From Casimicrobium huifangae (GTDB lineage Bacteria; Pseudomonadota; Gammaproteobacteria; Burkholderiales; Casimicrobiaceae): a stretch of 64,000 bases of DNA. The DNA lies in contig NZ_CP041352.1 in assembly GCF_009746125.1 (NCBI RefSeq), positions 461,847-525,846 on the forward strand, given 5' to 3'. This document shows, piece by piece, positions 1 through 64,000 of this stretch. The position numbers and the translations under genes were made by a program. The first letter of the stretch is position 1. The number at the start of each line of letters is the position of its first letter. Under the pieces are notes generated by a model. That model was not told the origin of the DNA, did not search any database, and worked only from the letters and a program-made list of their open reading frames with translations.

Positions 1-355
1 GAATCAGTCCCCACGTCGCTTCTGCGGTCGCGAACACCACACAACCGGTGGCGCAAGAGATCAGCAGCGCAGCTTCGACGCGGCGCGGACGGAAGCGGTC
101 AAGCATGCCCCCCAGCGGCAACTGAGTCAGCGCGAATGACAAAAAGTAGGCAGCCGTCAGCAGGCCGAGATCGGCAGCGTCGAGGCCAAACTCGCGCGTG
201 AGCGTGGGCGCGATGGCCGCGTTAACCGTGCGCAACCCGTAGCTGATCAGATAGGCGATCGCCAGCGGCAGGCTGACGCGCAGCAGGAAGGGGCCGGTGG
301 CGAGCGAAGGCACCGCCCCGGGGGTGGCGGTGTGGGTGGGGGCTGAGTTGGTCAA
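1..355 (-). CDS. MFS transporter, N-terminal part (cut by window edge)
   Basis: Only the first ~118 codons are inside the window. The translation has a proline/threonine-rich head and then two hydrophobic segments typical of the first helices of a major facilitator superfamily permease, followed by the loop [11 protein letters not shown], which fits the conserved MFS loop 2-3 motif (G-x-L-x-D-R-x-x-x-R-R). The most plausible start is a TTG at 355 that overlaps the hslU stop codon (TTGA), so translation may be coupled to hslU; I see no ATG at this end. The substrate cannot be told from this fragment. MFS membership is fairly sure from the motif; the start codon is inferred. Confidence 0.72.
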
Positions 356-1683
356 AGGATGAACTGCGAAAGGTTTTCGTCGCGGACGATGCCCGCAAGT
401 TTGTCATCGACGAACGCGGCATCGATGTGCACCGTTTCACCGGTGAGTGAATCGGCGGTGTAGCTCACATCCTCCAGCAGCCGCTCCATGACCGTATGCA
501 GGCGGCGGGCACCGATGTTCTCCTGCCGCTCGTTGACGGTGCAGGCGATCTCGGCGAGGCGGCGGATGGCATCCGGCTGGAAGTCCAGCGTCACCTGCTC
601 GGTGGACAGCAGGCCGGCGTACTGTTGCGTCAGACTGGCATCGGTACTGGTCAGGATGCGCTCGAAATCCTGCACGGTCAGGGCGCTGAGCTCGACGCGG
701 ATAGGAAAGCGGCCCTGCAGCTCGGGGATCAGATCGCTCGGCTTGCTCAGGTGAAAGGCACCGCTGGCGATGAACAGGATGTGATCAGTCTTGATTGCAC
801 CGTACTTGGTGTTGACCGTGGTGCCCTCGACCAGCGGCAACAGGTCGCGCTGTACACCCTGGCGCGACACGTCGGCACCATGTGTGTCCTGGCGGGCGGC
901 GATCTTGTCGATCTCGTCGAGGAAGACGATGCCGTTCTGCTCGGCGTTATCCAGTGCGGTCTGCTTGAGCTCTTCCTCGTTGACGAGCTTCGCCGCTTCT
1001 TCGTCCTGAAGCAGCTTCATCGCCTCATCGACACGCATCTTGCGCATCTTGCGTCGGCCCTGCTGCATGTTGGAGAACATGCCCTGGATCTGCTGCGTGA
1101 TTTCCTCCATGCCCGGTGGCGCCATCACTTCCATCTGCGGCGCGGCCACGGCGACTTCGATCTCGATTTCCTTGTCGTCGAACTGTCCCTCGCGCAGCAT
1201 CTTGCGGAATTTCTGCCGCGTTGCGTTATCGGTCGGCTTCAGGTCGTCGAAGTTGACCGCACTCGGCGGCGGCAGCAGCGCATCAAGCACCCGCTCCTCG
1301 GCGGCGTCGAGCGCGCGGTCACGCACCGCTTTCATCGCCTGTTCACGGGTCTGTTTGATCGCGACCTCGGCGAGATCGCGGATGATGGTGTCGACGTCGC
1401 GACCCACGTAGCCGACCTCGGTGAACTTGGTGGCCTCAACTTTTACGAAGGGCGCATTGGCCAGCCGCGCCAGCCGTCGTGCAATCTCGGTCTTGCCAAC
1501 GCCAGTCGGCCCGATCATCAGGATGTTCTTCGGCGTGATCTCGTGCCGCAGTGGCTCCGGCACCTGCTGCCGCCGCCAGCGGTTGCGCAGCGCGATGGCA
1601 ACCGCCTTCTTCGCCGCCGCCTGCCCGACGATATGCCGGTCCAGCTCGTGGACGATTTCTTTCGGGGTCATGGGGAGCGACAT
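352..1683 (-). CDS. hslU: ATP-dependent protease ATPase subunit HslU
   Basis: HslU is the AAA+ unfoldase that forms hexamers and feeds substrates to the HslV peptidase in the cytoplasm. The 443-residue length matches the family. The N-terminus [17 protein letters not shown] is typical, Walker A is GPTGVGKT at residues 58-65, and Walker B FLDEIDK lies near residue 255 after the variable I domain. The C-terminus ends LSQFIL, the tail that in characterised HslU inserts into HslV and activates it, so the protein looks competent for an HslV partner. In most proteobacteria hslV sits directly upstream. Here the upstream neighbour is the divergent fabI, so hslV must be elsewhere or absent. The downstream MFS gene overlaps the stop codon. 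Confidence 0.97.
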
Positions 1684-1831
1684 GGAACGGCGGAGAAGAC
1701 GGCAATAGAGCGATTTTATGGGGCGGGCAGCCGCGCCGGCCGACCACAGGTCATCCGCCTACAATCGTTGTCAGTCAAAACGAAACTATTCGGGTGGCCG
1801 CGGCCAGCGGCGAACGAGAAAGAGGAGCGCC

Positions 1832-2638
<807 letters not shown>

Positions 2639-2658
2639 GGCTACCGCGTTCTGCGCGC

Positions 2659-3804
2659 TCAGATGAGCGCCAGTTTCCGGATCAACTCGCGTTTCAATGG
2701 CGGCACCAGTTGCAGGGCCGTCAGGCCCAGGCCGCGCGGCACATCGGCCAGCCAGCCACCGCGATCAAAACCATAGGCCAGCGCACCGGAGAACCCAATG
2801 CGCAGCACACGATCGATACCTCGGGCACGGGCGTAGCGGCTGAGCGCCGCAGCAATCGCGGGCGCACCACTCGTGCCGCTGACCGTTTGCAGGCAATCAG
2901 CTAACTCCATCGCATCGCGCAGACCAAGGTTGAGCCCCTGGGCTGCGACCGGATGCAGGCCCTGGGCGGCGTTGCCAATCGCCACCACGCAGCCGCTGGC
3001 GCGCGGCTCTACCACCCGCCACAGTAACGGGTAGCTGCTGGCCTTCGCCTGCACGGCAAGCTCGCCCAGGCAGCCGCCGGCGGCCACGTTGATTTCGGCT
3101 TGCAGCGATTTGGCGTCAAGCTGCAGCAGCCGTTCACCCTCGACCTGCGGTCGAGCCGAGATCATTGTCCACTGCTGGTCAGCCCGTGGCACCAGGGCCA
3201 GCGCACCGCCTGCCGTAAAGCGCTCAATCGCCACGCCGGGCCGCGGGCGTGCGGCACTGACGCGGGTGATCACGGCGAGCTGCCCGGAGTTGCGCTCGAT
3301 ACGCCGGAACTCGGGCAACAGATCAGAGCCCGCGCCATCGGCCAGCACCACACAGTCCGCGCGCAGCGATTCGCCAGTTTCGAGGCGTGCAACGGCATGC
3401 GTGCCTTCATGACGAACCGCAACTGCTTTCGCGCTGTAGAGGATGTTGATCGCGGCTGCGTTGGCCGCGTCGTCGAAAGCGGTCTTCAGAGCCGGATACG
3501 GGCTGGCGGCACCGAGCATAGGTGCGCCAACCTCGCGAGCGTCGAGCCGCAGCAGGCCAAAAGCGCCCCGCTGACTGACTTCAACCTCGTGAATCGGCGC
3601 CCGCTGGCCGTCCGGCACCGTCACGCCGATCCGCTTCAGGAAGCGCCACGATGCCGCGGACAGCGCGATGTTGCGATCGCCAAAGGTCTGCTGACCACGC
3701 GGCGCCGCTTCGAGCACGGTGATGTCGCTGGTGACGCCGCGCTCGCGCAACGCGAGCGCCGCAGCCAGCCCGACCGGACCGCCACCGATGATCAGCACTT
3801 TCAC
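2659..3804 (-). CDS. ubiH: UbiH/Coq6-family FAD monooxygenase (ubiquinone ring hydroxylase)
   Basis: The 381-residue protein begins with the dinucleotide-binding fold VLIIGGGPVGLAAALALRERG. It carries the central DG motif (VVLADGAGSDLLPEF) and the FAD-ribityl GD-type motif in the variant form AIGNAAQGLHPVAAQG followed by LNLGLRDAMELADCL, all diagnostic of the UbiH/UbiF/VisC/Coq6 hydroxylases that place hydroxyls on the ubiquinone ring. It lies 26 bp downstream of pepP on the same strand, the same order as the enterobacterial pepP-ubiH operon, which favours UbiH over UbiF or UbiI. The ring position hydroxylated cannot be read from sequence alone. In the usual GD-H-A-H motif the Asp is Asn here (GNAAQGLHP). 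Confidence 0.88.
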   Translation of the reverse strand: MKVLIIGGGPVGLAAALALRERGVTSDITVLEAAPRGQQTFGDRNIALSAASWRFLKRIGVTVPDGQRAPIHEVEVSQRGAFGLLRLDAREVGAPMLGAASPYPALKTAFDDAANAAAINILYSAKAVAVRHEGTHAVARLETGESLRADCVVLADGAGSDLLPEFRRIERNSGQLAVITRVSAARPRPGVAIERFTAGGALALVPRADQQWTMISARPQVEGERLLQLDAKSLQAEINVAAGGCLGELAVQAKASSYPLLWRVVEPRASGCVVAIGNAAQGLHPVAAQGLNLGLRDAMELADCLQTVSGTSGAPAIAAALSRYARARGIDRVLRIGFSGALAYGFDRGGWLADVPRGLGLTALQLVPPLKRELIRKLALI

Positions 3805-3830
3805 GGCAATGCGCCAGCTCGACTACGCCG

Positions 3831-5141
3831 CTAGCGTGCGCAGGCTGCCTCGACCTCGGCCACCGTCTTCGGCGTCTTGATCGTGAGATTCTCGTTGCCG
3901 TCCGCCGTGATCAGCACGTCGTCTTCAATGCGCACCCCAATGTTCCAGAAGTGTTCCGGCACGTCGGCATCGGGGCGGATGTACAGGCCCGGCTCGTTGG
4001 TCAGCACCATGCCTGGCTTGAGGGTCTGCCAGATGCCCTTTTTGCGATAGTCACCGGCATCGTGCACGTCCATGCCGATCCAGTGGCCCGCGCGGTGCAT
4101 ATAAAACTTGGTGTAGGTCTTTTCCTCAATGACCTGATCGAGCGTGCCCTTGAGCAAGCCTAGGTCCAGCATGCGCTGCGAGAGCACGCGGATGGCCACT
4201 TCGTGATATTCGTTGAACGGATTTCCCGGCTTTAACGCCTCCATGCAGGCCAGCTCGGCGTCGAGCACTGCCTGATACACGTCCCGCTGCGGCCCGGTGA
4301 ATTTGCCGTTGACCGGGAAGGTGCGCGTGATGTCGCTGGCGTAGCCGGCATATTCGCAGCCGGCGTCGATCAACAACATATCGCCGTCCTGCATCTTGCG
4401 GTTGCTGTCGTTGTAGTGCAGCACACAGGCGTTCGGGCCACTCGCCACGATGTGGTTGTACGCGGGGGTACGCGCACCGAAGCGGATGAACTCATGCGCG
4501 ATCTCCGCTTCCACTTCGTACTCGAACTGCCCCGGCCGCGCAAAGCGCATCGCACGAGCGTGCGCCTGCGATGCGATTTCGGCGGCGCGACGCATCAGCG
4601 TGATCTCGTGGCTGTCCTTGATCAGGCGCATGTCATCGAGCACCGCGCGGATGTCAACGACTGTGTTCGGTGAAGACACGCCGGTACGAGCCATCCCACG
4701 CACGGCGTTGATGGCGGCAGCGATTTCGGCGTCCCAGGTAGCGGTCATGCCGACGGGCGTATGCACGGCCGCGCGGTCGCTCATCAGCTTCGGCAGTTCT
4801 TCTTTCAGCTTTTCGATCGGCAACGCCTCATCGAAACGGAAGATCTCTCGTGCTGCATCGGGGCCGTAGCGATAGCCGTCCCAGATCTCGCGTTCCAGAT
4901 TTTTCTCGCGGCAGAACAGGATCGCCTTGCGCTCGTTGCCACCGACCAGAACGAGCACGGCCTCGGGCTCGGCAAAACCGGTCAGGTAGTAGAAGTAGCT
5001 GTCGTGGCGGTAGAGAAAGCCGGTGTCGCGGTTGCGCAGCACTTCTGGTGCTGTCGGAATGATCGCGATATCGTCGCCGATAGCGGCGAATACGCGGTCG
5101 CGACGCGCGACGTACGGGGATGTGTCAACGAGCGCGTTCAT
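3831..5141 (-). CDS. pepP: Xaa-Pro aminopeptidase II (proline aminopeptidase P)
   Basis: PepP removes N-terminal residues that precede proline, using a dinuclear metal centre. From the ATG at 5141 the protein has 436 residues, close to E. coli PepP (about 440). The N-terminal domain starts ARRDRVFAAIGDDIAIIPTA. The pita-bread catalytic domain shows the expected ligands in order: LLIDAGCEY (Asp), SDITRTFPV (Asp), GHWIGMDVHD (His), LTNEPGLY (Glu) and IGVRIEDDVLI (Glu). A longer reading frame upstream overlaps the divergent fau gene and lacks family similarity, so it is not used. ubiH follows after 26 bp. The start codon lies only 21 bp from the proposed start of fau, so the two divergent promoters must overlap coding sequence unless fau starts later. 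Confidence 0.95.
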   Translation of the reverse strand: MNALVDTSPYVARRDRVFAAIGDDIAIIPTAPEVLRNRDTGFLYRHDSYFYYLTGFAEPEAVLVLVGGNERKAILFCREKNLEREIWDGYRYGPDAAREIFRFDEALPIEKLKEELPKLMSDRAAVHTPVGMTATWDAEIAAAINAVRGMARTGVSSPNTVVDIRAVLDDMRLIKDSHEITLMRRAAEIASQAHARAMRFARPGQFEYEVEAEIAHEFIRFGARTPAYNHIVASGPNACVLHYNDSNRKMQDGDMLLIDAGCEYAGYASDITRTFPVNGKFTGPQRDVYQAVLDAELACMEALKPGNPFNEYHEVAIRVLSQRMLDLGLLKGTLDQVIEEKTYTKFYMHRAGHWIGMDVHDAGDYRKKGIWQTLKPGMVLTNEPGLYIRPDADVPEHFWNIGVRIEDDVLITADGNENLTIKTPKTVAEVEAACAR

Positions 5142-5162
5142 GGCAAATGACAAAATAGCGTC

Positions 5163-6034
5163 ATGGATGAAGCCCACGATTATAGGTTTGGCCCGGTGCT
5201 GGAGCCGGAGCCAGGCGAGCAGGAGCCTGCCGGCGAAATTGCCGTAGCCGAGTTGCCGGTGCAGGAAGACATCGTCGTCGCTGCCGAAACTGAAACCAGC
5301 ATCAAGCCGCAGTTGCGCGCCGAGGTGCGGGCAAAACGCGACGCGATGAGCGACCGCGAACGCAATGCCGGGGCGCGTCGCATCGTCGAGCGCCTGCTGC
5401 ACCACCCCGACGTGCATCGCGCCAAGACGGTACTGCTGTACGCCCACCACGGCTCCGAGGTTGCCACCGACGATCTGGCCAAGGAGCTGATCAAGCGCGG
5501 CAAGGCGGTGGCCTACCCGAAGATGACGACAGTGGTCGGCCTGATGACGCTGTGGCGGGTGAAAAACCTCGACGCCCTGATTCCACACAAACATGGCATT
5601 CGCGCCCCGGACGTGACACGCTCGGCACCGATTGAGCCGCTGGCACTGGATTGCGTGATCTATCCCGGCATCGCATTCACCCGCGGACTGTTGCGTCTTG
5701 GACAGGGTGGCGGCTACTACGACCGGCTGTCAGCAAAACTCGCCGACAACTGCGCCCGCATCGGCATCTGCTTCGAATCGCAGCTTGTCGATTCGCTGCC
5801 GCAGCACGACCATGATGCCAGCGTGCACTGGGTTGTCACCGAGGCGACGGTGTATCCGTATGTTCCCGATCCGCCGGTGATTGCCCCGGTTGCGGTACCG
5901 GCCTCGCCCAACGCGGGCGCTGCTGATTCACCGCCGTTCGACCCATCTGCCATCGTCGCTGTTGCACCATCGGACGAACAGTCCACCGTGCCGACGGTAA
6001 ATTCCGATTCACCTCCTGATCCAGCCCAATCGCC

Positions 6035-6038
<4 letters not shown>
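5163..6038 (+). CDS. fau: 5-formyltetrahydrofolate cyclo-ligase with N- and C-terminal extensions
   Basis: The enzyme converts 5-formyl-THF to 5,10-methenyl-THF using ATP. The catalytic domain begins around residue 46 ([21 protein letters not shown]) and ends near residue 225. The family signature is [12 protein letters not shown], preceded by [11 protein letters not shown]. Two oddities are visible: an acidic 45-residue N-terminal extension and a C-terminal tail of about 65 residues rich in Pro, Ala and Ser, probably disordered. In-frame TTG or GTG codons near 5250-5256 could be the real start, which would also give pepP and fau a normal divergent spacer. The stop overlaps the folD start (ATGA), so the two folate genes are translationally coupled and act in consecutive steps. 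Confidence 0.9.
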
Positions 6039-6892
<854 letters not shown>

Positions 6893-6895
6893 CCA

Positions 6896-8914
6896 CTACG
6901 CTTTCGGCGGCAGGATCGCCTGCAGCGGGTGTTGCAGCAGACGACGTAGCACCAACCCTTGCAGCAGCCGACGCATGCCAGGCTTCAGGCCGTGCGAGCG
7001 CAAGGCCATCGAGAACGCCAGTGCAAAGCTCACTGCCAGATTGAGTACACCCATCGAGGCGATGCCACCGACAGCCCACCAAAATGGCGCGGTCAGCATC
7101 GTATCGAAGCCCAGTACACCGACCGACGCAGCCACTGAGCCCGTACTCAGCGTGACGTGACGGACATCGAGCGGAATGCCAATGAAAGCCAGCACCGTGG
7201 GGACCAGCCCCAGCATCAAGCCGAGCGACACGTTGGCGGCAACACCGGCGACATGCTTCTTCGCGAAATCGGCAATCGCCTGTGCCCGGACTGCACCAAA
7301 CACCCACTTCAGGCGACGCTGATAGGCCAGGGCATCATGCAGCCGATGCAGTGCAAACCAGTTGTCGGCCCAACCTGCAGTGAGGCTCGATAGCCACAGC
7401 AACACGCCGGTGAACGCCGCATAAATGGGGGTCGGCCCGAGCAACGAAAACGAAGCAATGGTCGCTTCGGCTTTCTCCTTCGACAGCAAATTGCCACCGA
7501 AGGTATGGAGCACCAGCAGCTGCGCACCCAGCGCAACCGGAAACACGATGGCCAGGTTGCCGCTGATCGCCGCCATCTGCGAACGGATCAATGCAATCGT
7601 CTCGTCAACGAACGCCGCTCGGCCCTCCGGCCTGGTGACATCATCGAGCTTCTGCGCCAGTGCCGGTGCCGTCATGGCTGGCTGCTTGGTCGCCAGCGTG
7701 AAGTGGGCAAAGTGGATCGCCAGAAAACTGCCGACATAGTCGAGCGAAAACAGCACGCCCTCGACGAACTTGTTCAGATGCAGCGCAGCGATGAAAAACT
7801 TCAGGTAGACGGTGCCCGCCGTCAGCAATCCGCCGCCCGCCGCCATGCGCCACATGCCGAAGTAGTCGCGGCGGGTGCGGGCGATGTAGTGCTCGCCGGT
7901 TTCGGCGCTGCGCTCGACCACCTTGCGGCCCAGCAGCTGATAGGTCTCACCAAGCAAGGCACGCACGCTGCTGCGCTGCTGGTTGGCGGTGATCAGCTGC
8001 GCCACCAGCGCCGTGTGCGCGGTCAGTCCACCCTGGCCAGTCCAGACCGCCAGCAACTGCTCCACGCGCTCAATGCGCAGGCGTGTGCGCTCCACCTGAA
8101 ACACCACATCCACCGAGACGCCGAAACGCTCCAGATGGTCATAAACGCTGTTCACTGCGGTGCGGGCACGCTCGAGAGCTGCGCGCAACTGGTTGAGCAG
8201 TTGCAGCCGCTGTTCGCTGCCACTTTCGCTGTGGATCAGTTCGTGCGCGAGGCGCGGCAACTGCATCAGCACTCGCGTGCTTTCCTGCGGTGAATCGAGT
8301 CGCATGCGGGTCGGCGCTTCCAGCGCGGCGGCGGCGATCTGGCTGCTGAGCAGGGCGATGCTGTCCGACAACGCAGCGCCCAGCGTCGAAAGCACGGAGG
8401 CGTGATCGTCATCGCCATCAAGGATTTGCGCCAGCCGTGCAATGAGTCCCTCATCGAGCGCCGCCACCCACTCGGCATCATGTTCCGAGATGAAGAGCAG
8501 CGCAAAGACATCGGCCAGCTCCGCCCGATTGGGCGCCACGGGCAGCACTTTGGTCTGCAACCGTGCTACCAGCTCGCCGGCGAGACCCGGACGCGCGGCC
8601 ATGCCGGTATCGGCGAACAGCGAACGGGCGTCGTTGTCGCGCAGGATGCTGCGCAAGCACGCCGCGAAGCGCTTTGCCTGCTCTGAATTGCGATCGAGCA
8701 CCTGCAACAGCAGTCGCAGTCGTGTGTGCTCGGCAAATGCCGTGGCGCTTTCGCTGCTGGCTGGAACCGGTTTGCGCAGCCAGTAGCCAAGCTCCATCAG
8801 CCATTCGTTGCGGGCAGCAAGCGGCGCGCTGGCATCCGCCTGCGCCAGCAGCAGATCAAGCTGGTGACTGGCGTCGCGCGCAGCACGCCAGCGGGCAAGA
8901 AAATTCAATTGCAT
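6896..8914 (-). CDS. Gcr-type 'site-specific recombinase' membrane protein
   Basis: A 672-residue protein of the family annotated in betaproteobacteria as site-specific recombinase (Gcr type). It has a long soluble alpha-helical N-terminal half (about residues 1-350) and a C-terminal half with several predicted membrane segments, including LKFFIAALHLNKFVEGVLF, GNLAIVFPVALGAQLLVL and FTGVLLWLSSLTAGWADNW. The family name comes from early work in Neisseria; the strongly membrane-embedded architecture and the lack of any tyrosine or serine recombinase motif make a DNA recombination function doubtful. I assign family membership only. It is a single-gene unit, convergent with folD and not obviously co-transcribed with the PhyH gene 50 bp upstream. 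Confidence 0.8.
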   Translation of the reverse strand: MQLNFLARWRAARDASHQLDLLLAQADASAPLAARNEWLMELGYWLRKPVPASSESATAFAEHTRLRLLLQVLDRNSEQAKRFAACLRSILRDNDARSLFADTGMAARPGLAGELVARLQTKVLPVAPNRAELADVFALLFISEHDAEWVAALDEGLIARLAQILDGDDDHASVLSTLGAALSDSIALLSSQIAAAALEAPTRMRLDSPQESTRVLMQLPRLAHELIHSESGSEQRLQLLNQLRAALERARTAVNSVYDHLERFGVSVDVVFQVERTRLRIERVEQLLAVWTGQGGLTAHTALVAQLITANQQRSSVRALLGETYQLLGRKVVERSAETGEHYIARTRRDYFGMWRMAAGGGLLTAGTVYLKFFIAALHLNKFVEGVLFSLDYVGSFLAIHFAHFTLATKQPAMTAPALAQKLDDVTRPEGRAAFVDETIALIRSQMAAISGNLAIVFPVALGAQLLVLHTFGGNLLSKEKAEATIASFSLLGPTPIYAAFTGVLLWLSSLTAGWADNWFALHRLHDALAYQRRLKWVFGAVRAQAIADFAKKHVAGVAANVSLGLMLGLVPTVLAFIGIPLDVRHVTLSTGSVAASVGVLGFDTMLTAPFWWAVGGIASMGVLNLAVSFALAFSMALRSHGLKPGMRRLLQGLVLRRLLQHPLQAILPPKA

Positions 8915-8964
8915 GGTTGTTCAAACGATAGCCAGCGCGGGCGGGGTTGTCTGTAGGACGACGG

Positions 8965-9792
8965 CTATTGCCGAATTTCTGCAACAGGAACAGCCCAAAC
9001 TTCGGGGAACAAAGGGTGCGCGAGCGGGCTGCCCGGCGCAAGCTGCTCTTTCAAACCAGGGATTTCCGGTGAAGTACGCCACGACCGTGGCGCGTGCACC
9101 ATGTCGTCACCAAGGTAGCGGGCGCTGAACACACGGCGGCGGTTCGCGCTGCCCGCACTGGCGTGCAGGGTGAGCATGTGGAACGCGACGAGGTCGCCCG
9201 GCTGCAGCGCCCAGCCGATGACGCGGTTGCGATTTTCCTGCAGAGTCATGTCGGGAATGTCGGCGAGCGAGCCTTCCGGAAACCATTTCGCCTGTTGCGT
9301 CATGAAGGTGCGCGGCATGTACCAGGTGCCATCGCTGGACCCGGCGAGAAATTCGAGCGTGCTTTCGCGCGGCACCGGATCGACGGGAATCCAGAAGCTC
9401 ACGTTCTGCCGCCCGTCGACGTTGTAGTACGGCTGGTCCTGATGCCAGGGCGTGGGTTGCCGGGTGCCGGCCTCTTTCACCAGCAGGTGATCGTGATACA
9501 GGCGCACGCGCTGGCTTCGCATGAGTTGCGCGGAGATCGACGGCAACGCGCTGTGGCGCATGATGTGCTCGTATTCGGGGATTCGCTGCCAGTTGCAGAA
9601 GTCCTCGAAGAAGTGGCCGGGGTCGTCGGCCGCGCTGGCCACCGCTGCCAGCGGGCCGGGCGCAGCAAGGTTGGCTTCGATGCCGCGTTCCAGCAACGCC
9701 AGCTCGCCGGCATCAAGTGCGCCGCGGATCACTACGGCGCCATCGCGCTGATAGTCCTCAATAACCGACGGCGACAGGCTGAATGTCTTCAT
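8965..9792 (-). CDS. Phytanoyl-CoA dioxygenase (PhyH) family protein
   Basis: A 275-residue Fe(II)/2-oxoglutarate-dependent oxygenase. The iron-binding facial triad is visible as His-x-Asp in TPWHQDQPYYN and the distal His in FHMLTLHASAG, followed by NRRRVFSARYLGDD, where Arg probably binds the 2-oxoglutarate carboxylate. The N-terminus (IEDYQRDGAVVIRGAL) is the standard PhyH opening. The substrate is unknown: bacterial members act on varied alkyl and natural-product substrates, and the neighbours (Gcr recombinase, methyltransferase) give no pathway clue. It is divergent from the methyltransferase gene at 9889. Confidence 0.85.
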   Translation of the reverse strand: MKTFSLSPSVIEDYQRDGAVVIRGALDAGELALLERGIEANLAAPGPLAAVASAADDPGHFFEDFCNWQRIPEYEHIMRHSALPSISAQLMRSQRVRLYHDHLLVKEAGTRQPTPWHQDQPYYNVDGRQNVSFWIPVDPVPRESTLEFLAGSSDGTWYMPRTFMTQQAKWFPEGSLADIPDMTLQENRNRVIGWALQPGDLVAFHMLTLHASAGSANRRRVFSARYLGDDMVHAPRSWRTSPEIPGLKEQLAPGSPLAHPLFPEVWAVPVAEIRQ

Positions 9793-9888
9793 TCCCGTAG
9801 GCTATCGCAGTGGCGGGAATTGCTGACCGGCGCATGACGCGATCGCAGGCACAATGCCGTCATCGGTTTGTCATCCGGGTATCACTTC

Positions 9889-10782
9889 ATGGACATATCA
9901 ATCAGCCGACGGCAGTTGCTGGCGACGTTGGCAACAACCCCGTTGCTTGCGCGCGCCGGCGCGCAGACGGCCGACGTGCCGACTGCGGCGGCCGCTGCAC
10001 CCGCAGTTGGCGCCGCTCCCATCGTCGAGGAGGTCCCGTACGTGCAGACGCCGCCACATGTGGTGCACCGCATGTTGCAGCTCACCGACCTTGCTGCTCG
10101 TGACGTTGTGTGGGATCTTGGCTCCGGCGATGGCCGCATCGTGATCACTGCCGCGAAAAAATTCGGCGCCCGGGCGGTCGGCTACGAGATTGACCCGGCA
10201 CTGATCCGCGAAAGCCGTGAGCTGGCGCTTCAGGCGGGCGTGTCAGGCCGTACCCGCTTCGAGCAGAAGGATCTGTTCACGCTGGCATTCAGCGAGCCTT
10301 CGGTGGTGACCATGTATCTGTTGCCCGAGTTCAACCTGAAGCTGCGACCGCTGCTGCTCGCGCAGATGCGCCCCGGCTCGCGGGTGATCTCGCACGAGTG
10401 GGACATGGGCGACTGGCGGCCGGATGAAACGCTGATCATTCCGTCGAACGAAAAGCCCTACGGCACGGCGCGCGAGAACCGGGTGATGCTGTGGGTGATT
10501 CCGGCGCCGGTGGCTGGTGAATGGCGGCTGAGCACCCCGGACGTTCGCTTCACGCTGACGCAGCGGTTGCAGGAGGTGACCGCCACCCCATCGCAGGGCA
10601 AGGTGTTGTGGGCCAGCTTGCGTGGCACCGAGCTCGCGATCGCCTGGCAGGACGGCAGCAAGCGCAGCGTGTTTCGCGGTGAAGTGCGGGGCAAGCGCTG
10701 GCAGGGGCGGGTGCAGCGTCTGGGCACTTGGGCCAACACGCAGTCGGGGCCGCCGGTGTACTTCACCGCGACGCTGGTTTAG
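9889..10782 (+). CDS. Tat-exported SAM-dependent methyltransferase-like protein
   Basis: I place the start at the ATG at 9889, which gives 297 residues and exposes a twin-arginine type signal, SISRRQLLATLATTPLLARA, then an Ala/Pro-rich linker. The class I methyltransferase fold follows: motif I is VVWDLGSGDGRI with the acidic residue in GYEIDP, and VTMYLLPEFNLKLRP is at the post-II position. The C-terminal ~110 residues look beta-rich and are not recognised. A methyltransferase fold behind a Tat signal is unusual, since S-adenosylmethionine is cytoplasmic, so either the signal is an uncleaved anchor or the protein has another role. The gene ends 16 bp before a dispersed intergenic repeat (10799-10914). 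Confidence 0.78.
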   Translation: MDISISRRQLLATLATTPLLARAGAQTADVPTAAAAAPAVGAAPIVEEVPYVQTPPHVVHRMLQLTDLAARDVVWDLGSGDGRIVITAAKKFGARAVGYEIDPALIRESRELALQAGVSGRTRFEQKDLFTLAFSEPSVVTMYLLPEFNLKLRPLLLAQMRPGSRVISHEWDMGDWRPDETLIIPSNEKPYGTARENRVMLWVIPAPVAGEWRLSTPDVRFTLTQRLQEVTATPSQGKVLWASLRGTELAIAWQDGSKRSVFRGEVRGKRWQGRVQRLGTWANTQSGPPVYFTATLV

Positions 10783-10798
10783 CGACGCTCCAGACCAT

Positions 10799-10914
10799 CA
10801 GCTTTTCCAAAAAGTGGCGTCCGAACGGGGATTAAGCGCAAGAAAAGCCGAAAGTCGACAATTGATTTATTGGTGGCCTAAGCCCAAATAAAACGGCAAT
10901 CTCAGCAGAAAGCT
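10799..10914 (+). repeat. Dispersed intergenic element, copy D
   Basis: One of four related elements in the window (others at 26019-26135, 37459-37578 and 49373-49488). It begins CAGCTTTTCCAAAAAG, contains the shared core AAAGTCGACAATTGAT and the block CTAAGCCCAAAT, and ends near AAAGCTATAG, which partly mirrors the left end. It is the most diverged copy. It starts 16 bp after the stop of the methyltransferase gene and runs up to the stop of the convergent hydrolase gene, so it fills the whole intergenic space. No coding potential is seen. Confidence 0.6.
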
Positions 10915-12019
10915 ATAGCGACTGGAAATGCGCCGCAATCATGCCCGGCGTGACCTGCGACCAGTCGGCCGGAGACCATTTCGGCGCGCGATCCTTGTCG
11001 ATCAGCAGGGCGCGCACACCTTCGCTGAAGTCGTGCCGGCGCTGGAACTGCCGCGCCAGCACGAGGTCGGTCTCAAGGACCGCAGCGACGTCGAGGCTGC
11101 GCGTACGGCGCAGGTACTCGAAGGTGACGCCGGCGGAGGTGGGCGACCCCTGCGCCAGATTGCGCGCTGCGGTGGCGAAATAGGGCTCCTGCGCCGCCAG
11201 GGAGGCGAGTGTGTCACGGCAGGCTGGCGCGCTGTCGCAGGTCGCGAGCCGCGCAATGTCCGCTGCGTGTGTCATCAATGTGCCAGAAGGCGCATGGTCC
11301 GTCGAAACGGCAAAACCCCTCACTACGCCAGTCACGACGACCTTGTCGCGGCTGCCATCGCCGGACCATTGGCATTGCTGTAGCGCTGCGCAGAGACCGG
11401 TACGCGTGTCGTCCGCGACTACCGCGTCGGCAAGACCAATATCCAGCGCATCTTCCGCAGTGATGACGTGCCCGGTCAGCGCCAGCAATGCACCGACGCC
11501 CGCTGGCATGCGATTGAGAAAGTATCCGCCCCCAACGTCCGGGAAGAGGCCGATGTGAATTTCCGGCATCGCGATTTTTGAGCCCTGCACAAAGGCGCGA
11601 TGGCTGGCCCCCGCGACCAGACCCAGTCCGCCGCCCATGCACACGCCGTGGCTGACGGCGACGAACGGCTTCGGGTAGCGATGAATCAGCAGATCGAGCT
11701 CGTACTCGACGCGAAAGAAGGTGTCGCCGTAGACGTAACGGGCATCGCCCTCAGTGCCCGCCAGACCGCGCAGATGGCGCACCACGCCGGCCACGTCACC
11801 ACCCGCGCAGAAGCCCTTGTCGCCGGCGCCGTCCAGCATCACGCACACGATGGAAGGATCGGCTGCCCATCGTGTGAACTGCGCCAGCATGAGTTCGCAC
11901 ATCTCAAGATCAAGCGCATTCAGCTGCCGTGGCCGGTTCAGAGTGGCAATAGCTATGTGGTGCCCGCTGACCGTGGGCTCAGTGCGAAACAGGACGGGTG
12001 ACTCAACAGCGACAGACAT
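10913..12019 (-). CDS. 3-hydroxyisobutyryl-CoA hydrolase-like crotonase
   Basis: A 368-residue crotonase-superfamily protein. The oxyanion-hole segments are GFCAGGDV and HGVCMGGGLGLV, and the region IAMPEIHIGLFPDVGGGYFLNRM is the signature of the 3-hydroxyisobutyryl-CoA hydrolase branch (valine catabolism) rather than of enoyl-CoA hydratases; the length, about 100 residues longer than hydratases, agrees. The predicted reaction releases 3-hydroxyisobutyrate from its CoA ester. It stands alone here, but another short/branched acyl-CoA gene, icmF, is in the same window at 53.5-56.8 kb. Some family members act as hydratases, so the exact activity is inferred. Confidence 0.85.
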   Translation of the reverse strand: MSVAVESPVLFRTEPTVSGHHIAIATLNRPRQLNALDLEMCELMLAQFTRWAADPSIVCVMLDGAGDKGFCAGGDVAGVVRHLRGLAGTEGDARYVYGDTFFRVEYELDLLIHRYPKPFVAVSHGVCMGGGLGLVAGASHRAFVQGSKIAMPEIHIGLFPDVGGGYFLNRMPAGVGALLALTGHVITAEDALDIGLADAVVADDTRTGLCAALQQCQWSGDGSRDKVVVTGVVRGFAVSTDHAPSGTLMTHAADIARLATCDSAPACRDTLASLAAQEPYFATAARNLAQGSPTSAGVTFEYLRRTRSLDVAAVLETDLVLARQFQRRHDFSEGVRALLIDKDRAPKWSPADWSQVTPGMIAAHFQSL

Positions 12020-12118
12020 TGATCAGGGAAACCGCACGTGATGCGGTAGCGAGAAGACAAGTCGAAATTATCCATGCGGCCCGGCACAGCGCCCGATACA
12101 GCGCAGTCCCGGCCCCCG

Positions 12119-12622
12119 CTATAGATCGCGTTCCCAGTTCTGCCCGACCAGATCGAGACCGAACGAGTGGTGCCTTTCTTCGGCGACCAGCTGAAACCCC
12201 TCGGCGACGTAGATGGCGCGCGCAGCGTGCAGCACATCGTTGGTCCACAGCGTCATCCGGCGGTAACCGGCCTGCTGCGCGAATTCGATGCAGGCGCGCA
12301 CCAGCCGCTTGCCGATGCCCAACCCGCGCGCCGCTGGCACCAGCAGCACCATGCGCAACTTGGCGACGGTATCGTCCTGCTTCACCACGAAGGCGCAACC
12401 GAGCCGCTCCTCAGCAGCGCCTTCGCCACGCACGGCGAGGTAACAGACTTCGTGCGCTGCATCGAACTCATCGACAAAATCGGCCGCGATGCGTGCGACG
12501 AAAGACTCGAAACGGATATCCCAGCCGTACTCGCGAGAATAAAGCTCACCATGCTGGCTGATCACCCAGCCGATGTCACCGGGGCGGTGCGTACGCAGGC
12601 GGATCCCGCTATCGGCGTTCAT
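12119..12622 (-). CDS. GNAT family N-acetyltransferase
   Basis: A 167-residue single-domain GNAT. The acetyl-CoA binding loop is LVPAARGLGIGKRLVRA, in the expected R/Q-x-x-G-x-G/A form, and the C-terminal beta strands (MTLWTNDVLHAARAIYVAEGFQLV) are conserved. The N-terminal part resembles the acetyltransferase half of fused MarR-GNAT proteins (GDIGWVISQHGELYSREYGWD). The start codon overlaps the stop of the double-GNAT gene by four bases (ATGA), so the two are translationally coupled. The acceptor substrate is unknown. Confidence 0.86.
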   Translation of the reverse strand: MNADSGIRLRTHRPGDIGWVISQHGELYSREYGWDIRFESFVARIAADFVDEFDAAHEVCYLAVRGEGAAEERLGCAFVVKQDDTVAKLRMVLLVPAARGLGIGKRLVRACIEFAQQAGYRRMTLWTNDVLHAARAIYVAEGFQLVAEERHHSFGLDLVGQNWERDL

Positions 12623-13746
12623 CGCGCACGCGTTGCCGACAACTCGGACGTGCAGCGCGCCATGAACAGCGCGTCAACATAGCCACCCTCGCGGAACGAA
12701 AAGTCACGGTGCTGGCCTTCGTGCAGAAAACCGAGCGACTCGTACAGCTTGATGGCGCGGGCGTTGTCAGCGTGGACGGTGAGTTCGATGCGGGAATAGT
12801 TGGCCCAGCGCTCTGCAAAATCAAGCGTCATGTTCATCAGCATGCGGCCAATGCCGAGGCCCTGATAGCGTGTCATGATCGAAATGCCAATGCCACACAC
12901 GTGACGCAACCGGGGATTGTCGGAGACGGGATGTACACCAGCATTACCGACCATGCGGCCGTTGACCAGCGCGACAAACATCGCCTGCCGGTTACCCGGC
13001 CCGCTGGCGGTGAGGCGTGTGCGCCAGAGTTCTGCGGTGGTGTATGGATGCTGCAAGGTGCCCAGTGCAGCGCTGCGGTCGGCAAACACGCGCGCGAAAC
13101 CTTCGGCATCGTCTTCGGTCGCCGGGCGGATGACGACCTTGACAGGCGCGCTCCGCCGCGTGCGTTTCGCATTGGGCAGTGCCGGTGATGGTGGCGCTGG
13201 CATCGTCGCCGCGTTGATACGTGCCATTGTTGCGCTATCGGCGTAACCATCAGCGTGCGCCAGCTCACAGCGCTTGACGCCCTCCGGTTCAAAGCCGAAC
13301 GAGGCATAAAACCGCTCCAGCGGCGTTGGTGCGGGGTCGACATAGTCAACACGGCGTGGCACGTTGACCTCAATGCGCCGCAGTTGCAGGCCCTCGTCAG
13401 CAGCGCGGATCGCGGCATTGAGCAGTGCACGACCAACACCGTGACGCCGATGATCCGGTCGCACCGCAAGCAGGTCGAGCACGCCGGCATGCTTGCGCCG
13501 CACATGATTGGGGAACGCCCGCAACAGCAGTACGCCGACCAGCGCCTCGCCAGCGAATGCGACAAGCGGAAGACAGGCCGCGTCGGCATATTCGCCCAGC
13601 CGTTTGTCCCAATGGGCGCCACTGCTGTACGGTGGAATCAGCGTGAATGGCAGCATCGCGCTGTCGCAGAACAGCGCAGCGAGCAAGGCGGCATCGCGTG
13701 GCTCGGCACGGCGAACGGTCAATGAAGAAACGGCGGCAGTTGTCAT
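12619..13746 (-). CDS. Tandem double-GNAT acetyltransferase
   Basis: From the ATG at 13746 the product is 375 residues with two full GNAT domains. The first (about residues 6-175) has the CoA loop VRPDHRRHGVGRALLNAA; the second (about 200-365) has the loop MTRYQGLGIGRMLMN. A basic linker with Pro-Ala repeats joins them. Both loops keep the Q/R-x-x-G-x-G pattern, so both could be active. The second domain resembles RimJ/RimL-like members (ELTVHADNARAIKLYESLGF). Together with the coupled single-GNAT gene this gives three acetyltransferase domains in one operon. Function is unassigned. Confidence 0.83.
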   Translation of the reverse strand: MTTAAVSSLTVRRAEPRDAALLAALFCDSAMLPFTLIPPYSSGAHWDKRLGEYADAACLPLVAFAGEALVGVLLLRAFPNHVRRKHAGVLDLLAVRPDHRRHGVGRALLNAAIRAADEGLQLRRIEVNVPRRVDYVDPAPTPLERFYASFGFEPEGVKRCELAHADGYADSATMARINAATMPAPPSPALPNAKRTRRSAPVKVVIRPATEDDAEGFARVFADRSAALGTLQHPYTTAELWRTRLTASGPGNRQAMFVALVNGRMVGNAGVHPVSDNPRLRHVCGIGISIMTRYQGLGIGRMLMNMTLDFAERWANYSRIELTVHADNARAIKLYESLGFLHEGQHRDFSFREGGYVDALFMARCTSELSATRAR

Positions 13747-13782
13747 GCCGCAACGATAACGCAGAGCCGGGAGATTGGGTAG

Positions 13783-13800
13783 GCGCGAGCAAGCTCGCGC
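13783..13800. repeat. Perfect 8-bp inverted repeat (hairpin)
   Basis: GCGCGAGC, a two-base loop AA, then GCTCGCGC. It lies between topB and the double-GNAT gene, both read leftwards, and has no T-run on either side. It may be a small REP-like hairpin or a weak terminator for topB. Confidence 0.5.
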
Positions 13801-13854
13801 ACACGGGCTAAAGTTGGGTCGCGGCCGAGCCGCTTCCACATTGCGGCGCGGCAG

Positions 13855-16392
13855 TTATGCCTTCGCCTTGCCCTTGCTCGCTGGCGCCTTGGCTGCCTTC
13901 GGTTCTCTCGGCGGGAACTCGAAGCCCACCTTCACTTCGTCCTTCTTGCGCTCAATGACGAGGAACGCCTGGAACGGTCGCTTGGTGCGCGTGGAGATGA
14001 ACTTGGTCAGCAGATCGGTCTTGCCATCGGTGAGCAGTTTCACCATCTGCTCACGCTCGATCGGCTGCTGCAGGATGATGCGGCCGGATCGGAAATCGCA
14101 CTTGCGCGGCTTCTCCTTTTTGGCCGCCACTTCGCAGATGTAGGCGGATTCGAGTTCAAACACGCCACTGCCGCATTTCGGGCACTTGCCCACCGGCTCC
14201 ATGGTGCTGAAGTCCACTGGGTCAGCGCCTTCGCCGACCTTGCCTTCGTCTTCGTCCCAGTAGAACTCGATTTCCTGCGCATCGTTCATGCGCAGGTTGG
14301 CGTTGAAAGCCCGGCCCAGCTTGGAGCGGAAGCCTTCCAGCCCCTCAATCTTCTTGTCACGGATCAGCGTTTCGGCTTCGTCCACCGAAAGCTGGCGTCC
14401 GGCGAGAATCTTCCAGAATCCGAAGTCGCATTTGGTGCAGGAGAATTTTTTGTAGTTCTCCTTCATCGCGCCGCCGCAGCGGGGGCACGGTGTGGCGAGA
14501 TCGGCGAAATCACCGGGCACCGTGTCGCTCTCGTGGCCTTTCGCCTGTTTGACAATGTGCTTCGCCATGGCGGCGATTTCCGCCATGAACTTTTCACGGC
14601 TGATTTCACCCTTTTCCATGCGCGCGAGCTGGGTTTCCCAGTTCGCGGTCAGCTCAGCCTGCGTCAGTTCCGGCACGTTGAGACCGTTGAGCAGCGTAAT
14701 CAGCGAGAACGCCTGCGGGGTAGGTTTCAGCACCTTGTCCTCGCGGACCAGGTATTTCTGCAGGATCAGGCCTTCAATGATTGACGCGCGTGTGGCCGGC
14801 GTGCCGAGCCCCTTCTCCTGCATCGCCGCGCGCAGCTCTTCGTCGTCGATCAGCTTGCCCGCACCTTCCATTGCCGACAGCAGCGTCGCCTCGGTGTAGC
14901 GCGCAGGCGGCTTGGTCTGCAACTCCTTGGCGGTGACTTCGCTCGCCTTCGGTTTCTCGCCAGCGGCGACCGGGGTCAGGTTGCCGGTTTCCTCGGTGTC
15001 GGCTTCCTTGCCGTACACCGCAAGCCAGCCGGGGTTCACCAGCACCTTGCCTTCGCTCTTGAACGCTTCGCCTTCGACGCGCGTAATGCGGGTAGTTTGC
15101 TGGAACTCGGCCGACGGATAGAACACCGCAAGGAAGCGCTTGACGACCATGTCATAGAGCTTTTCTTCCAGCTCGTTCAAGGCCTTGGGCAGTTGCAGCG
15201 TCGGGATGATCGCGAAGTGATCGGAAATCTTGGTGTTGTCGAAGACGCGCTTGTTGGCTGGCCGCACGTATTTCTTGTTGCGGATTTCACGGGCGAACTG
15301 GCCGTAGCGATTGGTTTCTTCCAGTTGCTCTAGCGTCTGCCCTACCGTGCTGACGTAGTCCTCCGGCAGCGCGCGTGCGTCGGTCCGTGGGTAGGTCAGC
15401 ACTTTGTGCTTTTCGTAGAGCGCCTGCGCCAGCGAGAGCGTGGTACGTGCCGAGAAGCCGAAGCGGCTGTTGGCCTCGCGCTGCAGGCTGGTCAGGTCAT
15501 AAAGCAGCGGCGGCGCCTGCGTGGTCGGCTTGCTTTCTTCCTCGACGATGCCCGGCTTGCCGAGGCACTTGAGTACGATGGCCTTGGCGCGTGCCGACGC
15601 TGAAGCTTTCGCTTCCGGGGTATCGAAGATGCGCTCGGCGCGGGCGTGTTCGTCATCGCCCTTTCTGAATTTCTCGTCGAACCAGCGACCAGCGTATTGC
15701 CCGGCTTTGGCATCAAACGTGGCGTGCACTTCAAAGTAAGTGCGCGGCACGAACTTGCGAATCTTCTCCTCGCGCTCCACCATCAGCGCCAGCGTCGGCG
15801 TCTGTACACGACCCACCGTGGTCAGGTGAAAGCCGCCGCTCTTGGAGTTGAAGGCGGTCATGGCGCGGGTGCCGTTGATGCCAACCAGCCAGTCGGCCTC
15901 GGAGCGGCTACGTGCGGCGTCGGCGAGACCCTGCAACTCCGCGTCGCTACGCAATTTGGCAAAGCCGTCGCGGATCGCCGTCGGCGTCATTGATTGCAGC
16001 CACAGCCGCTTGACCGGCTGCTTGGCCTTTGCATGCTGCTGGATCAGGCGGAAGATCAGCTCTCCCTCGCGCCCTGCGTCGCAGGCGTTCACCAGTTCGG
16101 TCACATCCTTGCGCTTGATGAGCCTGGTGAGCTGTTTCAGGCGGTCAGCGGTCTTCTCGATTGGCTTCAGTTCAAAGTGCGTCGGCACTACTGGCAGCTT
16201 GGCAAATGTCCACTTGCCACGCTTGACTTCTTCGGCCTCCGGCTCGCCGATTTCGACCAGATGGCCCACCGCAGAGCTGATCACATATTGATCATTCTCG
16301 AAGTGGTCGCCGTCCTTCTTGATATTGCCGAGTGCCTTCGCGATATCGCTCGCGACCGATGGCTTTTCAGCGATGATGAGTGTCTTTCCCAT
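13855..16392 (-). CDS. topB: DNA topoisomerase III (type IA)
   Basis: An 845-residue type IA topoisomerase. The Toprim domain opens with TLIIAEKPSVASDIAKAL and contains NACDAGREGELIFR at residues 102-115. The catalytic tyrosine is Tyr334 in LTYPRTDAR, and the IA core continues with SDHFAIIPT and GLGTPATRASII. The C-terminal third carries a zinc-ribbon (CPRCGG...CTKCDFGFWK), a second cysteine pair (CPKCGSG...C) and Toprim-C repeats ending in a Lys/Ala-rich tail. Length and repeats match topoisomerase III of betaproteobacteria, which separates linked DNA. It is monocistronic. Confidence 0.95.
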   Translation of the reverse strand: MGKTLIIAEKPSVASDIAKALGNIKKDGDHFENDQYVISSAVGHLVEIGEPEAEEVKRGKWTFAKLPVVPTHFELKPIEKTADRLKQLTRLIKRKDVTELVNACDAGREGELIFRLIQQHAKAKQPVKRLWLQSMTPTAIRDGFAKLRSDAELQGLADAARSRSEADWLVGINGTRAMTAFNSKSGGFHLTTVGRVQTPTLALMVEREEKIRKFVPRTYFEVHATFDAKAGQYAGRWFDEKFRKGDDEHARAERIFDTPEAKASASARAKAIVLKCLGKPGIVEEESKPTTQAPPLLYDLTSLQREANSRFGFSARTTLSLAQALYEKHKVLTYPRTDARALPEDYVSTVGQTLEQLEETNRYGQFAREIRNKKYVRPANKRVFDNTKISDHFAIIPTLQLPKALNELEEKLYDMVVKRFLAVFYPSAEFQQTTRITRVEGEAFKSEGKVLVNPGWLAVYGKEADTEETGNLTPVAAGEKPKASEVTAKELQTKPPARYTEATLLSAMEGAGKLIDDEELRAAMQEKGLGTPATRASIIEGLILQKYLVREDKVLKPTPQAFSLITLLNGLNVPELTQAELTANWETQLARMEKGEISREKFMAEIAAMAKHIVKQAKGHESDTVPGDFADLATPCPRCGGAMKENYKKFSCTKCDFGFWKILAGRQLSVDEAETLIRDKKIEGLEGFRSKLGRAFNANLRMNDAQEIEFYWDEDEGKVGEGADPVDFSTMEPVGKCPKCGSGVFELESAYICEVAAKKEKPRKCDFRSGRIILQQPIEREQMVKLLTDGKTDLLTKFISTRTKRPFQAFLVIERKKDEVKVGFEFPPREPKAAKAPASKGKAKA

Positions 16393-16460
16393 TTTTTCAG
16401 TGTAACCAGAAATGGGTTTCGGGCCGCTTTGCGGTTGCTTTGCGGCCTCATCGGCAGCGC

Positions 16461-17774
16461 TTATCCGGTATCAAGCAGGCGTGCGGCGCAGACTGACGCA
16501 ACCCAGCGCGGCTCGATGTTTTCGCTGATCGCCAGTCGCAGCAAAGCAGCGAATTCGTCGCGACAGGCCCAGAAGCAGCCTTTGATGTCAATGCGGGCGG
16601 CCACCGACAAAGCCCGTCGCAACGGCACGACAGCCGCTGCGCGGTCTTTCCGGTCCAGCGCGGCAAGCGCCTCAATCAGCGCCATGTCCACTTGCCAGGC
16701 GTCCGGACGCTGCGTCCGCATCTCGAAGACGCGCAAGGCCGATTCGTATTCGCCAACCTGAAGCAGCAACTGCGCTTGCAGTGAGGGTGTCGCCAGCGAC
16801 ATCACGCCATGTTCATCGATTTCCGCAAACAGACGGCACGCAGTGTCAAGTTCGCGCTGGGCGCTCACCACATCCCGCCGCAGGGCATGCCACCAGCTTC
16901 GCTCATAGTGAACATTGGCGCGCAGCATCAGATGGCCATCCGGAATCGCCTCCTGCTCAGCGAGCAGGGCACGTTCGGCCTCAGCAACCTCGCCCCGCAT
17001 CAGGTGGCACAGCGAGACTGTAATGCCCGCCTCACGCGCCGCACGCTGCACGCCGGCGGCATGCGCATTGGTGACTGCTGAAATGCTCTGACCCAATGCT
17101 CCTGCGTAATCGCCACGCCGGTAGTGAAAGTAGAACCCTCGCCGGGCGGATACCCGAGCGCGCGCTACCGCTCCGAACCCGGGGTCGCCGTAAAGCTCAT
17201 CAATCGCTGCCACCAGCGAGTGAGCCGGTTCCCAGCGGCGCTGGCCACTGAAGTATTCGAGCGCGTAGCCGAGCGCGTTGCCGCGAACGGTGGCGGATAC
17301 GGCACTTGCATCACCGACCCAGGGCAGCACGGCGTCCGCGACCTGTGCGGCGCTGGCAAGCGCTTCACCGAACAGATCTGCGGCCAGTATTCCGGCCGCG
17401 ATTTCGAGCCGGGGCTGCGGGTCAAGTGTCGCCAGACGGGCAAATGCAACGTTACGCAGCGCATCGAGCCAGCGGCGCGCTTCGCGGGAAGGGCGCCAGT
17501 CGCTGTAGAGCGCATCCACTACGGACGCACCGATGCGGGCCAGCGCAACCTGGTCGCCGGCCGCACGCGCCATGCGTTCGGCTTCGCGCACCGAGACATC
17601 AAGTGTGGGGCGCTCGAACACCGAATCGGCGTAAACACGCTGCAACCAGTACTCAAGCGAAGGCGTATCGGTCTTTTCTCGCCAGGCGTCGAGCGCTGCA
17701 ACGACGCGGGTGTGGTCGGACTGCAGCCAAGCGGCGCTGACGGCGTCCGGCACCGCCGGGTCCAGCCGGCTCAC
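16461..17774 (-). CDS. TPR-like alpha-helical partner of the hybrid kinase
   Basis: A 437-residue soluble protein made almost wholly of Ala/Arg-rich helical repeats, suggestive of tetratricopeptide-type solenoid structure; no enzymatic motif is seen. It starts with GTG at 17774 and overlaps the stop of the hybrid sensor kinase by four bases (GTGA), so it is made with the kinase. Its C-terminus contains several Cys (GCFWACRDEF and ASVCAARLL). The tight coupling suggests a role in signal input or output of the two-component system, perhaps by binding the kinase or its regulator. This role is inference only; the family is not one I can name. Confidence 0.7.
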   Translation of the reverse strand: MSRLDPAVPDAVSAAWLQSDHTRVVAALDAWREKTDTPSLEYWLQRVYADSVFERPTLDVSVREAERMARAAGDQVALARIGASVVDALYSDWRPSREARRWLDALRNVAFARLATLDPQPRLEIAAGILAADLFGEALASAAQVADAVLPWVGDASAVSATVRGNALGYALEYFSGQRRWEPAHSLVAAIDELYGDPGFGAVARARVSARRGFYFHYRRGDYAGALGQSISAVTNAHAAGVQRAAREAGITVSLCHLMRGEVAEAERALLAEQEAIPDGHLMLRANVHYERSWWHALRRDVVSAQRELDTACRLFAEIDEHGVMSLATPSLQAQLLLQVGEYESALRVFEMRTQRPDAWQVDMALIEALAALDRKDRAAAVVPLRRALSVAARIDIKGCFWACRDEFAALLRLAISENIEPRWVASVCAARLLDTG

Positions 17775-19696
17775 TCGCCACCTCCACTCATTCCCAGCGC
17801 CGCCAGCAGGCGGTCCGAGTCAAGCGGTTTGTGCAGCACCGGGAAGCCGCTGGCGGTGAGGGCGCGCAATCGTTCTGCAGAAGTGTCCCCGGTGATGAGC
17901 ACAATTGGCACGACAGCGCCCACCACCTCGCGCAACCGGTTCGCCGCTTCAATGCCGGTGAAACCATCAAGCAGCCGGTAGTCGACAACGATTGCCGCAA
18001 CCGACGCTTTCTCCTGTCTGGCTACGTCCAGCAGCGGCGCAATGCTGGCTTCGGCGTGAACGCTGACGCCGAGAGCACTGAACAAGGTCTGCATCGAACT
18101 GCGGATCAACGCATCATCATCAAGCACCAATACCAGCTGGCGATCATGCGTCACCGGTCTCATCACCGACGTCACGTGGTTGCGCCGGGGCAAAGCAGTT
18201 CCAGGCAGGGTGACGGTGAAACAAGTGCCACTGCCGAGACGGGAACTGACCTTGATGTCACCTCCGAGCAGTCGAACCGAGCGCGCCACGATGGCGAGCC
18301 CGAGCCCCATTCCGCCCTGCGCCACATCGCTGCGCTTGACCTGGTAGAACTCGTCGAAAATCAACGGCAGATTGGCCGCTGCAATACCGGAGCCCTGATC
18401 CCAGACCTGCAGCAGCACATGGTCGCGACGCGGGCGCAGCGCCACCAGAATGCCACCAGAGCGTGAGAAGCGGATAGCGTTGCTGACCAGGTTATCGATG
18501 ATCCGCCGCAGCAGGGTGGCGTCGGTATGCAGCGTCACGTCGGGAACCCGCGAACGCAGGCGCAACCCCCGTTCACTTGCGCCCGAGCGCAACACTGTCA
18601 AGGCTTCGTCGATCAGTGCCCGGGCACCGACTTCGGCGGCCTCAGCTGAAACTACGCCAGCATCGAATCGCGAGATGTCCAGCACCGCGTTCAACAGGGC
18701 ATCAAGTGATCGTGAAGCCGCCTGAATGCCATCAACCGCCGGCATCAGCGCAGCACTGACATCCGATCCTTTCATGCGCAGCCCCTGACGCAGCGCGGCG
18801 ACGTAGAGCGACAACGCATGCGCTGGCTGCCGCAGATCATGACTTGCCGCCGCGAGAAAGCGGCTCTTGGCGTTGTTGGCAGCCTCCGCCTCGCGCGTGC
18901 GCGCGTCAAGTGCAGCGGTCGCCTGCGCCACGTCGTCGCGCAAGCCGCGGCGGGCAGCATGCAGCGCCCGTGTCATGCTGTTGAAGTCAACGGCGAGCCG
19001 CCGAAATTCGCCGCGTCCGGTCTCCGGCAGTTGCGCCGAAAAATCATCCCGCGCCACTCGTCCCATCGCCGTAGACAACGCCGCCAGTGGTTCGGCGACG
19101 GCCCTGGTCGCGGCTCTTGTCAATGCCAGCGAGAGCAGCACCGCAACCAGCAGGATGGCAGCCCCCGTCCACCACAACCGGGCAACGCTACGCCGCTCGT
19201 CCTCACGCGAGACGCTGAGCGCCACATAGCCAACGCGTTGCCCCGGGCTCGCCCCGGCGTTGACGGGTGCGCTGCCAGATGACGGCAACGCGAAGAGTAC
19301 GACCGGGTGCACCACACTGACCAGATGGGGATCACGTTCTACCTGCACCGACAGCGGCTTGCCGTCCAGCATGCGCAACGCTGTGGCGCCGACGTTGCCA
19401 CGGTTGTCGACGGTCGCGCCATCGCGATCAGTGAGCGAGAGTCCGACAATGCCCACGCTGCGCTCGACAAAATCGGCCACCGCCTGCACGTTGGTTCGCG
19501 AGCCGGTTGCCAGTGGCAGCTCGGCGAGCATGGCGGCCTGTCGCGCCAGTGACACCGTGCGCTCGACGAGATTGCGCTCGATTTCCATCGCGTGCCGCGT
19601 CAGCAGCAGGGCTCCGACGGAGATGACAGCCAGCACCAGCGGCACCAGCGCGGCAAGCAAAATGCGGCTGCGGATGCTGCCGCTTCTCACTCGCAT
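17771..19696 (-). CDS. Hybrid sensor histidine kinase (HAMP-HisKA-HATPase-REC)
   Basis: A 641-residue membrane kinase from the ATG at 19696. Two membrane segments (ILLAALVPLVLAVISVGALL near the N-terminus and AAILLVAVLLSLALTRAA around residue 190) flank a periplasmic sensor of about 130 residues. A HAMP region follows, then the H-box SHDLRQPAHALSLY with the phosphorylatable His, N-box DNLVSNAIRFS, G-boxes DQGSGIAA and GGMGLGLAI, and a C-terminal receiver with LVLDDDALI, phosphoacceptor Asp in VVDYRLLDG, and the switch Thr and Lys (LITGDTS, LHKPLD). The HDLRQP-type H-box is typical of hybrid kinases. It is divergent from the LuxR-type regulator at 19832 and coupled to the TPR-like gene. A 7-2-7 heptamer site lies directly upstream of the start codon. 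Confidence 0.92.
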   Translation of the reverse strand: MRVRSGSIRSRILLAALVPLVLAVISVGALLLTRHAMEIERNLVERTVSLARQAAMLAELPLATGSRTNVQAVADFVERSVGIVGLSLTDRDGATVDNRGNVGATALRMLDGKPLSVQVERDPHLVSVVHPVVLFALPSSGSAPVNAGASPGQRVGYVALSVSREDERRSVARLWWTGAAILLVAVLLSLALTRAATRAVAEPLAALSTAMGRVARDDFSAQLPETGRGEFRRLAVDFNSMTRALHAARRGLRDDVAQATAALDARTREAEAANNAKSRFLAAASHDLRQPAHALSLYVAALRQGLRMKGSDVSAALMPAVDGIQAASRSLDALLNAVLDISRFDAGVVSAEAAEVGARALIDEALTVLRSGASERGLRLRSRVPDVTLHTDATLLRRIIDNLVSNAIRFSRSGGILVALRPRRDHVLLQVWDQGSGIAAANLPLIFDEFYQVKRSDVAQGGMGLGLAIVARSVRLLGGDIKVSSRLGSGTCFTVTLPGTALPRRNHVTSVMRPVTHDRQLVLVLDDDALIRSSMQTLFSALGVSVHAEASIAPLLDVARQEKASVAAIVVDYRLLDGFTGIEAANRLREVVGAVVPIVLITGDTSAERLRALTASGFPVLHKPLDSDRLLAALGMSGGGE

Positions 19697-19698
19697 GC

Positions 19699-19714
19699 TC
19701 CGGCAAATGCCGTA
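19699..19714. promoter_or_regulatory. Candidate LuxR/NarL-type 7-2-7 operator, kinase start
   Basis: TCCGGCA-AA-TGCCGTA: two inverted heptamers separated by 2 bp, the arrangement established for NarL-family regulators. It ends 2 bp from the kinase ATG, where binding could block expression. The right half TGCCGTA is identical to halves at 20510-20516 and 30659-30665. The rest of the 117-bp divergent spacer shows no clear sigma-70 promoter. Confidence 0.55.
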
Positions 19715-19831
19715 CTTCGGTCGCCACCGGCAGGATGGCAAAATCTGCGCATCGACGTGGCGACGCTGTACAGGCAGTGCGTCGCGAGAATTAACTCACC
19801 GGAGCGACGGACTTGCAGCGCGGAGTGACTC

Positions 19832-20491
19832 ATGGCGGTGAATACTAGCGCGACTGGCGACGCCGTGTCGCCCGCCAGTGTGGTGATTGTTGAGGATCAT
19901 TCGCTGATTCGCGATGGCTTGCGCATGTTGCTTGCACTCGAACGCAATTTCCGTCTGATCGGAGAGGCCGGTTCTCTCGCTGAGGCGCGGCGGGTTGTCG
20001 CGGACCAGCAGCCAGACATTGTGATGCTCGACGTCGGCCTGCCCGATGGCGACGGCATTGCGCTGGCGGGCGAGTTGCTGCAACAGCGTCACGACCTGCG
20101 CGTGCTCATTCTGACGGGTGATCTCGGCAGCGACACCGTCGCACGTGCCCTGGCAGTGGGTGCGCATGGCTATGTGCACAAACAGCACAACGCTGATGAG
20201 CTTTTCGCCGCGCTCAATACGTTACGCAACGGCGGTCGCTACGTGAGTGAATCGGTCGCGGCGTCGTTCGTCGCGTCGCGGCCGAAGGCGGCGCCGTCGC
20301 CGCTGGCGGTACTCACCGAGCGCGAACGTGAAGTTGTGGGCCTGCTCTGCGAAGGTGACTCCAGCAAGCACATTGCGCGCAAGCTGGATCTCAGCGTTGG
20401 TACTGTCCGCAAGCATCGCGAAAACATCATGGCAAAGCTCGACGTACACAGCGTCGCCGAGCTGATCGCGCTGGCGCTCAAGCAGCGTTAG
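19832..20491 (+). CDS. LuxR/NarL-family response regulator
   Basis: A 219-residue regulator. The receiver domain (about residues 16-130) has VIVEDHSLIRDG, the phosphoacceptor Asp in VMLDVGLPDGDG, Thr in LILTGD and Lys in YVHKQHN. The C-terminal HTH (about 155-215) is LTEREREVVGLLCEGDSSKH followed by LDLSVGTVRKHRENIMAKL, a normal LuxR-type helix-turn-helix. It is divergent from the hybrid kinase and is presumably its phosphorylation target. A perfect 34-bp palindrome containing a 7-2-7 heptamer pair begins at the base after its stop codon and precedes the exported-protein block. Confidence 0.93.
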   Translation: MAVNTSATGDAVSPASVVIVEDHSLIRDGLRMLLALERNFRLIGEAGSLAEARRVVADQQPDIVMLDVGLPDGDGIALAGELLQQRHDLRVLILTGDLGSDTVARALAVGAHGYVHKQHNADELFAALNTLRNGGRYVSESVAASFVASRPKAAPSPLAVLTEREREVVGLLCEGDSSKHIARKLDLSVGTVRKHRENIMAKLDVHSVAELIALALKQR

Positions 20492-20525
20492 CGGCGACCA
20501 TACGGCAACTGCCGTATGGTCGCCG
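20492..20525. promoter_or_regulatory. Perfect 34-bp palindrome with 7-2-7 heptamers
   Basis: Two 16-bp arms with a 2-bp centre (AC). The core is TACGGCA-AC-TGCCGTA at 20501-20516. There is no following T-run, so a rho-independent terminator is less likely than an operator, though the arms could also fold as RNA. It sits 72 bp before the ATG of the six-cysteine gene at 20598, a position suited to activating or repressing the downstream exported-protein block. Confidence 0.68.
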
Positions 20526-20597
20526 AAGCCGCCGTTACCTAAAGTTTGATCATCGTCACGCACGGCGCGTGGCATCGATCAAGCCGGACGGTACGTC

Positions 20598-21080
20598 ATG
20601 TTTTCTTTGTTCACGTTCAGTGGGATTTGCAGCCGGAGGGCAGGCGTTGGCAAACTGCTGCCGGGTGCCGTTGCGGTCCTTGCTGGTTGCGTGACGCTGG
20701 CGTGGTCGGCGCTGGCCAGCGCCGCTGCCAGCGATGGTGTGCGCTGCCCCAACGGCTACGACACCCACTACGACGCAGCGCGCAAGACCATGCGTTGCGA
20801 GCGCAGCACCCCCGTGTATCGCCCGACCGTGTGCGACCCGGCGGCACCCGAGCATGTTCTCTATCGCGCCAGCAAAGGGCGTGACTTTTGCGTTCGCCCG
20901 ACCGATGGCGCGCTGCCAGCCAGCGTGCTCCCCGACAACGATGCGCGGCGGCGCCCGGCGGTCTGCGTCGGCGACGACAGCGAAGGACTCAAGTGGCAAC
21001 TCAACATTGACGCCAGCCCCAATGAGCGCGATCGCTGCCGGGCAGCCCGCGTCGACTGGATTTATCCGAGCCAGCAATAG
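20598..21080 (+). CDS. Exported six-cysteine protein, paralogue 1
   Basis: A 160-residue protein with a hydrophobic N-terminal export signal (LLPGAVAVLAGCVTLAWSAL, then ALASAAA as likely cleavage region). The mature part has six Cys in the segments RCPNG, MRCERS, TVCDPA, DFCVRP, AVCVGD and DRCRAA, which suggests three disulphides in the periplasm or outside. The protein at 30167-30550 has the same number and similar surroundings of Cys (ACPPGTAY against VCDPAAPEHVLY; GDLCY against RDFCV; RDKCQA against RDRCRA), so the two look like diverged members of one family that I cannot name. It is first in a four-gene block (gaps of 29, 11 and 90 bp). Confidence 0.75.
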   Translation: MFSLFTFSGICSRRAGVGKLLPGAVAVLAGCVTLAWSALASAAASDGVRCPNGYDTHYDAARKTMRCERSTPVYRPTVCDPAAPEHVLYRASKGRDFCVRPTDGALPASVLPDNDARRRPAVCVGDDSEGLKWQLNIDASPNERDRCRAARVDWIYPSQQ

Positions 21081-21109
21081 CGCTGGTACGACTGGACCGA
21101 GGGGCCATC

Positions 21110-23230
21110 ATGCAGACTCATCATCACCGCAGACCGCTGCTCCGTGCAGCGCTGGCAATCGGACTGTTCGCAAGCGCTGCTGGCGCACCGGCAGCGGCTC
21201 AGGTTGCCGGCGTACCGATCGCGATCGAAAAGCCGACGTTCGCGGGGCAAACCATCAAGGCTGGTGACACACTGGAAGTGAAAACTTCGCGCGAGCTGAC
21301 TCCGGCAGACGGTCAGATCGCCATCTGCATCGGGCCGCTCGATCTGTCAAAGCAGACCCGCGCCATCAACGCCACCACCTTTCGCGCCGAACCCGCTGGC
21401 GCGACGTTGCCACCAGGCCCGCAGGAGGTGGTGGTCCATCTCATTCGTGGCGACCAGTGGATTGACCTTGCCAAGTTCACGGTGAACGTGGAAGGTCCCG
21501 CCAGCAGCGATGCCGGCACCGCCAGCAAAGGGCTCGAAAGCCGCTTCACCATCGGCATGAAAGGGCAGTTGCATGAGCGCGTGTCGGGCACGACCAAAGC
21601 TGGCACACGCGCACAGTTTCAGGATCTCACCACCACGGGGGCGCTCAACTGGGAAGGCAAGCCGCTCGGGTGGGATACGAAGACCAGCGCCAATCTGACC
21701 GGTGTCAGCAAGCGCAGCGAGGCACCACGGTTCGGCACCGAAGGCATCAACGCAGAGAAGCTTGATCTCAACGACTACAAGGCCGAGTTCACCCGCGGTG
21801 ATGCGAAATTCGCGATTGGCCATCTGACCTACGGCAACCATCCGCTACTGATCAACAACCGCGACAGCCGTGGCGTCACGCTTGGCTACGCGATCACGCC
21901 GTGGCTCGACGTATCAGCCAGTGCCATCCGCGCCACCAGCATCGTGGGTTTCGATGATCTCTTCGGTCTCTCGACGGTGGATCATCGCATTTACGCCACC
22001 ACGGTTGGCGTTGAAATGCTGCCTGCGAAGAAGGGGCTGCTGCGCGGTGAGCTGATGTTTATGAACGCTCACGCGCAGCCGCAGGCGAACGTCAATCAGG
22101 GACAGATCCCCGATGCCGAGAAGAGCCGTGGCCTCGGCGTACGCCTGCTGTCCACCGACCCGGATGGCCGCTGGAAGGGCGACGCCATGTGGGCGCGCTC
22201 GCGCTACGTCAACCCGACGCATCCTGATCTCGCGCAGGGCAGCGCGCTGGTCGCGGTGAAGCCGGAGACGCGCGACGCCTGGCAGGCCGAAGCCTCCTAT
22301 CTTCTTGTCAAGGACGCCAAGTGGCTGGGCGACAAATACCCGGTCAATCTGCGCGCGATTGCCCACTACGAATATGCCGAGCCGCTGTTCAAGAGCCTGG
22401 GTGCCAGCTTCCTTGCTGACCAGCAGCTCACCCGCTACAGCGCCGAGGCACGAGCGGGCGAGATCGCCCTGACGCTGGTGGGCAGCGAGAAGAACGACAA
22501 CGTCAAGACCATCCCGACCATCCTGAAGACGGGCACCTACGAAAAGCTGGCGCAACTCACGGTACCGTGGCCGAGCGTGTTCGGCACTGCCGAAAAGCCG
22601 GCCACGCTGCTGCCGCAGATGCAGCTGGAATCGCGCCGTGTGCGGCAGTACACGCTGCGCATTCCGGACGGCACCAATGCGCGCTCCTCGTTCTGGCCCG
22701 ACCAGATCAACTACAGCCACAAGGCCGCGCTGAACTGGAACCACGAGCCCTACTCGGTGAGCTACACGTTCGAGATTGGTGATCAGGACAACCGGCAGCC
22801 AGGCCGCGAGGCGGCGGATTTCCTCATTCACACGCACGGAATCACTGTTGCCTGGCGCGTGAATGACAAGCTCAACCTGAACCTTGGCTACAACCGCAGC
22901 CGCAATTACAGCTATGAGAAGTCGCAGGCCACCTACAACAACGGTGGCACCGCAGGTATCGAATGGCAGTTCGCCGACGTCTGGTCGGTGAAGGGCGACT
23001 ACGCCAAGGCGCTCGCCTTCGATTCGCTCAACCAGCAATACAGCAACACGCTCACCACCGCGTTGCAACTGGCCCGCAAATTCACGCTTGAGCAGTTCGG
23101 CAAGAAGCTGCCGGGGCAAATATTCGTCCGTGTTGCCTTCGCCCACAACCGCGCGCTCGACACCGTCGTTGCGCAAGTGCTCTCCGGGCGGCAAACGCTG
23201 GTGCAAACCGGGCTCTCCCTCAATTTCTAG
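21110..23230 (+). CDS. Large outer-membrane beta-barrel-like protein
   Basis: A 706-residue exported protein. The signal peptide is within residues 1-31 (LLRAALAIGLFASAAGAPAAAQ). Residues ~35-130 look like an Ig-like beta domain (AGDTLEVKTSRELTPADGQ). From ~residue 150 to the end the sequence is a series of amphipathic strands with alternating charged/aromatic residues and ends LVQTGLSLNF, the terminal Phe expected for Bam-assembled barrels. No TonB box, plug domain or POTRA repeats are seen. Lying between three other exported proteins in one orientation, it could anchor or export them. The family is not recognised; the barrel assignment rests on composition and the C-terminal Phe. Confidence 0.72.
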   Translation: MQTHHHRRPLLRAALAIGLFASAAGAPAAAQVAGVPIAIEKPTFAGQTIKAGDTLEVKTSRELTPADGQIAICIGPLDLSKQTRAINATTFRAEPAGATLPPGPQEVVVHLIRGDQWIDLAKFTVNVEGPASSDAGTASKGLESRFTIGMKGQLHERVSGTTKAGTRAQFQDLTTTGALNWEGKPLGWDTKTSANLTGVSKRSEAPRFGTEGINAEKLDLNDYKAEFTRGDAKFAIGHLTYGNHPLLINNRDSRGVTLGYAITPWLDVSASAIRATSIVGFDDLFGLSTVDHRIYATTVGVEMLPAKKGLLRGELMFMNAHAQPQANVNQGQIPDAEKSRGLGVRLLSTDPDGRWKGDAMWARSRYVNPTHPDLAQGSALVAVKPETRDAWQAEASYLLVKDAKWLGDKYPVNLRAIAHYEYAEPLFKSLGASFLADQQLTRYSAEARAGEIALTLVGSEKNDNVKTIPTILKTGTYEKLAQLTVPWPSVFGTAEKPATLLPQMQLESRRVRQYTLRIPDGTNARSSFWPDQINYSHKAALNWNHEPYSVSYTFEIGDQDNRQPGREAADFLIHTHGITVAWRVNDKLNLNLGYNRSRNYSYEKSQATYNNGGTAGIEWQFADVWSVKGDYAKALAFDSLNQQYSNTLTTALQLARKFTLEQFGKKLPGQIFVRVAFAHNRALDTVVAQVLSGRQTLVQTGLSLNF

Positions 23231-23241
23231 CCGGATCGGGA

Positions 23242-24543
23242 ATGATCATGCTCAAGTTCATCGCGCCGTCGTTGCGTGCTACTACAGGTGTTGTAGCAGC
23301 ACTGTTTGCCACATACAGCTTTGCCATCAGTGCCGTCAACCCCACCGGCGTCAACGTGCGCAGCAATGCGCCAAACACGGTATTCATCACCTTTCAGGGG
23401 CTGGAGCCCAACGAGCGAGCGATTGAGGCGCTGTGGTGCGGCACCGTGCAACCTGGCATCGGTGCCGGTTCGGTCAGCAGCAGCGACCCCTGTGTTCCCG
23501 GCACGTTGTTCGGCCGCCTGCCGCTCAACTTCGACCGCTCGCGTGCTACGCAGGGCATAGGCCAGCGCAACTTCAGCGACATCATGGTGATCCCGGAGTC
23601 AGTCGTGCGCCGCGCCGTGCAGGAAGGCATCGAAGGCAAGAACAGCGATTTCTTCTACGTGCGCCACTTCACCGGCGGCAGTACCGGCGACAAGTGGGTG
23701 GTGGTCACCTGCCGCCTCGGCGCTGGCGGCGCCCGCACGCCGCTGTCGCTGATCGACGTGAAGATCGTTTTTTCGGGGCAGGCTGATCCGACCCAACTGT
23801 TCGTCCTCCGCAGTGGCGAGCGCCTGCCCCGTTTTTCTGCCGAGATCCAGTACAACGGCTCGGGCCAGCTGAAAGGCCGATGGGAACTGGTGCGTCCTGG
23901 TGACAGCGACCCCGAGGTCAACGATCTGCTGACCGAAGCGACGCTGCCGCTGGAGCTGCGCGCGCTGCAAAAGCGCTACACCACGCTGAGCCGCTTCTCG
24001 CAGTTTGTGATGCCGAACAGCAGTGTGCGCATTGATGGCCCGGACCCGGCGCTGCTCGACACCCGCGTCGAAGGACCGTATCAGGTGCTGCTGCGCATTG
24101 AGGCCAGTGACGACAAGGAGGCCAACTCCGAGATCGGCAACGGCGCGCTGGTCAAGACCGGTGGCGTTGCCGGCTTTCCGATGCCCACGCTGAAGTATTT
24201 CGTCGGCGACGTGGCAAATGCGCGCAACGCCGCTCCTGGATCCAATGCAGGGGCGAAGGCGGTTGATCTCATGTTGCCGCTGACCGATACCACGGTCGAC
24301 GCAAGCCGCGCCGTCACCTTCGAATGGATCGAAGTGAGTGGTGCTGCGAGTTATCGCATTGACGTCGAAAGTGCCGACAAGCTGATCGTCACCAGCACCG
24401 TGCAGGGCACCCGCTATGCACCTCCACCCGGCTGGCTCGCGGCCCGCGTGCAGGGCGGCGCGCTGTGGCGCGTCACGGCGCTCGACGCCGGTGGGCGACC
24501 GATCGCGCAGAGCAATACGCGGCGATTTGTGCTGAAAGGCTGA
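23242..24543 (+). CDS. Exported protein of the four-gene block
   Basis: A 433-residue protein with a signal sequence (LRATTGVVAALFATYSFAIS). The mature region is predicted beta-rich. Around residues 350-430 it resembles a fibronectin-type III or Ig-like fold (VTFEWIEVSGAASYRIDVES). Cys residues are few (WCGTVQ, DPCVPG, TCRLG). It starts 11 bp after the barrel gene, so it is very likely co-transcribed with it. I do not recognise the family. The FN3-like C-terminus suggests binding to a partner or cell-surface polymer. Confidence 0.66.
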   Translation: MIMLKFIAPSLRATTGVVAALFATYSFAISAVNPTGVNVRSNAPNTVFITFQGLEPNERAIEALWCGTVQPGIGAGSVSSSDPCVPGTLFGRLPLNFDRSRATQGIGQRNFSDIMVIPESVVRRAVQEGIEGKNSDFFYVRHFTGGSTGDKWVVVTCRLGAGGARTPLSLIDVKIVFSGQADPTQLFVLRSGERLPRFSAEIQYNGSGQLKGRWELVRPGDSDPEVNDLLTEATLPLELRALQKRYTTLSRFSQFVMPNSSVRIDGPDPALLDTRVEGPYQVLLRIEASDDKEANSEIGNGALVKTGGVAGFPMPTLKYFVGDVANARNAAPGSNAGAKAVDLMLPLTDTTVDASRAVTFEWIEVSGAASYRIDVESADKLIVTSTVQGTRYAPPPGWLAARVQGGALWRVTALDAGGRPIAQSNTRRFVLKG

Positions 24544-24595
24544 GCCGCTGCAGTCCATCGCACCTCGCCTACCGCGTCAGTTCCACCACATTGCC

Positions 24596-24613
24596 GCTGC
24601 CGGAAACGGCAGC
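24596..24613 (+). terminator. GNRA-loop hairpin between block genes
   Basis: GCTGCCG, loop GAAA, CGGCAGC: a perfect 7-bp stem with a stable GAAA tetraloop in the 90-bp gap between the third and fourth exported-protein genes. No U-tract follows, so it may be an mRNA-stability or partial attenuation element rather than a terminator. Confidence 0.45.
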
Positions 24614-24633
24614 AACAACAACCAGGTCATCTT

Positions 24634-25884
24634 ATGAAACAAAGGATCATCACCATGAAACTATTGTCTAAACCGCTCTGGCGGGTTGCTACCACCAGCC
24701 TCGCCGCTGCCGCGGTTCTTGCCGTTGACGCTGCTCATGCCGCCACCGAACTGCTGGTCACCAGCGATGTCAGCGGCGACCAGGCGCCGGCCACCTGCAT
24801 GTCGCGCGAAGTCAACCTGGTCAGTGGCATCACCGTGCCGATGCGCCGTGGTGGCCGTAACACCATCCGCCTGCAGGAGCCCGGCATCAGCGCCAAGCTC
24901 ACCGCCGTTGCGCTCAGCAACTGCCCGTCCTGCACCAGCAACATCCGCCGCGCTGGCGACACGGCGCGGGTGGACATCACGGTGCCGGAAACCACCCCCG
25001 TTGGCACCGGCCCGAGCGTGGTGCTCAAAATCACCGGCCGCCCGGACCCGGTGATCAATCTGTCGATCAACCCCGGCTACAGCATCGCCACCAACATGAT
25101 GCCGCAGATTGGCACCGTGCGAAAAGGCGACACAGTCACCCTCGCGGGCCGCGACCTCGATGCCGGTTCGATGAAGGTTGAGCCCGCCTGCGTTGCCATC
25201 GCCGGGCGCACGGCCAACAGCCTCAAGCTGCAATACAACTGCGAAGTGCAGTCCGGCTTTCAGGGCACGCTGGTCACCGTGAAGATGTTCCACAACGTGC
25301 CCGCTGCGCAGCGCTGCGAGCTTGCGCAGGACTGGCGCATCGCCAACTTCGATGCCAACGCCAAGCCCGATCTCACCCCGGCGCTTGACCAGTTTGGCTC
25401 GAAGCCATTTCGCCCGGTGACGCCCGGCAGCAATAACGTCGACGCCTCGTTCTGCCGCAACCTGCCGCCGCCGGACTCGGTATGTGACCGCATCTTCAAT
25501 TCGACCGACGGCACGGTGCGCGACGTCAACTGCCGACCGGGCATCGCGCAGGGCTTTGTCGCCATCCCGGCGCTGAATTTCTCGGTGAAGAACATCGGCG
25601 ATGCGCCTGCTGCGCCTACCGTCACCAAAGTCACCGATGGCACTGGCCGCGAGCTGGTGACCAACAACACGCTCGCCGTGCCAAACGGGCAGGCAATGCC
25701 AGTGAAGGTGCGCGACGCCAAATCGGTCCGCGTGACCGCCGCGGGGCCAACTGGCTGCCAGCTCGATGTCGTCGGCCTCACGGCCAGCCCGTTCGACGCG
25801 GATGTTTACGTGGTCAAAGTCGACACCGGCAACGTGCTCAACGAAGGCGGCGCCGGCAAAGCCAACAACGAGGGGCGGTTCTAG
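24634..25884 (+). CDS. Exported CARDB/Ig-like protein of the four-gene block
   Basis: A 416-residue protein with a signal peptide ending VDAAHAATE. Several beta-sandwich stretches follow, e.g. IGTVRKGDTVTLAGRDLDAG and FVAIPALNFSVKNIGDAPAA, the latter typical of CARDB-like adhesion modules. It is rich in Cys (about ten), suggesting disulphides. Two in-frame starts are possible: 24634 (with AGG upstream) and 24655 (with AAAGGA upstream). The 90-bp gap before it contains a hairpin. It closes the block; a hairpin at 25911-25928 follows. Function is unknown; surface or periplasmic attachment is inferred. Confidence 0.66.
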   Translation: MKQRIITMKLLSKPLWRVATTSLAAAAVLAVDAAHAATELLVTSDVSGDQAPATCMSREVNLVSGITVPMRRGGRNTIRLQEPGISAKLTAVALSNCPSCTSNIRRAGDTARVDITVPETTPVGTGPSVVLKITGRPDPVINLSINPGYSIATNMMPQIGTVRKGDTVTLAGRDLDAGSMKVEPACVAIAGRTANSLKLQYNCEVQSGFQGTLVTVKMFHNVPAAQRCELAQDWRIANFDANAKPDLTPALDQFGSKPFRPVTPGSNNVDASFCRNLPPPDSVCDRIFNSTDGTVRDVNCRPGIAQGFVAIPALNFSVKNIGDAPAAPTVTKVTDGTGRELVTNNTLAVPNGQAMPVKVRDAKSVRVTAAGPTGCQLDVVGLTASPFDADVYVVKVDTGNVLNEGGAGKANNEGRF

Positions 25885-25910
25885 TCACCTGGTTCGCATT
25901 TGCTCACGAT

Positions 25911-25928
25911 CGCCGCCTGCGGGCGGCG
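25911..25928 (+). terminator. GC-rich hairpin after exported-protein block
   Basis: CGCCGCC, loop TGCG, GGCGGCG: a perfect 7-bp stem 27 bp after the stop of the last block gene. No U-run, so termination is plausible but unproven. The following ~90 bp up to the dispersed repeat show nothing else recognisable. Confidence 0.45.
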
Positions 25929-26018
25929 CGTAGCTGACGCCTCTGCGCGACGGGAGCAGACGCGCGCTCTCACGCGGGCGAGCTTATCGGCGCTGGCGCG
26001 GGCGCGCGGCAGGCACAT

Positions 26019-26135
26019 CACCTTTTGTGTCAAATGGCGTCAGTCTTGGGCTTGACCGCCGATTCGGCACAAAGTCGACTTGATGCCATTTCATGCTCTG
26101 AGCCCTAATTGAATAAGGGTTTAACAAAATAGCTG
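26019..26135 (+). repeat. Dispersed intergenic element, copy A
   Basis: A 117-bp element. The left end CACCTTTTGTGTCAAA and right end TTTAACAAAATAGCTG are imperfect inverted repeats of each other. Internal blocks shared with other copies are TTGGGCTTG, CACAAAGTCGACTTGATGCC and GAGCCCTAATTGAATAAGGG; in the last, CCCT/AGGG can pair around an AT-rich loop and is followed by TTT. It lies between the exported-protein block and the arsenic operon. Confidence 0.68.
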
Positions 26136-26185
26136 ATCGCCGGGATCACGCAAATTTCTCCCTAAACGCTTGACGTTTTCGATAT

Positions 26186-26201
26186 TTCTATGAAAATAGA
26201 A
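26186..26201 (+). promoter_or_regulatory. Candidate ArsR operator
   Basis: TTCTAT-GAAA-ATAGAA, an inverted repeat 2 bp before the arsR ATG. A possible -35 element TTGACG is at 26170-26175, so the operator would overlap the core promoter, as expected for an autorepressing ArsR. The surrounding 60 bp are AT-rich compared with the rest of the window. Confidence 0.6.
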
Positions 26202-26203
26202 TT

Positions 26204-26557
26204 ATGGAAACCAACAACGCCGCCGCCAAACTCGCCGCCCTTGCCCAGCCGACGCGGCTGGACATCTTCCGCGCCCTTGTCGTTGCCGGCGCGCCGGGGC
26301 TGCCTGCCGGCGCGCTCGCCGAGCAACTGGGCGTGGCGCCGCCGGTGCTCTCGTTCCACCTGAAAGAGCTGCGCTTCGCGGAGCTGGTGGATTCCGAGAC
26401 ACAGGGCCGTTATGTGATTTACCGGGCGCGCTTCGACACCATGAACGCGCTGCTCGCCTTCCTGACTGAAAACTGCTGCGCGCGCAGCACGACGCAGGAC
26501 GCATCCTGCTGTGTGCCGGATCTGGCCAGACCGGCGCGCGACCCCAAAACCCCCTGA
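26204..26557 (+). CDS. arsR: ArsR-family arsenical-responsive repressor
   Basis: A 117-residue winged-helix repressor with the ArsR pattern ALAQPTRLDIFRALVVAG near residue 12 and recognition region GVAPPVLSFHLKELRFAELV. The classic CVC metal site of helix 4 is absent; instead the C-terminus has two vicinal Cys pairs, TENCCARSTTQDASCC, resembling the C-terminal As(III) site of Acidithiobacillus-type ArsR. Binding of As(III) or methyl-As(III) there would release the repressor. It is the first gene of an arsR-arsI-arsC-aqpS operon with gaps of 10, 15 and about -1 bp. Confidence 0.92.
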   Translation: METNNAAAKLAALAQPTRLDIFRALVVAGAPGLPAGALAEQLGVAPPVLSFHLKELRFAELVDSETQGRYVIYRARFDTMNALLAFLTENCCARSTTQDASCCVPDLARPARDPKTP

Positions 26558-26567
26558 AAGATCAAAC

Positions 26568-27071
26568 ATGAAACGATTTCACGTTCACGTTGCGGTTGAC
26601 GATCTGGCGCAGAGCACGCGTTTCTACAGCGCGCTGTTCGGTGCCGCGCCGGCTGTTGAAAAGGCGGACTACGTCAAGTGGATGCTCGACGATCCGCGCG
26701 TCAATTTCGCCATCTCGGCGCGCGGCCAGTCGCCGGGTGTCAATCACCTCGGTCTGCAGGTCGACAGCGACGACGAACTGGCCGCGCTCAAGACGCAGCA
26801 CAACGCCGCCGCGTTGGCGCTGTTTGACGAGGGCGAGACCAGCTGCTGCTACGCGCACAGCAACAAGCACTGGCTGACCGACCCGCAGGGCGTGGCCTGG
26901 GAGGTCTATCACACGATGGGCGAGGTGGAAACGTTCAATGGAGCGGTGGCACCGTCCTGCGGCAGCAGCGACACCGCGAAGGCGAGCGGTTGCTGCGTAC
27001 CCGCTGCGTCGTCGGCCAACGCCGCACCGACTGAGGCGAAGCGCACCAGCGGTTGCTGCGCACCGGCCTGA
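26568..27071 (+). CDS. arsI: ArsI/CadI-family VOC protein (C-As lyase candidate)
   Basis: A 167-residue vicinal-oxygen-chelate protein starting at ATG 26568. The N-terminus MKRFHVHVAVDDLAQSTRFY and SPGVNHLGLQV are typical of ArsI/CadI proteins. The vicinal Cys pair of ArsI C-As lyases, which binds trivalent organoarsenicals, is present in GETSCCYAHSNKHW, and WEVYHTM supplies the last metal ligand (Glu). Two more vicinal pairs, SGCCVP and SGCCAPA, are on the tail. ArsI enzymes break the carbon-arsenic bond of methyl- and aromatic As(III). The operon setting supports ArsI rather than a cadmium-induced role. Confidence 0.88.
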   Translation: MKRFHVHVAVDDLAQSTRFYSALFGAAPAVEKADYVKWMLDDPRVNFAISARGQSPGVNHLGLQVDSDDELAALKTQHNAAALALFDEGETSCCYAHSNKHWLTDPQGVAWEVYHTMGEVETFNGAVAPSCGSSDTAKASGCCVPAASSANAAPTEAKRTSGCCAPA

Positions 27072-27086
27072 GCCAGCGGACCCATC

Positions 27087-27593
27087 ATGAGCAAGACGTA
27101 CAACGTGCTCTTTCTGTGCACCGGCAACTCCGCCCGCAGCGTGATGGCCGAGGCGCTGGTCTCGGTGATCGGCGGTGGGCGCTTTGTCGGCTACAGCGCT
27201 GGCAGTCATCCCACCGGTCGAGTCAACCCGTTCGCGGTGGAGCTGACCACGCAGATTGGCTATCCGGCCGACCGGCTGCGCAGCAAATCATGGGACGAAT
27301 TCGCCACGCCCGACGCGCCGCAGATGGACTTCATCATCACCGTCTGCGACAACGCGGCGGGCGAAGTGTGCCCCTATTGGCCCGGCAAGCCGGCCACCGC
27401 GCACTGGGGCTTTGCCGACCCGGCGGGGGTTGAGGGTAGCGATGAAGAAAAGCGGCAGGCGTTCCGCCACATCTTCAACGAGATCACGCAGCGCGTGCGC
27501 GCGTTCGCCAGTTTGCCGCTGGCGGCGCTCGATGCGCAGTCGCTGCAACACGAAGTACGCAAGATCGGCGAAACGCAGGCGGCGACGGTGTGA
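27087..27593 (+). CDS. arsC: Arsenate reductase, low-molecular-weight phosphatase type
   Basis: A 168-residue arsenate reductase of the LMW tyrosine-phosphatase fold. The catalytic P-loop is LCTGNSARS (C-x5-R) near residue 11. The later segment FIITVCDNAAGEVCPYWPG contains the two resolving Cys of the thioredoxin-coupled type, and HWGFADPA supplies the catalytic Asp. It reduces As(V) to As(III). The stop codon overlaps the aqpS start (TGATG). Confidence 0.93.
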   Translation: MSKTYNVLFLCTGNSARSVMAEALVSVIGGGRFVGYSAGSHPTGRVNPFAVELTTQIGYPADRLRSKSWDEFATPDAPQMDFIITVCDNAAGEVCPYWPGKPATAHWGFADPAGVEGSDEEKRQAFRHIFNEITQRVRAFASLPLAALDAQSLQHEVRKIGETQAATV

Positions 27594-28246
27594 TGCTCCG
27601 GCGTGCGCTGGTTGCCGAGTTTCTCGGCTCGCTGCTGCTCGCCTGCGTGGTGGTCGGCAGCGGCATCTTGGCCGAGCGGCTGGCGGCGGGCAACGCGGCG
27701 GTTGCGCTCCTGGGCAACACACTGGCGACGGTGGCGGCGCTTGGCGTGCTGATTGTGCTGTTCGGCCCGCTCTCCGGCGCGCAGTTCAACCCGATCGTAT
27801 CGCTGGTGCTGGCGTTGCGTGGCGAGCAGGGGTGGCGTGTCGCAGCCGCATATGTGCCTGCACAGGTGGTTGCCATGATCGCCGGTGCATGGCTGGCGCA
27901 CGCCATGTTCGGTTTGCCGCTGATGCAGTCGGCCACCCAGGCGCGTGGCTCGTTCGGCGAAGCGCTGGGTGAGTTTGTCGCGACCTTCTGGCTGTTGCTC
28001 ACCCTTCTGGGCACCCTGGCGACGCGGCCAGTCGCCGTGGTGTTGACGGTGCCGGCGGCCATCGCGGCGGGCTACTGGTTCACCTCGTCAACGTCGTTTG
28101 CCAACCCGGCGATCACCATTGCGCGCTCCCTCACCGACACCTTCGCCGGGGTCCGCGCCGACGACGTGACGACTTTTATCGCCGCGCAACTGCTGGGCGG
28201 AGTCGCTGCCTTGGCGGTAGCGCGGCTATTGTGGCGAGCGCGTTGA
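27593..28246 (+). CDS. aqpS: AqpS-like MIP channel of the arsenic operon
   Basis: A 217-residue aquaporin-family channel with six hydrophobic segments. The first NPA box is changed to NPI (SGAQFNPIVSL); the second is normal (SFANPAITIARSL). In Sinorhizobium the similar AqpS in an arsR-aqpS-arsC-arsH operon lets As(III) leave down its gradient. No ArsB or Acr3 pump is seen here, so this channel is the likely exit route. The ATG at 27593 overlaps the arsC stop; a GTG one codon upstream is also possible. It is convergent with the HTH gene at 28274. Confidence 0.87.
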   Translation: MLRRALVAEFLGSLLLACVVVGSGILAERLAAGNAAVALLGNTLATVAALGVLIVLFGPLSGAQFNPIVSLVLALRGEQGWRVAAAYVPAQVVAMIAGAWLAHAMFGLPLMQSATQARGSFGEALGEFVATFWLLLTLLGTLATRPVAVVLTVPAAIAAGYWFTSSTSFANPAITIARSLTDTFAGVRADDVTTFIAAQLLGGVAALAVARLLWRAR

Positions 28247-28273
28247 CGCCATCACCGGCGCCGACGCCGACGA

Positions 28274-29482
28274 TCAGCGCCGCGGGTCGAGGCGCGGTCT
28301 GCCGTCGCCAGTCGTGGAGAGCCCGCGAACCTCTGGCAATAACTGCTCGGCGGCCAGCGCCAGTAGCCGGTCGCCGCCGGGCAGCAGATAGCGCTCGGCC
28401 GGTGCCGACACGCCGCAATCAGTCAGTGCAATCGAATCGAGCAGGCGCGTCGGATGCACACCCAGCGTCTCGGCCAGATGGGCACGGCAACTGATCAAAC
28501 GGTTGAGCAGTGGCGAAATCATGGCCCGCAGACCGGGTGAATTCGAACGGAAGAATGCCAGCGCCACCGAGAATCCGGTGAGCGGGCCATAGTCGATGCT
28601 GTCATCGACCGCGCACAGCAGCCGTTGCACCGCTGCGGTGTTGCCCTGTTCGAGCAGGACCGAAAGCTCCGACGCGAAGCGGAAATCGCGGGTACTGTCG
28701 AACGCCCCATCGGAGAACACCGGCGGCGCCTTGGCGCGATCACTGGGCCAGGGCAACGGTGGCGCCGACACCAGCAACGGCGACTCGACGGTGCCAAACG
28801 CCAGCATCGGCCGCAGCCACGGCACATTGCCCAGATCAAGCGCACGATCCAGTGACGCGACCAGCTTGTCCGACAGTTCCGCGCCGGAGGCGACCAGCAC
28901 CAGCCGCTGGAAGAGCTCGTGTTGACCGTTTACGTGCGGCCATTTGTCCGCCTGCCAGTAACCACTGGTGGCTACCAGCAGCACGGCATGCCAGGCGGCG
29001 GGCGACAGCAGCGAGATGGTCATTGCCTCGGCGTCCGCGCGGTCGCGAGCAGCCGCGCTCGGGGCCGGACGCCACGCGCGCGATCGCAATTGCAGCGCCA
29101 TGGCGGACGTTTCGGGCGAGGGCAGCACCATGCTGGGCGAGTAGCCGAGCGATGCGCGCAACAGCTCGGCGTAGCGCAGCATCGTCGGGTCCGCGGCGGT
29201 GCGCCCCAGGCCGCGCACCGTCATCCAGAAATGCAGAAAGGTCGCCGTCGAAGGCAAGCCGAGTGCATCCTGCCGGCGGACCAGCCGCTTGCGGATCGCG
29301 TCGCAGCTGAGGCCCAGCTCAAAACAGATGGATTTGAGGTTGTCACCGAGCGCGAAACGGTCCAGCAACTGGCATTCGTCGTCGTCGATGGACGCAAAGA
29401 ATGCGCCCCAGCGGGCCGCTGCCCGCGCAAGGGTGACATCATCAAGATAAGTGGCGGAAGCGCCGACGGACACACCGGTCAT
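28274..29482 (-). CDS. Putative HTH regulator, unknown family
   Basis: A 402-residue protein. Residues ~35-80 (DECQLLDRFALGDNLKSICF then ELGLSCDAIRKRLVRRQDAL) look like a LuxR/sigma-4-type helix-turn-helix. The remaining ~320 residues are Ala/Leu-rich with no enzymatic motif that I recognise; no signal peptide or membrane segment is evident. It is 160 bp downstream of the exported TPR gene on the same strand, possibly in the same unit as the second six-cysteine gene. DNA binding is inferred. Confidence 0.6.
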   Translation of the reverse strand: MTGVSVGASATYLDDVTLARAAARWGAFFASIDDDECQLLDRFALGDNLKSICFELGLSCDAIRKRLVRRQDALGLPSTATFLHFWMTVRGLGRTAADPTMLRYAELLRASLGYSPSMVLPSPETSAMALQLRSRAWRPAPSAAARDRADAEAMTISLLSPAAWHAVLLVATSGYWQADKWPHVNGQHELFQRLVLVASGAELSDKLVASLDRALDLGNVPWLRPMLAFGTVESPLLVSAPPLPWPSDRAKAPPVFSDGAFDSTRDFRFASELSVLLEQGNTAAVQRLLCAVDDSIDYGPLTGFSVALAFFRSNSPGLRAMISPLLNRLISCRAHLAETLGVHPTRLLDSIALTDCGVSAPAERYLLPGGDRLLALAAEQLLPEVRGLSTTGDGRPRLDPRR

Positions 29483-29642
29483 TTTTGTTGTGCTTGTTCT
29501 GTTGTGCGAACGCAGAATATCGGAAAAATCCCGCCCGCAAGTGTCCCAATTGAGACAAGAAAAAACACTTCAGACCAACGGCACCTGTGTGGCGATCAGG
29601 TGCTACGCGACCGGAACCAATCCCGGTCGGTGTTGAGGGGGA

Positions 29643-30113
29643 CTACTGCGGTTTGTACTCCGCGATTGCCCTGGCCAGCAGCTTGTATTCCTCGCAGTCC
29701 TTCCCGCAGAGACCATCCAGGGTGGCGAGTTCGGCGCGCGCTTTGGCAAGGTCATTGGTCCGCACGTAGGCAGCGCCGCGATAGCTGTGCGCGCCGCGAT
29801 GATGTGGATCAAGCGCGAGGGCACGCTCGTAGGCAGCGAACGCCGCCTTATAGTCGCCCGCCCAGCGGCTTGAGTAGCCCAGCATGTTCCAGGCGTCGGC
29901 GTTCTTCGGGTCTTGCAGCGTGGCGCGGGTGAAGGCGTCCACCGCAGCTTTCCACTGTTTGGCTTCGACGGCCTGCTGACCAGCCACGTAGTCGGTAGAC
30001 GCGGCGTTTTTGGCCGGGCTGGTTTCGGTGTCAGCAGCGTGTGACAGCGTGATGGAAGTGAGGGCGCCGAGCAATGCGGCGGCATGGCGAAATCGGGTGT
30101 TGGTGGTGGGCAT
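29643..30113 (-). CDS. Exported tetratricopeptide-repeat protein
   Basis: From the ATG at 30113 the protein has 156 residues, with a signal peptide (FRHAAALLGALTSITLSHAA). About three TPR units follow, e.g. AAVDAFTRATLQDPKNADAW, NMLGYSSRWAGDYKAAFAAY and ERALALDPHHRGAHSYRGAA. The C-terminal LCGKDCEEYKLLARAIAEY has two Cys that could pair. It lies 53 bp after the six-cysteine protein 2 gene and is probably co-transcribed with it. A periplasmic scaffold or assembly role is inferred. Confidence 0.82.
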   Translation of the reverse strand: MPTTNTRFRHAAALLGALTSITLSHAADTETSPAKNAASTDYVAGQQAVEAKQWKAAVDAFTRATLQDPKNADAWNMLGYSSRWAGDYKAAFAAYERALALDPHHRGAHSYRGAAYVRTNDLAKARAELATLDGLCGKDCEEYKLLARAIAEYKPQ

Positions 30114-30166
30114 GGTTTGCTCCGCGATGTGCGCGAGGGTACGCACTGGCGCACCCTCGGCATGGC

Positions 30167-30550
30167 TTATTCGTTGCGCGTCTTGATGTTGCCGAAGACC
30201 GTACGTTCCTTCTCAGCCTGACACTTGTCGCGCGCGCCGCGGTTGATGTCCATGCGCTGGCCGATGCCGCAGGGCAGGGCCGGCAGGCTCGACATCTGTT
30301 TGCCAGAGACGGTCTCGTAGCAGAGATCACCGCCGTCACTGGCCTCGGTCTTGCCCGCAACGTAGGCGGTGCCGGGCGGGCAGGCACGGCTGCCGACGTC
30401 GTCCCAGAACTTTTCGGTTTTGGCGCAAACAGCTTTGTCGCCGGAGACTTTCTGAATGTCAAATCCGGAGTCGCAGTAGGCGACTTCGCGGGCTTGTGCG
30501 CTGCCAAACAGGGCGATGGCAGCGAAAGTAGCGAGCAGATAGCGTTTCAT
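30167..30550 (-). CDS. Exported six-cysteine protein, paralogue 2
   Basis: A 127-residue protein starting at ATG 30550, with AGGAG 8 bp upstream. The signal peptide MKRYLLATFAAIALFGSAQA is followed by six Cys: AYCDSG, AVCAKT, RACPPG, DLCYET, LPCGIG and DKCQAE. The spacing and flanking residues resemble the protein at 20598-21080. A cluster of four TGCCGTA-like heptamers lies 100-137 bp upstream, the same motif as before the first paralogue's block, suggesting common control. It heads a unit with the TPR gene and perhaps the HTH gene. Confidence 0.78.
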   Translation of the reverse strand: MKRYLLATFAAIALFGSAQAREVAYCDSGFDIQKVSGDKAVCAKTEKFWDDVGSRACPPGTAYVAGKTEASDGGDLCYETVSGKQMSSLPALPCGIGQRMDINRGARDKCQAEKERTVFGNIKTRNE

Positions 30551-30649
30551 GATGGTTGACTCCTGTAGTTCGTTCAAGTGATGTGGCGGTGGTGCCGGAC
30601 GCACATCCGGCATGGGATGAACTTTAGAAGTGCAGACGCGGGCTGAACA

Positions 30650-30687
30650 TACGCAGATTGCCGTAGAGCGGTTGCCGTATTGGCGTA
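30650..30687. promoter_or_regulatory. Heptamer cluster, candidate response-regulator sites
   Basis: TACGCAG-AT-TGCCGTA (30650-30665) is a 7-2-7 inverted pair. It is followed by TGCCGTA (30673-30679) and TGGCGTA (30681-30687) in direct orientation. The cluster lies upstream of the leftward six-cysteine gene. Clusters of heptamers are usual for activation by NarL/FixJ-type regulators. Confidence 0.58.
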
Positions 30688-30720
30688 TGGAAAATCACCG
30701 GAGCATGGCAATCTCAGCCA

Positions 30721-30750
30721 CAAAAAAAAGGGCCGCCCGCAGGCGGCCCC
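30721..30750 (-). terminator. Rho-independent terminator (leftward)
   Basis: On the minus strand GGGCCGCC, loop TGCG, GGCGGCCC, then a run of eight T. It is strong and stands about 230 bp beyond the stop of the leftward repeat-protein gene at 30979; the stretch between holds no gene I can support. It insulates that gene from the heptamer-controlled unit. Confidence 0.85.
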
Positions 30751-30978
30751 GTGTCGTGTGCCCGACGCTCAACCGCCGGGTGTCTGGCGCGAGCAGCGCG
30801 TCGCAGGCGGCAGTGACGGCGGTGGCGCCCAGCTGCGCTTCGTGGCCCATCGTCGCCCATACTGCGGCGCGCTGCGGCCTTCAGTCCTGCTTTGCTGCGT
30901 TGAGTGAAGCACGTCTGCTTGTTGCAACCGCGACGGCGGAAGGTATGTGCGCCCGGCAGCAAGGCAACAAATGATGGG

Positions 30979-32550
30979 CTAGCGCCGCCACCCGGTGCCG
31001 GTGCAGCCAGCGTTGGTGCATTTCAACGCACGTAGGCTCCGGTTCAGCGGGTCGTAATAAGCGAGTACCGGCAGCCCATCGTTGCCTACCGTGAGTGACA
31101 GGTGCAATCGGAAGCCATTCAAGGCGCCAGGCCCGACGGATCTCGGCAGCGTCACCGGCGTGCTCACTGACGCGATTGCCGCGCAATCGAAACTGGCGCA
31201 GCGGATCACCTTGATGGTACCCATTTCCGGATCGCCGATCGCAACGACTGGCAAACCATCGGCGCCGAGTGTGATGGCCAATGAGGTGTCGGCAGTGTTG
31301 AAGGCTGCGTAGTTTGCCACGACATTCACTGCCCCTGGTTGCAGCGTACTGCTGTTGTAGCAATTGGCGTCAGCACAGGCCGTCACGACGAAGCGCTTGT
31401 TGGTAAAGTCCAGATAGCTTGCGACCGGCAGCCCGGACGGCAACACGGCAAGCCCTGGCGCTAACTGGGAGGCCGTTGCGGACAGCGTACCGGTGGTGGT
31501 TGCGGTGCACTGCATTGTGGTGCATCGGGAGAACCGAAGATTGCCGTTGAATTGAGCCTGTACGACCAGCGGCACGCCGTCAGTCCCGATGGCAGTCGTC
31601 GGTGGACCGTCGGTGTTGGGTAGGATGGAGCCGGTGCCAGTGCAGGCCGGGTCAACACATTTGACGATCTTCAATCCATTGCTGACAAGTTCGGCCACCA
31701 CCGGCAAGCCGTCACCGGCGATTGCGACTGAGGTGTACACGCCCGCGTTGAGACTGGTATCGACCGACGATACCGTCGCGCTGCCGCTGCAGTCCGCGTT
31801 GGCACACTTGGCGACCTTCAGGTACTTGGCGGTGCTGTCGGCATAGCTGATCACCGGCAGACCGTCGACGGGCACGGTGATTGAGGAGTAGCGGCCGACG
31901 TTGTTCGCGCTGTTGTCCACCGTGGTGACGACTGCGGTGCCCGTGCACGCAGGGTTCGCACATTTGGCGACCTTCAGGTTGCCGTTGGTCATATCGTAGT
32001 AGCTGATGACCGGGTTGCCATCCAGACCGATCGAGATGGCGTTGTATTGCCCGACGTCGGGTAAAGAGGGACCACCATCAATGAGCGTGTTGCTGCCGCT
32101 GGTCTGCGCCACTGTGCCAAACAGCTCGGCCTGCACGGCACGCAGTGCATAGGGCGCCGCAGCCAATGCCTGCCGTGGCGTCATCTCGCTGTCCCCGTTG
32201 ATCGCTACACCGAGAAAATAAGGTCGGTCGAAACTCAGCGTGAGCGGGGTCACTGCGCCGATCTGCATGCTGAACACGCCGTTGCTGACGGCAACATTTT
32301 GGGTTTCGGTGAACAGCAGGTTGCCGCCACTGGCGGCGTCATAGAGCTTGACCACTACCGGCAATGCAGCGTTGTTCAGCGGCGCACCGTTAACCGTCGT
32401 GAGGTAGCCCTGGTAGTTGATCTTGCGCGGAATTTGCGCTTCACCGGTCGCAGGCAGGACCGCCGCTGCCAGCAACAGCAACGCGCAGGCCCAACTGGCC
32501 GTGATGACGGCGCTGCGACGAAGCAGCTGACTAATGGTGCAGATGCGCAT
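30979..32550 (-). CDS. Secreted repeat protein (propeller-like, Cys pairs)
   Basis: A 523-residue protein starting at ATG 32550, with a signal peptide (VITASWACALLLLAAAVLPA). An N-terminal domain of about 120 residues (INYQGYLTTVNGAPLNNAAL ... MTPRQALAAAPYALRA) resembles the N-terminal module found before tail-fibre-like or surface domains in many proteobacteria. It is followed by about seven repeats of ~45-50 residues of the type IGLDGNPVISYYD...LKVAKCANPACTG, each with a Cys-x4-Cys pair; the set suggests a beta-propeller or solenoid with a disulphide in each blade. A dockerin-like protein gene lies just upstream in the same orientation. Function is unknown; surface adhesion is likely. Confidence 0.75.
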   Translation of the reverse strand: MRICTISQLLRRSAVITASWACALLLLAAAVLPATGEAQIPRKINYQGYLTTVNGAPLNNAALPVVVKLYDAASGGNLLFTETQNVAVSNGVFSMQIGAVTPLTLSFDRPYFLGVAINGDSEMTPRQALAAAPYALRAVQAELFGTVAQTSGSNTLIDGGPSLPDVGQYNAISIGLDGNPVISYYDMTNGNLKVAKCANPACTGTAVVTTVDNSANNVGRYSSITVPVDGLPVISYADSTAKYLKVAKCANADCSGSATVSSVDTSLNAGVYTSVAIAGDGLPVVAELVSNGLKIVKCVDPACTGTGSILPNTDGPPTTAIGTDGVPLVVQAQFNGNLRFSRCTTMQCTATTTGTLSATASQLAPGLAVLPSGLPVASYLDFTNKRFVVTACADANCYNSSTLQPGAVNVVANYAAFNTADTSLAITLGADGLPVVAIGDPEMGTIKVIRCASFDCAAIASVSTPVTLPRSVGPGALNGFRLHLSLTVGNDGLPVLAYYDPLNRSLRALKCTNAGCTGTGWRR

Positions 32551-32625
32551 GATGGAGACCCGTGAGAAGGATGGTTGCAACGAAGACTTCAAATGGGGGC
32601 AATAGCGGCAGTGACGTGGCTGTCA

Positions 32626-33222
32626 TCACGGTAGCCAGGTAACGCCACATTCGCTGTTCAGGTAATCGCGAACGCTGGACCACGCAACGCTGTTTGTCGC
32701 AGCGCCGCTGGTGACGTTGGCCCCACGCATGCCGAACATCGCCCGCAACAGCATCACGCCATCGCTGGCTGCGGCAGCATTGCCGTCACCGTCAAGATCA
32801 AGGGCGGCAAGATGGACGAATGGCTCAATCCGTGCCGCTGTGGTGCGCGTGGCTCCGGCGCCAACAGCGCCAGCGATGAGGCTGTCGCCACTCAAACCGA
32901 GCAGCGCACGCAGGATGATTACCCCGTCGGTGAGCGCATTGACCGTTTGATCGCCATCCACATCAAGCACACAGCCTTGCCGAAGGCCCACGACAGCGCC
33001 CCAAAACCCTCCCCGGAGCCTGTAGTTGGCGCTGTTGGCGCGAAGTGGCAAGACCGCATCGCCGACCGAGGCGGACAACAGGTACTGGCTGGACGCTGAG
33101 GATGCCACCCCCGCGTTGGTGATCCCGGCCCACTCAACGTACTGCGCGCTGCTGGCAGCGCAAGCCTGCGCAATGCAGTACACGCTAATGAGCGCGACTA
33201 CCGCCGAACGCAAAACCCTCAT
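32626..33222 (-). CDS. Secreted dockerin-like protein
   Basis: A 198-residue protein with a signal peptide (VVALISVYCIAQACAA). The C-terminal half has two EF-hand-like calcium loops separated by a spacer: LDVDGDQTVNALTDGVIILR and LDLDGDGNAAAASDGVMLLR, the paired pattern of type I dockerins. The N-terminal half (SQYLLSASVGDAVLPLRANS) resembles short surface-protein modules that carry such a pair in proteobacteria. No cellulosome or cohesin is seen nearby. Its ATG overlaps the dprA stop by four bases, an unusual partnership. The repeat-protein gene follows after 75 bp. Confidence 0.76.
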   Translation of the reverse strand: MRVLRSAVVALISVYCIAQACAASSAQYVEWAGITNAGVASSASSQYLLSASVGDAVLPLRANSANYRLRGGFWGAVVGLRQGCVLDVDGDQTVNALTDGVIILRALLGLSGDSLIAGAVGAGATRTTAARIEPFVHLAALDLDGDGNAAAASDGVMLLRAMFGMRGANVTSGAATNSVAWSSVRDYLNSECGVTWLP

Positions 33223-34361
33223 GCTCGCTCTCTTTTCGCGCGGCGCTGCCAGAGACCACCGGGCAGCGACTCAACATTGCCTGCCAGTTCGAGCAGGGTG
33301 AGTTCCGTCACCACCTGATCGATTGGCAGCGAGCTACGTGCAACCAGCGCGTCGACATCGATCGGTGTATGTTCGATGTACTCGAGTAACGGCGACATGC
33401 CGGTCGCTTCGTTGACGGTAGCCGCCGATTGCCCGGCAGCGGCGGAAGACGCTGCGCCCAACTGCAGCTCTTCAATCACATCCTGCGCCGTTTCCACCAG
33501 CTTCGCACCCTGCTTGATCAGGTGGTGGCAGCCCTTGTGGAACGTGGAGTGGATGGAGCCAGGAATCGCGAATACTTCTCTGCCCTGTTCGCCCGCGAGC
33601 CGGGCCGTGATCAGCGAGCCGGAGGCCATTGATGCCTCAACCACCAGCACACCTCGCGCGAGGCCGCTGATGATTCGGTTGCGGCGCGGGAAGTTCTCTG
33701 CCAGTGGTGGCGTGCCGAGCGGGTACTCGGAAAGTATCAAGCCCTGTTCGGCGATGCTGTGCGCCAGTACCTTGTTTTTGGCCGGATAGACGCGGTCGAT
33801 GCCGGTGCCGACTACGGCAATGGTTGATCCGGCGGTGGCGGATTGTTTTGCCGCAGCGCGCAGCGCACCGGCGTGAGCGGCGGCGTCGATACCCTGCGCC
33901 AGCCCGGAGACGACGGTCACACCGCTGGCTGAGAACGCTTCGGCGAACGCCTCCGCGGTGTCGGTACCGCCCTGCGAGCAGTTGCGTGATCCGACCATTG
34001 CCAGCGCCGGCCGCTCAAGCAGGTCGAGACGGCCCTTGGCGAACAGGATGACCGGAGCGTCGCCACTTTCAAGCAGCAGCGCCGGAAAGGCCGGATGCGC
34101 CCAGGTCAGCAGATGCTGGTCTTCCGCTTCGTTGAGCCAGGCGAGCGCTGCGTCAATCAACGAAGCGGCGGTGCCGTCCGGCGCTGTGGTCAACGCGCGG
34201 GCGACGGCGTCACCGGCGATGCCTGCGATCGTGCTGGTGCTGGCAGCAAACAGCGTGTTGATGTCGCCCAGCTCACTCAGCAGCTTGTGCGCAACGCGGG
34301 CGCTGACGCCGCGGGTGAACGCCAGGCGCAGGAAGAGGGGATCGTCTGCGTGTATGGTCAT
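33219..34361 (-). CDS. dprA: DNA-processing protein DprA
   Basis: A 380-residue protein of the DprA/Smf family, which loads RecA on incoming single-stranded DNA during transformation. The Rossmann-like core shows LAMVGSRNCSQGG, VVSGLAQGIDAAAHAGAL, GTGIDRVYP, LSEYPLGTPPLAENFPRRNR, IISGLARGVLVVEA and SGSLITARLAGEQGREVFAI, in the usual order. A C-terminal winged-helix-like domain (IDVDALVARSSLPIDQVVTE) is present. It lies downstream of the LysM gene, a common arrangement near def-fmt, with a terminator between them. Confidence 0.95.
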   Translation of the reverse strand: MTIHADDPLFLRLAFTRGVSARVAHKLLSELGDINTLFAASTSTIAGIAGDAVARALTTAPDGTAASLIDAALAWLNEAEDQHLLTWAHPAFPALLLESGDAPVILFAKGRLDLLERPALAMVGSRNCSQGGTDTAEAFAEAFSASGVTVVSGLAQGIDAAAHAGALRAAAKQSATAGSTIAVVGTGIDRVYPAKNKVLAHSIAEQGLILSEYPLGTPPLAENFPRRNRIISGLARGVLVVEASMASGSLITARLAGEQGREVFAIPGSIHSTFHKGCHHLIKQGAKLVETAQDVIEELQLGAASSAAAGQSAATVNEATGMSPLLEYIEHTPIDVDALVARSSLPIDQVVTELTLLELAGNVESLPGGLWQRRAKRERA

Positions 34362-34429
34362 CGATCAATTTTCTGCCAGGAGCGGATGCACGTCATGTCG
34401 GATGAAGACGACCGGTAGCCAAAAACGAC

Positions 34430-34451
34430 AAAGGCACCGTGAGGTGCCTTT
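34430..34451 (-). terminator. Terminator after LysM gene
   Basis: AAAGGCACC, loop GTGA, GGTGCCTTT: a perfect 9-bp stem. Read leftward it is followed after GTCG by five T. It lies 20 bp past the LysM stop and before dprA, so dprA is probably transcribed from its own promoter. Confidence 0.8.
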
Positions 34452-34471
34452 GCATTCGCCCGGCGCGCGCG

Positions 34472-35689
34472 TCAGGGGTTACGCACCGGATAGCCGGCGC
34501 GGACGTTGTCAACGCCCGAGTTCATCACCATCCCGTAGGACACGCCGTCGAACACGGTGAAAACGAACACCAGCGCGATGCGTTCCTCAGGGATTTGCAG
34601 CGTGACCGGTTCAGAGCCGGAAATCTTGGGCCAGCCCGGCACCCAGTTCATCGGATGTTCCTTGTAACGCGGGTTGGCGAAAGTTTCGGCCGACTTGTAC
34701 ACGGCCAGCACATGGCCGACTTCAAGGCCGTGCCGCTTGCCGAGATTGAGCGTGACCACGTTGGTCTTGCCCGCTTCCGACACGCCATTCGGCAGCGTCA
34801 TCACGAAGCCTTCAACTTTGACTTCCGGGGCGTGCGGCACCCATGCCATTGTCTCGACGGGCGGCGCCGGGATCAGGTAGTCGCCGATCTGCACTTCCTG
34901 CTTTGAGGATACGATTTCCAGCCGGGCGACTTCGCCTTCACGCAACAGGCGGGCGTCGCCGAGATAGCTGGCTTCGTAGCCAATGATCTGGGGGTCGGGG
35001 TTGGCGTGATGCCAGCGGTACCACGGACGCGGCGCGATCGCCGGGTCACGCAACTCGCGGCCCTTGCGGAAGATCTGGAATACCTTGCCCATCGCCGGCT
35101 TCACGCCGACGGCGTAGATCGCGTCAGATTGCGAAAAGGCGACGCGCTCACCCACCGACTTCACCACTTGCGGCGCGTCGTCGAAGGTTTCCGCCCCAAT
35201 CACCCGATTGCGCAGCATGAACGGTTCAATGTCTTCCGGCCGTATGGTCGGAATGGCCTGTTCGGCACGCGCTTCGGCGCGAATTTGCGGTGACAGGCGG
35301 ACAACGCTGCCGGGGCCGACGTCGCCCGGCTGCTGGAGGTAGAGGCGCGGACCACCCGGTGCATTGGGATCGAACAGGATGACCTGACCGGGGTAAATCC
35401 AGTGCGGGTTCTTGATCTGGTCCTTGTTCAGACGCCAGACTTCAGGCCAGCGCCACGGCGTCTTCAGAAACTTGCCGGAAATTCCCCACAGCGTGTCGCC
35501 CTTCACCACCGTATGACTGCTGGGCGCATTCGCTTGCACCTGAACGGGGCCGGCGGCCGGGGCCGGCCCCGGTGTTGCCTGCGCGAGCGCCAGACCGGCG
35601 ATCAGGCCAGTCGCAGCGGCTGCGAGCGCAGCAACGCCACGGCGGGGCTGCCGTTCACGGGATGAAGATTGCATGTGGTTCGTTAACAT
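34472..35689 (-). CDS. LysM-domain envelope protein
   Basis: A 405-residue exported protein. The start at ATG 35689 has AGGA 7 bp upstream; ATG 35674 is an alternative. An N-terminal segment (GVAALAAAATGLIAGLALAQ) is the signal peptide, followed by a Pro/Ala linker. One LysM domain (HTVVKGDTLWGISGKFLKTP ... NPHWIYPGQVILF) binds peptidoglycan. The rest is a beta-rich region (GVGVKPAMGKVFQIFRKGRE and GDYLIPAPP) of the type found in LysM proteins encoded before dprA in many proteobacteria. It is divergent from def-fmt. Confidence 0.9.
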   Translation of the reverse strand: MLTNHMQSSSRERQPRRGVAALAAAATGLIAGLALAQATPGPAPAAGPVQVQANAPSSHTVVKGDTLWGISGKFLKTPWRWPEVWRLNKDQIKNPHWIYPGQVILFDPNAPGGPRLYLQQPGDVGPGSVVRLSPQIRAEARAEQAIPTIRPEDIEPFMLRNRVIGAETFDDAPQVVKSVGERVAFSQSDAIYAVGVKPAMGKVFQIFRKGRELRDPAIAPRPWYRWHHANPDPQIIGYEASYLGDARLLREGEVARLEIVSSKQEVQIGDYLIPAPPVETMAWVPHAPEVKVEGFVMTLPNGVSEAGKTNVVTLNLGKRHGLEVGHVLAVYKSAETFANPRYKEHPMNWVPGWPKISGSEPVTLQIPEERIALVFVFTVFDGVSYGMVMNSGVDNVRAGYPVRNP

Positions 35690-35925
35690 TCCGTATCCTG
35701 GCGAGTGGGTCGGGCGTGGCAAAAAAACAACGACGTTGTCATATGCTGTCACATCCAGCGGTTTCGGCCGGCTGTTTTGGCGCGTACGGACTCCACTGAA
35801 TGCTTCGCAAACGCGCTAGAGCGCATCGCCGAATCAGGCAGGGGAGTCTGGAAACGCCGGAAAAGGCCCCAACCTTGAGAAATTACATGAAGATTGTGCA
35901 ACCAGCCATCTGATTTGGCAAGTAA

Positions 35926-36435
35926 ATGGCGCTTTTACCCATCCTCGAATACCCCGATGCGCGGCTAAAACGCATCGCCAGCCCGGTGACCGAGTTCACC
36001 CCGGCGATCAAGAAGCTTGTCAACGACATGGCCGAGACCATGTACGCCGCGCCGGGCATTGGCCTCGCGGCCACGCAGGTCGATGTCCACAAGCGAGTGA
36101 TCGTGATCGACGTGTCGCAGGACAAGAGTGACCTCAAGGTCTTCATCAACCCCGAAATCATCGAAGCCGACGGCGAGATCGTTGGCGAAGAAGGTTGCCT
36201 GTCGGTGCCGCAGTATTACGACAACGTGCGCCGCGCCGCGCATGTGAAGGTGCGGGCGCAGGACGCCAGCGGCACACCGTTCGAACTGGAGGCGACCGAG
36301 CTGCTCGCGGTGTGCATCCAGCACGAGATGGATCATCTGAAAGGCATCGTGTTCGTCGATCATCTGTCGCAGTTGAAGCAGATGCGCGTCAAGAGCAAGA
36401 TGATCAAGCGCCATCGCGAGGCTGCGCGCGCCTGA
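35926..36435 (+). CDS. def: Peptide deformylase
   Basis: Removes the formyl group from nascent N-formylmethionine. The 169 residues contain the three signatures: [12 protein letters not shown] (motif 1), [10 protein letters not shown] (motif 2, metal-binding Cys) and [18 protein letters not shown] (motif 3, HExxH with both metal-binding His). It is the upstream partner of fmt, 65 bp away, which adds the same formyl group to the initiator tRNA. Confidence 0.97.
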
Positions 36436-36500
36436 GCGCTGGCCGCCTGCTCTTCGCCCGGCTCGCAACCGAATCCAAACCGCCTCTGAATCGAGTTGTC

Positions 36501-37457
36501 ATGCGCGTCGTTTTTGCCGGCACCCCTGAATTTGCGGCGCGCGCGCTGCGCGCACTGTTGCACGCCGGGCCGGATCACGGCCTGCATGTGGTGGCCGCGT
36601 ACACCCAGCCTGATCGCCCCGCCGGTCGCGGCATGAAGCTCACCGCGTCGGCCGTGAAAGAAGTCGCGCTCGCGCATCACCTGCCAGTGCTGCAACCGGC
36701 TACCCTGCGCACGCCGGAGGCGGTGGCGGAGCTGGCCGCGCTGCAGCCGGACGTGATGGTAGTGGCGGCGTACGGCTTGATCCTGCCGCAGGCCATTCTT
36801 GACGTGCCGCGCCTCGGTTGCCTGAACATCCACGCGTCGCTGTTGCCACGCTGGCGCGGCGCGGCGCCGATCCACCGCGCGATCCTGGCGGGCGACGCCA
36901 AAACCGGGGTTGCCATCATGCAGATGGAGGCCGGGCTCGACACCGGCCCGGTGCTGCTGGAGACCTTTACGGCGATCGGCGCCCGTGAGACCACCGGTGA
37001 ACTGCACGACCGTCTGGCCACCCTCGGCGCCGAGGCGATCGTGCATGTGCTCAGCCGTCTCAGCCGTGGCGAGGAGCTGGCGGCGGCCACGCAATCGACG
37101 CATGGCGTGACCTACGCCAACAAGGTGTCGCCCGAGGAAGCGCAGATCGACTGGTCGGCGAGCGCCGTCGAAATCGATCGCAAGGTGCGTGCGTTTAACC
37201 CCACGCCGGGTGCATGGACGACTTGGCACGGCGAAAAACTGAAAGTCTGGGCGACCGGTCTGGTGCCGGTGCCTTCCTGTCTCGGCAGTGAGCCGGGCAG
37301 CGTGACCGCCGCTGAAGGTGAGCACTTGCTTGTTTCTTGTGGCTCATCCGTACTTGCAGTCACCGAAATCCAGCGCGCTGGCGGCAAACGCATGGCGGTG
37401 GGGGCTTGGCTGCGCGGCGGCGGTCATCCAGCCGTTGGTGAACGTCTGGGCAACTAA
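36501..37457 (+). CDS. fmt: Methionyl-tRNA formyltransferase
   Basis: Transfers the formyl group from 10-formyl-THF to Met-tRNA(fMet). From ATG 36501 the product is 318 residues. It begins MRVVFAGTPEFAARALRAL; the catalytic core shows LNIHASLLPRWRGAAPIHRA with the Asn-x-His pair, and IMQMEAGLDTGPVL with the conserved Asp. The C-terminal tRNA-binding domain follows from about residue 210. A longer frame to 36195 overlaps def and is not supported. A dispersed repeat begins right after the stop. Confidence 0.97.
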   Translation: MRVVFAGTPEFAARALRALLHAGPDHGLHVVAAYTQPDRPAGRGMKLTASAVKEVALAHHLPVLQPATLRTPEAVAELAALQPDVMVVAAYGLILPQAILDVPRLGCLNIHASLLPRWRGAAPIHRAILAGDAKTGVAIMQMEAGLDTGPVLLETFTAIGARETTGELHDRLATLGAEAIVHVLSRLSRGEELAAATQSTHGVTYANKVSPEEAQIDWSASAVEIDRKVRAFNPTPGAWTTWHGEKLKVWATGLVPVPSCLGSEPGSVTAAEGEHLLVSCGSSVLAVTEIQRAGGKRMAVGAWLRGGGHPAVGERLGN

Positions 37458-37458
37458 C

Positions 37459-37578
37459 GGCTCTGACCCAAGATGCCCATTCCAATTGGGCTCAAGGCCA
37501 TATTGATTCGCAAGTCGACTTTCGACAAAAAGATGCCCTGAGCCCTTATTGAACAAGGGTTTCAGTCAAATCCTGCTG
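37459..37578 (+). repeat. Dispersed intergenic element, copy B
   Basis: Begins 2 bp after the fmt stop. Shared blocks are ATTGGGCTC, GATTCGCAAGTCGACTTTC and GAGCCCTTATTGAACAAGGG (stem CCCTT/AAGGG, followed by TTT), ending TTTCAGTCAAATCCTGCTG. The stem plus TTT could act as a weak terminator for def-fmt. The remaining ~70 bp to ubiB show no further feature. Confidence 0.66.
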
Positions 37579-37646
37579 ACGAAAATCACGTTATCGAGAG
37601 CCCCCACGGCTTGCGCTGCAGCAAGGCAACGGGGCGGGCGCCCGAT

Positions 37647-39458
37647 ATGATCGCGACGATGTTGCTGGAAACGCTCGATACCGCCCGTGACCTCGGTCGC
37701 CTGAACGAGATCGCTGGCGTCCTGCTGCGCCACGGCTTTGGCGATGCGGTGCGCCGGCTTGGTCTTGCTGATCGTCTGCAGCGCGCCGGTCATGTGCTCA
37801 ACTGGGAGCACGCCGCCGATCTCGCGCGCATCGAGCCGCCCGTGCAGGTGCGCCGGCTTGGTCTTGCTGATCGTCTGCAGCGCGCCGGTCATGTGCTCAA
37901 CTGGGAGCACGCCGCCGATCTCGCGCGCATCGAGCCGCCCGTGCAGGTGCGCCTCGCGATGGAGGAGCTGGGGCCGACTTTCGTCAAGCTCGGTCAGGTG
38001 CTGGCCGGACGCGCCGATCTGTTCGGCCCGGAATGGATTGCCGAATTCGAAAAGCTGCACAGCCACGTGCCGGCGTTGCCGCTGGACGCACTTCGCCCGC
38101 AGTTGCTTGAGGATCTGGGCGCCGAGCCGGAGGCGGTATTCGCCCGTTTCGAAATCGAGCCACTGGCTGCCGCGTCGATCGCGCAGGTGCATCGCGCTGC
38201 ACTGGCCGACGGCACCGAGGTGATCGTCAAGATTCGCCGTCCAGGCATCGAGACCACCATCGAGTCCGACCTGCGACTGCTCGCCCGTCTCGCGGCGATG
38301 GCGGACGCGCAGATGCCGGCGCTCCGGCCCTATCGCCCGCAGCAGCTGGTGCGCGAGCTGGCGCGTTCGCTGAAGCGGGAACTCGATCTGGCGGCAGAGT
38401 GCCACAACGCCGAGCGCATGGCGAAGAATCTGGCAGCGCTGCCCGACATCGTGATCCCGCGCGTGCACTGGGCGTATACAAAGAAGCGCATCAATGTGCA
38501 GGACTTCATTGTCGGTGTGGCTGGCAGTGATCTGGCGCGGCTTGATGCCGAGGGCTTCGACCGCACGCTGCTCGCCAAGCGCGGCGCGCACGCTGTGCTG
38601 AAGATGATCGTCGAGGATGGCTTTTTTCACGCCGATCCGCACCCGGGCAACGTGTTCTATCTGCCGGTCAATCGCGTGGCCTTCATCGATTTCGGCATGG
38701 TCGGGCGGCTCTCCGAGCGGCGACGCGAGGAACTGCTGCAACTGCTGCTCGGCCTGGTCGAGCGGCAACCGCAGGCAGTGGCGGATGTACTGATGGACTG
38801 GACCGGCGATGATCACGGGCTCAACCTGTCGCTGATGGAGACCGAGATCGAGGCCTTCGTCGATCAGTACCACGACACACCACTTGCGAGTCTGAGCCTT
38901 GGCGGCATGCTCGGAGACGTCACCGCCATCCTGCGCGAACATCATCTCGCCCTGCCGTCGGACCTCGCGTTGCTGATCAAGGCCTTCATTTCTCTCGAAG
39001 GTATGGGCCGTGGTCTCGATCCCAATTTTCATATGGCCAGCGAGGCGCTGCCGCTGCTCCGGCAGGTCGTACGTGCGCGCTATCAGCCGAACGTCATGGC
39101 GCGACGAGGCTGGCAAACCATCCGCCGTGCGCTGGCGGTGGCCGAGCAATTGCCGCACGACATGTCGAAGCTGCTGCGTACCGCACGCCGCGGCCGCCTC
39201 AACGTCGGTCTGGAGCTGATCCACCTCAAGCGCGTGGGCGATCAGATCGATCGTGCGGCCAATCGCATGGCAGTCGCACTGGTGATCGCCGCGCTGATCA
39301 TCGGCTCGTCGATTGTGATGACGGTGTCGGGCGGCCCGACCCTGTTCGGGTTGCCAGCCTTCGGGTTCCTTGGGTTTTGCGCTGCCGTCGTTGGCGGCAT
39401 CTGGCTATTGCGTTCGATCTGGCGCAGCAACCGCGCCGATCGCGACGACGACGTTTAG
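37647..39458 (+). CDS. ubiB: UbiB-family protein with 33-residue internal duplication
   Basis: UbiB is an atypical kinase-like ATPase needed for ubiquinone synthesis. From ATG 37647 the product is 603 residues. Conserved features are the KxGQ motif (FVKLGQVLAGRADLFGPEW), the Ala-rich nucleotide loop (LAAASIAQVHRAAL), the invariant Lys in VIVKIRRPG, the ExD-like HADPHPGNVFY and FIDFGMVG. Two C-terminal membrane helices follow (VALVIAALIIGSSIVMTV and FGFLGFCAAVVGGIWLL). Residues ~34-99 hold the same 33-residue unit twice without any change, duplicating the segment before KxGQ. E. coli UbiB has about 546 residues, so the duplication accounts for much of the extra length. A UbiK gene lies nearby on the other strand. 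Confidence 0.9.
   Translation: MIATMLLETLDTARDLGRLNEIAGVLLRHGFGDAVRRLGLADRLQRAGHVLNWEHAADLARIEPPVQVRRLGLADRLQRAGHVLNWEHAADLARIEPPVQVRLAMEELGPTFVKLGQVLAGRADLFGPEWIAEFEKLHSHVPALPLDALRPQLLEDLGAEPEAVFARFEIEPLAAASIAQVHRAALADGTEVIVKIRRPGIETTIESDLRLLARLAAMADAQMPALRPYRPQQLVRELARSLKRELDLAAECHNAERMAKNLAALPDIVIPRVHWAYTKKRINVQDFIVGVAGSDLARLDAEGFDRTLLAKRGAHAVLKMIVEDGFFHADPHPGNVFYLPVNRVAFIDFGMVGRLSERRREELLQLLLGLVERQPQAVADVLMDWTGDDHGLNLSLMETEIEAFVDQYHDTPLASLSLGGMLGDVTAILREHHLALPSDLALLIKAFISLEGMGRGLDPNFHMASEALPLLRQVVRARYQPNVMARRGWQTIRRALAVAEQLPHDMSKLLRTARRGRLNVGLELIHLKRVGDQIDRAANRMAVALVIAALIIGSSIVMTVSGGPTLFGLPAFGFLGFCAAVVGGIWLLRSIWRSNRADRDDDV
37748..37945 (+). repeat. Perfect 99-bp tandem duplication inside ubiB
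   Basis: Two identical, adjacent 99-bp units (37748-37846, 37847-37945). Each begins with GGTGCGCC, and the same octamer occurs again at 37946, so the duplication is bounded by 8-bp microhomology as expected for replication slippage. The unit is 33 codons, so the frame is kept. No substitution separates the copies, indicating a very recent event or an assembly artefact. Confidence 0.95.
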
Positions 39459-39698
39459 CGCACTTGTCAGCCGTTGCGCTGCTTAGTCTGCATGTCTGGT
39501 CCCGAGTCTTTCACAATGCCCAGGCAGAGTAGCCTGGCGATACCGTGGTGCCGACACTGAACGTGGCGCGCCCGAGCCCGACACAGCACACCATCGTCGG
39601 TCGCTGCGCCTACGCTGCCGCCCGCGAAGCGGCAATCGCCAAAATTCGAGGCGCGAGCGATGACCCGCAAAGCGGTGGCAGGCTGCATCAAACTGCCG

Positions 39699-39929
39699 TC
39701 AGGACGCTGAGCTCTCGCGCTCCAGCGCGTCAACTTTCGCCGTGAGTTCATCGATTTGCTGGCGCAACGCGGCCAGCATTTCGCGCTGCACGTCAAACTC
39801 CTGCCGGGTCACCACGTCCATGCGGGCGAGGCCCGCGCTAAGTGTTGCGCGCAGGTTCTTCTGCAGGTCTTCACCGGGATTGCCGGCCAGCACAGCTTTA
39901 AGCTGTGCTGCAAGTTCATCGAGGGTCAT
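39699..39929 (-). CDS. ubiK: UbiK/BMFP-family accessory protein
   Basis: A 76-residue protein matching the BMFP/YqiC family: an amphipathic helix MTLDELAAQLKAVL, a middle segment GEDLQKNLRATLSAGLARMD (normally near the conserved VTREEFDVQ, here VTRQEFDVQ), and a C-terminal coiled coil LAALRQQIDELTAKVDALE. UbiK helps aerobic ubiquinone synthesis. The location next to ubiB supports this. It is divergent from the nitrogen-regulated operon. The 240 bp between ubiB and ubiK show nothing I can support. Confidence 0.9.
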   Translation of the reverse strand: MTLDELAAQLKAVLAGNPGEDLQKNLRATLSAGLARMDVVTRQEFDVQREMLAALRQQIDELTAKVDALERESSAS

Positions 39930-39973
39930 GGGAAAAGTTTAGCAAACCACTGCTTTCGTCTTTCTCTGTGGTC

Positions 39974-40028
39974 GCCCCAAAACGGAGCGCGCGTTGCTGC
40001 TGCGCAGCAATCGGCACCAAAACGATGC
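39974..40028 (+). promoter_or_regulatory. Tandem candidate NtrC-binding sites
   Basis: Two sites resembling the NtrC consensus GCACCAAAATGGTGC: GCCCCAAAACGGAGC at 39974-39988 and GCACCAAAACGATGC at 40014-40028. Centres are 40 bp apart, about four helical turns, and lie about 70-110 bp upstream of the expected transcription start, as usual for an enhancer of a sigma-54 promoter. Confidence 0.72.
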
Positions 40029-40068
40029 CCAAGGCGCCCGGCCTGCGTGCCGTGACTGGTGCTGGTGC

Positions 40069-40083
40069 TGGCACGGCGTTTGC
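40069..40083 (+). promoter_or_regulatory. Sigma-54 (RpoN) promoter of the porin-glnK-amtB operon
   Basis: TGGCAC-N5-TTGC: the -24 GG and -12 GC with exact spacing (TGGCACGGCGTTTGC). It is preceded by tandem NtrC-like sites and lies 50 bp before the porin ATG, with the operon predicted to be induced by nitrogen limitation. Confidence 0.85.
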
Positions 40084-40133
40084 GAAGTGCTGCCCAGTCT
40101 TGCTGTTTTGACCTTTCCTCCAGGAGATTCACG

Positions 40134-40922
40134 ATGAAACTAAAACGCACCCTCGTCACCACCGCAGTGACCAGCCTGCTCGCCAGCTTCGCGCTGGCGC
40201 AAACCCCTCCGGCGCCCGCTGCTGCGCCCGCTCCGGCACCGGCTCCCGAGCCAGCGCCGTTCTCGGTCAATATCGGTGTCGCCAGTTCCTATATCTATCG
40301 CGGCCTCAATCAGTCGGACTTCAAGCCGGCACTGCAAATCGGTGCCGACTACGCGCACTCGAGCGGCTTCTATATCGGTACCTGGGGCTCCAGCATCCGC
40401 TGGCTGAAGGACTACGGCATCAGCAGCGGCAGCGCCGAGATCGACCTCTATGCGGGGTACAAGGGCGAAGCCGGCCCGATCGCCTACGACGTCGGCGTGC
40501 TGCAGTACTTCTACACCGGCTCTGTCGCCCCCGGCGCCACCAAGCCCGACACCACCGAGCTCTACGTTGCCGGCACCTTCAAGATGTTCACGCTGAAGTA
40601 CTCGCACGTGGTGTCGAAGTCGATCTTCGGTGTGGCGAATTCACGCAACAGCGGCTACCTTGACCTGACCGGCACCTTTCCGATCATGGACAACCTGACG
40701 CTGACGGCGCACGTGGGGCACCAGATTGTCAAGAACACCGGCGGCGCCGGCACCTACACCGACGGCAAGCTTGAACTTGGCTACGACTTCGGCAACGGCT
40801 TCGCGCTCTCCGGTGGCGTCACGGCAACCGATGCTGACAAGGGCTTCTACACCCCGCTCGGCAAGAAGTTCACCGGCAAGACAACGCCTTACGCGTTGAT
40901 CAAGTACACCAAGTCGTTCTAA
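40134..40922 (+). CDS. TorF-family putative porin of the glnK-amtB operon
   Basis: A 262-residue outer-membrane protein starting at ATG 40134, with CAGGAG 9 bp upstream. The signal peptide ends LASFALAQT, then a Pro/Ala linker and a barrel with the family start INIGVASSYIYRGLNQSDFK-type segment (FSVNIGVASSYIYRGLNQS). It ends YALIKYTKSF with terminal Phe. Proteins of this TorF (gcw) family are common next to glnK-amtB in betaproteobacteria, and may let ammonium or small nitrogen compounds cross the outer membrane; the substrate is not proved. It is the first gene after the sigma-54 promoter. Confidence 0.86.
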   Translation: MKLKRTLVTTAVTSLLASFALAQTPPAPAAAPAPAPAPEPAPFSVNIGVASSYIYRGLNQSDFKPALQIGADYAHSSGFYIGTWGSSIRWLKDYGISSGSAEIDLYAGYKGEAGPIAYDVGVLQYFYTGSVAPGATKPDTTELYVAGTFKMFTLKYSHVVSKSIFGVANSRNSGYLDLTGTFPIMDNLTLTAHVGHQIVKNTGGAGTYTDGKLELGYDFGNGFALSGGVTATDADKGFYTPLGKKFTGKTTPYALIKYTKSF

Positions 40923-41282
<360 letters not shown>

Positions 41283-41298
41283 GCGGGGGTCATCCAAC

Positions 41299-42855
41299 AT
41301 GAAACTACGTCTCTTTATCGGCGCCCTGTTTGCCGCGCTCTCGCTGGGTGCAAGCCATATCGCGGTCGCACAGGCCCCGGCTGCCACGCCAGCGCCAGCC
41401 GCCGAAGCCAAACCGGCTGACGCCAAACCGGCAGACGCGGCCAAGCCGGCCGAAGCGGCGCCAGCGGCAGCGGCGGCCCCCGCTGCTGCCGCGCCCGCGG
41501 CGCCTGCAGCCAAGGCTCCAGAACCCAACAAGGGCGACACCGCCTGGATGATGGTGTCGACGCTGCTGGTGATCATGATGACTGTGCCTGGTCTTGCCCT
41601 GTTCTATGGTGGTCTGGTGCGTTCCAAGAATGTGCTGTCAGTGCTGATGCAGGTGATGGTCACCTTCTCGCTGATCGTGGTGCTCTGGCTGATCTACGGC
41701 TACAGCTTCGCGTTCACCGAGGGCAATGCCTTCTTCGGCGGCACCTCTCGGCTGTTCGGCAAGGGCCTGTTCGACAACATCGCCGGTACCTTCGCCACCG
41801 CTGCAACGTTCAGCAAGGGCGTGGTCATTCCCGAGATCGTGTTCATGGCGTTCCAGGCGACGTTTGCCGGCATCACCTGCGCACTGATCGTTGGTGCCTT
41901 CGCCGAACGCATGAAGTTCTCGGCTGTGCTGATCTTCATGGTCATCTGGTTCACCTTCAGCTACATCCCGATCGCCCACATGGTCTGGTTCTGGCCGGGT
42001 CCGGATGCCTACACCGATGCCAAGCTGGTTGATGGTCTCAACGCCACCGCCGGCAAGATCTGGCAATGGGGCGCGCTCGACTTCGCGGGCGGCACCGTGG
42101 TGCACATCAACGCCGGTGTCGCCGGTCTGGTTGGTGCTTATCTGGTCGGCAAGCGTGTCGGTTACGGCAAGGAAGCCTTCCCGCCGCACTCGCTGACGCT
42201 CACCATGGTCGGTGCCTCGTTGCTGTGGGTGGGCTGGTTCGGCTTCAACGCTGGCTCGGCGCTCGAAGCCAACGGTACGGCCGGTCTCGCCTTCATGAAC
42301 ACCTTCGTTGCAACCGCTGCGGCAGTGATGTCGTGGATCCTTGCTGAGTGGTTCCTCAAGGGCAAGCCCTCGATGCTGGGTGCCGCCTCGGGCGCCGTCG
42401 CGGGGCTCGTTGCGATTACTCCTGCTGCTGGCAACGTGGGCCTGATGGGCGCACTGATTATCGGCATCCTGGTAGGCCCGCTCTGCCTGTGGGGTGTGTC
42501 TGGCCTGAAGAAGATGCTCAAGGCTGACGATGCGCTTGATGTGTTCGGTGTCCATGCGCTGGGCGGCATCTTCGGTGCACTGGCAACGGGCATCTTCAAC
42601 AGCCCGAACCTGGGTGGCCCGAGCTTCGTGGCCGATTGGGTGAAGATGGAAATGACCAAGCCGGCGGACTACTCGGTCATGGGCCAGCTCATCATCCAGG
42701 CCAAGGGCGTCGGGCTCACCATCGTGTGGACGGCTGTGGTTGCCTTCATCGCGTTCAAGATCGCTGATCTGATCGTCGGTCTGCGGGTCAGCGATGATGA
42801 GCAGCGCGAAGGCCTCGACATCGTGTCGCACGGCGAAAGCGCCTACAACCGCTAG
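41299..42855 (+). CDS. amtB: Ammonium transporter AmtB with signal peptide and Ala/Pro linker
   Basis: From ATG 41299 the protein has 518 residues. A signal peptide (LFIGALFAALSLGASHIAVA) is followed by about 50 residues rich in Ala, Pro and Lys before the first membrane helix (AWMMVSTLLVIMMTVPGLAL). The transporter core shows FAGGTVVHINAGVAGLVGAY (containing one of the twin pore His), DDALDVFGVHALGGIFGA (the other) and the cytosolic tail ending DIVSHGESAYNR, the docking site for GlnK. Eleven helices are expected. A terminator follows at 42907-42938. Confidence 0.96.
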   Translation: MKLRLFIGALFAALSLGASHIAVAQAPAATPAPAAEAKPADAKPADAAKPAEAAPAAAAAPAAAAPAAPAAKAPEPNKGDTAWMMVSTLLVIMMTVPGLALFYGGLVRSKNVLSVLMQVMVTFSLIVVLWLIYGYSFAFTEGNAFFGGTSRLFGKGLFDNIAGTFATAATFSKGVVIPEIVFMAFQATFAGITCALIVGAFAERMKFSAVLIFMVIWFTFSYIPIAHMVWFWPGPDAYTDAKLVDGLNATAGKIWQWGALDFAGGTVVHINAGVAGLVGAYLVGKRVGYGKEAFPPHSLTLTMVGASLLWVGWFGFNAGSALEANGTAGLAFMNTFVATAAAVMSWILAEWFLKGKPSMLGAASGAVAGLVAITPAAGNVGLMGALIIGILVGPLCLWGVSGLKKMLKADDALDVFGVHALGGIFGALATGIFNSPNLGGPSFVADWVKMEMTKPADYSVMGQLIIQAKGVGLTIVWTAVVAFIAFKIADLIVGLRVSDDEQREGLDIVSHGESAYNR

Positions 42856-42906
42856 TCGTTGCAACGACTCGAAAGCCCCCGGGTTCCTCAGCCGGGGGTG
42901 GACGAC

Positions 42907-42938
42907 AAAGGCCCGCTTCGGCGGGCCTTTTGTTTTTT
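42907..42938 (+). terminator. Rho-independent terminator of the glnK-amtB operon
   Basis: AAAGGCCCGC, loop TTCG, GCGGGCCTTT, then TGTTTTTT. A GC-rich inverted repeat (42876-42898) just upstream and a 14-bp palindrome GTCGTTGCAACGAC (42855-42868) may help. Confidence 0.93.
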
Positions 42939-43130
42939 GAGACGTTGCGACCAGCAGATGGCAACAAGTCCGTCGCCCACGCCTCGCCGCCGTACGTCGT
43001 CCTGTCACGCATCCCGTCGCCGCTGCCGCGTGCCGGTCGCCCGCAGGTATTGACGGTCAACACTTGCGCGTATGGTCCGTTGTTTGGGCGCTGGGCATCA
43101 CCCGATGCCATTGTCCGCCCAGGAGGGACC

Positions 43131-43340
43131 ATGAGATATCTACTGTTGCTGATTGCCTGGTGCATCCTGTTCGTGCTGAGTTGGCCCATTGCCCTGCTGG
43201 CGCTGGTGTTGTGGCCCATCTTCTGGTTGCTGAGCTTGCCGTTCCGCCTGATTGGAATCACCTTCGACGCACTGTTTGCACTGCTCAAGGCCATCCTTTT
43301 GCTGCCGGCGCGATTGTTCGGCTACCGCGCCAGGTCATAA
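43131..43340 (+). CDS. Small hydrophobic membrane protein
   Basis: A 69-residue protein from ATG 43131, with a strong Shine-Dalgarno AGGAGGGA close upstream. It consists of two hydrophobic stretches, MRYLLLLIAWCILFVLSWPI and LLALVLWPIFWLLSLPFRLI, then an amphipathic tail ending LFGYRARS. The unusually strong ribosome-binding site supports real translation. No family recognised; small inner-membrane protein. Confidence 0.65.
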   Translation: MRYLLLLIAWCILFVLSWPIALLALVLWPIFWLLSLPFRLIGITFDALFALLKAILLLPARLFGYRARS

Positions 43341-43456
43341 AGCGCCGCACTGCCGACGGGAGGTCGTCAAAGCTTGATCTGGCTGCTCGCAAACGGCGCC
43401 GATTGTTGCTATAAACCGGCAAACGTTTTGCCGCGCGGCGATTGGGGGAGATGGTG

Positions 43457-44983
43457 ATGCGAGTTTGTCTGGCCGGGCGCCATGCGCCTGCACTCCTGCG
43501 GATGGTGGCAGTCCTGCTGGGGGCTATGACCTTTTCCGCTGCATCGTCGTCGGCGAACCTCTATGTGACCACCACTGGTAACAACGCGGGCAATTGCCAG
43601 ACGCTGGGTGCACCCTGTCTCACGATTGCCTATGCGTTGTCGCAGGCGGCGGCCGGCGACACGATCAATATTGGTGGTGGCACTTTCACCGAAGAGTTGA
43701 CCATCAGCAAAAGCGTCGTGCTGAATGGCGCCGGCATGGCCAGCACGATCATCAAGGCGCCCGCAGTACTGACCAGCAATCCGGCTGTGCCGGGTGGCAG
43801 CCCGGGCCAGCAGACCACCATCGTTTTCGTCACCGGCGCGACCACCTCCGCCACCATCCAGAACCTGCAGATTCAGGGGCCGGGTTCCAGCACCTGCGGC
43901 TCGATCGGCTATGGCATCTTTGCCGGGGGTGGTGCCAATCTCACGCTCAGCAACAACCATGTGCTGATGATTCGCGACATCTCGCCGCCCTTGAGCAGTT
44001 GCCAGAACGGCTCGGCGATCCGTTACGGCGCGCCGAGCACCTCACAGTCTGCCAGTGGCAGCATCAGCAACAACATCATCGACACCTATCAGAAGAACGG
44101 CATCACGCTGTCCAACACCGGGACCGTAGTGACGGTGACTGGCAGCAGTGTGACGGGCGAGCTGCCACCGCCCAATACTGCGCAAAACGGCATCCAGATC
44201 AGCAGCGGCGCGATCGCCACGGTCAGCAACAATATCGTCAGCAACAACCAGTGTGGTGCCGTCGGCTGCGGGCCAGGCGTCGCTGATGTCTGGGCGACGG
44301 GTATTCTGCTGTTTGACGCTGGCGCCGGGACAGCCATCAACAACAACGCGATCTCCGGTAATGACGGCGGCCTGGTGGCAGTTGCCACCACGGTCGGCCA
44401 GAGCTTTTCCGCCAGTGGCAATACCTTTTCAGCCAACCGTTACGCCAACATTCTGGCCAGCGCGCTGACGCTCAACCTCACTGGCAACACGATCACCGGC
44501 AGCAACTGGGGGGTGGTTGCCCAGGCGTCGAGTCCGGCCAATACGGTGGTCAATCTGTCCGGTGGCAATGTGGTCAGTCAGGCGGCAGCCGCCGGTCTCA
44601 CCGTATTCGACGACAACCTGGCCGATGCCTTTGCCGCCACCATCCAGGGCAGTGGCAACCAGTTTGTCAACAATGCAGTCGGTGCTGCCAATACGCCGGT
44701 TCAGGGGACGGTGAGCCTGGCGTGCAACTGGTGGGGCAGTCCTTATGGCCCGATCAATCCGGCGAACCCGCTGGGCCAGGGCAACCCGGCGACGGTGAAT
44801 ACGACATTCACCAATTGGGCAATCGACAACACCACGTTTGCCTGCACCGGGAATCCGCAGAACAACATTCTCCTGGCGTCGCCACAGATACCGGTGCCAA
44901 CCTTGCACCCCATATTGCTTGCGGCTTTGGTGCTGACGCTCGCCATCTTCGCCGCCGCCGGTGTGCCCCGCAGGCGGCGCTGA
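43457..44983 (+). CDS. Secreted parallel beta-helix protein with IPTL-type sorting signal
   Basis: Starting at ATG 43457 (GGGGGAG 6 bp upstream) the protein has 508 residues. A signal peptide (LLRMVAVLLGAMTFSAASSS) leads to NLYVTTTGNN and CLTIAYALSQAAAGDTINIG, the typical opening of right-handed beta-helix surface proteins. Many Asn/Ser/Gly-rich turns follow, e.g. NNIIDTYQKNGITLSNTGTV and SGNTFSANRYANILAS. The C-terminus is a VPTL motif (IPVPTLHPILLAALVLTLAI), a hydrophobic helix and a basic end VPRRRR, matching the IPTL-CTERM type protein-sorting signal. It is likely a surface or exported polysaccharide-binding protein. No enzyme active site is evident. Confidence 0.83.
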   Translation: MRVCLAGRHAPALLRMVAVLLGAMTFSAASSSANLYVTTTGNNAGNCQTLGAPCLTIAYALSQAAAGDTINIGGGTFTEELTISKSVVLNGAGMASTIIKAPAVLTSNPAVPGGSPGQQTTIVFVTGATTSATIQNLQIQGPGSSTCGSIGYGIFAGGGANLTLSNNHVLMIRDISPPLSSCQNGSAIRYGAPSTSQSASGSISNNIIDTYQKNGITLSNTGTVVTVTGSSVTGELPPPNTAQNGIQISSGAIATVSNNIVSNNQCGAVGCGPGVADVWATGILLFDAGAGTAINNNAISGNDGGLVAVATTVGQSFSASGNTFSANRYANILASALTLNLTGNTITGSNWGVVAQASSPANTVVNLSGGNVVSQAAAAGLTVFDDNLADAFAATIQGSGNQFVNNAVGAANTPVQGTVSLACNWWGSPYGPINPANPLGQGNPATVNTTFTNWAIDNTTFACTGNPQNNILLASPQIPVPTLHPILLAALVLTLAIFAAAGVPRRRR

Positions 44984-45023
44984 GCGAACCCGCCGTTCAA
45001 TCCTTACCCAGCCAGCTACTCCG

Positions 45024-45893
45024 ATGCCGCATTCAGCCAATACCCTGCTCTGGAACGCCCGCCTGCTGCTCGTAGAGCGCGCGACCGAAGATGCGCATGC
45101 CTGTGCGGAGTGGTACTCGCAACTGCTTGGTGATCCGGTGGAGCAGGTGGCAGACGATGTCTGGCAAGTGCGCGGCGCTGATCGCTGGATGCTGTTTCGC
45201 ACTGGTACGCCAAAGACCGTGCCGCTGGTGGTCTATGCCTTTCCCGGCGTCGAGCAGTGGGCGGCCTATCGGGCGCAATTGCAGACCATGGCGATTGAGC
45301 TGCACCCGGTCGCGGCCGGTCTGGCGGCCATCGTCGGTGACAACGCCTTCGGTCTGCGTGACCCGGATCGTCGTATGGTTGTCTTCTGCGTTGCACCGCA
45401 AACCGAAGCCGCGCCACCGGAAGTCGCCGAGTATCTGCCAGCCCGTCTTCAGCACTTCGTGGTTGCTTCAACGCAGACGGTTGCCATGCTTGAGTTCTAT
45501 CGCGATGCGCTGGGCTTCATCGAGTCGGACCGCGTGGTCGACAACGACGGCGATCTGTCATCGGCGTTCATGCGCTCCGACGCCGAGCATCACAGTTTCG
45601 CGGTGTTCCGGGCGCCACAGCCGGGGCCTGATCATCACGCCTATGAAGTACCGAACTGGAACGCGATCCGCGACTGGGCCGATCACTGCGGCGACCTGGA
45701 AATCCCCATCTGGTGGGGCCCGGGGCGGCATGGCGTCGGCAACAACCTGTTCTTCATGATCGAAGATCCGGACGGCTACAAGGTCGAATTCTCGGCCGAG
45801 CTTGAGCAGATGACGGCCGATCAGGCCTATCGCGAGTGGCCGCACGGGCCGCGGGCGCTCAACCTGTGGGGCAACGCCTGGATGCGCAGCTAG
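45024..45893 (+). CDS. VOC-family protein, extradiol-dioxygenase-like
   Basis: A 289-residue protein from ATG 45024 with two vicinal-oxygen-chelate modules. The C-terminal module keeps likely metal ligands: His in RLQHFVVAST, His in EHHSFAVF or PDHHAYEV, and Glu in GYKVEFSAE. Segments like LEFYRDALGFIESDRVVDND and GPGRHGVGNNLFFMIEDPDG match type I extradiol dioxygenases that cleave catechols. The N-terminal module is diverged. The neighbours give no aromatic-degradation context, so the substrate is unknown. Confidence 0.8.
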   Translation: MPHSANTLLWNARLLLVERATEDAHACAEWYSQLLGDPVEQVADDVWQVRGADRWMLFRTGTPKTVPLVVYAFPGVEQWAAYRAQLQTMAIELHPVAAGLAAIVGDNAFGLRDPDRRMVVFCVAPQTEAAPPEVAEYLPARLQHFVVASTQTVAMLEFYRDALGFIESDRVVDNDGDLSSAFMRSDAEHHSFAVFRAPQPGPDHHAYEVPNWNAIRDWADHCGDLEIPIWWGPGRHGVGNNLFFMIEDPDGYKVEFSAELEQMTADQAYREWPHGPRALNLWGNAWMRS

Positions 45894-46059
45894 CACGTCC
45901 CGGACCACGCCGGGGCGTGACCTGATGTACGGGCGACCGTAGCGCGATGGTGCCAAACCCCGGCTTCTTCCGCATTGCTATTCCCAGCCGTCAATCTCGC
46001 AGTTCGAGCGATCTTTAGTTTACGCTGTAAGATTGTGGCTTTGATCCAATGAAATTTTG

Positions 46060-46779
46060 ATGATGTCGCAACGCTTGGCACCCGGCCTGACTGCGCTCGT
46101 GTTCTTCGCCACCAACCCGATCACCATCTCCGCCGCGCAAGCGGTCGACACTCAGTTCGAAGAAGTCATCGTCAAGAGCCCGAAGAACGCGGCGATGATG
46201 CCGTACGATGACGTCTACGTTCGCCTGAAGCGGATGGAGGAATCGAAGCTCGACCGGGTGCGTATGCAGATCAAGGTGACGCCGAAGGATGAGTCGGTCA
46301 AACTTGCCGATGTACGGGTGGCCATCGTCAACGACGCCACCAGCCTGCCGGTGCGGCTTGGTGCCGACGGCACGGTCACAGTGCCGATGCGTGCCGAGCT
46401 GTACAAGACCGACGCCGAGATTCGCAGCAATCAGCCGAAGGGCAGTCTGGCCGCGTCGCTCACGCTGGCCGTTGCGTGGTCGGGCGGGCAGGAGATTCCG
46501 TACTATGAAATCGAAGAAACGGTGCGGCAATTGCAAACTGCGGGCAAGGACTTGCTCGGCTGGTTCGGCTATATGCTGTTTTTCCCCTCGTTGAGCAACT
46601 TCGAAGTGCCGCTGCAATATCCCGAGCCGCGCGGGCAGACGATGCGGGTGGTGAAGGACGGCAAGACGCTTGAAACCTTCACTGCCGATGAGAAGGGGGT
46701 GCTCAAGTTCAAGCTGAAGCCGGGCTGGGCACAGTTGCAGCCGACGCTGGTATTCAGCGAGGCGCCGCCGAAGCTTTGA
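46060..46779 (+). CDS. Exported hypothetical protein
   Basis: A 239-residue protein. A hydrophobic N-terminus (LAPGLTALVFFATNPITISA) is followed by AQAVDT, a likely signal peptidase site. The mature region alternates beta strands and ends LKPGWAQLQPTLVFSEAPP. It resembles short periplasmic DUF-type proteins; I do not recognise a function. ATG codons at 46060 and 46063 are both possible. It is convergent with the Hsp70-like gene. Confidence 0.68.
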   Translation: MMSQRLAPGLTALVFFATNPITISAAQAVDTQFEEVIVKSPKNAAMMPYDDVYVRLKRMEESKLDRVRMQIKVTPKDESVKLADVRVAIVNDATSLPVRLGADGTVTVPMRAELYKTDAEIRSNQPKGSLAASLTLAVAWSGGQEIPYYEIEETVRQLQTAGKDLLGWFGYMLFFPSLSNFEVPLQYPEPRGQTMRVVKDGKTLETFTADEKGVLKFKLKPGWAQLQPTLVFSEAPPKL

Positions 46780-46801
46780 TGGCGGTTGTGGCAGACGGCA
46801 T

Positions 46802-48160
46802 CTACCGCGACGCGCTTGCTGCCCATGCCTGCGGATCGTCGCTCCGGGCGATCAGTGCGAGACCGTAGGCAATTGACTCCAGCTGGTCGCCGGTTTCGAT
46901 GCGGGTTGGGTCAAATCGCTGGTCGAAGATGGCACGCACCGCCGGCACGAACGAAGTGCCACCGGTGAGGAACACGCGGTCGATGTCCTTCGCATCGAGC
47001 CTTGCTTCGCCGAGCGCTTCGTCCACCGCATCTTCGATTTTCTGCAGGTCATCGGCGATCCACTGGTCGAAGGCGGCGCGCTCGATGGTGGCGTCCAGCG
47101 CGAGGTCGTAGCCGAGCCCTGTCGCGCGAAATGCCAGCGTCGCTGACGGCGCATTCGACAGAGCGGCTTTCGTATCTGCCACCGCCTTGTAAAGCGGATA
47201 GCCGAGGTCGTTTTCGATCAACGCGATGAATTTGCCGAGGCCGTCTCGCTCGATCGCGTAGCGCAGGTATTCGCGCAAGTCGCGCAGCACCGCAGGCGAC
47301 TTCATCAGCGCGAGCTGGTTCCACTGTGCAAAGCGATGATGGAAATGCGTCGGCACTTCGAGAATCTTGTCGATGCTCCGGTACTTCGCGCGATGACCGA
47401 GCTGCGGCAGGATCGCATGTTCGAGGATGCGATAGTCAAACACGTCACCTGCCACCGCCACGCCGGAATGCGCCAGTGGAATCGACTTCAGCGCACCGCC
47501 TTTGCCGCTGCCCGGTTCAAAGCGGATGATCGAGAAGTCGCTGGTGCCACCGCCGAAGTCGGCCACCAGCACCGTCGCCGCCTGGGTGAGCCGCTGCGCA
47601 AAGAAGTACGCTGCCGCCACCGGCTCGTAGACGTAGAGAATCTCGCCGAAGCCGACGCGCCGGAACGCCCGCTCATAGCGCTCCAGCGCCAGCGCTTCGT
47701 TCGGGTTCACGCCGGCGAAGGCGACCGGCCGGCCGGCAACCAGTCGTGGCGGCAAGTCATCAAGCGCACCGCCCGCATGGGATCGCATCTTTTCGATGAA
47801 CGCTGTCAGCAGATCCTCGAAAGTGAACTTGCGGCCGTGGATGTGCGTCTCGGTGAAAGATCGGCTCGCCGCGAACGTCTTGAACGACTGCAGGAAGCGG
47901 CAATCGATCGGGTCATCGATGAAGCGTTCGATCGCCCACGGCCCGGCCTCAAAGCGCAGGTCGTGCGCAGCACCGGTGTCTTCATCCCAGAAGCACATTG
48001 CCGAGCGGAAGGTGGCATGGGTATCGCCGGCCAGTGTGAAAGGCAGCGTGCGCGCCACGCCGGGTTGGGTCGAAGCAGCGATCACGGTATTGGTGGTCCC
48101 GAAGTCCAGACCAAGCGCGATGGCAGCGGAGGACGACGACGAAGGGGAAGGGCTGGGCAT
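46802..48160 (-). CDS. YegD-like Hsp70 family protein
   Basis: A 452-residue actin/Hsp70-fold ATPase without a substrate-binding domain. The phosphate loop LGLDFGTTNTVIA is at residue 16, the second loop VADFGGGTSDFSII near 205, and the adenosine motif VFLTGGTSFVPAVR near 405. Length and lack of the C-terminal domain match the YegD group, whose cellular role is not defined. Single gene, divergent from the TehA-like gene. Confidence 0.88.
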   Translation of the reverse strand: MPSPSPSSSSSAAIALGLDFGTTNTVIAASTQPGVARTLPFTLAGDTHATFRSAMCFWDEDTGAAHDLRFEAGPWAIERFIDDPIDCRFLQSFKTFAASRSFTETHIHGRKFTFEDLLTAFIEKMRSHAGGALDDLPPRLVAGRPVAFAGVNPNEALALERYERAFRRVGFGEILYVYEPVAAAYFFAQRLTQAATVLVADFGGGTSDFSIIRFEPGSGKGGALKSIPLAHSGVAVAGDVFDYRILEHAILPQLGHRAKYRSIDKILEVPTHFHHRFAQWNQLALMKSPAVLRDLREYLRYAIERDGLGKFIALIENDLGYPLYKAVADTKAALSNAPSATLAFRATGLGYDLALDATIERAAFDQWIADDLQKIEDAVDEALGEARLDAKDIDRVFLTGGTSFVPAVRAIFDQRFDPTRIETGDQLESIAYGLALIARSDDPQAWAASASR

Positions 48161-48312
48161 AAAAGCAATACACCGCCCTTCGTCGACGCATGGCGTGACG
48201 AACTGGCGATGTGCGGGCTGGCTGGCGGGCTGCGGATTCTACGGCATCGACTGAGTTCACCGACTGATGCAAAACGGTGCATCGACATCAGCATCGGCCC
48301 TACACTAGCCGC

Positions 48313-49356
48313 GTGAACATCGTCTCGTCTCCGCCACCTGCTCCCCCTGCATCGCCACCCGGCCCGGGCGCAACGGTGACGCCCATCGGTACCGGGCGGT
48401 CGTGGCTGGCGCGAATGCCGCCGGGGCTGTTCGCCATTCCGTTCGGCCTGCTTGGGCTGGCGGGCGCATGGCGACGGATAGCGGCAGTCAAGTGGGAATA
48501 CGCCGACGCGATCGCTACGGCGTCGCTGAATGTGGCGACCGGTCTGCTCGAGTTGCTTCTGGTGCTCTGGGTGGTACGCCTGATCCGTTTCCGCGCTGAC
48601 GTTGCCCGGGATTTCAATCATCCGGTGCAGGGGGCGATGCTGTCGCTGGCACCGCTGAGTGTGATGCTGGCAGTGGCGCTCTGGTCCTCGCCTGGCAGCG
48701 CGATGACCGCAGGCGGCTGGGGCGCGCCGATCGTGGCACTGGCGCTGGCGGTGCAGGCGGTGATTGCGGTGCGAGTGGTGTCGCAGGTGGCAACCGGCGG
48801 CATCGCGGGTGACACCATGACGCCAGCACTTTATCTGCCGCCAGTAGGCGGTGGGCTGATCGGCGCGATGGCGCTCTCCGCGCTGGGCCATCACGGCTGG
48901 GCGGTGCTGCTGTTCGGCATGGCGCTCGGCGGTTGGGCCCTGCTTGAGGTGCGCGTGCTGAACCGGCTGTTCGCCGGGCCGCTGCCGCCACCGCTGCGTC
49001 CGACGCTGGGCGTCGAGATTGCGCCGGCGCCGGTGGCCACGCTTACCGCGTCGATCCTGTGGCCTGCGTTGCCGGCTGATGTGCTGTTGATTGGTCTCGG
49101 CGTGGCCTGCGGGCCGATCCTCGCGGTGCTGGCGCGCTGGCGCTGGTGGAGCGGCATACCGTTCTCGGCAGGGTTCTGGTCGTTCTCGTTCCCGGTGGCT
49201 GCGTTCGCCTCGGCCATTGCCGAGACGGTGCGGCGCGGCGGCTGGCCCCCGGCCGTGGCCTACGCCGCCGCGCTGATCGCGACGGCGCTGATCCTCTTTC
49301 TGGCGCTGCGCACCTTGCTGCTGCTGCTGCGCGGACGGCTGATTCCGCCGGGTTGA
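48313..49356 (+). CDS. TehA/SLAC1-family transporter
   Basis: A 347-residue polytopic membrane protein with about ten hydrophobic segments. The first, LFAIPFGLLGLAGAWR, is the characteristic opening of TehA/SLAC1 anion channels, and GIPFSAGFWSFSFPVAAFAS with the conserved Phe that gates the pore is near the end. Family members move anions such as tellurite, sulphite, nitrate or dicarboxylates. I take GTG 48313 as the start; GTG 48277 would add 12 residues. A Pro/Gly-rich cytosolic head precedes helix 1. Confidence 0.84.
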   Translation: MNIVSSPPPAPPASPPGPGATVTPIGTGRSWLARMPPGLFAIPFGLLGLAGAWRRIAAVKWEYADAIATASLNVATGLLELLLVLWVVRLIRFRADVARDFNHPVQGAMLSLAPLSVMLAVALWSSPGSAMTAGGWGAPIVALALAVQAVIAVRVVSQVATGGIAGDTMTPALYLPPVGGGLIGAMALSALGHHGWAVLLFGMALGGWALLEVRVLNRLFAGPLPPPLRPTLGVEIAPAPVATLTASILWPALPADVLLIGLGVACGPILAVLARWRWWSGIPFSAGFWSFSFPVAAFASAIAETVRRGGWPPAVAYAAALIATALILFLALRTLLLLLRGRLIPPG

Positions 49357-49372
49357 CGCCTCAAGAGCGTAG

Positions 49373-49488
49373 CAGCTTTTGTGTCAAACAACCGTCTTAT
49401 CGGGGCTTGGAGGCGATTCAGTGAAAAGTCGACTATTGCCGATTCACCTCGTCAGGTCCGATGAAATCGTCATTTCAACCAAAAGCTG
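49373..49488 (+). repeat. Dispersed intergenic element, copy C
   Basis: A 116-bp element with the clearest ends: CAGCTTTTGTGTCAAA at left and TTTCAACCAAAAGCTG at right, which pair at 13 of 16 positions. It contains GGGGCTTGGAGGCGATTC and the core AAAAGTCGACTATTGCC. It starts 16 bp after the TehA-like stop. The GAGCCC hairpin of copies A and B is poorly conserved here. Confidence 0.68.
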
Positions 49489-49558
49489 ATTGTTCCAGGA
49501 AATGGGCCAATGCTGTGTTTCGGCAATCCGCAAACGCGCAAAGCGGGGGCGAATCGCG

Positions 49559-50335
49559 ATGACAGCACCAGTCACTATCCAACTTCGCCGCAGTCTGCTG
49601 CTCGTCGTTGCCTTCGCGGCATCCTGTGCCGCAACTGCCGCCGAGGTGAGCGTGCTGGCAGCGGGCGCAGCCAAGGCGCTGCTGCACAGCATCGAAGCGG
49701 ATTTCACCGACGTGTCGGGCGACCGCCTGCAGGCGCACTTCGACACGGTTGGCGCGCAGCGCGAACGCGTGGAGCGCGGTGAACGGCCCGACGTGGTGAT
49801 CCTCAGTCAGGCCGCCATTGCACAGCTGGCAAAGCTTGATCTCATTGACCGAGACAGCATTCGCGACATTGGCGACGTGCAGGTGGGGCTCGCGGTGGCC
49901 GCATCTGCACCTGCGACGGCGCTGCCAGCGATCAGCAGCGCGGAAGGCCTGCGCGCCACCTTGCTCGCTGCGAAGAGCATCGCCTACGCCGATCCGGCGC
50001 GCGGCGCCACGGCGGGCGCGCACTTTGCGACGGTGCTGCAGGCACTGGGCCTGCGCGAGCAACTGGCCGCACGCATCACCGTGCTGCCGTTCGGCGTTGA
50101 CGTGATCGAGGCCGTCGCCGCTGGTCGCTTTGAGCTCGGCATCAGCCAGTCCAGCGAGATCGTGCAGCACGCCGGCGTGCGCTACGTGGGCGCGTTGCCG
50201 GCGCCGTATCGTCTTGCCACGCGCTATCAGGCCGCCGCGCTGAAGGGCCGCACGAATGGCGCCGCATTGCTGCGCTATCTTGCCGGGTCGGCGGGACAGG
50301 CGGCAAGCCGCAAGAGTGGCTTTGCTGCGCCCTAG
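49559..50335 (+). CDS. Solitary periplasmic substrate-binding protein, ModA-like
   Basis: A 258-residue protein with a signal peptide (SLLLVVAFAASCAATAAE). The start of the mature part, VSVLAAGAAKALLHSIEADF, resembles the molybdate-binding ModA group, and PDVVILSQAAIAQL and YADPARGATAGAHFATVLQA fit the two-lobed binding fold. No permease or ATPase gene lies beside it, so it is an orphan binding protein, possibly for an oxyanion or organic acid. It is 47 bp upstream of the SDR gene. Confidence 0.78.
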   Translation: MTAPVTIQLRRSLLLVVAFAASCAATAAEVSVLAAGAAKALLHSIEADFTDVSGDRLQAHFDTVGAQRERVERGERPDVVILSQAAIAQLAKLDLIDRDSIRDIGDVQVGLAVAASAPATALPAISSAEGLRATLLAAKSIAYADPARGATAGAHFATVLQALGLREQLAARITVLPFGVDVIEAVAAGRFELGISQSSEIVQHAGVRYVGALPAPYRLATRYQAAALKGRTNGAALLRYLAGSAGQAASRKSGFAAP

Positions 50336-50382
50336 CCGACCGCGCGAACCCGCATTCATCATCGAACAGGCCGACATCACCC

Positions 50383-51177
50383 ATGGATCTCGAACTCAGC
50401 AGCAAACACGTTCTCATCACCGGTGGCAGCAAAGGCATCGGCCTTGCCTGCGCGGCGGCGTTTCTGGCGGAGGGCGCGCGCGTTACGCTGGTGTCGCGCA
50501 GCGAAGCGCACTTGCAGGCGGCGCAGGCGTCGCTGCGCGCTGCCAACAAGAACGCCATCGTCAACATCATCGCTGCCGACCTGCGCGATGCCGCCGCAGC
50601 CGAGCAGATGGTGGACGTCGTCGAACGTGACTTTGGCGTGGTGGACGTGCTAGTCAACAGCGCCGGCGCCGCCAAACGCACGCCCGCTGCCGAGCTCACC
50701 GCTGCCGCGTGGCACGACGCCATGCAGGCCAAATTCTTCACCTACATCCATGTCACCAACCCGCTAATCAAGCGCATGGGCGACCGCGGCAGCGGCGCCG
50801 TAGTCAACGTGATCGGCTCCGGTGGCAAAGTCGCCGCCGTCACCCATCTCGCGGGCGGCGCCGCCAATGCCGCACTGATGCTCGCCAGCGCCGGGCTCGC
50901 CGCCGCATATGCCGGCAAGGGTGTGCGCGTGAACGCGGTGAACCCCGGCCGCACCTTCACCGAACGCCTCGCCGAAGGCATGCAGGCTGAAGCGCGCCAG
51001 CAGGGTGTCAGCGTGGAAGAAGCCATCGCGAAAGCCAACAAGAGCCTGCCGCTCGGCCGCTTCGCCAAACCCGAAGAAATCGCCGACGCGGTCGTCTACC
51101 TTGCGTCAGCCCGCGCCAGCTACATCAACGGCGCGCTGGTGGCGATGGATGGCGCGCTGACGCCGATGGTGGTGTAG
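50383..51177 (+). CDS. SDR-family protein lacking the catalytic Tyr and Lys
   Basis: A 264-residue short-chain dehydrogenase/reductase fold. The cofactor loop TGGSKGIG is intact at residues 13-20, NSAG at 92-95, and the catalytic-Ser position is kept in NVIGSGGK (Ser146). At the position of the Y-x3-K active site the sequence reads HLAGGAANAALM: aligned from the conserved VRVNAVNPG block, Tyr is Gly158 and Lys is Asn162. A normal oxidoreductase mechanism is therefore unlikely; it may be a non-canonical enzyme or binding protein. Close to the ModA-like gene and probably co-transcribed. Confidence 0.85.
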   Translation: MDLELSSKHVLITGGSKGIGLACAAAFLAEGARVTLVSRSEAHLQAAQASLRAANKNAIVNIIAADLRDAAAAEQMVDVVERDFGVVDVLVNSAGAAKRTPAAELTAAAWHDAMQAKFFTYIHVTNPLIKRMGDRGSGAVVNVIGSGGKVAAVTHLAGGAANAALMLASAGLAAAYAGKGVRVNAVNPGRTFTERLAEGMQAEARQQGVSVEEAIAKANKSLPLGRFAKPEEIADAVVYLASARASYINGALVAMDGALTPMVV

Positions 51178-51188
51178 CGCGTCACATC

Positions 51189-51219
51189 CGTTCGTGGTGA
51201 GCCTGTCGAACCATGAACG
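51189..51219. repeat. Widespread-type inverted intergenic motif
   Basis: CGTTCGTGGTGAGCCTGTCG followed by AACCATGAACG. It is of the common TTCGACAGGCTCACCACGAA type of short intergenic repeats found in many proteobacterial genomes. CGTTCGTGGT and ACCATGAACG form an almost perfect stem. Confidence 0.6.
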
Positions 51220-51332
51220 CGCGACAAAGTCACTCGTAGCCTCAATTCCGCAACGCTCGATCGCAGCTACATCGACACGAGTAGGTCGGGACGCTTGCGG
51301 TCTGGACGGTCGCGAACTCAGCGCTTGGTTCC

Positions 51333-51360
51333 GTAGGGTGGGCAACTCGTTGCCCACGCG
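51333..51360. repeat. GTGGGCAA...TTGCCCAC repeat
   Basis: GTAGGGTGGGCAACTCGTTG then CCCACGCG; an 8-bp stem GTGGGCAA/TTGCCCAC with loop CTCG. This is a common intergenic repeat in beta- and gammaproteobacteria. It lies between the convergent SDR and DUF2214 genes and could help terminate both. Confidence 0.65.
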
Positions 51361-51375
51361 TCGGCGTTAGATCAG

Positions 51376-51825
51376 CTAGTGCCCGATCCCCCGCGCCATC
51401 AGCGCCGCGCAGATCATCACGCCGGAGAGCGCGTGCAGCTCCCACACCACCAGCTTGCGCGTGGTCAGCCACTCTGCGGCGTCGGGCAAGGCGCCAGTTG
51501 CCCGCAAGGCGCGTGACCAGCGGATGAAGCGAATAGTCGGCGGCACCGACAGCAACCCGGCCAGCGCAAACAAACCAACCTTCAACCAGAACACCGGATT
51601 GCCGGTGTAGAACGCGTAGCCCTTCGCGCCATAGATCACGCGCAGCGCACCGACGATCAGCAGCCCCACCGCTGCAATGCCGTAGAACAAATCAATCTTG
51701 GCAATGCGCGGCAACACATCCGCCGACGGCGGCCCGCGCAAGATCGCCCACTCCGCCATGATCAGACCGACCAGGCCGAACGCGAACAGGTGATGGAAGA
51801 TGGCTAGCAGGGCGTCGGTGGTCAT
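51376..51825 (-). CDS. DUF2214-family membrane protein
   Basis: A 149-residue protein with four hydrophobic helices: LLAIFHHLFAFGLVGLIMAE, LFYGIAAVGLLIVGALRVIY, FWLKVGLFALAGLLSVPPTI and LVVWELHALSGVMICAALMA. The FHH opening and the WLKVGLFAL block match the DUF2214 family, of unknown role; conserved His residues could bind haem or metal. Its start overlaps the stop of the upstream small gene by four bases. Confidence 0.84.
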   Translation of the reverse strand: MTTDALLAIFHHLFAFGLVGLIMAEWAILRGPPSADVLPRIAKIDLFYGIAAVGLLIVGALRVIYGAKGYAFYTGNPVFWLKVGLFALAGLLSVPPTIRFIRWSRALRATGALPDAAEWLTTRKLVVWELHALSGVMICAALMARGIGH

Positions 51826-52025
51826 GATGCGCTCTTGTCGGCAGGGGACGGGGTATCAATCATCGCAGCCAATTGGCCCGCAATCAATTGCGCCCAGTCC
51901 GGCGCATTGCGGTGTTTGTGAACATCCTGCCTCGCCGCGTGCGCCAGCCACACCCAGTTGATGACGGACTTATCACTAGTCGAATCTCCGAACACAATCA
52001 GACGCGGGTGACGCTCACCCGCCAT
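51822..52025 (-). CDS. Small protein with GDST motif
   Basis: A 67-residue protein (ATG 52025; GTG 52028 possible). It opens with MAGERHPRLIVFGDSTSDKS; the strand plus GDS resembles the first block of SGNH/GDSL esterases, and NAPDWAQLIAGQLAA the following helix, but the rest of the fold is missing. It may be a gene remnant or an unrelated small protein. The stop overlaps the start of the DUF2214 gene, so it is likely translated with it. Confidence 0.45.
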   Translation of the reverse strand: MAGERHPRLIVFGDSTSDKSVINWVWLAHAARQDVHKHRNAPDWAQLIAGQLAAMIDTPSPADKSAS

Positions 52026-52033
52026 CACTGCCC

Positions 52034-52252
52034 CTAGAGGCGCGGCACGTTGAACTGCTTGCGCAGGTACGCGGCGCGAGCCTCAGCGGCGCGAACTTCC
52101 GCAGCAAACCGCCCCTTTGCCTGCTCGGCGGCCGCCGCGCGCTTCTCACCGGCAACACGCGCCACATCGGCCATCACCTCCGCAAGCTCGGCATCGGTGG
52201 GTTCGCATTCAACGGCCAAAGGATCAGTGCCTGGCATTTGATCGGTAGACAT
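52034..52252 (-). CDS. Small helical hypothetical protein
   Basis: A 72-residue acidic-then-basic protein from ATG 52252. The N-terminus is Asp/Glu-rich and the middle (VAGEKRAAAAEQAKGRFAAE) is a long Ala-rich helix, possibly a coiled coil. The upstream extension to 52387 reads as non-coding. Eight base pairs separate it from the GDST-motif gene. Unknown function. Confidence 0.45.
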   Translation of the reverse strand: MSTDQMPGTDPLAVECEPTDAELAEVMADVARVAGEKRAAAAEQAKGRFAAEVRAAEARAAYLRKQFNVPRL

Positions 52253-52433
52253 GCTGAACGCTACTCGTGGACGATGAGCGGATAGTAGCGCAGCGCGTGG
52301 TACGGCGAGCGTTGGCGACAAGCTGATACGAGACGGCTTTGTTCGTGCGGTAAACCTCACACAATGGGCTAGTAAGTGAGATATCACCCTTTCAATATGT
52401 TGGCTGCTGACATATCGGAGATAATTCGCCGAA

Positions 52434-53132
52434 ATGAACAGGAAAGCGGCACTCGGAATTTACGCCTTGCACGAAGCTGAAAGGCTTACGGGCGTGAAGG
52501 CGCGTTCGCTCCGTCGGTGGCTTTTTGGGTATTCGTATGCGAGCCGTCTTGGTCGCGACGGCAAAAATTTTTCAGCGCCTTTGTGGCGATCTCAATATTC
52601 CAGCGAAACTTTTTCCGAGCCAGTAGTCGGTTTTCATGATTTGCTTGAAGCTCGTGTTGTGGGCGAGTTTGTGAAGGCGGGCGTTCCCTTAATTGTTATT
52701 CGTTCTTGCCTGCAGTCAGCGCGTGACCTATTTGGTATCGATTACCCATTTACCGCGCATAGATTTTTGACTGATGGTCGCACCATCTACCGCGATGCTC
52801 TGAAAAGTGCAGAAGACGGGGCTCTGTTGAATCTAAAGAGCCGCCAATTTGCCTTTGGATCTGTAATCAGACCTTCGCTTTACGCTGGTATCGAGTACAG
52901 CGGCACTGCGGCTCGCAGGTGGTTTCCCGATGCGAGAGTGAAATCAATTGCGCTTGATCCGACTATTGCATTCGGAAAGCCACACGTTGTGGACGTTGGC
53001 GTACCGACCGGTGCTGTTTACTCAACCTATCTGGCAGAAGATAAGGATGCAGTGCGCACAGCGAAGATCTTGGAGATCGATAGGCGACAAGTTGAATCTG
53101 CTGTTCGATTTGAAGAACGACTGGCGGCTTGA
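52434..53132 (+). CDS. DUF433-type antitoxin-like protein
   Basis: A 232-residue protein. The N-terminus has a MerR-like helix-turn-helix (YALHEAERLTGVKARSLRRW), and the C-terminal region (LDPTIAFGKPHVVDVGVPTG then AVYSTYLAEDKDA) fits the DUF433 motif common in VapB45-like antitoxins. It overlaps the PIN-like gene by four bases. The DNA from 52.4 to 53.5 kb is clearly less GC-rich than its surroundings and uses AT-ending codons, a sign of transfer. It may repress its own operon and neutralise the toxin. Confidence 0.78.
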   Translation: MNRKAALGIYALHEAERLTGVKARSLRRWLFGYSYASRLGRDGKNFSAPLWRSQYSSETFSEPVVGFHDLLEARVVGEFVKAGVPLIVIRSCLQSARDLFGIDYPFTAHRFLTDGRTIYRDALKSAEDGALLNLKSRQFAFGSVIRPSLYAGIEYSGTAARRWFPDARVKSIALDPTIAFGKPHVVDVGVPTGAVYSTYLAEDKDAVRTAKILEIDRRQVESAVRFEERLAA

Positions 53133-53536
53133 AATTTCTCGTTGACAACAATCTTCCGCCAGCGCTCGCACGAGCGCTAGACGCGCTTTCGCGCGACAGC
53201 GACTTACCGGTTGATTGTGTTGTTGCTTTGCGAGACCGTTTTGCCCCGAATACGATTGATGTTGAGTGGATGTCTGAGCTTGCTGCGGAGGGCGGTTGGA
53301 ACGTTGTCTCAACGGATAACTTCCGAAAAAGCAACGCGGAACGTGAGCTGCTGCGTCGTGAGGGGTTCAACGTATTCGTCTTGCAAAGAGCTTGGTCAAG
53401 TCAGCGATATTGGCAAAAGTCTGCCCAACTGGTGATGTGGTGGCCCAAAATTGTTGATTACGCACGTAACAGTCAAAAGGCGGCCGTAAGAGTACCTTGG
53501 CGACACACTGGCAAGTTTGAGCAAATTCGCCTCTAG
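53129..53536 (+). CDS. PIN-like (VapC45/DUF5615) toxin candidate
   Basis: A 135-residue protein starting at TTG 53129, overlapping the antitoxin-like gene. It starts MKFLVDNNLPPALARALDAL, the standard opening of PIN-like DUF5615/VapC45 proteins with the first acidic residue Asp6. Further acidic positions are in NTIDVEWM and VVSTDNF. The C-terminal basic part (VPWRHTGKFEQIRL) may contact RNA. It probably cleaves RNA when the antitoxin is lost. The stop is 3 bp from the icmF stop (convergent). Confidence 0.78.
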   Translation: MKFLVDNNLPPALARALDALSRDSDLPVDCVVALRDRFAPNTIDVEWMSELAAEGGWNVVSTDNFRKSNAERELLRREGFNVFVLQRAWSSQRYWQKSAQLVMWWPKIVDYARNSQKAAVRVPWRHTGKFEQIRL

Positions 53537-53539
53537 CCG

Positions 53540-56500
53540 TCACATACTCCTCCGATACTGCCCCCCCACCTCAAACAGTGCGTCGGTGATCTGACCTAGC
53601 GAGCAGACCTTCACGGCCTCCATCAGTTCGGCGAAGACGTTACCGCCGTTGATGGCGGTTTGTTTGAGCTTGGCGAGGGCGGCGGGAGCGGCGCTGGCGT
53701 GTTTGGTGTGGAAATCGGCCAGGCGCTTCAACTGGCTCTGCTTTTCTTCGTCGGTGGAGCGGGCGAGCTCCAGCGTCTCGGGAACCGCATCGCCATGCGG
53801 GTTGCGGAAGGTGTTGACGCCGATGATCGGGTACGAGCCGTCGTGTTTCTTGTGCTCGTAGAACATGGACTCTTCCTGAATCTTGCCGCGCTGGTAGCCC
53901 GTCTCCATCGCGCCGAGCACGCCGCCGCGCTCGCTGATGGCTTCGAACTCGCGCAGCACGGCCTCCTCAACGAGGTCGGTCAGTTCGTCGATGATGAACG
54001 CACCCTGATTCGGGTTCTCGTTCTTGGCCAGGCCCCATTCGCGGTTGATGATGAGCTGGATCGCCATTGCGCGGCGCACTGATTCCTCGGTGGGCGTGGT
54101 GATCGCTTCGTCAAAGGCGTTGGTGTGCAGTGAGTTGCAGTTGTCGTAGACGGCGATCAGCGCCTGCAGCGTGGTGCGAATGTCGTTGAACTGAATCTCC
54201 TGCGCATGCAGGCTGCGGCCACTGGTCTGGATGTGATATTTGAGCTTCTGGCTGCGGTCGTTGGCGCCGTATTTCTCACGCATCGCCACCGCCCAGATGC
54301 GGCGCGCCACGCGGCCGAGCACGGTGTATTCCGGGTCCATGCCGTTGCTGAAGAAGAACGACAGGTTCGGCGCGAAGTCATCAATGTGCATGCCGCGGGC
54401 GAGGTAGGCCTCCACAAACGTGAAGCCGTTCGACAGCGTGAACGCGAGCTGCGAGATCGGGTTGGCCCCGGCCTCGGCGATGTGATAGCCGCTGATCGAC
54501 ACCGAGTAGAAATTGCGCACCTTGTTCTGCACAAAATACTGCTGGATGTCACCCATCACCTTGAGCGAGAACTCGGTCGAGAAGATGCAGGTGTTCTGGC
54601 CCTGGTCTTCCTTCAGGATGTCCGCCTGCACCGTGCCGCGTACGTTCTCCAGCGTCCACGCCTTGATCTTGGCCAGCTCGTCGTCGGTCGGTGGCCGGCT
54701 GTTGTCAGCACGGAACTTGGTGAGCTGCTGCTCCATCGCGGTGTTCATGAAGAACGCGAGGATCGTCGGCGCCGGGCCGTTGATGGTCATCGACACCGAC
54801 GTGTTCGGCGCACAAAGGTCAAAGCCGTCGTAGAGCACTTTCATGTCCTCGACGGTGGCGATCGACACGCCCGAGTTGCCCACCTTGCCGTAGATGTCGG
54901 GGCGGATCGCCGGGTCGTTGCCGTACAGCGTAACGCTGTCGAACGCTGTGGACAGGCGCTTGGCAGGCATGCCCTCAGATACTTTCTTGAAGCGGCGGTT
55001 GGTGCGGAAGGCATCGCCCTCGCCCGCGAACATGCGCGTCGGGTCCTCGTTCTCACGCTTGAAGGCGAACACGCCCGCCGTGAACGGGAAGCTGCCGGGG
55101 ACGTTTTCCTTCAATTGCCACTTGAGGATTTCACCCTCGTCCTCGTAGCGCGGCAGCACCACCTTGCGGATTTTGGTGCCGGAGAGTGACGTGTAGGTGA
55201 GGCCGGTGCGAATTTCCTTGTCGCGGATCTTCACGATGTACTCGTCGCCAGTGTAGCTGGCGACGGTTTGTGGCCACATATCGAGGAGCTTCTTGGCGCG
55301 CGGGTCGAGCGCCTGCGTCTTGTGTTCGATCAGCGTGTCGATGGTCGCCGGTACGGCGTCCTTGCACTCGATCAGCATGCGCTTTGTGGCGGCAAGCTGC
55401 TGCCGTTCCCGCGCAATCCGCGCCTGGCCGTCCGTCCAGCGGTGATAGCCGCGTACCGTGTCGGCAATCTCGGCAAGGTAGCGCGCGCGCGGGGCTGGCA
55501 CGATGGCATGCGTCTGCGAGGACGCATGCGTGGTGACCGGCGCCAGCTTGCCTGCCGCCAGTTTCAAAGCGCCTTTCGACTTTGCCACCAGCACTGGAGC
55601 GACCGCTTGATACAGCGCCGTCACGCCGTCATCGGCGAAGCGGCTGGCCATGGTGCCGAACACCGGCATCTGGTCTGGCGAAGTGTTCCACGCCTCCTTG
55701 TTGCGCTGCACCTGCTTGCGCACGTCACGCAGCGCATCCTGCGCGCCCTTGCGGTCGAACTTGTTGATGGCAACGAAATCCGCGAAGTCGAGCATGTCGA
55801 TCTTCTCGAGCTGGCTGGCAGCACCGAACTCGGGGGTCATTACGTAAAGCGTCGCGTCAACATGCGGCACGATGGCTGCGTCGCCCTGACCGATGCCGGA
55901 GGTTTCGACAAAGATCGCGTCGAAGCCGGAGAGCTTGCAGGCTGCGATGGCGTCTGGCAGCGCTTTCGAGATTTCCGAACCACCGGAATCGCGCGTCGCC
56001 AGTGATCGCATGTAGACGTTGCCGTGATTGATCGCGTTCATGCGGATGCGATCGCCCAGCAGTGCGCCGCCCGATTTGCGGCGCGACGGATCGATCGAAA
56101 TGATGGCGATCTTCAGCGCGTCGTTCTGGTCAATGCGGAAGCGGCGTACCAGCTCGTCGGTGAGTGAGGACTTGCCGGCACCGCCGGTGCCGGTGATGCC
56201 CAGCGTGGGCGTGGTCTTTGTCGCGACGGCATCGTGCAGCGCTTTCAGTGTGGCGGCGTCCACGGCGCCTGCTTCGAGCAAGGTGACCCAGCGGGCCAGC
56301 GCGTTGCGATCGCCGGATTTCAACGCATCAAGCGTCAATGGCTTCTCGGCGAGGTTCTGGTCGCAGGCGGCGATCATGTCGTTGATCATGCCCTGCAATC
56401 CGAGCCTCGCGCCGTCCTCGGGCGAGAAGATGCGCGCTACGCCGTAGGCATGCAGCTCCTTGATCTCCGCCGGCACGATGACGCCACCGCCACCGCCGAA

Positions 56501-56803
56501 CACCTTGATGTGGCTGGCGCCGGCCTCCTTCAGCATGTCGATCATGTACTTGAAATATTCGACGTGCCCGCCCTGATAGCTGGAGAGCGCAATGCCGTGG
56601 GCGTCTTCCTGCAACGCGGCGTCGACTACCTCTTTCACGCTACGGTTGTGGCCGAGATGGATGACCTCGCAGCCGGAGCCCTGCAGGATGCGGCGCATGA
56701 TGTTGATCGACGCATCGTGCCCGTCAAACAGACTGGCCGCAGTGACAAAGCGCACCTTGTTCTTCGGTTTGTAGACGAGATGCTTGGTGTCGAGATTGGA
56801 CAT
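53540..56803 (-). CDS. icmF: Fused isobutyryl-CoA mutase IcmF
   Basis: A 1087-residue adenosylcobalamin-dependent mutase from ATG 56803 with GAGG upstream. The N-terminal B12-binding domain (residues ~15-150) has [17 protein letters not shown] with the cobalt-ligating His, and [15 protein letters not shown] MeaB-like G-protein chaperone domain (~200-500) contains [18 protein letters not shown] and [13 protein letters not shown]-type residues ([17 protein letters not shown]). The C-terminal catalytic TIM barrel has [13 protein letters not shown] and NTCIFSTEF. This order is the IcmF architecture, distinct from methylmalonyl-CoA mutase. It interconverts isobutyryl- and n-butyryl-CoA; related IcmFs also take pivalyl- or isovaleryl-CoA. 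A palindromic operator candidate lies 58 bp upstream. Confidence 0.96.
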
Positions 56804-56860
56804 GCGTTCCTCCATCGGCCCGGCTCGGCCCGTTTGCCCGAAATTGTCGCAGAAAACCGG

Positions 56861-56888
56861 CACAAGTTGACGTTAACGTCAACTTGTG
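56861..56888. promoter_or_regulatory. Perfect 28-bp palindrome, candidate operator of icmF
   Basis: The centre is TTGACGTTAACGTCAA, with CACAAG/CTTGTG as outer arms. It is perfectly symmetric and lies 58 bp upstream of the icmF start. Similar ACGT-type palindromes are operators for regulators of branched-chain and fatty-acid catabolism in proteobacteria (LiuR/PsrA/FadR types). The exact regulator is not shown by the sequence. Confidence 0.7.
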
Positions 56889-56934
56889 TGGACGCTGCCG
56901 CTTGCGTATCGTGCGGTTCGCAGCCTGATCGAAC

Positions 56935-56948
56935 TTGATCGATGTCAG
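56935..56948 (+). promoter_or_regulatory. Degenerate FNR-type site upstream of usp
   Basis: TTGAT-CGAT-GTCAG; the left half is consensus and the right differs from ATCAA at two or three positions. It lies about 135 bp before the usp ATG. The nearby Crp/Fnr gene and the perfect site at 61805 make it plausible. Confidence 0.35.
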
Positions 56949-57076
56949 GGTATGCGCCAGGCCACAGTGGACGCCGTGGCTCACCACACGGATCGTTGTT
57001 CTACGTCAATGGGCAACGCCCGCAGTGGGGCCACATTACGCCCTGTACCAATAACTCATCGCAACAGGAGTCCTCC

Positions 57077-57544
57077 ATGTTCAAGAAGATTTTGATCCCC
57101 GTCGATGGCTCTGATCTCTCGCTGCGGGCGGCCGCAACCGGTGTTCAGCTCGCCAAGGAAGTGGGTGCACAGGTGGTGTTCCTGCATGGCATGGCGCCGT
57201 ATATCGCGCCCTATGCGGCCGAGATTTCGATGGTCGACGACAAGACGCAGATCGCGTTTGAGAAAAGCGTCACGGACGGCAGCAGCAAGATGCTTGCGGA
57301 CGCCAAGAAGATTGCCGACGCGGCAGGTGTGGCCTGCGAGACGGCCCATGCCGTCAGTTCACGTCCCGAGATGCTCATCGAGAAGACCGTCCATGACAAG
57401 GGTTGCGACCTGGTGGTGATCGCCACACACGGACGCGGTGCGGTCGGCCGCTTCGTGATGGGCAGCGTGACCAGCCGTCTGCTGCCGATTTCGTCCGTGC
57501 CGGTGCTGGTTTACCGCGACGCCACGATGGCGAAAGACGCCTAG
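57077..57544 (+). CDS. Universal stress protein (UspA family)
   Basis: A 155-residue single-domain Usp from ATG 57077 with CAGGAG upstream. It starts MFKKILIPVDGSDLSLRAAA and has the ATP-binding loop GRGAVGRFVMGSVTSRLLPI followed by VPVLVY, matching the G-x2-G-x9-G-S/T rule. Such proteins are often induced in stationary phase or under low oxygen. It lies between icmF (divergent) and a Crp/Fnr-type gene. Two GC hairpins follow at 57559-57607. Confidence 0.95.
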   Translation: MFKKILIPVDGSDLSLRAAATGVQLAKEVGAQVVFLHGMAPYIAPYAAEISMVDDKTQIAFEKSVTDGSSKMLADAKKIADAAGVACETAHAVSSRPEMLIEKTVHDKGCDLVVIATHGRGAVGRFVMGSVTSRLLPISSVPVLVYRDATMAKDA

Positions 57545-57558
57545 ATTCCCGTTCATCC

Positions 57559-57607
57559 GGCGCGATTCCATCGCGCCGCCCACGGCCCGCGCCGGACTCC
57601 GCGGGCC
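57559..57607 (+). terminator. Two GC-rich hairpins after usp
   Basis: GGCGCGAT-TCC-ATCGCGCC (57559-57577), then GGCCCGCG ... CGCGGGCC (57584-57607). No U-tract is present; likely pausing or rho-assisted termination. The remaining ~120 bp before the Crp/Fnr gene hold only its promoter region, which I cannot resolve. Confidence 0.55.
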
Positions 57608-57729
57608 ACCCCCTCTGCATCCACCTCACGGAATGGTTGTTACAAACCGTTACCGAGCGTTCATCAATGGTTTGCAGACGGCGGAGATAGTTGATTCATG
57701 CCAGATCGGTATGCAATCAGGAGTCAGTC

Positions 57730-58455
57730 ATGCAGTCACACATTCAACCAGTCACGCAGCAGTTCCGCGTCGGTAACACGGGTCTGATGGCTGCCTCACG
57801 CAACGCGTCGCGCGACGCCGTGCTGGAGCAGGTTGTCGCTCTCGGCCGTGCCCGCGTCGTTACCGAAGGCACAGCGATCCATCGTGCCGGTGATCCTTTC
57901 CGTTCAGTCTTCTTTGTCAAATCGGGTGCCGCCAAGCGGATGCTGATCCAGGAAGACGGTCGTGAGCAGATTCTCGGCTTCCCGATGCCGGGCGACATCG
58001 TTGGCATGGAAGCGATTGACGCCGGCGTACACACGACGACGGTGATTGCACTTGACCTCTGTGCCGTGGTGGAAATTCCGTTTGAAGCCATCGAGGCGCT
58101 TGCGGCAGAAAACCCGGCTGTGTCCCGCTTCCTGTATCACCGCATGAGTGCTGCGCTGCGTGACGAGCACGGCTGGCTGGCTGCGCTTGGCCTGCTCAAT
58201 GCCGACGAACGCGTCGCTGCGTTCCTGCTTGATCTGTCGCAACGCTTCTCGGCGCGTGGTTTCTCGGCCCGCCGCTTCATGTTGCGCATGACGCGTGCCG
58301 AAATCGGCAGCTTCCTTGGTCTGACGCTGGAAACTGTCAGCCGCGTGTTCTCGCGCTTCCAGAAGCTTGGTTTGCTCAAGGTGACACGTCGCGACATCGA
58401 GTTGCTCGACATGGACGCGCTGGCATCACTGGCGCATTCGCAAACGATGAACTGA
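57730..58455 (+). CDS. Crp/Fnr-family regulator without N-terminal Fe-S cysteines
   Basis: A 241-residue regulator from ATG 57730 with CAGGAG 7 bp upstream. A cNMP-like sensor domain (FVKSGAAKRMLIQEDGREQI ... GFPMPGDIVGMEAID) precedes the Crp-type HTH with the FNR-like recognition segment ETVSRVFSRFQKLGLLKV (E-x-x-S-R), so it should recognise TTGAT-N4-ATCAA. The Cys cluster of oxygen-sensing FNR is missing: the N-terminal 100 residues contain none, and the only Cys is in DLCAVVE. It therefore resembles FixK/DNR more than FNR. A consensus site exists at 61805-61818 and a weaker one at 56935. Confidence 0.9.
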   Translation: MQSHIQPVTQQFRVGNTGLMAASRNASRDAVLEQVVALGRARVVTEGTAIHRAGDPFRSVFFVKSGAAKRMLIQEDGREQILGFPMPGDIVGMEAIDAGVHTTTVIALDLCAVVEIPFEAIEALAAENPAVSRFLYHRMSAALRDEHGWLAALGLLNADERVAAFLLDLSQRFSARGFSARRFMLRMTRAEIGSFLGLTLETVSRVFSRFQKLGLLKVTRRDIELLDMDALASLAHSQTMN

Positions 58456-58462
58456 TTGTTGA

Positions 58463-58485
58463 CCCCGGCAACTGTGCTGCCGGGG
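58463..58485. terminator. Bidirectional terminator-like hairpin
   Basis: CCCCGGCA, loop ACTGTGC, TGCCGGGG between the convergent Crp/Fnr and kinase genes. Strong stem without a long U-run. Confidence 0.6.
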
Positions 58486-58489
58486 CTGA

Positions 58490-60553
58490 CTACCGCTTGC
58501 CGTCGGGCTCGTCTGACAGCACTTTGCGGACCGCCTGTCCAAGCTGGTCGCGAGAGTAGGGCTTGCGCAGAAAGGCGATTTCGTCATTGAGTCCGAGCTG
58601 CAGCGGCAGCGCACTCTTTGCGTAGCCTGAGGCGTAGAGCACACGCAGGTCGGGCTTGATTTTCTGCAGTGACGCCGCAACGCGCGGGCCGGTTTCATCG
58701 CCTTGCAGGACGACATCAGTGAACAGCAGTGCGATGTCCGGGTGCGCGCGCACTCGGGTGCTCGCCGTGCGACGGTTGGTCGCAGTGAATGCGCGATAAC
58801 CCAGGGACTGCAGGAAGCGCACGGCAACCGCCAGGACATCGGGATCGTCCTCGACCACCAGCACTGTCTCGTTGCCAGCGAGGGAGGCAGTAGCCTTGCG
58901 TGATGATGGGTCGCGATGCAGCGATATCCCCTCGGCTACTGGCAAGAACAGATTGATGGTCGTTCCCACACCAATTTCGCTGTATGCGGTGACGTGTCCG
59001 GCGCTTTGTTTGGCAAAGCCATAGACCATGCTGAGCCCGAGCCCGCTGCCTTTGCCGACGGCCTTTGTCGTGTAGAAGGGCTCGAATGCACGCGCCAGGG
59101 TTTCGCGCGACATACCAGTGCCGGTGTCGGAGACACTGAGCCGTACATACCTGCCAGCCCTCAGATCGTCGGTTTCGTCGGCACCGCCGCCTTCGAGCAC
59201 CACTTCGCTGGCTTCGATACCCAGCTTGCCACCTGCGGGCATGGCGTCGCGGGCATTGACGGCGAGATTGAGCAACGCCGTCTCCAGTTGTCCGCTGTCT
59301 GCCAGCGCCAGCGGAAGCTCGGGATCGGTCGTTACGATGATTTCAATGTTGGGCCCGAGGGTCCTTGCCAGCAGGTCGCGGAATGCCGACAACAGCTCAG
59401 GGATGCGTATCGGCGCCGGCAACAAGGTCTGGCGCCGGGAAAATGCGAGCAGCTTGCCGGTGAGCTCTGCACCACGCCGCGCCGCGCGGTGCGCCGAGGC
59501 GATGGCACGTTGCGCGAACGGGTCGGGCAGTGCCATGTCTTCCAGGATTTGCAGGTTGCCGGAGATCACCGTCAGCAAATTGTTGAAATCGTGGGCGACA
59601 CCACCGGTCAGCTGGCCGAGCGATTCAAGCCGTTGCGACATCAAGAGCTTGTCTTCAACTTCCGCACGTTGCAACGCGTTGGAGGCGATGTTGGCGATCG
59701 CTTCAAGAAAAGCAATGTCGTCGGTGGCAAAGTGATGTGGTGTGCGCGACGCAGCGACCAGCACGCTATGGTGATCGGCGCGGTCACCGATCGCCGCCAG
59801 CATTAGTGAGCGCATGCCGGCGTTGATGAGATCGGGCCAGATACTGATGTTGCTGGTCTGGACATCACCGACCAGTGCTGGCGCTCCCGAGCGCAGAATC
59901 GAACCACACAACAATGCGTCGGTATCGGTCACAACAAAACCGAGCAGTGGCGCGGCCAGCGGTCCAGCGGCGCTAGTGCAGGTTGCGGTGTTGGCGCCAG
60001 GCGCCTTGCGCAACAGCAGCACCGCATCGGCCGCCAGAGGCGGCGCGGCCAATTGCGTCGCCTGATCGCCAATCGCGTCGAAGTGCCGCTCACGCAGCGC
60101 AAGCTGGCTGATCCGGGTGAGCGCCTTCGCCCGCTCGAGCTCGCGCTCCTTCTGACGAGCGAGCAGTCGGTCAGTGACGTCCCGCATGGTCACGATGACC
60201 TCGGTGCCCGACGAAGTTTGGGTCGGTGCCAGGGATATCTCGACGGGGAACTCGCGACCACTCAGCTTGATGGCACGCAGCGTGCGGCCGACCCCCATTG
60301 GTCGCCGCAATTTCTGTGCAACGAACTGTTCTCGCAGGGGAACATGCGCCCGCCGTGATGACATCGGGATCAGGCGCTCGACCGGAAGCCCGTGCAACTC
60401 GCCCGGAGCGGCATCAAGCAGATGTTCGGCCTCCGCGTTGTTGAGCCGGATACGCCCGGCAGCGTCAACTACCAGAATGGCATCGGGCGCAAAGTCAAAC
60501 AGTGCCTTGTACAGGTCGCCGGGCGCTGGGGCGGCGTTGGGTGCGCGTTTCAT
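58490..60553 (-). CDS. PAS-GAF hybrid histidine kinase
   Basis: A 687-residue kinase with no membrane segment seen. A PAS domain (~15-130; LYKALFDFAPDAILVVDAAG) is followed by a GAF-like domain (~160-310; LTRISQLALRERHFDAIGDQ ... FLEAIANIASNALQ). The kinase core has the H-box GGVAHDFNNLLTVISGN, N-box LLNLAVNARDAMP, G-boxes DTGTGMSRE and GKGSGLGLSMVYGF. A C-terminal receiver begins VLVVEDDPDVLAV with Asp in LLFTDVVLQGDE and Lys in FLRKPYSRD. The partner OmpR-type regulator overlaps its start by four bases. A cytosolic redox, gas or metabolite signal is likely. Confidence 0.93.
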   Translation of the reverse strand: MKRAPNAAPAPGDLYKALFDFAPDAILVVDAAGRIRLNNAEAEHLLDAAPGELHGLPVERLIPMSSRRAHVPLREQFVAQKLRRPMGVGRTLRAIKLSGREFPVEISLAPTQTSSGTEVIVTMRDVTDRLLARQKERELERAKALTRISQLALRERHFDAIGDQATQLAAPPLAADAVLLLRKAPGANTATCTSAAGPLAAPLLGFVVTDTDALLCGSILRSGAPALVGDVQTSNISIWPDLINAGMRSLMLAAIGDRADHHSVLVAASRTPHHFATDDIAFLEAIANIASNALQRAEVEDKLLMSQRLESLGQLTGGVAHDFNNLLTVISGNLQILEDMALPDPFAQRAIASAHRAARRGAELTGKLLAFSRRQTLLPAPIRIPELLSAFRDLLARTLGPNIEIIVTTDPELPLALADSGQLETALLNLAVNARDAMPAGGKLGIEASEVVLEGGGADETDDLRAGRYVRLSVSDTGTGMSRETLARAFEPFYTTKAVGKGSGLGLSMVYGFAKQSAGHVTAYSEIGVGTTINLFLPVAEGISLHRDPSSRKATASLAGNETVLVVEDDPDVLAVAVRFLQSLGYRAFTATNRRTASTRVRAHPDIALLFTDVVLQGDETGPRVAASLQKIKPDLRVLYASGYAKSALPLQLGLNDEIAFLRKPYSRDQLGQAVRKVLSDEPDGKR

Positions 60554-61290
60554 CGTTTGTGCGGTGTCGTTGCCAGCATGTAACCGGCGCCACGAACGGA
60601 CTTGATCAATCGCGGCTCCTTGCCGTTGTCGCCCAGCTTTTTGCGCAGGCGACCGATCTGCACGTCAATGGTGCGATCGAATGGCCCCGCGTCCCGGTGA
60701 TGTGTCCTCTGCAACAGCTGGTCACGGCTCAGGATGTGCCCTGCCTGTTCCAGCAGGACCAGCAGCAGCTCATACTCACCGGTGGTCAATGTGATCGGGT
60801 TGCCGCTGCGGTCGCGCAGCTCCCTGCGCTGGCGGTCGAGCACAAAATTGTCGAAGGCGATGGCATCAGCGGCATTGGTTTCACTCGCAGGGCTGACCGC
60901 CGGGGAGGCACCAGCCGCTGACCGGCGGCCAACGCTCCGGATGCGGGCCAACAGCTCGCGCAGCTCAAACGGCTTGGTCACGTAGTCGTCGGCTCCGATT
61001 TCGAGTCCGACAACACGGTCGATCATGTCGCCGCGTCCGGTAACCATCAGCAGGCCGCCATGCCAGTCCGCCCGCAGCCGGCGCGCGATGGCGAAACCGT
61101 CCTCGGCGCCGAGGTTAACGTCAAGCAGAATGACTTCCGGTGAGTGTTCGGCGATCTGCAGCCGCAGGCCGGCTTCGCTGCTCGCCTCAAACACCGCGAT
61201 ACCCTGTGAACCGAGGTAAGTAGACACAAGATCGCGAATATCTTCGTCGTCGTCGACGACAAGAACGCGGAGCGGCGATGAGCTGTTCAA
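60550..61290 (-). CDS. OmpR-family response regulator
   Basis: A 246-residue regulator. The receiver (VLVVDDDEDIRDLVSTYLGS; Asp in ILLDVNLGAEDG; Lys in YVTKPFELRELL) is followed by an OmpR-type winged helix (VLDRQRRELRDRSGNPITLT, HHRDAGPFDRTIDVQIGRLR). It overlaps the start of the downstream hybrid kinase by four bases (ATGA), so the pair is co-translated. The receiver-bearing kinase plus the regulator suggests a phosphorelay or an output-tuning arrangement. Confidence 0.95.
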   Translation of the reverse strand: MNSSSPLRVLVVDDDEDIRDLVSTYLGSQGIAVFEASSEAGLRLQIAEHSPEVILLDVNLGAEDGFAIARRLRADWHGGLLMVTGRGDMIDRVVGLEIGADDYVTKPFELRELLARIRSVGRRSAAGASPAVSPASETNAADAIAFDNFVLDRQRRELRDRSGNPITLTTGEYELLLVLLEQAGHILSRDQLLQRTHHRDAGPFDRTIDVQIGRLRKKLGDNGKEPRLIKSVRGAGYMLATTPHKR

Positions 61291-61367
61291 CGGATTGGGC
61301 GCAATACAGACGCGGGGAATGCGTCATTATGTCGCGCCGCAGCCGTAACCGGGATGGGCGGTTGCGC

Positions 61368-61751
61368 TCAGCTACGACTGGACGTTGCCCTAGTTTCGGC
61401 CTTTTGCTGGCAGGCCAGGCAGCGCCGGGCTGCGGGGTAGGCCAGCAGGCGCGGGTAGCCAATCGCTTCGCCGCAGGCCTCACAGACACCGTAAGTACCT
61501 TCGGCGATTTTTTCCAGCGCTGCGGAGGTGGCGGCAAGCTCGCGGGCATCACGCTCGGCGCGCGCCAGCAGGTCGTCCGATTCGGCATCTGCCGTCGCCC
61601 AGTCGGCATCGCTGCCGCCGGTAATTGACGTGTGGGTGCGATCATCGGCGTGCAGTTCGCTATCGAGCGTGGTCTGCAGCTGCCTTTCGTGCTGCTGCAG
61701 CAACTGCTTCAGATCATCAATTTGTCTTGTGGTGAGTGCAAACTGCGACAT
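61368..61751 (-). CDS. DksA/TraR-family zinc-finger protein
   Basis: A 127-residue protein. The coiled N-terminal half (LTTRQIDDLKQLLQQHERQL) is followed by the C4 zinc finger YGVCEACGEAIGYPRLLAYP and RRCLACQQ (C-x2-C ... C-x2-C), as in DksA-type regulators that bind RNA polymerase near its secondary channel. An FNR box centred 41.5 bp upstream of the predicted transcript start, a CATCAT -10-like element and the ribosome-binding site AGGCAGGAA suggest activation under low oxygen. Confidence 0.9.
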   Translation of the reverse strand: MSQFALTTRQIDDLKQLLQQHERQLQTTLDSELHADDRTHTSITGGSDADWATADAESDDLLARAERDARELAATSAALEKIAEGTYGVCEACGEAIGYPRLLAYPAARRCLACQQKAETRATSSRS

Positions 61752-61804
61752 ATCATCATTCCTGCCTTGGCCGCGAATGATGTGTCCGCCGCCTTCCGGT
61801 TGCC

Positions 61805-61818
61805 TTGATGGACATCAA
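61805..61818. promoter_or_regulatory. Perfect FNR/ANR/FixK-type box
   Basis: TTGAT-GGAC-ATCAA, an exact match to the consensus. It is in the 103-bp spacer between the leftward DksA-like gene and the rightward copper ATPase. Spacing fits class II activation of the DksA-like gene best; for the ATPase it would make an almost leaderless transcript unless its start lies elsewhere. Confidence 0.85.
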
Positions 61819-61854
61819 CACACGCGCGGCTAGCCAACTTTAGCCTTGTGTCCG

Positions 61855-64000
61855 ATGTCGTCACCTGCAAGCTGCGCCGCCGCGCCGGATTCCCTGTTGT
61901 CAACGCCGCCGGCTGCGGACGCGGCGTCGTCTGGCGCATTTGGCACGCCCGCGCTGAGCCGCGCATCGTGCGTGGTTGACGTTTTTGACATGCACTGCGC
62001 GGCCTGCGCCGTGACGGTGGAACAAGCCCTGCGTGATCAGCCCGGGGTGCAGTCCGCCCGGGTTCACTATGCGACCCAGCGGGCCCAGATCAGCTTTGAT
62101 CCAGCACAGGTGACGCTGGACAGCTTGCTCCGATGCATTGAGCGCATGGGCTACTCGGCCGATGCGGCCGGTAGCGAGAACCGGGCCGAAATCGTACGCA
62201 GGCAGCGGCATCGTCGTATCTGGGGCTTCGGGCTGGCGACCTTCTGCGCCATGCAGATCATGATGCTCACGCTGCCGAGATTCCTTGCAGGAACCGACAT
62301 TGAACCTGAACTGGCGCCTTTGCTGGACTGGTCGGCGCTGGCGCTGGTGTTACCGGTGATGTGGTGGAGTGCAAGGCCGTTTTACCAGGGGGCGGCCCGC
62401 GAGCTGCGGCTACGGCGCCCTGGCATGGATTGCGCCATTACGCTGGGCACCGTGACGGCTTTCGCTGGGTCGGTGTGGCATCTGCTGGCCAACACTGGCG
62501 CGCTGTACTTTGACTCGGTGGCCATGTTTGTTGCCCTGCTGCTTGGCGTGCGCTGGCTGGAGTGGGAGCAGCGCGAACGCAATCAGGCAGTGATCCAGCA
62601 GGCCGCTGGCGCGGCTTCCCGTGGCCAGGCCTTGCGTGTGCAGGAGGGGGTTGATGGGGTTCGGATGGTCCCGACAGACGTAGACGCGCTGCAACCGGGG
62701 GACCGTGTCTGGGTGCGGACGGGCGAAGCAATCCCTGTGGATGGTCGGCTCGACAGCGAGATCGCCCTCTGCGACGAATCCCTGCTGACCGGCGAGTCCG
62801 TGAGCGTCCGTCGTCAGCGTGGCGAAAACGTCGTTGCTGGCGCCATCAATCTGGGCGCGCCGATCACCGTGCGAGCAACCGCCACGGCCGCGACCAGCAC
62901 CGAACAACGCTTGCTGCTGCTCGCCGACAACGCGACCAAACCCGAGACGCTGGCATTTGCCGACATCGTCGCACGTTACTTCATGCCAGCGTTGCTTTTG
63001 CTGGCAATTGGCACCTTTGTCGCGCTGCTGCCGGCGGGCGTTGCCACTGCTACTGAACGCGCCATTGCGGTGCTGATCATCAGCTGTCCCTGCGCCCTGG
63101 CGCTGGCGGCCCCGGCTGCGCATGCGCGAGCCTTCTCTGGCCTGCTCGCCCGTGGTGTCGTATTGCGCCGTGCTTCCGCGCTCGAGCGCCTTGCCCGCAG
63201 CAACGCCTTCTTGCTGGACAAAACCGGAACGCTGTCCGATCCCGCAGTGGCGCGGGTCAGCGAATTGCGTCCTGGCTATCCGGAACAGCGGGCGCTGACC
63301 GTAATCGCTGCGCTGGAGCAGGCAGCCAACCACCCGCTTGCTGTGGCGCTGCGCGGCGCCCATGCATTTGATGTCGTCGTGACTGACGCTGACTGGCAGC
63401 CCGGCCATGGTGTTTCCGGGCGCATCGCCGGACGTGCTTACCGGTTCGGTCGGGCGGACTACGTCGGCCTCAATGACGAGTGCTTGCGCAGCGACCGGCG
63501 CCTCTGGCTGGCAGACGATGAAGGCGCGGTGTGCGCGCTTGATCTTTCGGAACGACTGCGCGAAGATGCGTCGGCACTGGTGAAGCAGTTGCTGGCGAGC
63601 GGGCAGGTGGAACTGCTTAGCGGCGATCATCCGGAACGTGCTGCCGCCGTTGCACGTACCCTGGGCATCGAAGTTTCGGAAGGCAGTGCATCGCCGGAGC
63701 GCAAGGCCGCCCGGGTGCAGCGCTTGCGGCAGGAGGGGCGCATAGTGGTCATGATCGGAGACGGTGTCAACGACAGCGTAGGGTTTGCCGGCGCCGATGT
63801 TGCCATCGCGGTTCATGGGGCAACCGATGCGGCGAAGGCAAGTGCTGACCTGATTTGCGAGTCACCTGGATTATTGCCGGTTGCGGAGGCCGTCGCCTAT
63901 GCGCGGCGCGTGGTTCAGGTGGTGCGCTGGAACTTTGGCTGGGCGATTGCCTACAACCTGCTGGCCATTCCATTTGCCATCGCTGGTGCCGTCAATCCGC
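61855..64000 (+). CDS. ccoI: Copper-transporting P1B-type ATPase, CcoI/CopA2-like (3' cut)
   Basis: About 715 codons are present, running off the right edge. A Cys-containing N-terminal tail is followed by a heavy-metal-associated domain with the motif DMHCAACAVTVEQAL (C-x2-C). Membrane helices, the actuator TGES (LLTGESVSV), the ion-binding IISCPCALALAAPAA, the phosphorylation site LLDKTGTLSD and the hinge MIGDGVNDSVGFAGADVAIA are all present in order. The Cys-Pro-Cys motif marks Cu(I) transport. The location next to a Crp/Fnr-type gene and an FNR box, and the hinge variant D-S-V-G, point to the FixI/CcoI group that supplies copper to cbb3 oxidase. cco structural genes would be expected past the edge. 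TTG 61846 is an alternative start. Confidence 0.85.
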   Translation, partial: MSSPASCAAAPDSLLSTPPAADAASSGAFGTPALSRASCVVDVFDMHCAACAVTVEQALRDQPGVQSARVHYATQRAQISFDPAQVTLDSLLRCIERMGYSADAAGSENRAEIVRRQRHRRIWGFGLATFCAMQIMMLTLPRFLAGTDIEPELAPLLDWSALALVLPVMWWSARPFYQGAARELRLRRPGMDCAITLGTVTAFAGSVWHLLANTGALYFDSVAMFVALLLGVRWLEWEQRERNQAVIQQAAGAASRGQALRVQEGVDGVRMVPTDVDALQPGDRVWVRTGEAIPVDGRLDSEIALCDESLLTGESVSVRRQRGENVVAGAINLGAPITVRATATAATSTEQRLLLLADNATKPETLAFADIVARYFMPALLLLAIGTFVALLPAGVATATERAIAVLIISCPCALALAAPAAHARAFSGLLARGVVLRRASALERLARSNAFLLDKTGTLSDPAVARVSELRPGYPEQRALTVIAALEQAANHPLAVALRGAHAFDVVVTDADWQPGHGVSGRIAGRAYRFGRADYVGLNDECLRSDRRLWLADDEGAVCALDLSERLREDASALVKQLLASGQVELLSGDHPERAAAVARTLGIEVSEGSASPERKAARVQRLRQEGRIVVMIGDGVNDSVGFAGADVAIAVHGATDAAKASADLICESPGLLPVAEAVAYARRVVQVVRWNFGWAIAYNLLAIPFAIAGAVNP

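Follow-up and report, generated by a model that had tools for sequence, protein, structure and literature searches.

The window, i.e. the whole stretch of DNA analysed here, comprises 64 kb of a 4.47-Mb genome in one contig (bases 461847-525846) and has 63% G+C. It contains two loci of exported proteins, the first of them beside a two-component system. The arsenic genes between the two loci possess no TGCCGTA heptamer and show no link with them beyond position. Genes and sites are located as follows (7-2-7 stands for two inverted heptamers with a gap of two nucleotides):

16461..17774, minus strand: 437-aa protein with a weak TPR match, adjoining the kinase gene
17771..19696, minus strand: hybrid histidine kinase (HAMP, HisKA, HATPase, receiver), divergent from the regulator
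19699..19714, no strand assigned: 7-2-7 box TCCGGCA-AA-TGCCGTA between the kinase and regulator genes, possibly autoregulatory, without a matching octamer
19832..20491, plus strand: LuxR/NarL-type response regulator, 219 aa (Response_reg 82.7 bits, GerE 63.8 bits)
20492..20525, no strand assigned: perfect 34-bp palindrome with 16-bp arms around the 20501 box, beginning directly behind the regulator stop codon
20501..20516, plus strand: 7-2-7 box TACGGCA-AC-TGCCGTA, candidate activator site of the cys6a operon, sole exact match in the genome
20539..20546, plus strand: -10-like octamer CTAAAGTT, its TAAAGT (20540-20545) 23 bp from the 20501 box
20598..21080, plus strand: cys6a, exported, 160 aa, six cysteines after the leader (by eye)
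21110..23230, plus strand: OM706, possible outer-membrane beta-barrel protein (weak TonB_dep_Rec_b-barrel match below cut-off), homologs in genomes G007 and G001
23242..24543, plus strand: p433, exported, homolog behind OM706 in G007 and G001
24634..25884, plus strand: p416, exported, probably the last gene of the operon (judged by gene order only)
29643..30146, minus strand: TPR167, TPR protein behind cys6b, 70% identical ortholog behind the boxed gene in G001
30167..30550, minus strand: cys6b, exported six-cysteine protein of 127 aa from ATG 30550, decayed homolog in G011
30620..30627, minus strand: -10-like octamer CTAAAGTT, its TAAAGT (30626-30621) 23 bp from the 30650 box
30650..30665, minus strand: 7-2-7 box TACGGCA-AT-CTGCGTA, candidate activator site of cys6b-TPR167, identical in G001
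30673..30687, minus strand: two more heptamers, TACGCCA (30687-30681) and TACGGCA (30679-30673), the outer one starting 22 bp before the box

The two-component system and the exported proteins

The regulator combines a receiver domain with a LuxR-type DNA-binding domain and so belongs, by these criteria, to the NarL/FixJ family. The initial annotation had read a NarL/LuxR-type regulator divergent from its kinase at this place; the Response_reg and GerE matches bear this out, and the kinase proves to be a hybrid. The regulator does not reach the curated cut-off for NarL itself (NF007935 119 bits, cut-off 250), and its best NCBIfam equivalog model, PRK15369, also remains below cut-off (153 against 242). 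Among solved chains EsrB, SsrB and FixJ are the closest relatives of its DNA-binding domain, and the full-length protein is closest to DevR (best PDB match) and NarL. Searched in 16 congeners, G001 included, the regulator has no match above 35% identity. The C-terminal part of the kinase is NahK/ErcS-like, below cut-off. Matches of 31-42% to the kinase are present in 24 of 399 genomes of the order, this one included, with no clear ortholog pair among the loci examined and no match at 1e-70 in the five congeners listed, which do not include G001 and G011.

None of the proteins of cys6a, cys6b, OM706, p433 and p416 matches a curated family above cut-off. The start of cys6b is most likely ATG 30550 and not 30613, judging from an AGGAG ribosome site and a signal peptide recognised by eye. 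Cys6a and cys6b have the six-cysteine layout in common and little sequence (23%, 127 aa, E 0.016 for the pair). Besides the decayed homolog in G011, the cys6b protein has just one weak match, in G026 (26%, E 1.8e-4), which the stretch concerned did not confirm at E 0.01. OM706 has no relative in the search of genome contigs, and its single-sequence structure prediction failed (mean pLDDT 31.7). The homologs of OM706 and p433 lie side by side in G007 and G001, where other regulators are found nearby: an ECF sigma factor in both genomes and, furthermore, a Ser/Thr kinase in G001. No match to the present kinase or regulator is seen in either of these two stretches. Upstream of the OM706 homolog the G007 stretch has no exact heptamer, and the sole exact heptamer of the G001 stretch is located more than 6 kb upstream.

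Number and distribution of the boxes

Coordinates and letters of the three heptamer pairs are right as initially annotated. They were scored against the box model TACGGCANNTGCCGTA, in which the heptamers TACGGCA and TGCCGTA are separated by NN, giving 14 scored positions. The 20501 box reaches 14/14 and the 19699 box 13/14; the 30650 box is weak as a palindrome (11/14). With up to three mismatches, TACGGCANNTGCCGTA is found at 10 sites in the window against 2.54 +/- 1.43 expected, a number reached by none of 100 shuffles. Six of these sites, with 2-3 mismatches, lie elsewhere in the window (7846, 8729, 8960, 17298, 57340 and 61581), and the tenth (30664) overlaps the 30650 box. Genome-wide, TACGGCA-NN-TGCCGTA occurs once exactly (20501) and at two places with a single mismatch, namely 19699 and genome position 4384761. 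From these genome and window counts, the 20501 and 19699 sites are exceptional as palindromes and the 30650 site is not. The claim that such pairs occur only at the three places is thus sustained for 20501 and 19699, two of the three best sites of the genome, and has to be given up for 30650, whose three mismatches are equalled or bettered at six other window sites.

As a motif by itself the box is not enriched. Single TGCCGTA heptamers are present 20 times in the window, counting both strands, and with up to two mismatches the box has 20 sites in the genome against 75 for the reversed control, i.e. it is rarer than the control. A hit density no higher than that of ordinary DNA, named initially as a ground for abandoning the regulon, is therefore found for the box alone and not for the box combined with the octamer. 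The relaxed box TACGGCANNYKSCGTA with one mismatch has 14 places in the genome, fewer than the control, three of which are the sites of the window; it is rarer than the control in each of the 17 genomes searched. At the 11 places outside the window the octamer reaches at most 5/8 (one place; 2-4/8 in the other ten), and all of them were rejected as regulon members for want of the octamer. These places sit in stop-to-stop frames of 157-576 codons, and the frames through the 20501 and 30650 boxes themselves have 118 and 175 codons. As the DNA is G+C-rich and the shortest outside frames (157 and 166) do not exceed the longer box frame, lying in a frame says little, and only long frames argue for coding.

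Further patterns give mixed counts. The only genomic occurrence of the tandem TTGCCGTA-N(0-20)-TTGCCGTA is at 30658. The extended half-site GTTGCCGTATNGNCG has a third exact genome copy at 3376894 and, with one mismatch, 10 places against 17, which counts against the explanation preferred below. The half-site followed by YAAAGT has five places, the 20501 promoter among them, and its control has 10 matches; this pattern is unable to match the 30650 half-site. In the order, the exact box core is present in 6 of 399 genomes including this one, and its reversed control in 37 (own count), which rules out an order-wide operator. A plasmid-borne or widely repeated element was likewise ruled out (short matches in 18 plasmid records, five of them shown at E 4).

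The 19699 and 20501 boxes are 802 bp apart and flank a single gene, that of the regulator. If the kinase starts at ATG 19696, the 19699 box is 2 bp upstream of it; with TTG 19741 as the start, the box falls within the kinase frame. Its best octamer is 5/8, the level of 5% of random positions. The box could serve the regulator gene or the kinase gene, in the former case possibly by autoregulation.

Promoter geometry and conservation

The 30650 box is the best supported of the three sites, since TAAAGT lies 23 bp away exactly as at 20501, and since the site is conserved base for base in G001. Its end is about 100 bp upstream of the cys6b start, taking ATG 30550. The distance from box centre to TAAAGT is 31 bp at both promoters. 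The two strands of the window together hold the octamer CTAAAGTT four times, twice at these promoters; an 8/8 octamer within five offsets is found at 0.0165% of random positions. A box of at least 11/14 combined with an octamer of at least 7/8 at a gap of 20-27 occurs in none of 40 simulated 64-kb first-order Markov sequences, and the window holds two. We infer that TAAAGT is the -10 element, with transcription expected to start near 20552 (plus strand) and 30614 (minus strand). Sigma-70 promoter calling returned no promoter in either region. This weighs against the explanation preferred below, but together with the geometry it would also fit sites that activate rather than repress.

In 119 genomes the pattern TACGGCA-N31-34-YAAARTT has 32 matches in 24 genomes, fewer than its reversed control (about 55, own count). 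A rescan of 176 loci for half-box scores and octamer, which covered all but two of the 32 matches (both in G063), kept four: both promoters of the window, one in G001 and a weaker one in G006. A box half with CTAAAGTT at the same spacing is seen in 2 of 119 genomes, plus the weaker case. The latter (L109) has a right half of 4/7, the octamer GTAAAGTT and a gap of 24.

The G001 site adjoins dprA and precedes a 163-aa exported six-cysteine protein (cysteines by eye), followed by the TPR167 ortholog. This gene context, with the ortholog (70% identity, 140 aa) behind the boxed gene, identifies it as the syntenic promoter. Compared with the 30650 promoter, the box (16/16), the next hexamer (6/6) and the octamer block (11/11) are identical, and the spacer (7/14), upstream (5/15) and downstream (16/38) parts are less conserved, with block limits chosen after the alignment was seen. 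The protein of the G001 boxed gene is barely alike to cys6b (E 0.14) and matches cys6a near the first cysteines only (29 residues; tblastn 34%, 56 aa). In G011 this place is occupied by what is left of a decayed cys6b, and its box, TACGGCA-AA-CTTCGTA, has no octamer.

A candidate regulon and its alternatives

The same kind of box, the same spacing, the same -10-like octamer and the conservation in G001 make it probable that the two exported-protein loci form one small regulon. The initial annotation had proposed one regulon for the two exported-protein loci, and this is well supported for their two promoters; the 19699 site lacks a matching octamer. As far as these criteria reach, the visible regulon would consist of the two promoters plus the 19699 site. 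To the full explanation, a shared NarL/FixJ-type activator of both operons that is most likely the neighbouring regulator, we assign a probability of about 0.65. The boxes 20501-20516 and 30650-30665 would be dimer sites of this one transcription activator, which would sit about 43 bp upstream of the start, beside a poor -35 and 23 bp from the TAAAGT -10. Once bound, it would recruit RNA polymerase, so that cys6a-OM706-p433(-p416) and cys6b-TPR167 would be switched on together. At the cys6b promoter a second dimer may occupy the outer single heptamer, which lies about two helical turns further upstream than the box. We infer that the protein binding the boxes is the response regulator encoded between them, which would be phosphorylated by the divergent hybrid kinase; through the 19699 box the regulator would control either its own gene or that of the kinase.

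Co-regulation through the boxes by another protein, e.g. a LuxR-type regulator shared in the genus, with the neighbouring regulator as a bystander, is rather unlikely, though the strongest of the competing readings. G001 keeps box, octamer and target gene, yet the search there gave no ortholog of the neighbouring regulator, which counts against this regulator as the activator. Either the gene is missing from the draft (rated 92% complete) or the box is read by a different regulator; other LuxR-type regulators occur in both this genome and G001. Against a bystander role, however, two of the three best 7-2-7 sites of the genome flank the regulator gene, and box half plus octamer in two of 119 genomes is few for a genus-wide regulator. 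The palindrome 20492-20525 could also act as an RNA hairpin. On this view the hairpin would end the transcript of the regulator gene or stabilise the RNA, and part of the resemblance to the other sites would be accidental. This would agree with the position of the palindrome right behind the stop codon and with the strong stem in the RNA fold of 20470-20560 (z -5.6). Moreover, CATACGGCANNTGCCGTATG is found in seven stretches of genome contigs, at least three of which (L091, L093 and L095) contain hairpin-like palindromes with longer arms; just one of the seven loci, L094, has a regulator match, which is distant (26%, 100 aa) and some 3.7 kb away from the site. Yet by intrinsic terminator criteria the stable hairpin lacks a T-run, and it is absent from the terminator listing. 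The octamer also has the spacing seen at 30650, and a hairpin explains neither the 19699 site nor the G001 promoter. We consider this reading improbable as a full account, and both roles could coexist. Chance, by which GCC-rich sequence gives heptamer pairs and no regulon exists, would account for the lack of enrichment of box-only sites and for the 20 single heptamers, but spacing, octamer, cross-species conservation and the composite tests leave it very little room.

The arrangement proposed here is of a known design, a NarL-like operator geometry, with an unusual box sequence. NarL/NarP operators of E. coli are likewise inverted heptamers with a 2-bp gap and outer TAC...GTA, with a nearly equal placement relative to the -10 at ogt1052 (31 bp here, 32 bp there). 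The heptamer differs: TACGGCA does not conform to the E. coli NarL consensus TACYYMT, and the inner bases are different, as are the regulator, which is below the NarL cut-off, and its kinase, which is a hybrid. A NarL dimer occupies two inverted heptamers separated by 2 bp, and single heptamers are also used at narG; an engineered NarL site is TACCCCTAAAGGGGTA, with the heptamer shown as TACCCCT (PMC4549865). At ogt1052 NarL needs no more than one site, 32 bp upstream of the -10, in order to activate (PMC9314961). The dormancy regulators DevR and OsdR have 16-nt palindromic operators, too, with the OsdR consensus AGGGCCGATCGGCCCT (PMC5069765); consensus, host bacteria and targets differ from those here. 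In two papers with the heptamer, where it appears in primers (PMC6821963) and in a table (PMC5069765), the passages concerned do not describe this box.

If the preferred reading of a shared activator is true, orphan exported proteins without known domains would gain a likely regulator, together with an exact operator and a testable promoter geometry. It would also suggest a NarL-type domain that recognises a heptamer unlike the classical one. More tentatively, and with doubt outweighing confidence, the promoter design may be fixed across species as the six-cysteine protein behind it changes almost beyond recognition, so that one signalling input would drive fast-changing surface proteins, and the control of OM706-p433 may have been exchanged (an ECF sigma factor in relatives, a two-component system here). 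The design meant is TACGGCA-NN-CTGCGTA or -TGCCGTA, 23 bp, and TAAAGT within CTAAAGTT; cys6b-type promoters add an outer heptamer some 22 bp upstream. Counted by eye, this outer heptamer is TACGCCA here (22 bp) and TACGGCA in G001 (22 bp) and G011 (23 bp).

Control of the OM706-p433 module

The control system of the module encoding OM706, a possible outer-membrane beta-barrel protein, and the exported protein p433 seems to have been exchanged, because its homologs lie in the vicinity of an ECF sigma factor in the congeners G001 (L055:4362-13952) and G007 (L054:2708-10256), and in G001 a Ser/Thr kinase as well. Beside the G007 module lies an exported protein (L054:3455-5764) with C-terminal repeats of the ricin-type beta-trefoil lectin, a sugar-binding domain, and with AAGGGN-like repeats.

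Heptamers around the two exported-protein loci

The two exported-protein loci of the window are separated by arsenic-type genes, among which the TGCCGTA heptamer is absent (26204-28246):

26204-28246: ArsR-like, glyoxalase-like, ArsC-like and aquaporin-like genes, named by eye

The congener G011 possesses a decayed and frameshifted remnant of cys6b, the gene of an exported six-cysteine protein, adjoining dprA (L056:9616-10130), and two heptamers remain upstream of it. The extended half-site GTTGCCGTATNGNCG has its third exact copy in the genome outside the window (G000:C1:3376894-3376908).

Further repeats and palindromes

One gene of the window contains a stretch of about 33 codons in tandem (~37690-37900), present in two copies of identical protein sequence:

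37611-39458: UbiB/ABC1-kinase-like ORF, named by eye

A perfect 28 bp palindrome, CACAAGTTGACGTTAACGTCAACTTGTG, is located at 56861-56888, and a 24 bp version occurs in G011 (L056:6038-6061) near the start of a long ORF, mutase-like by eye; it looks like a putative conserved operator. In a Clostridia MAG (L095:1246-2379), a hairpin with CATACGGCANNTGCCGTATG is present repeatedly, about 1.1 kb apart.
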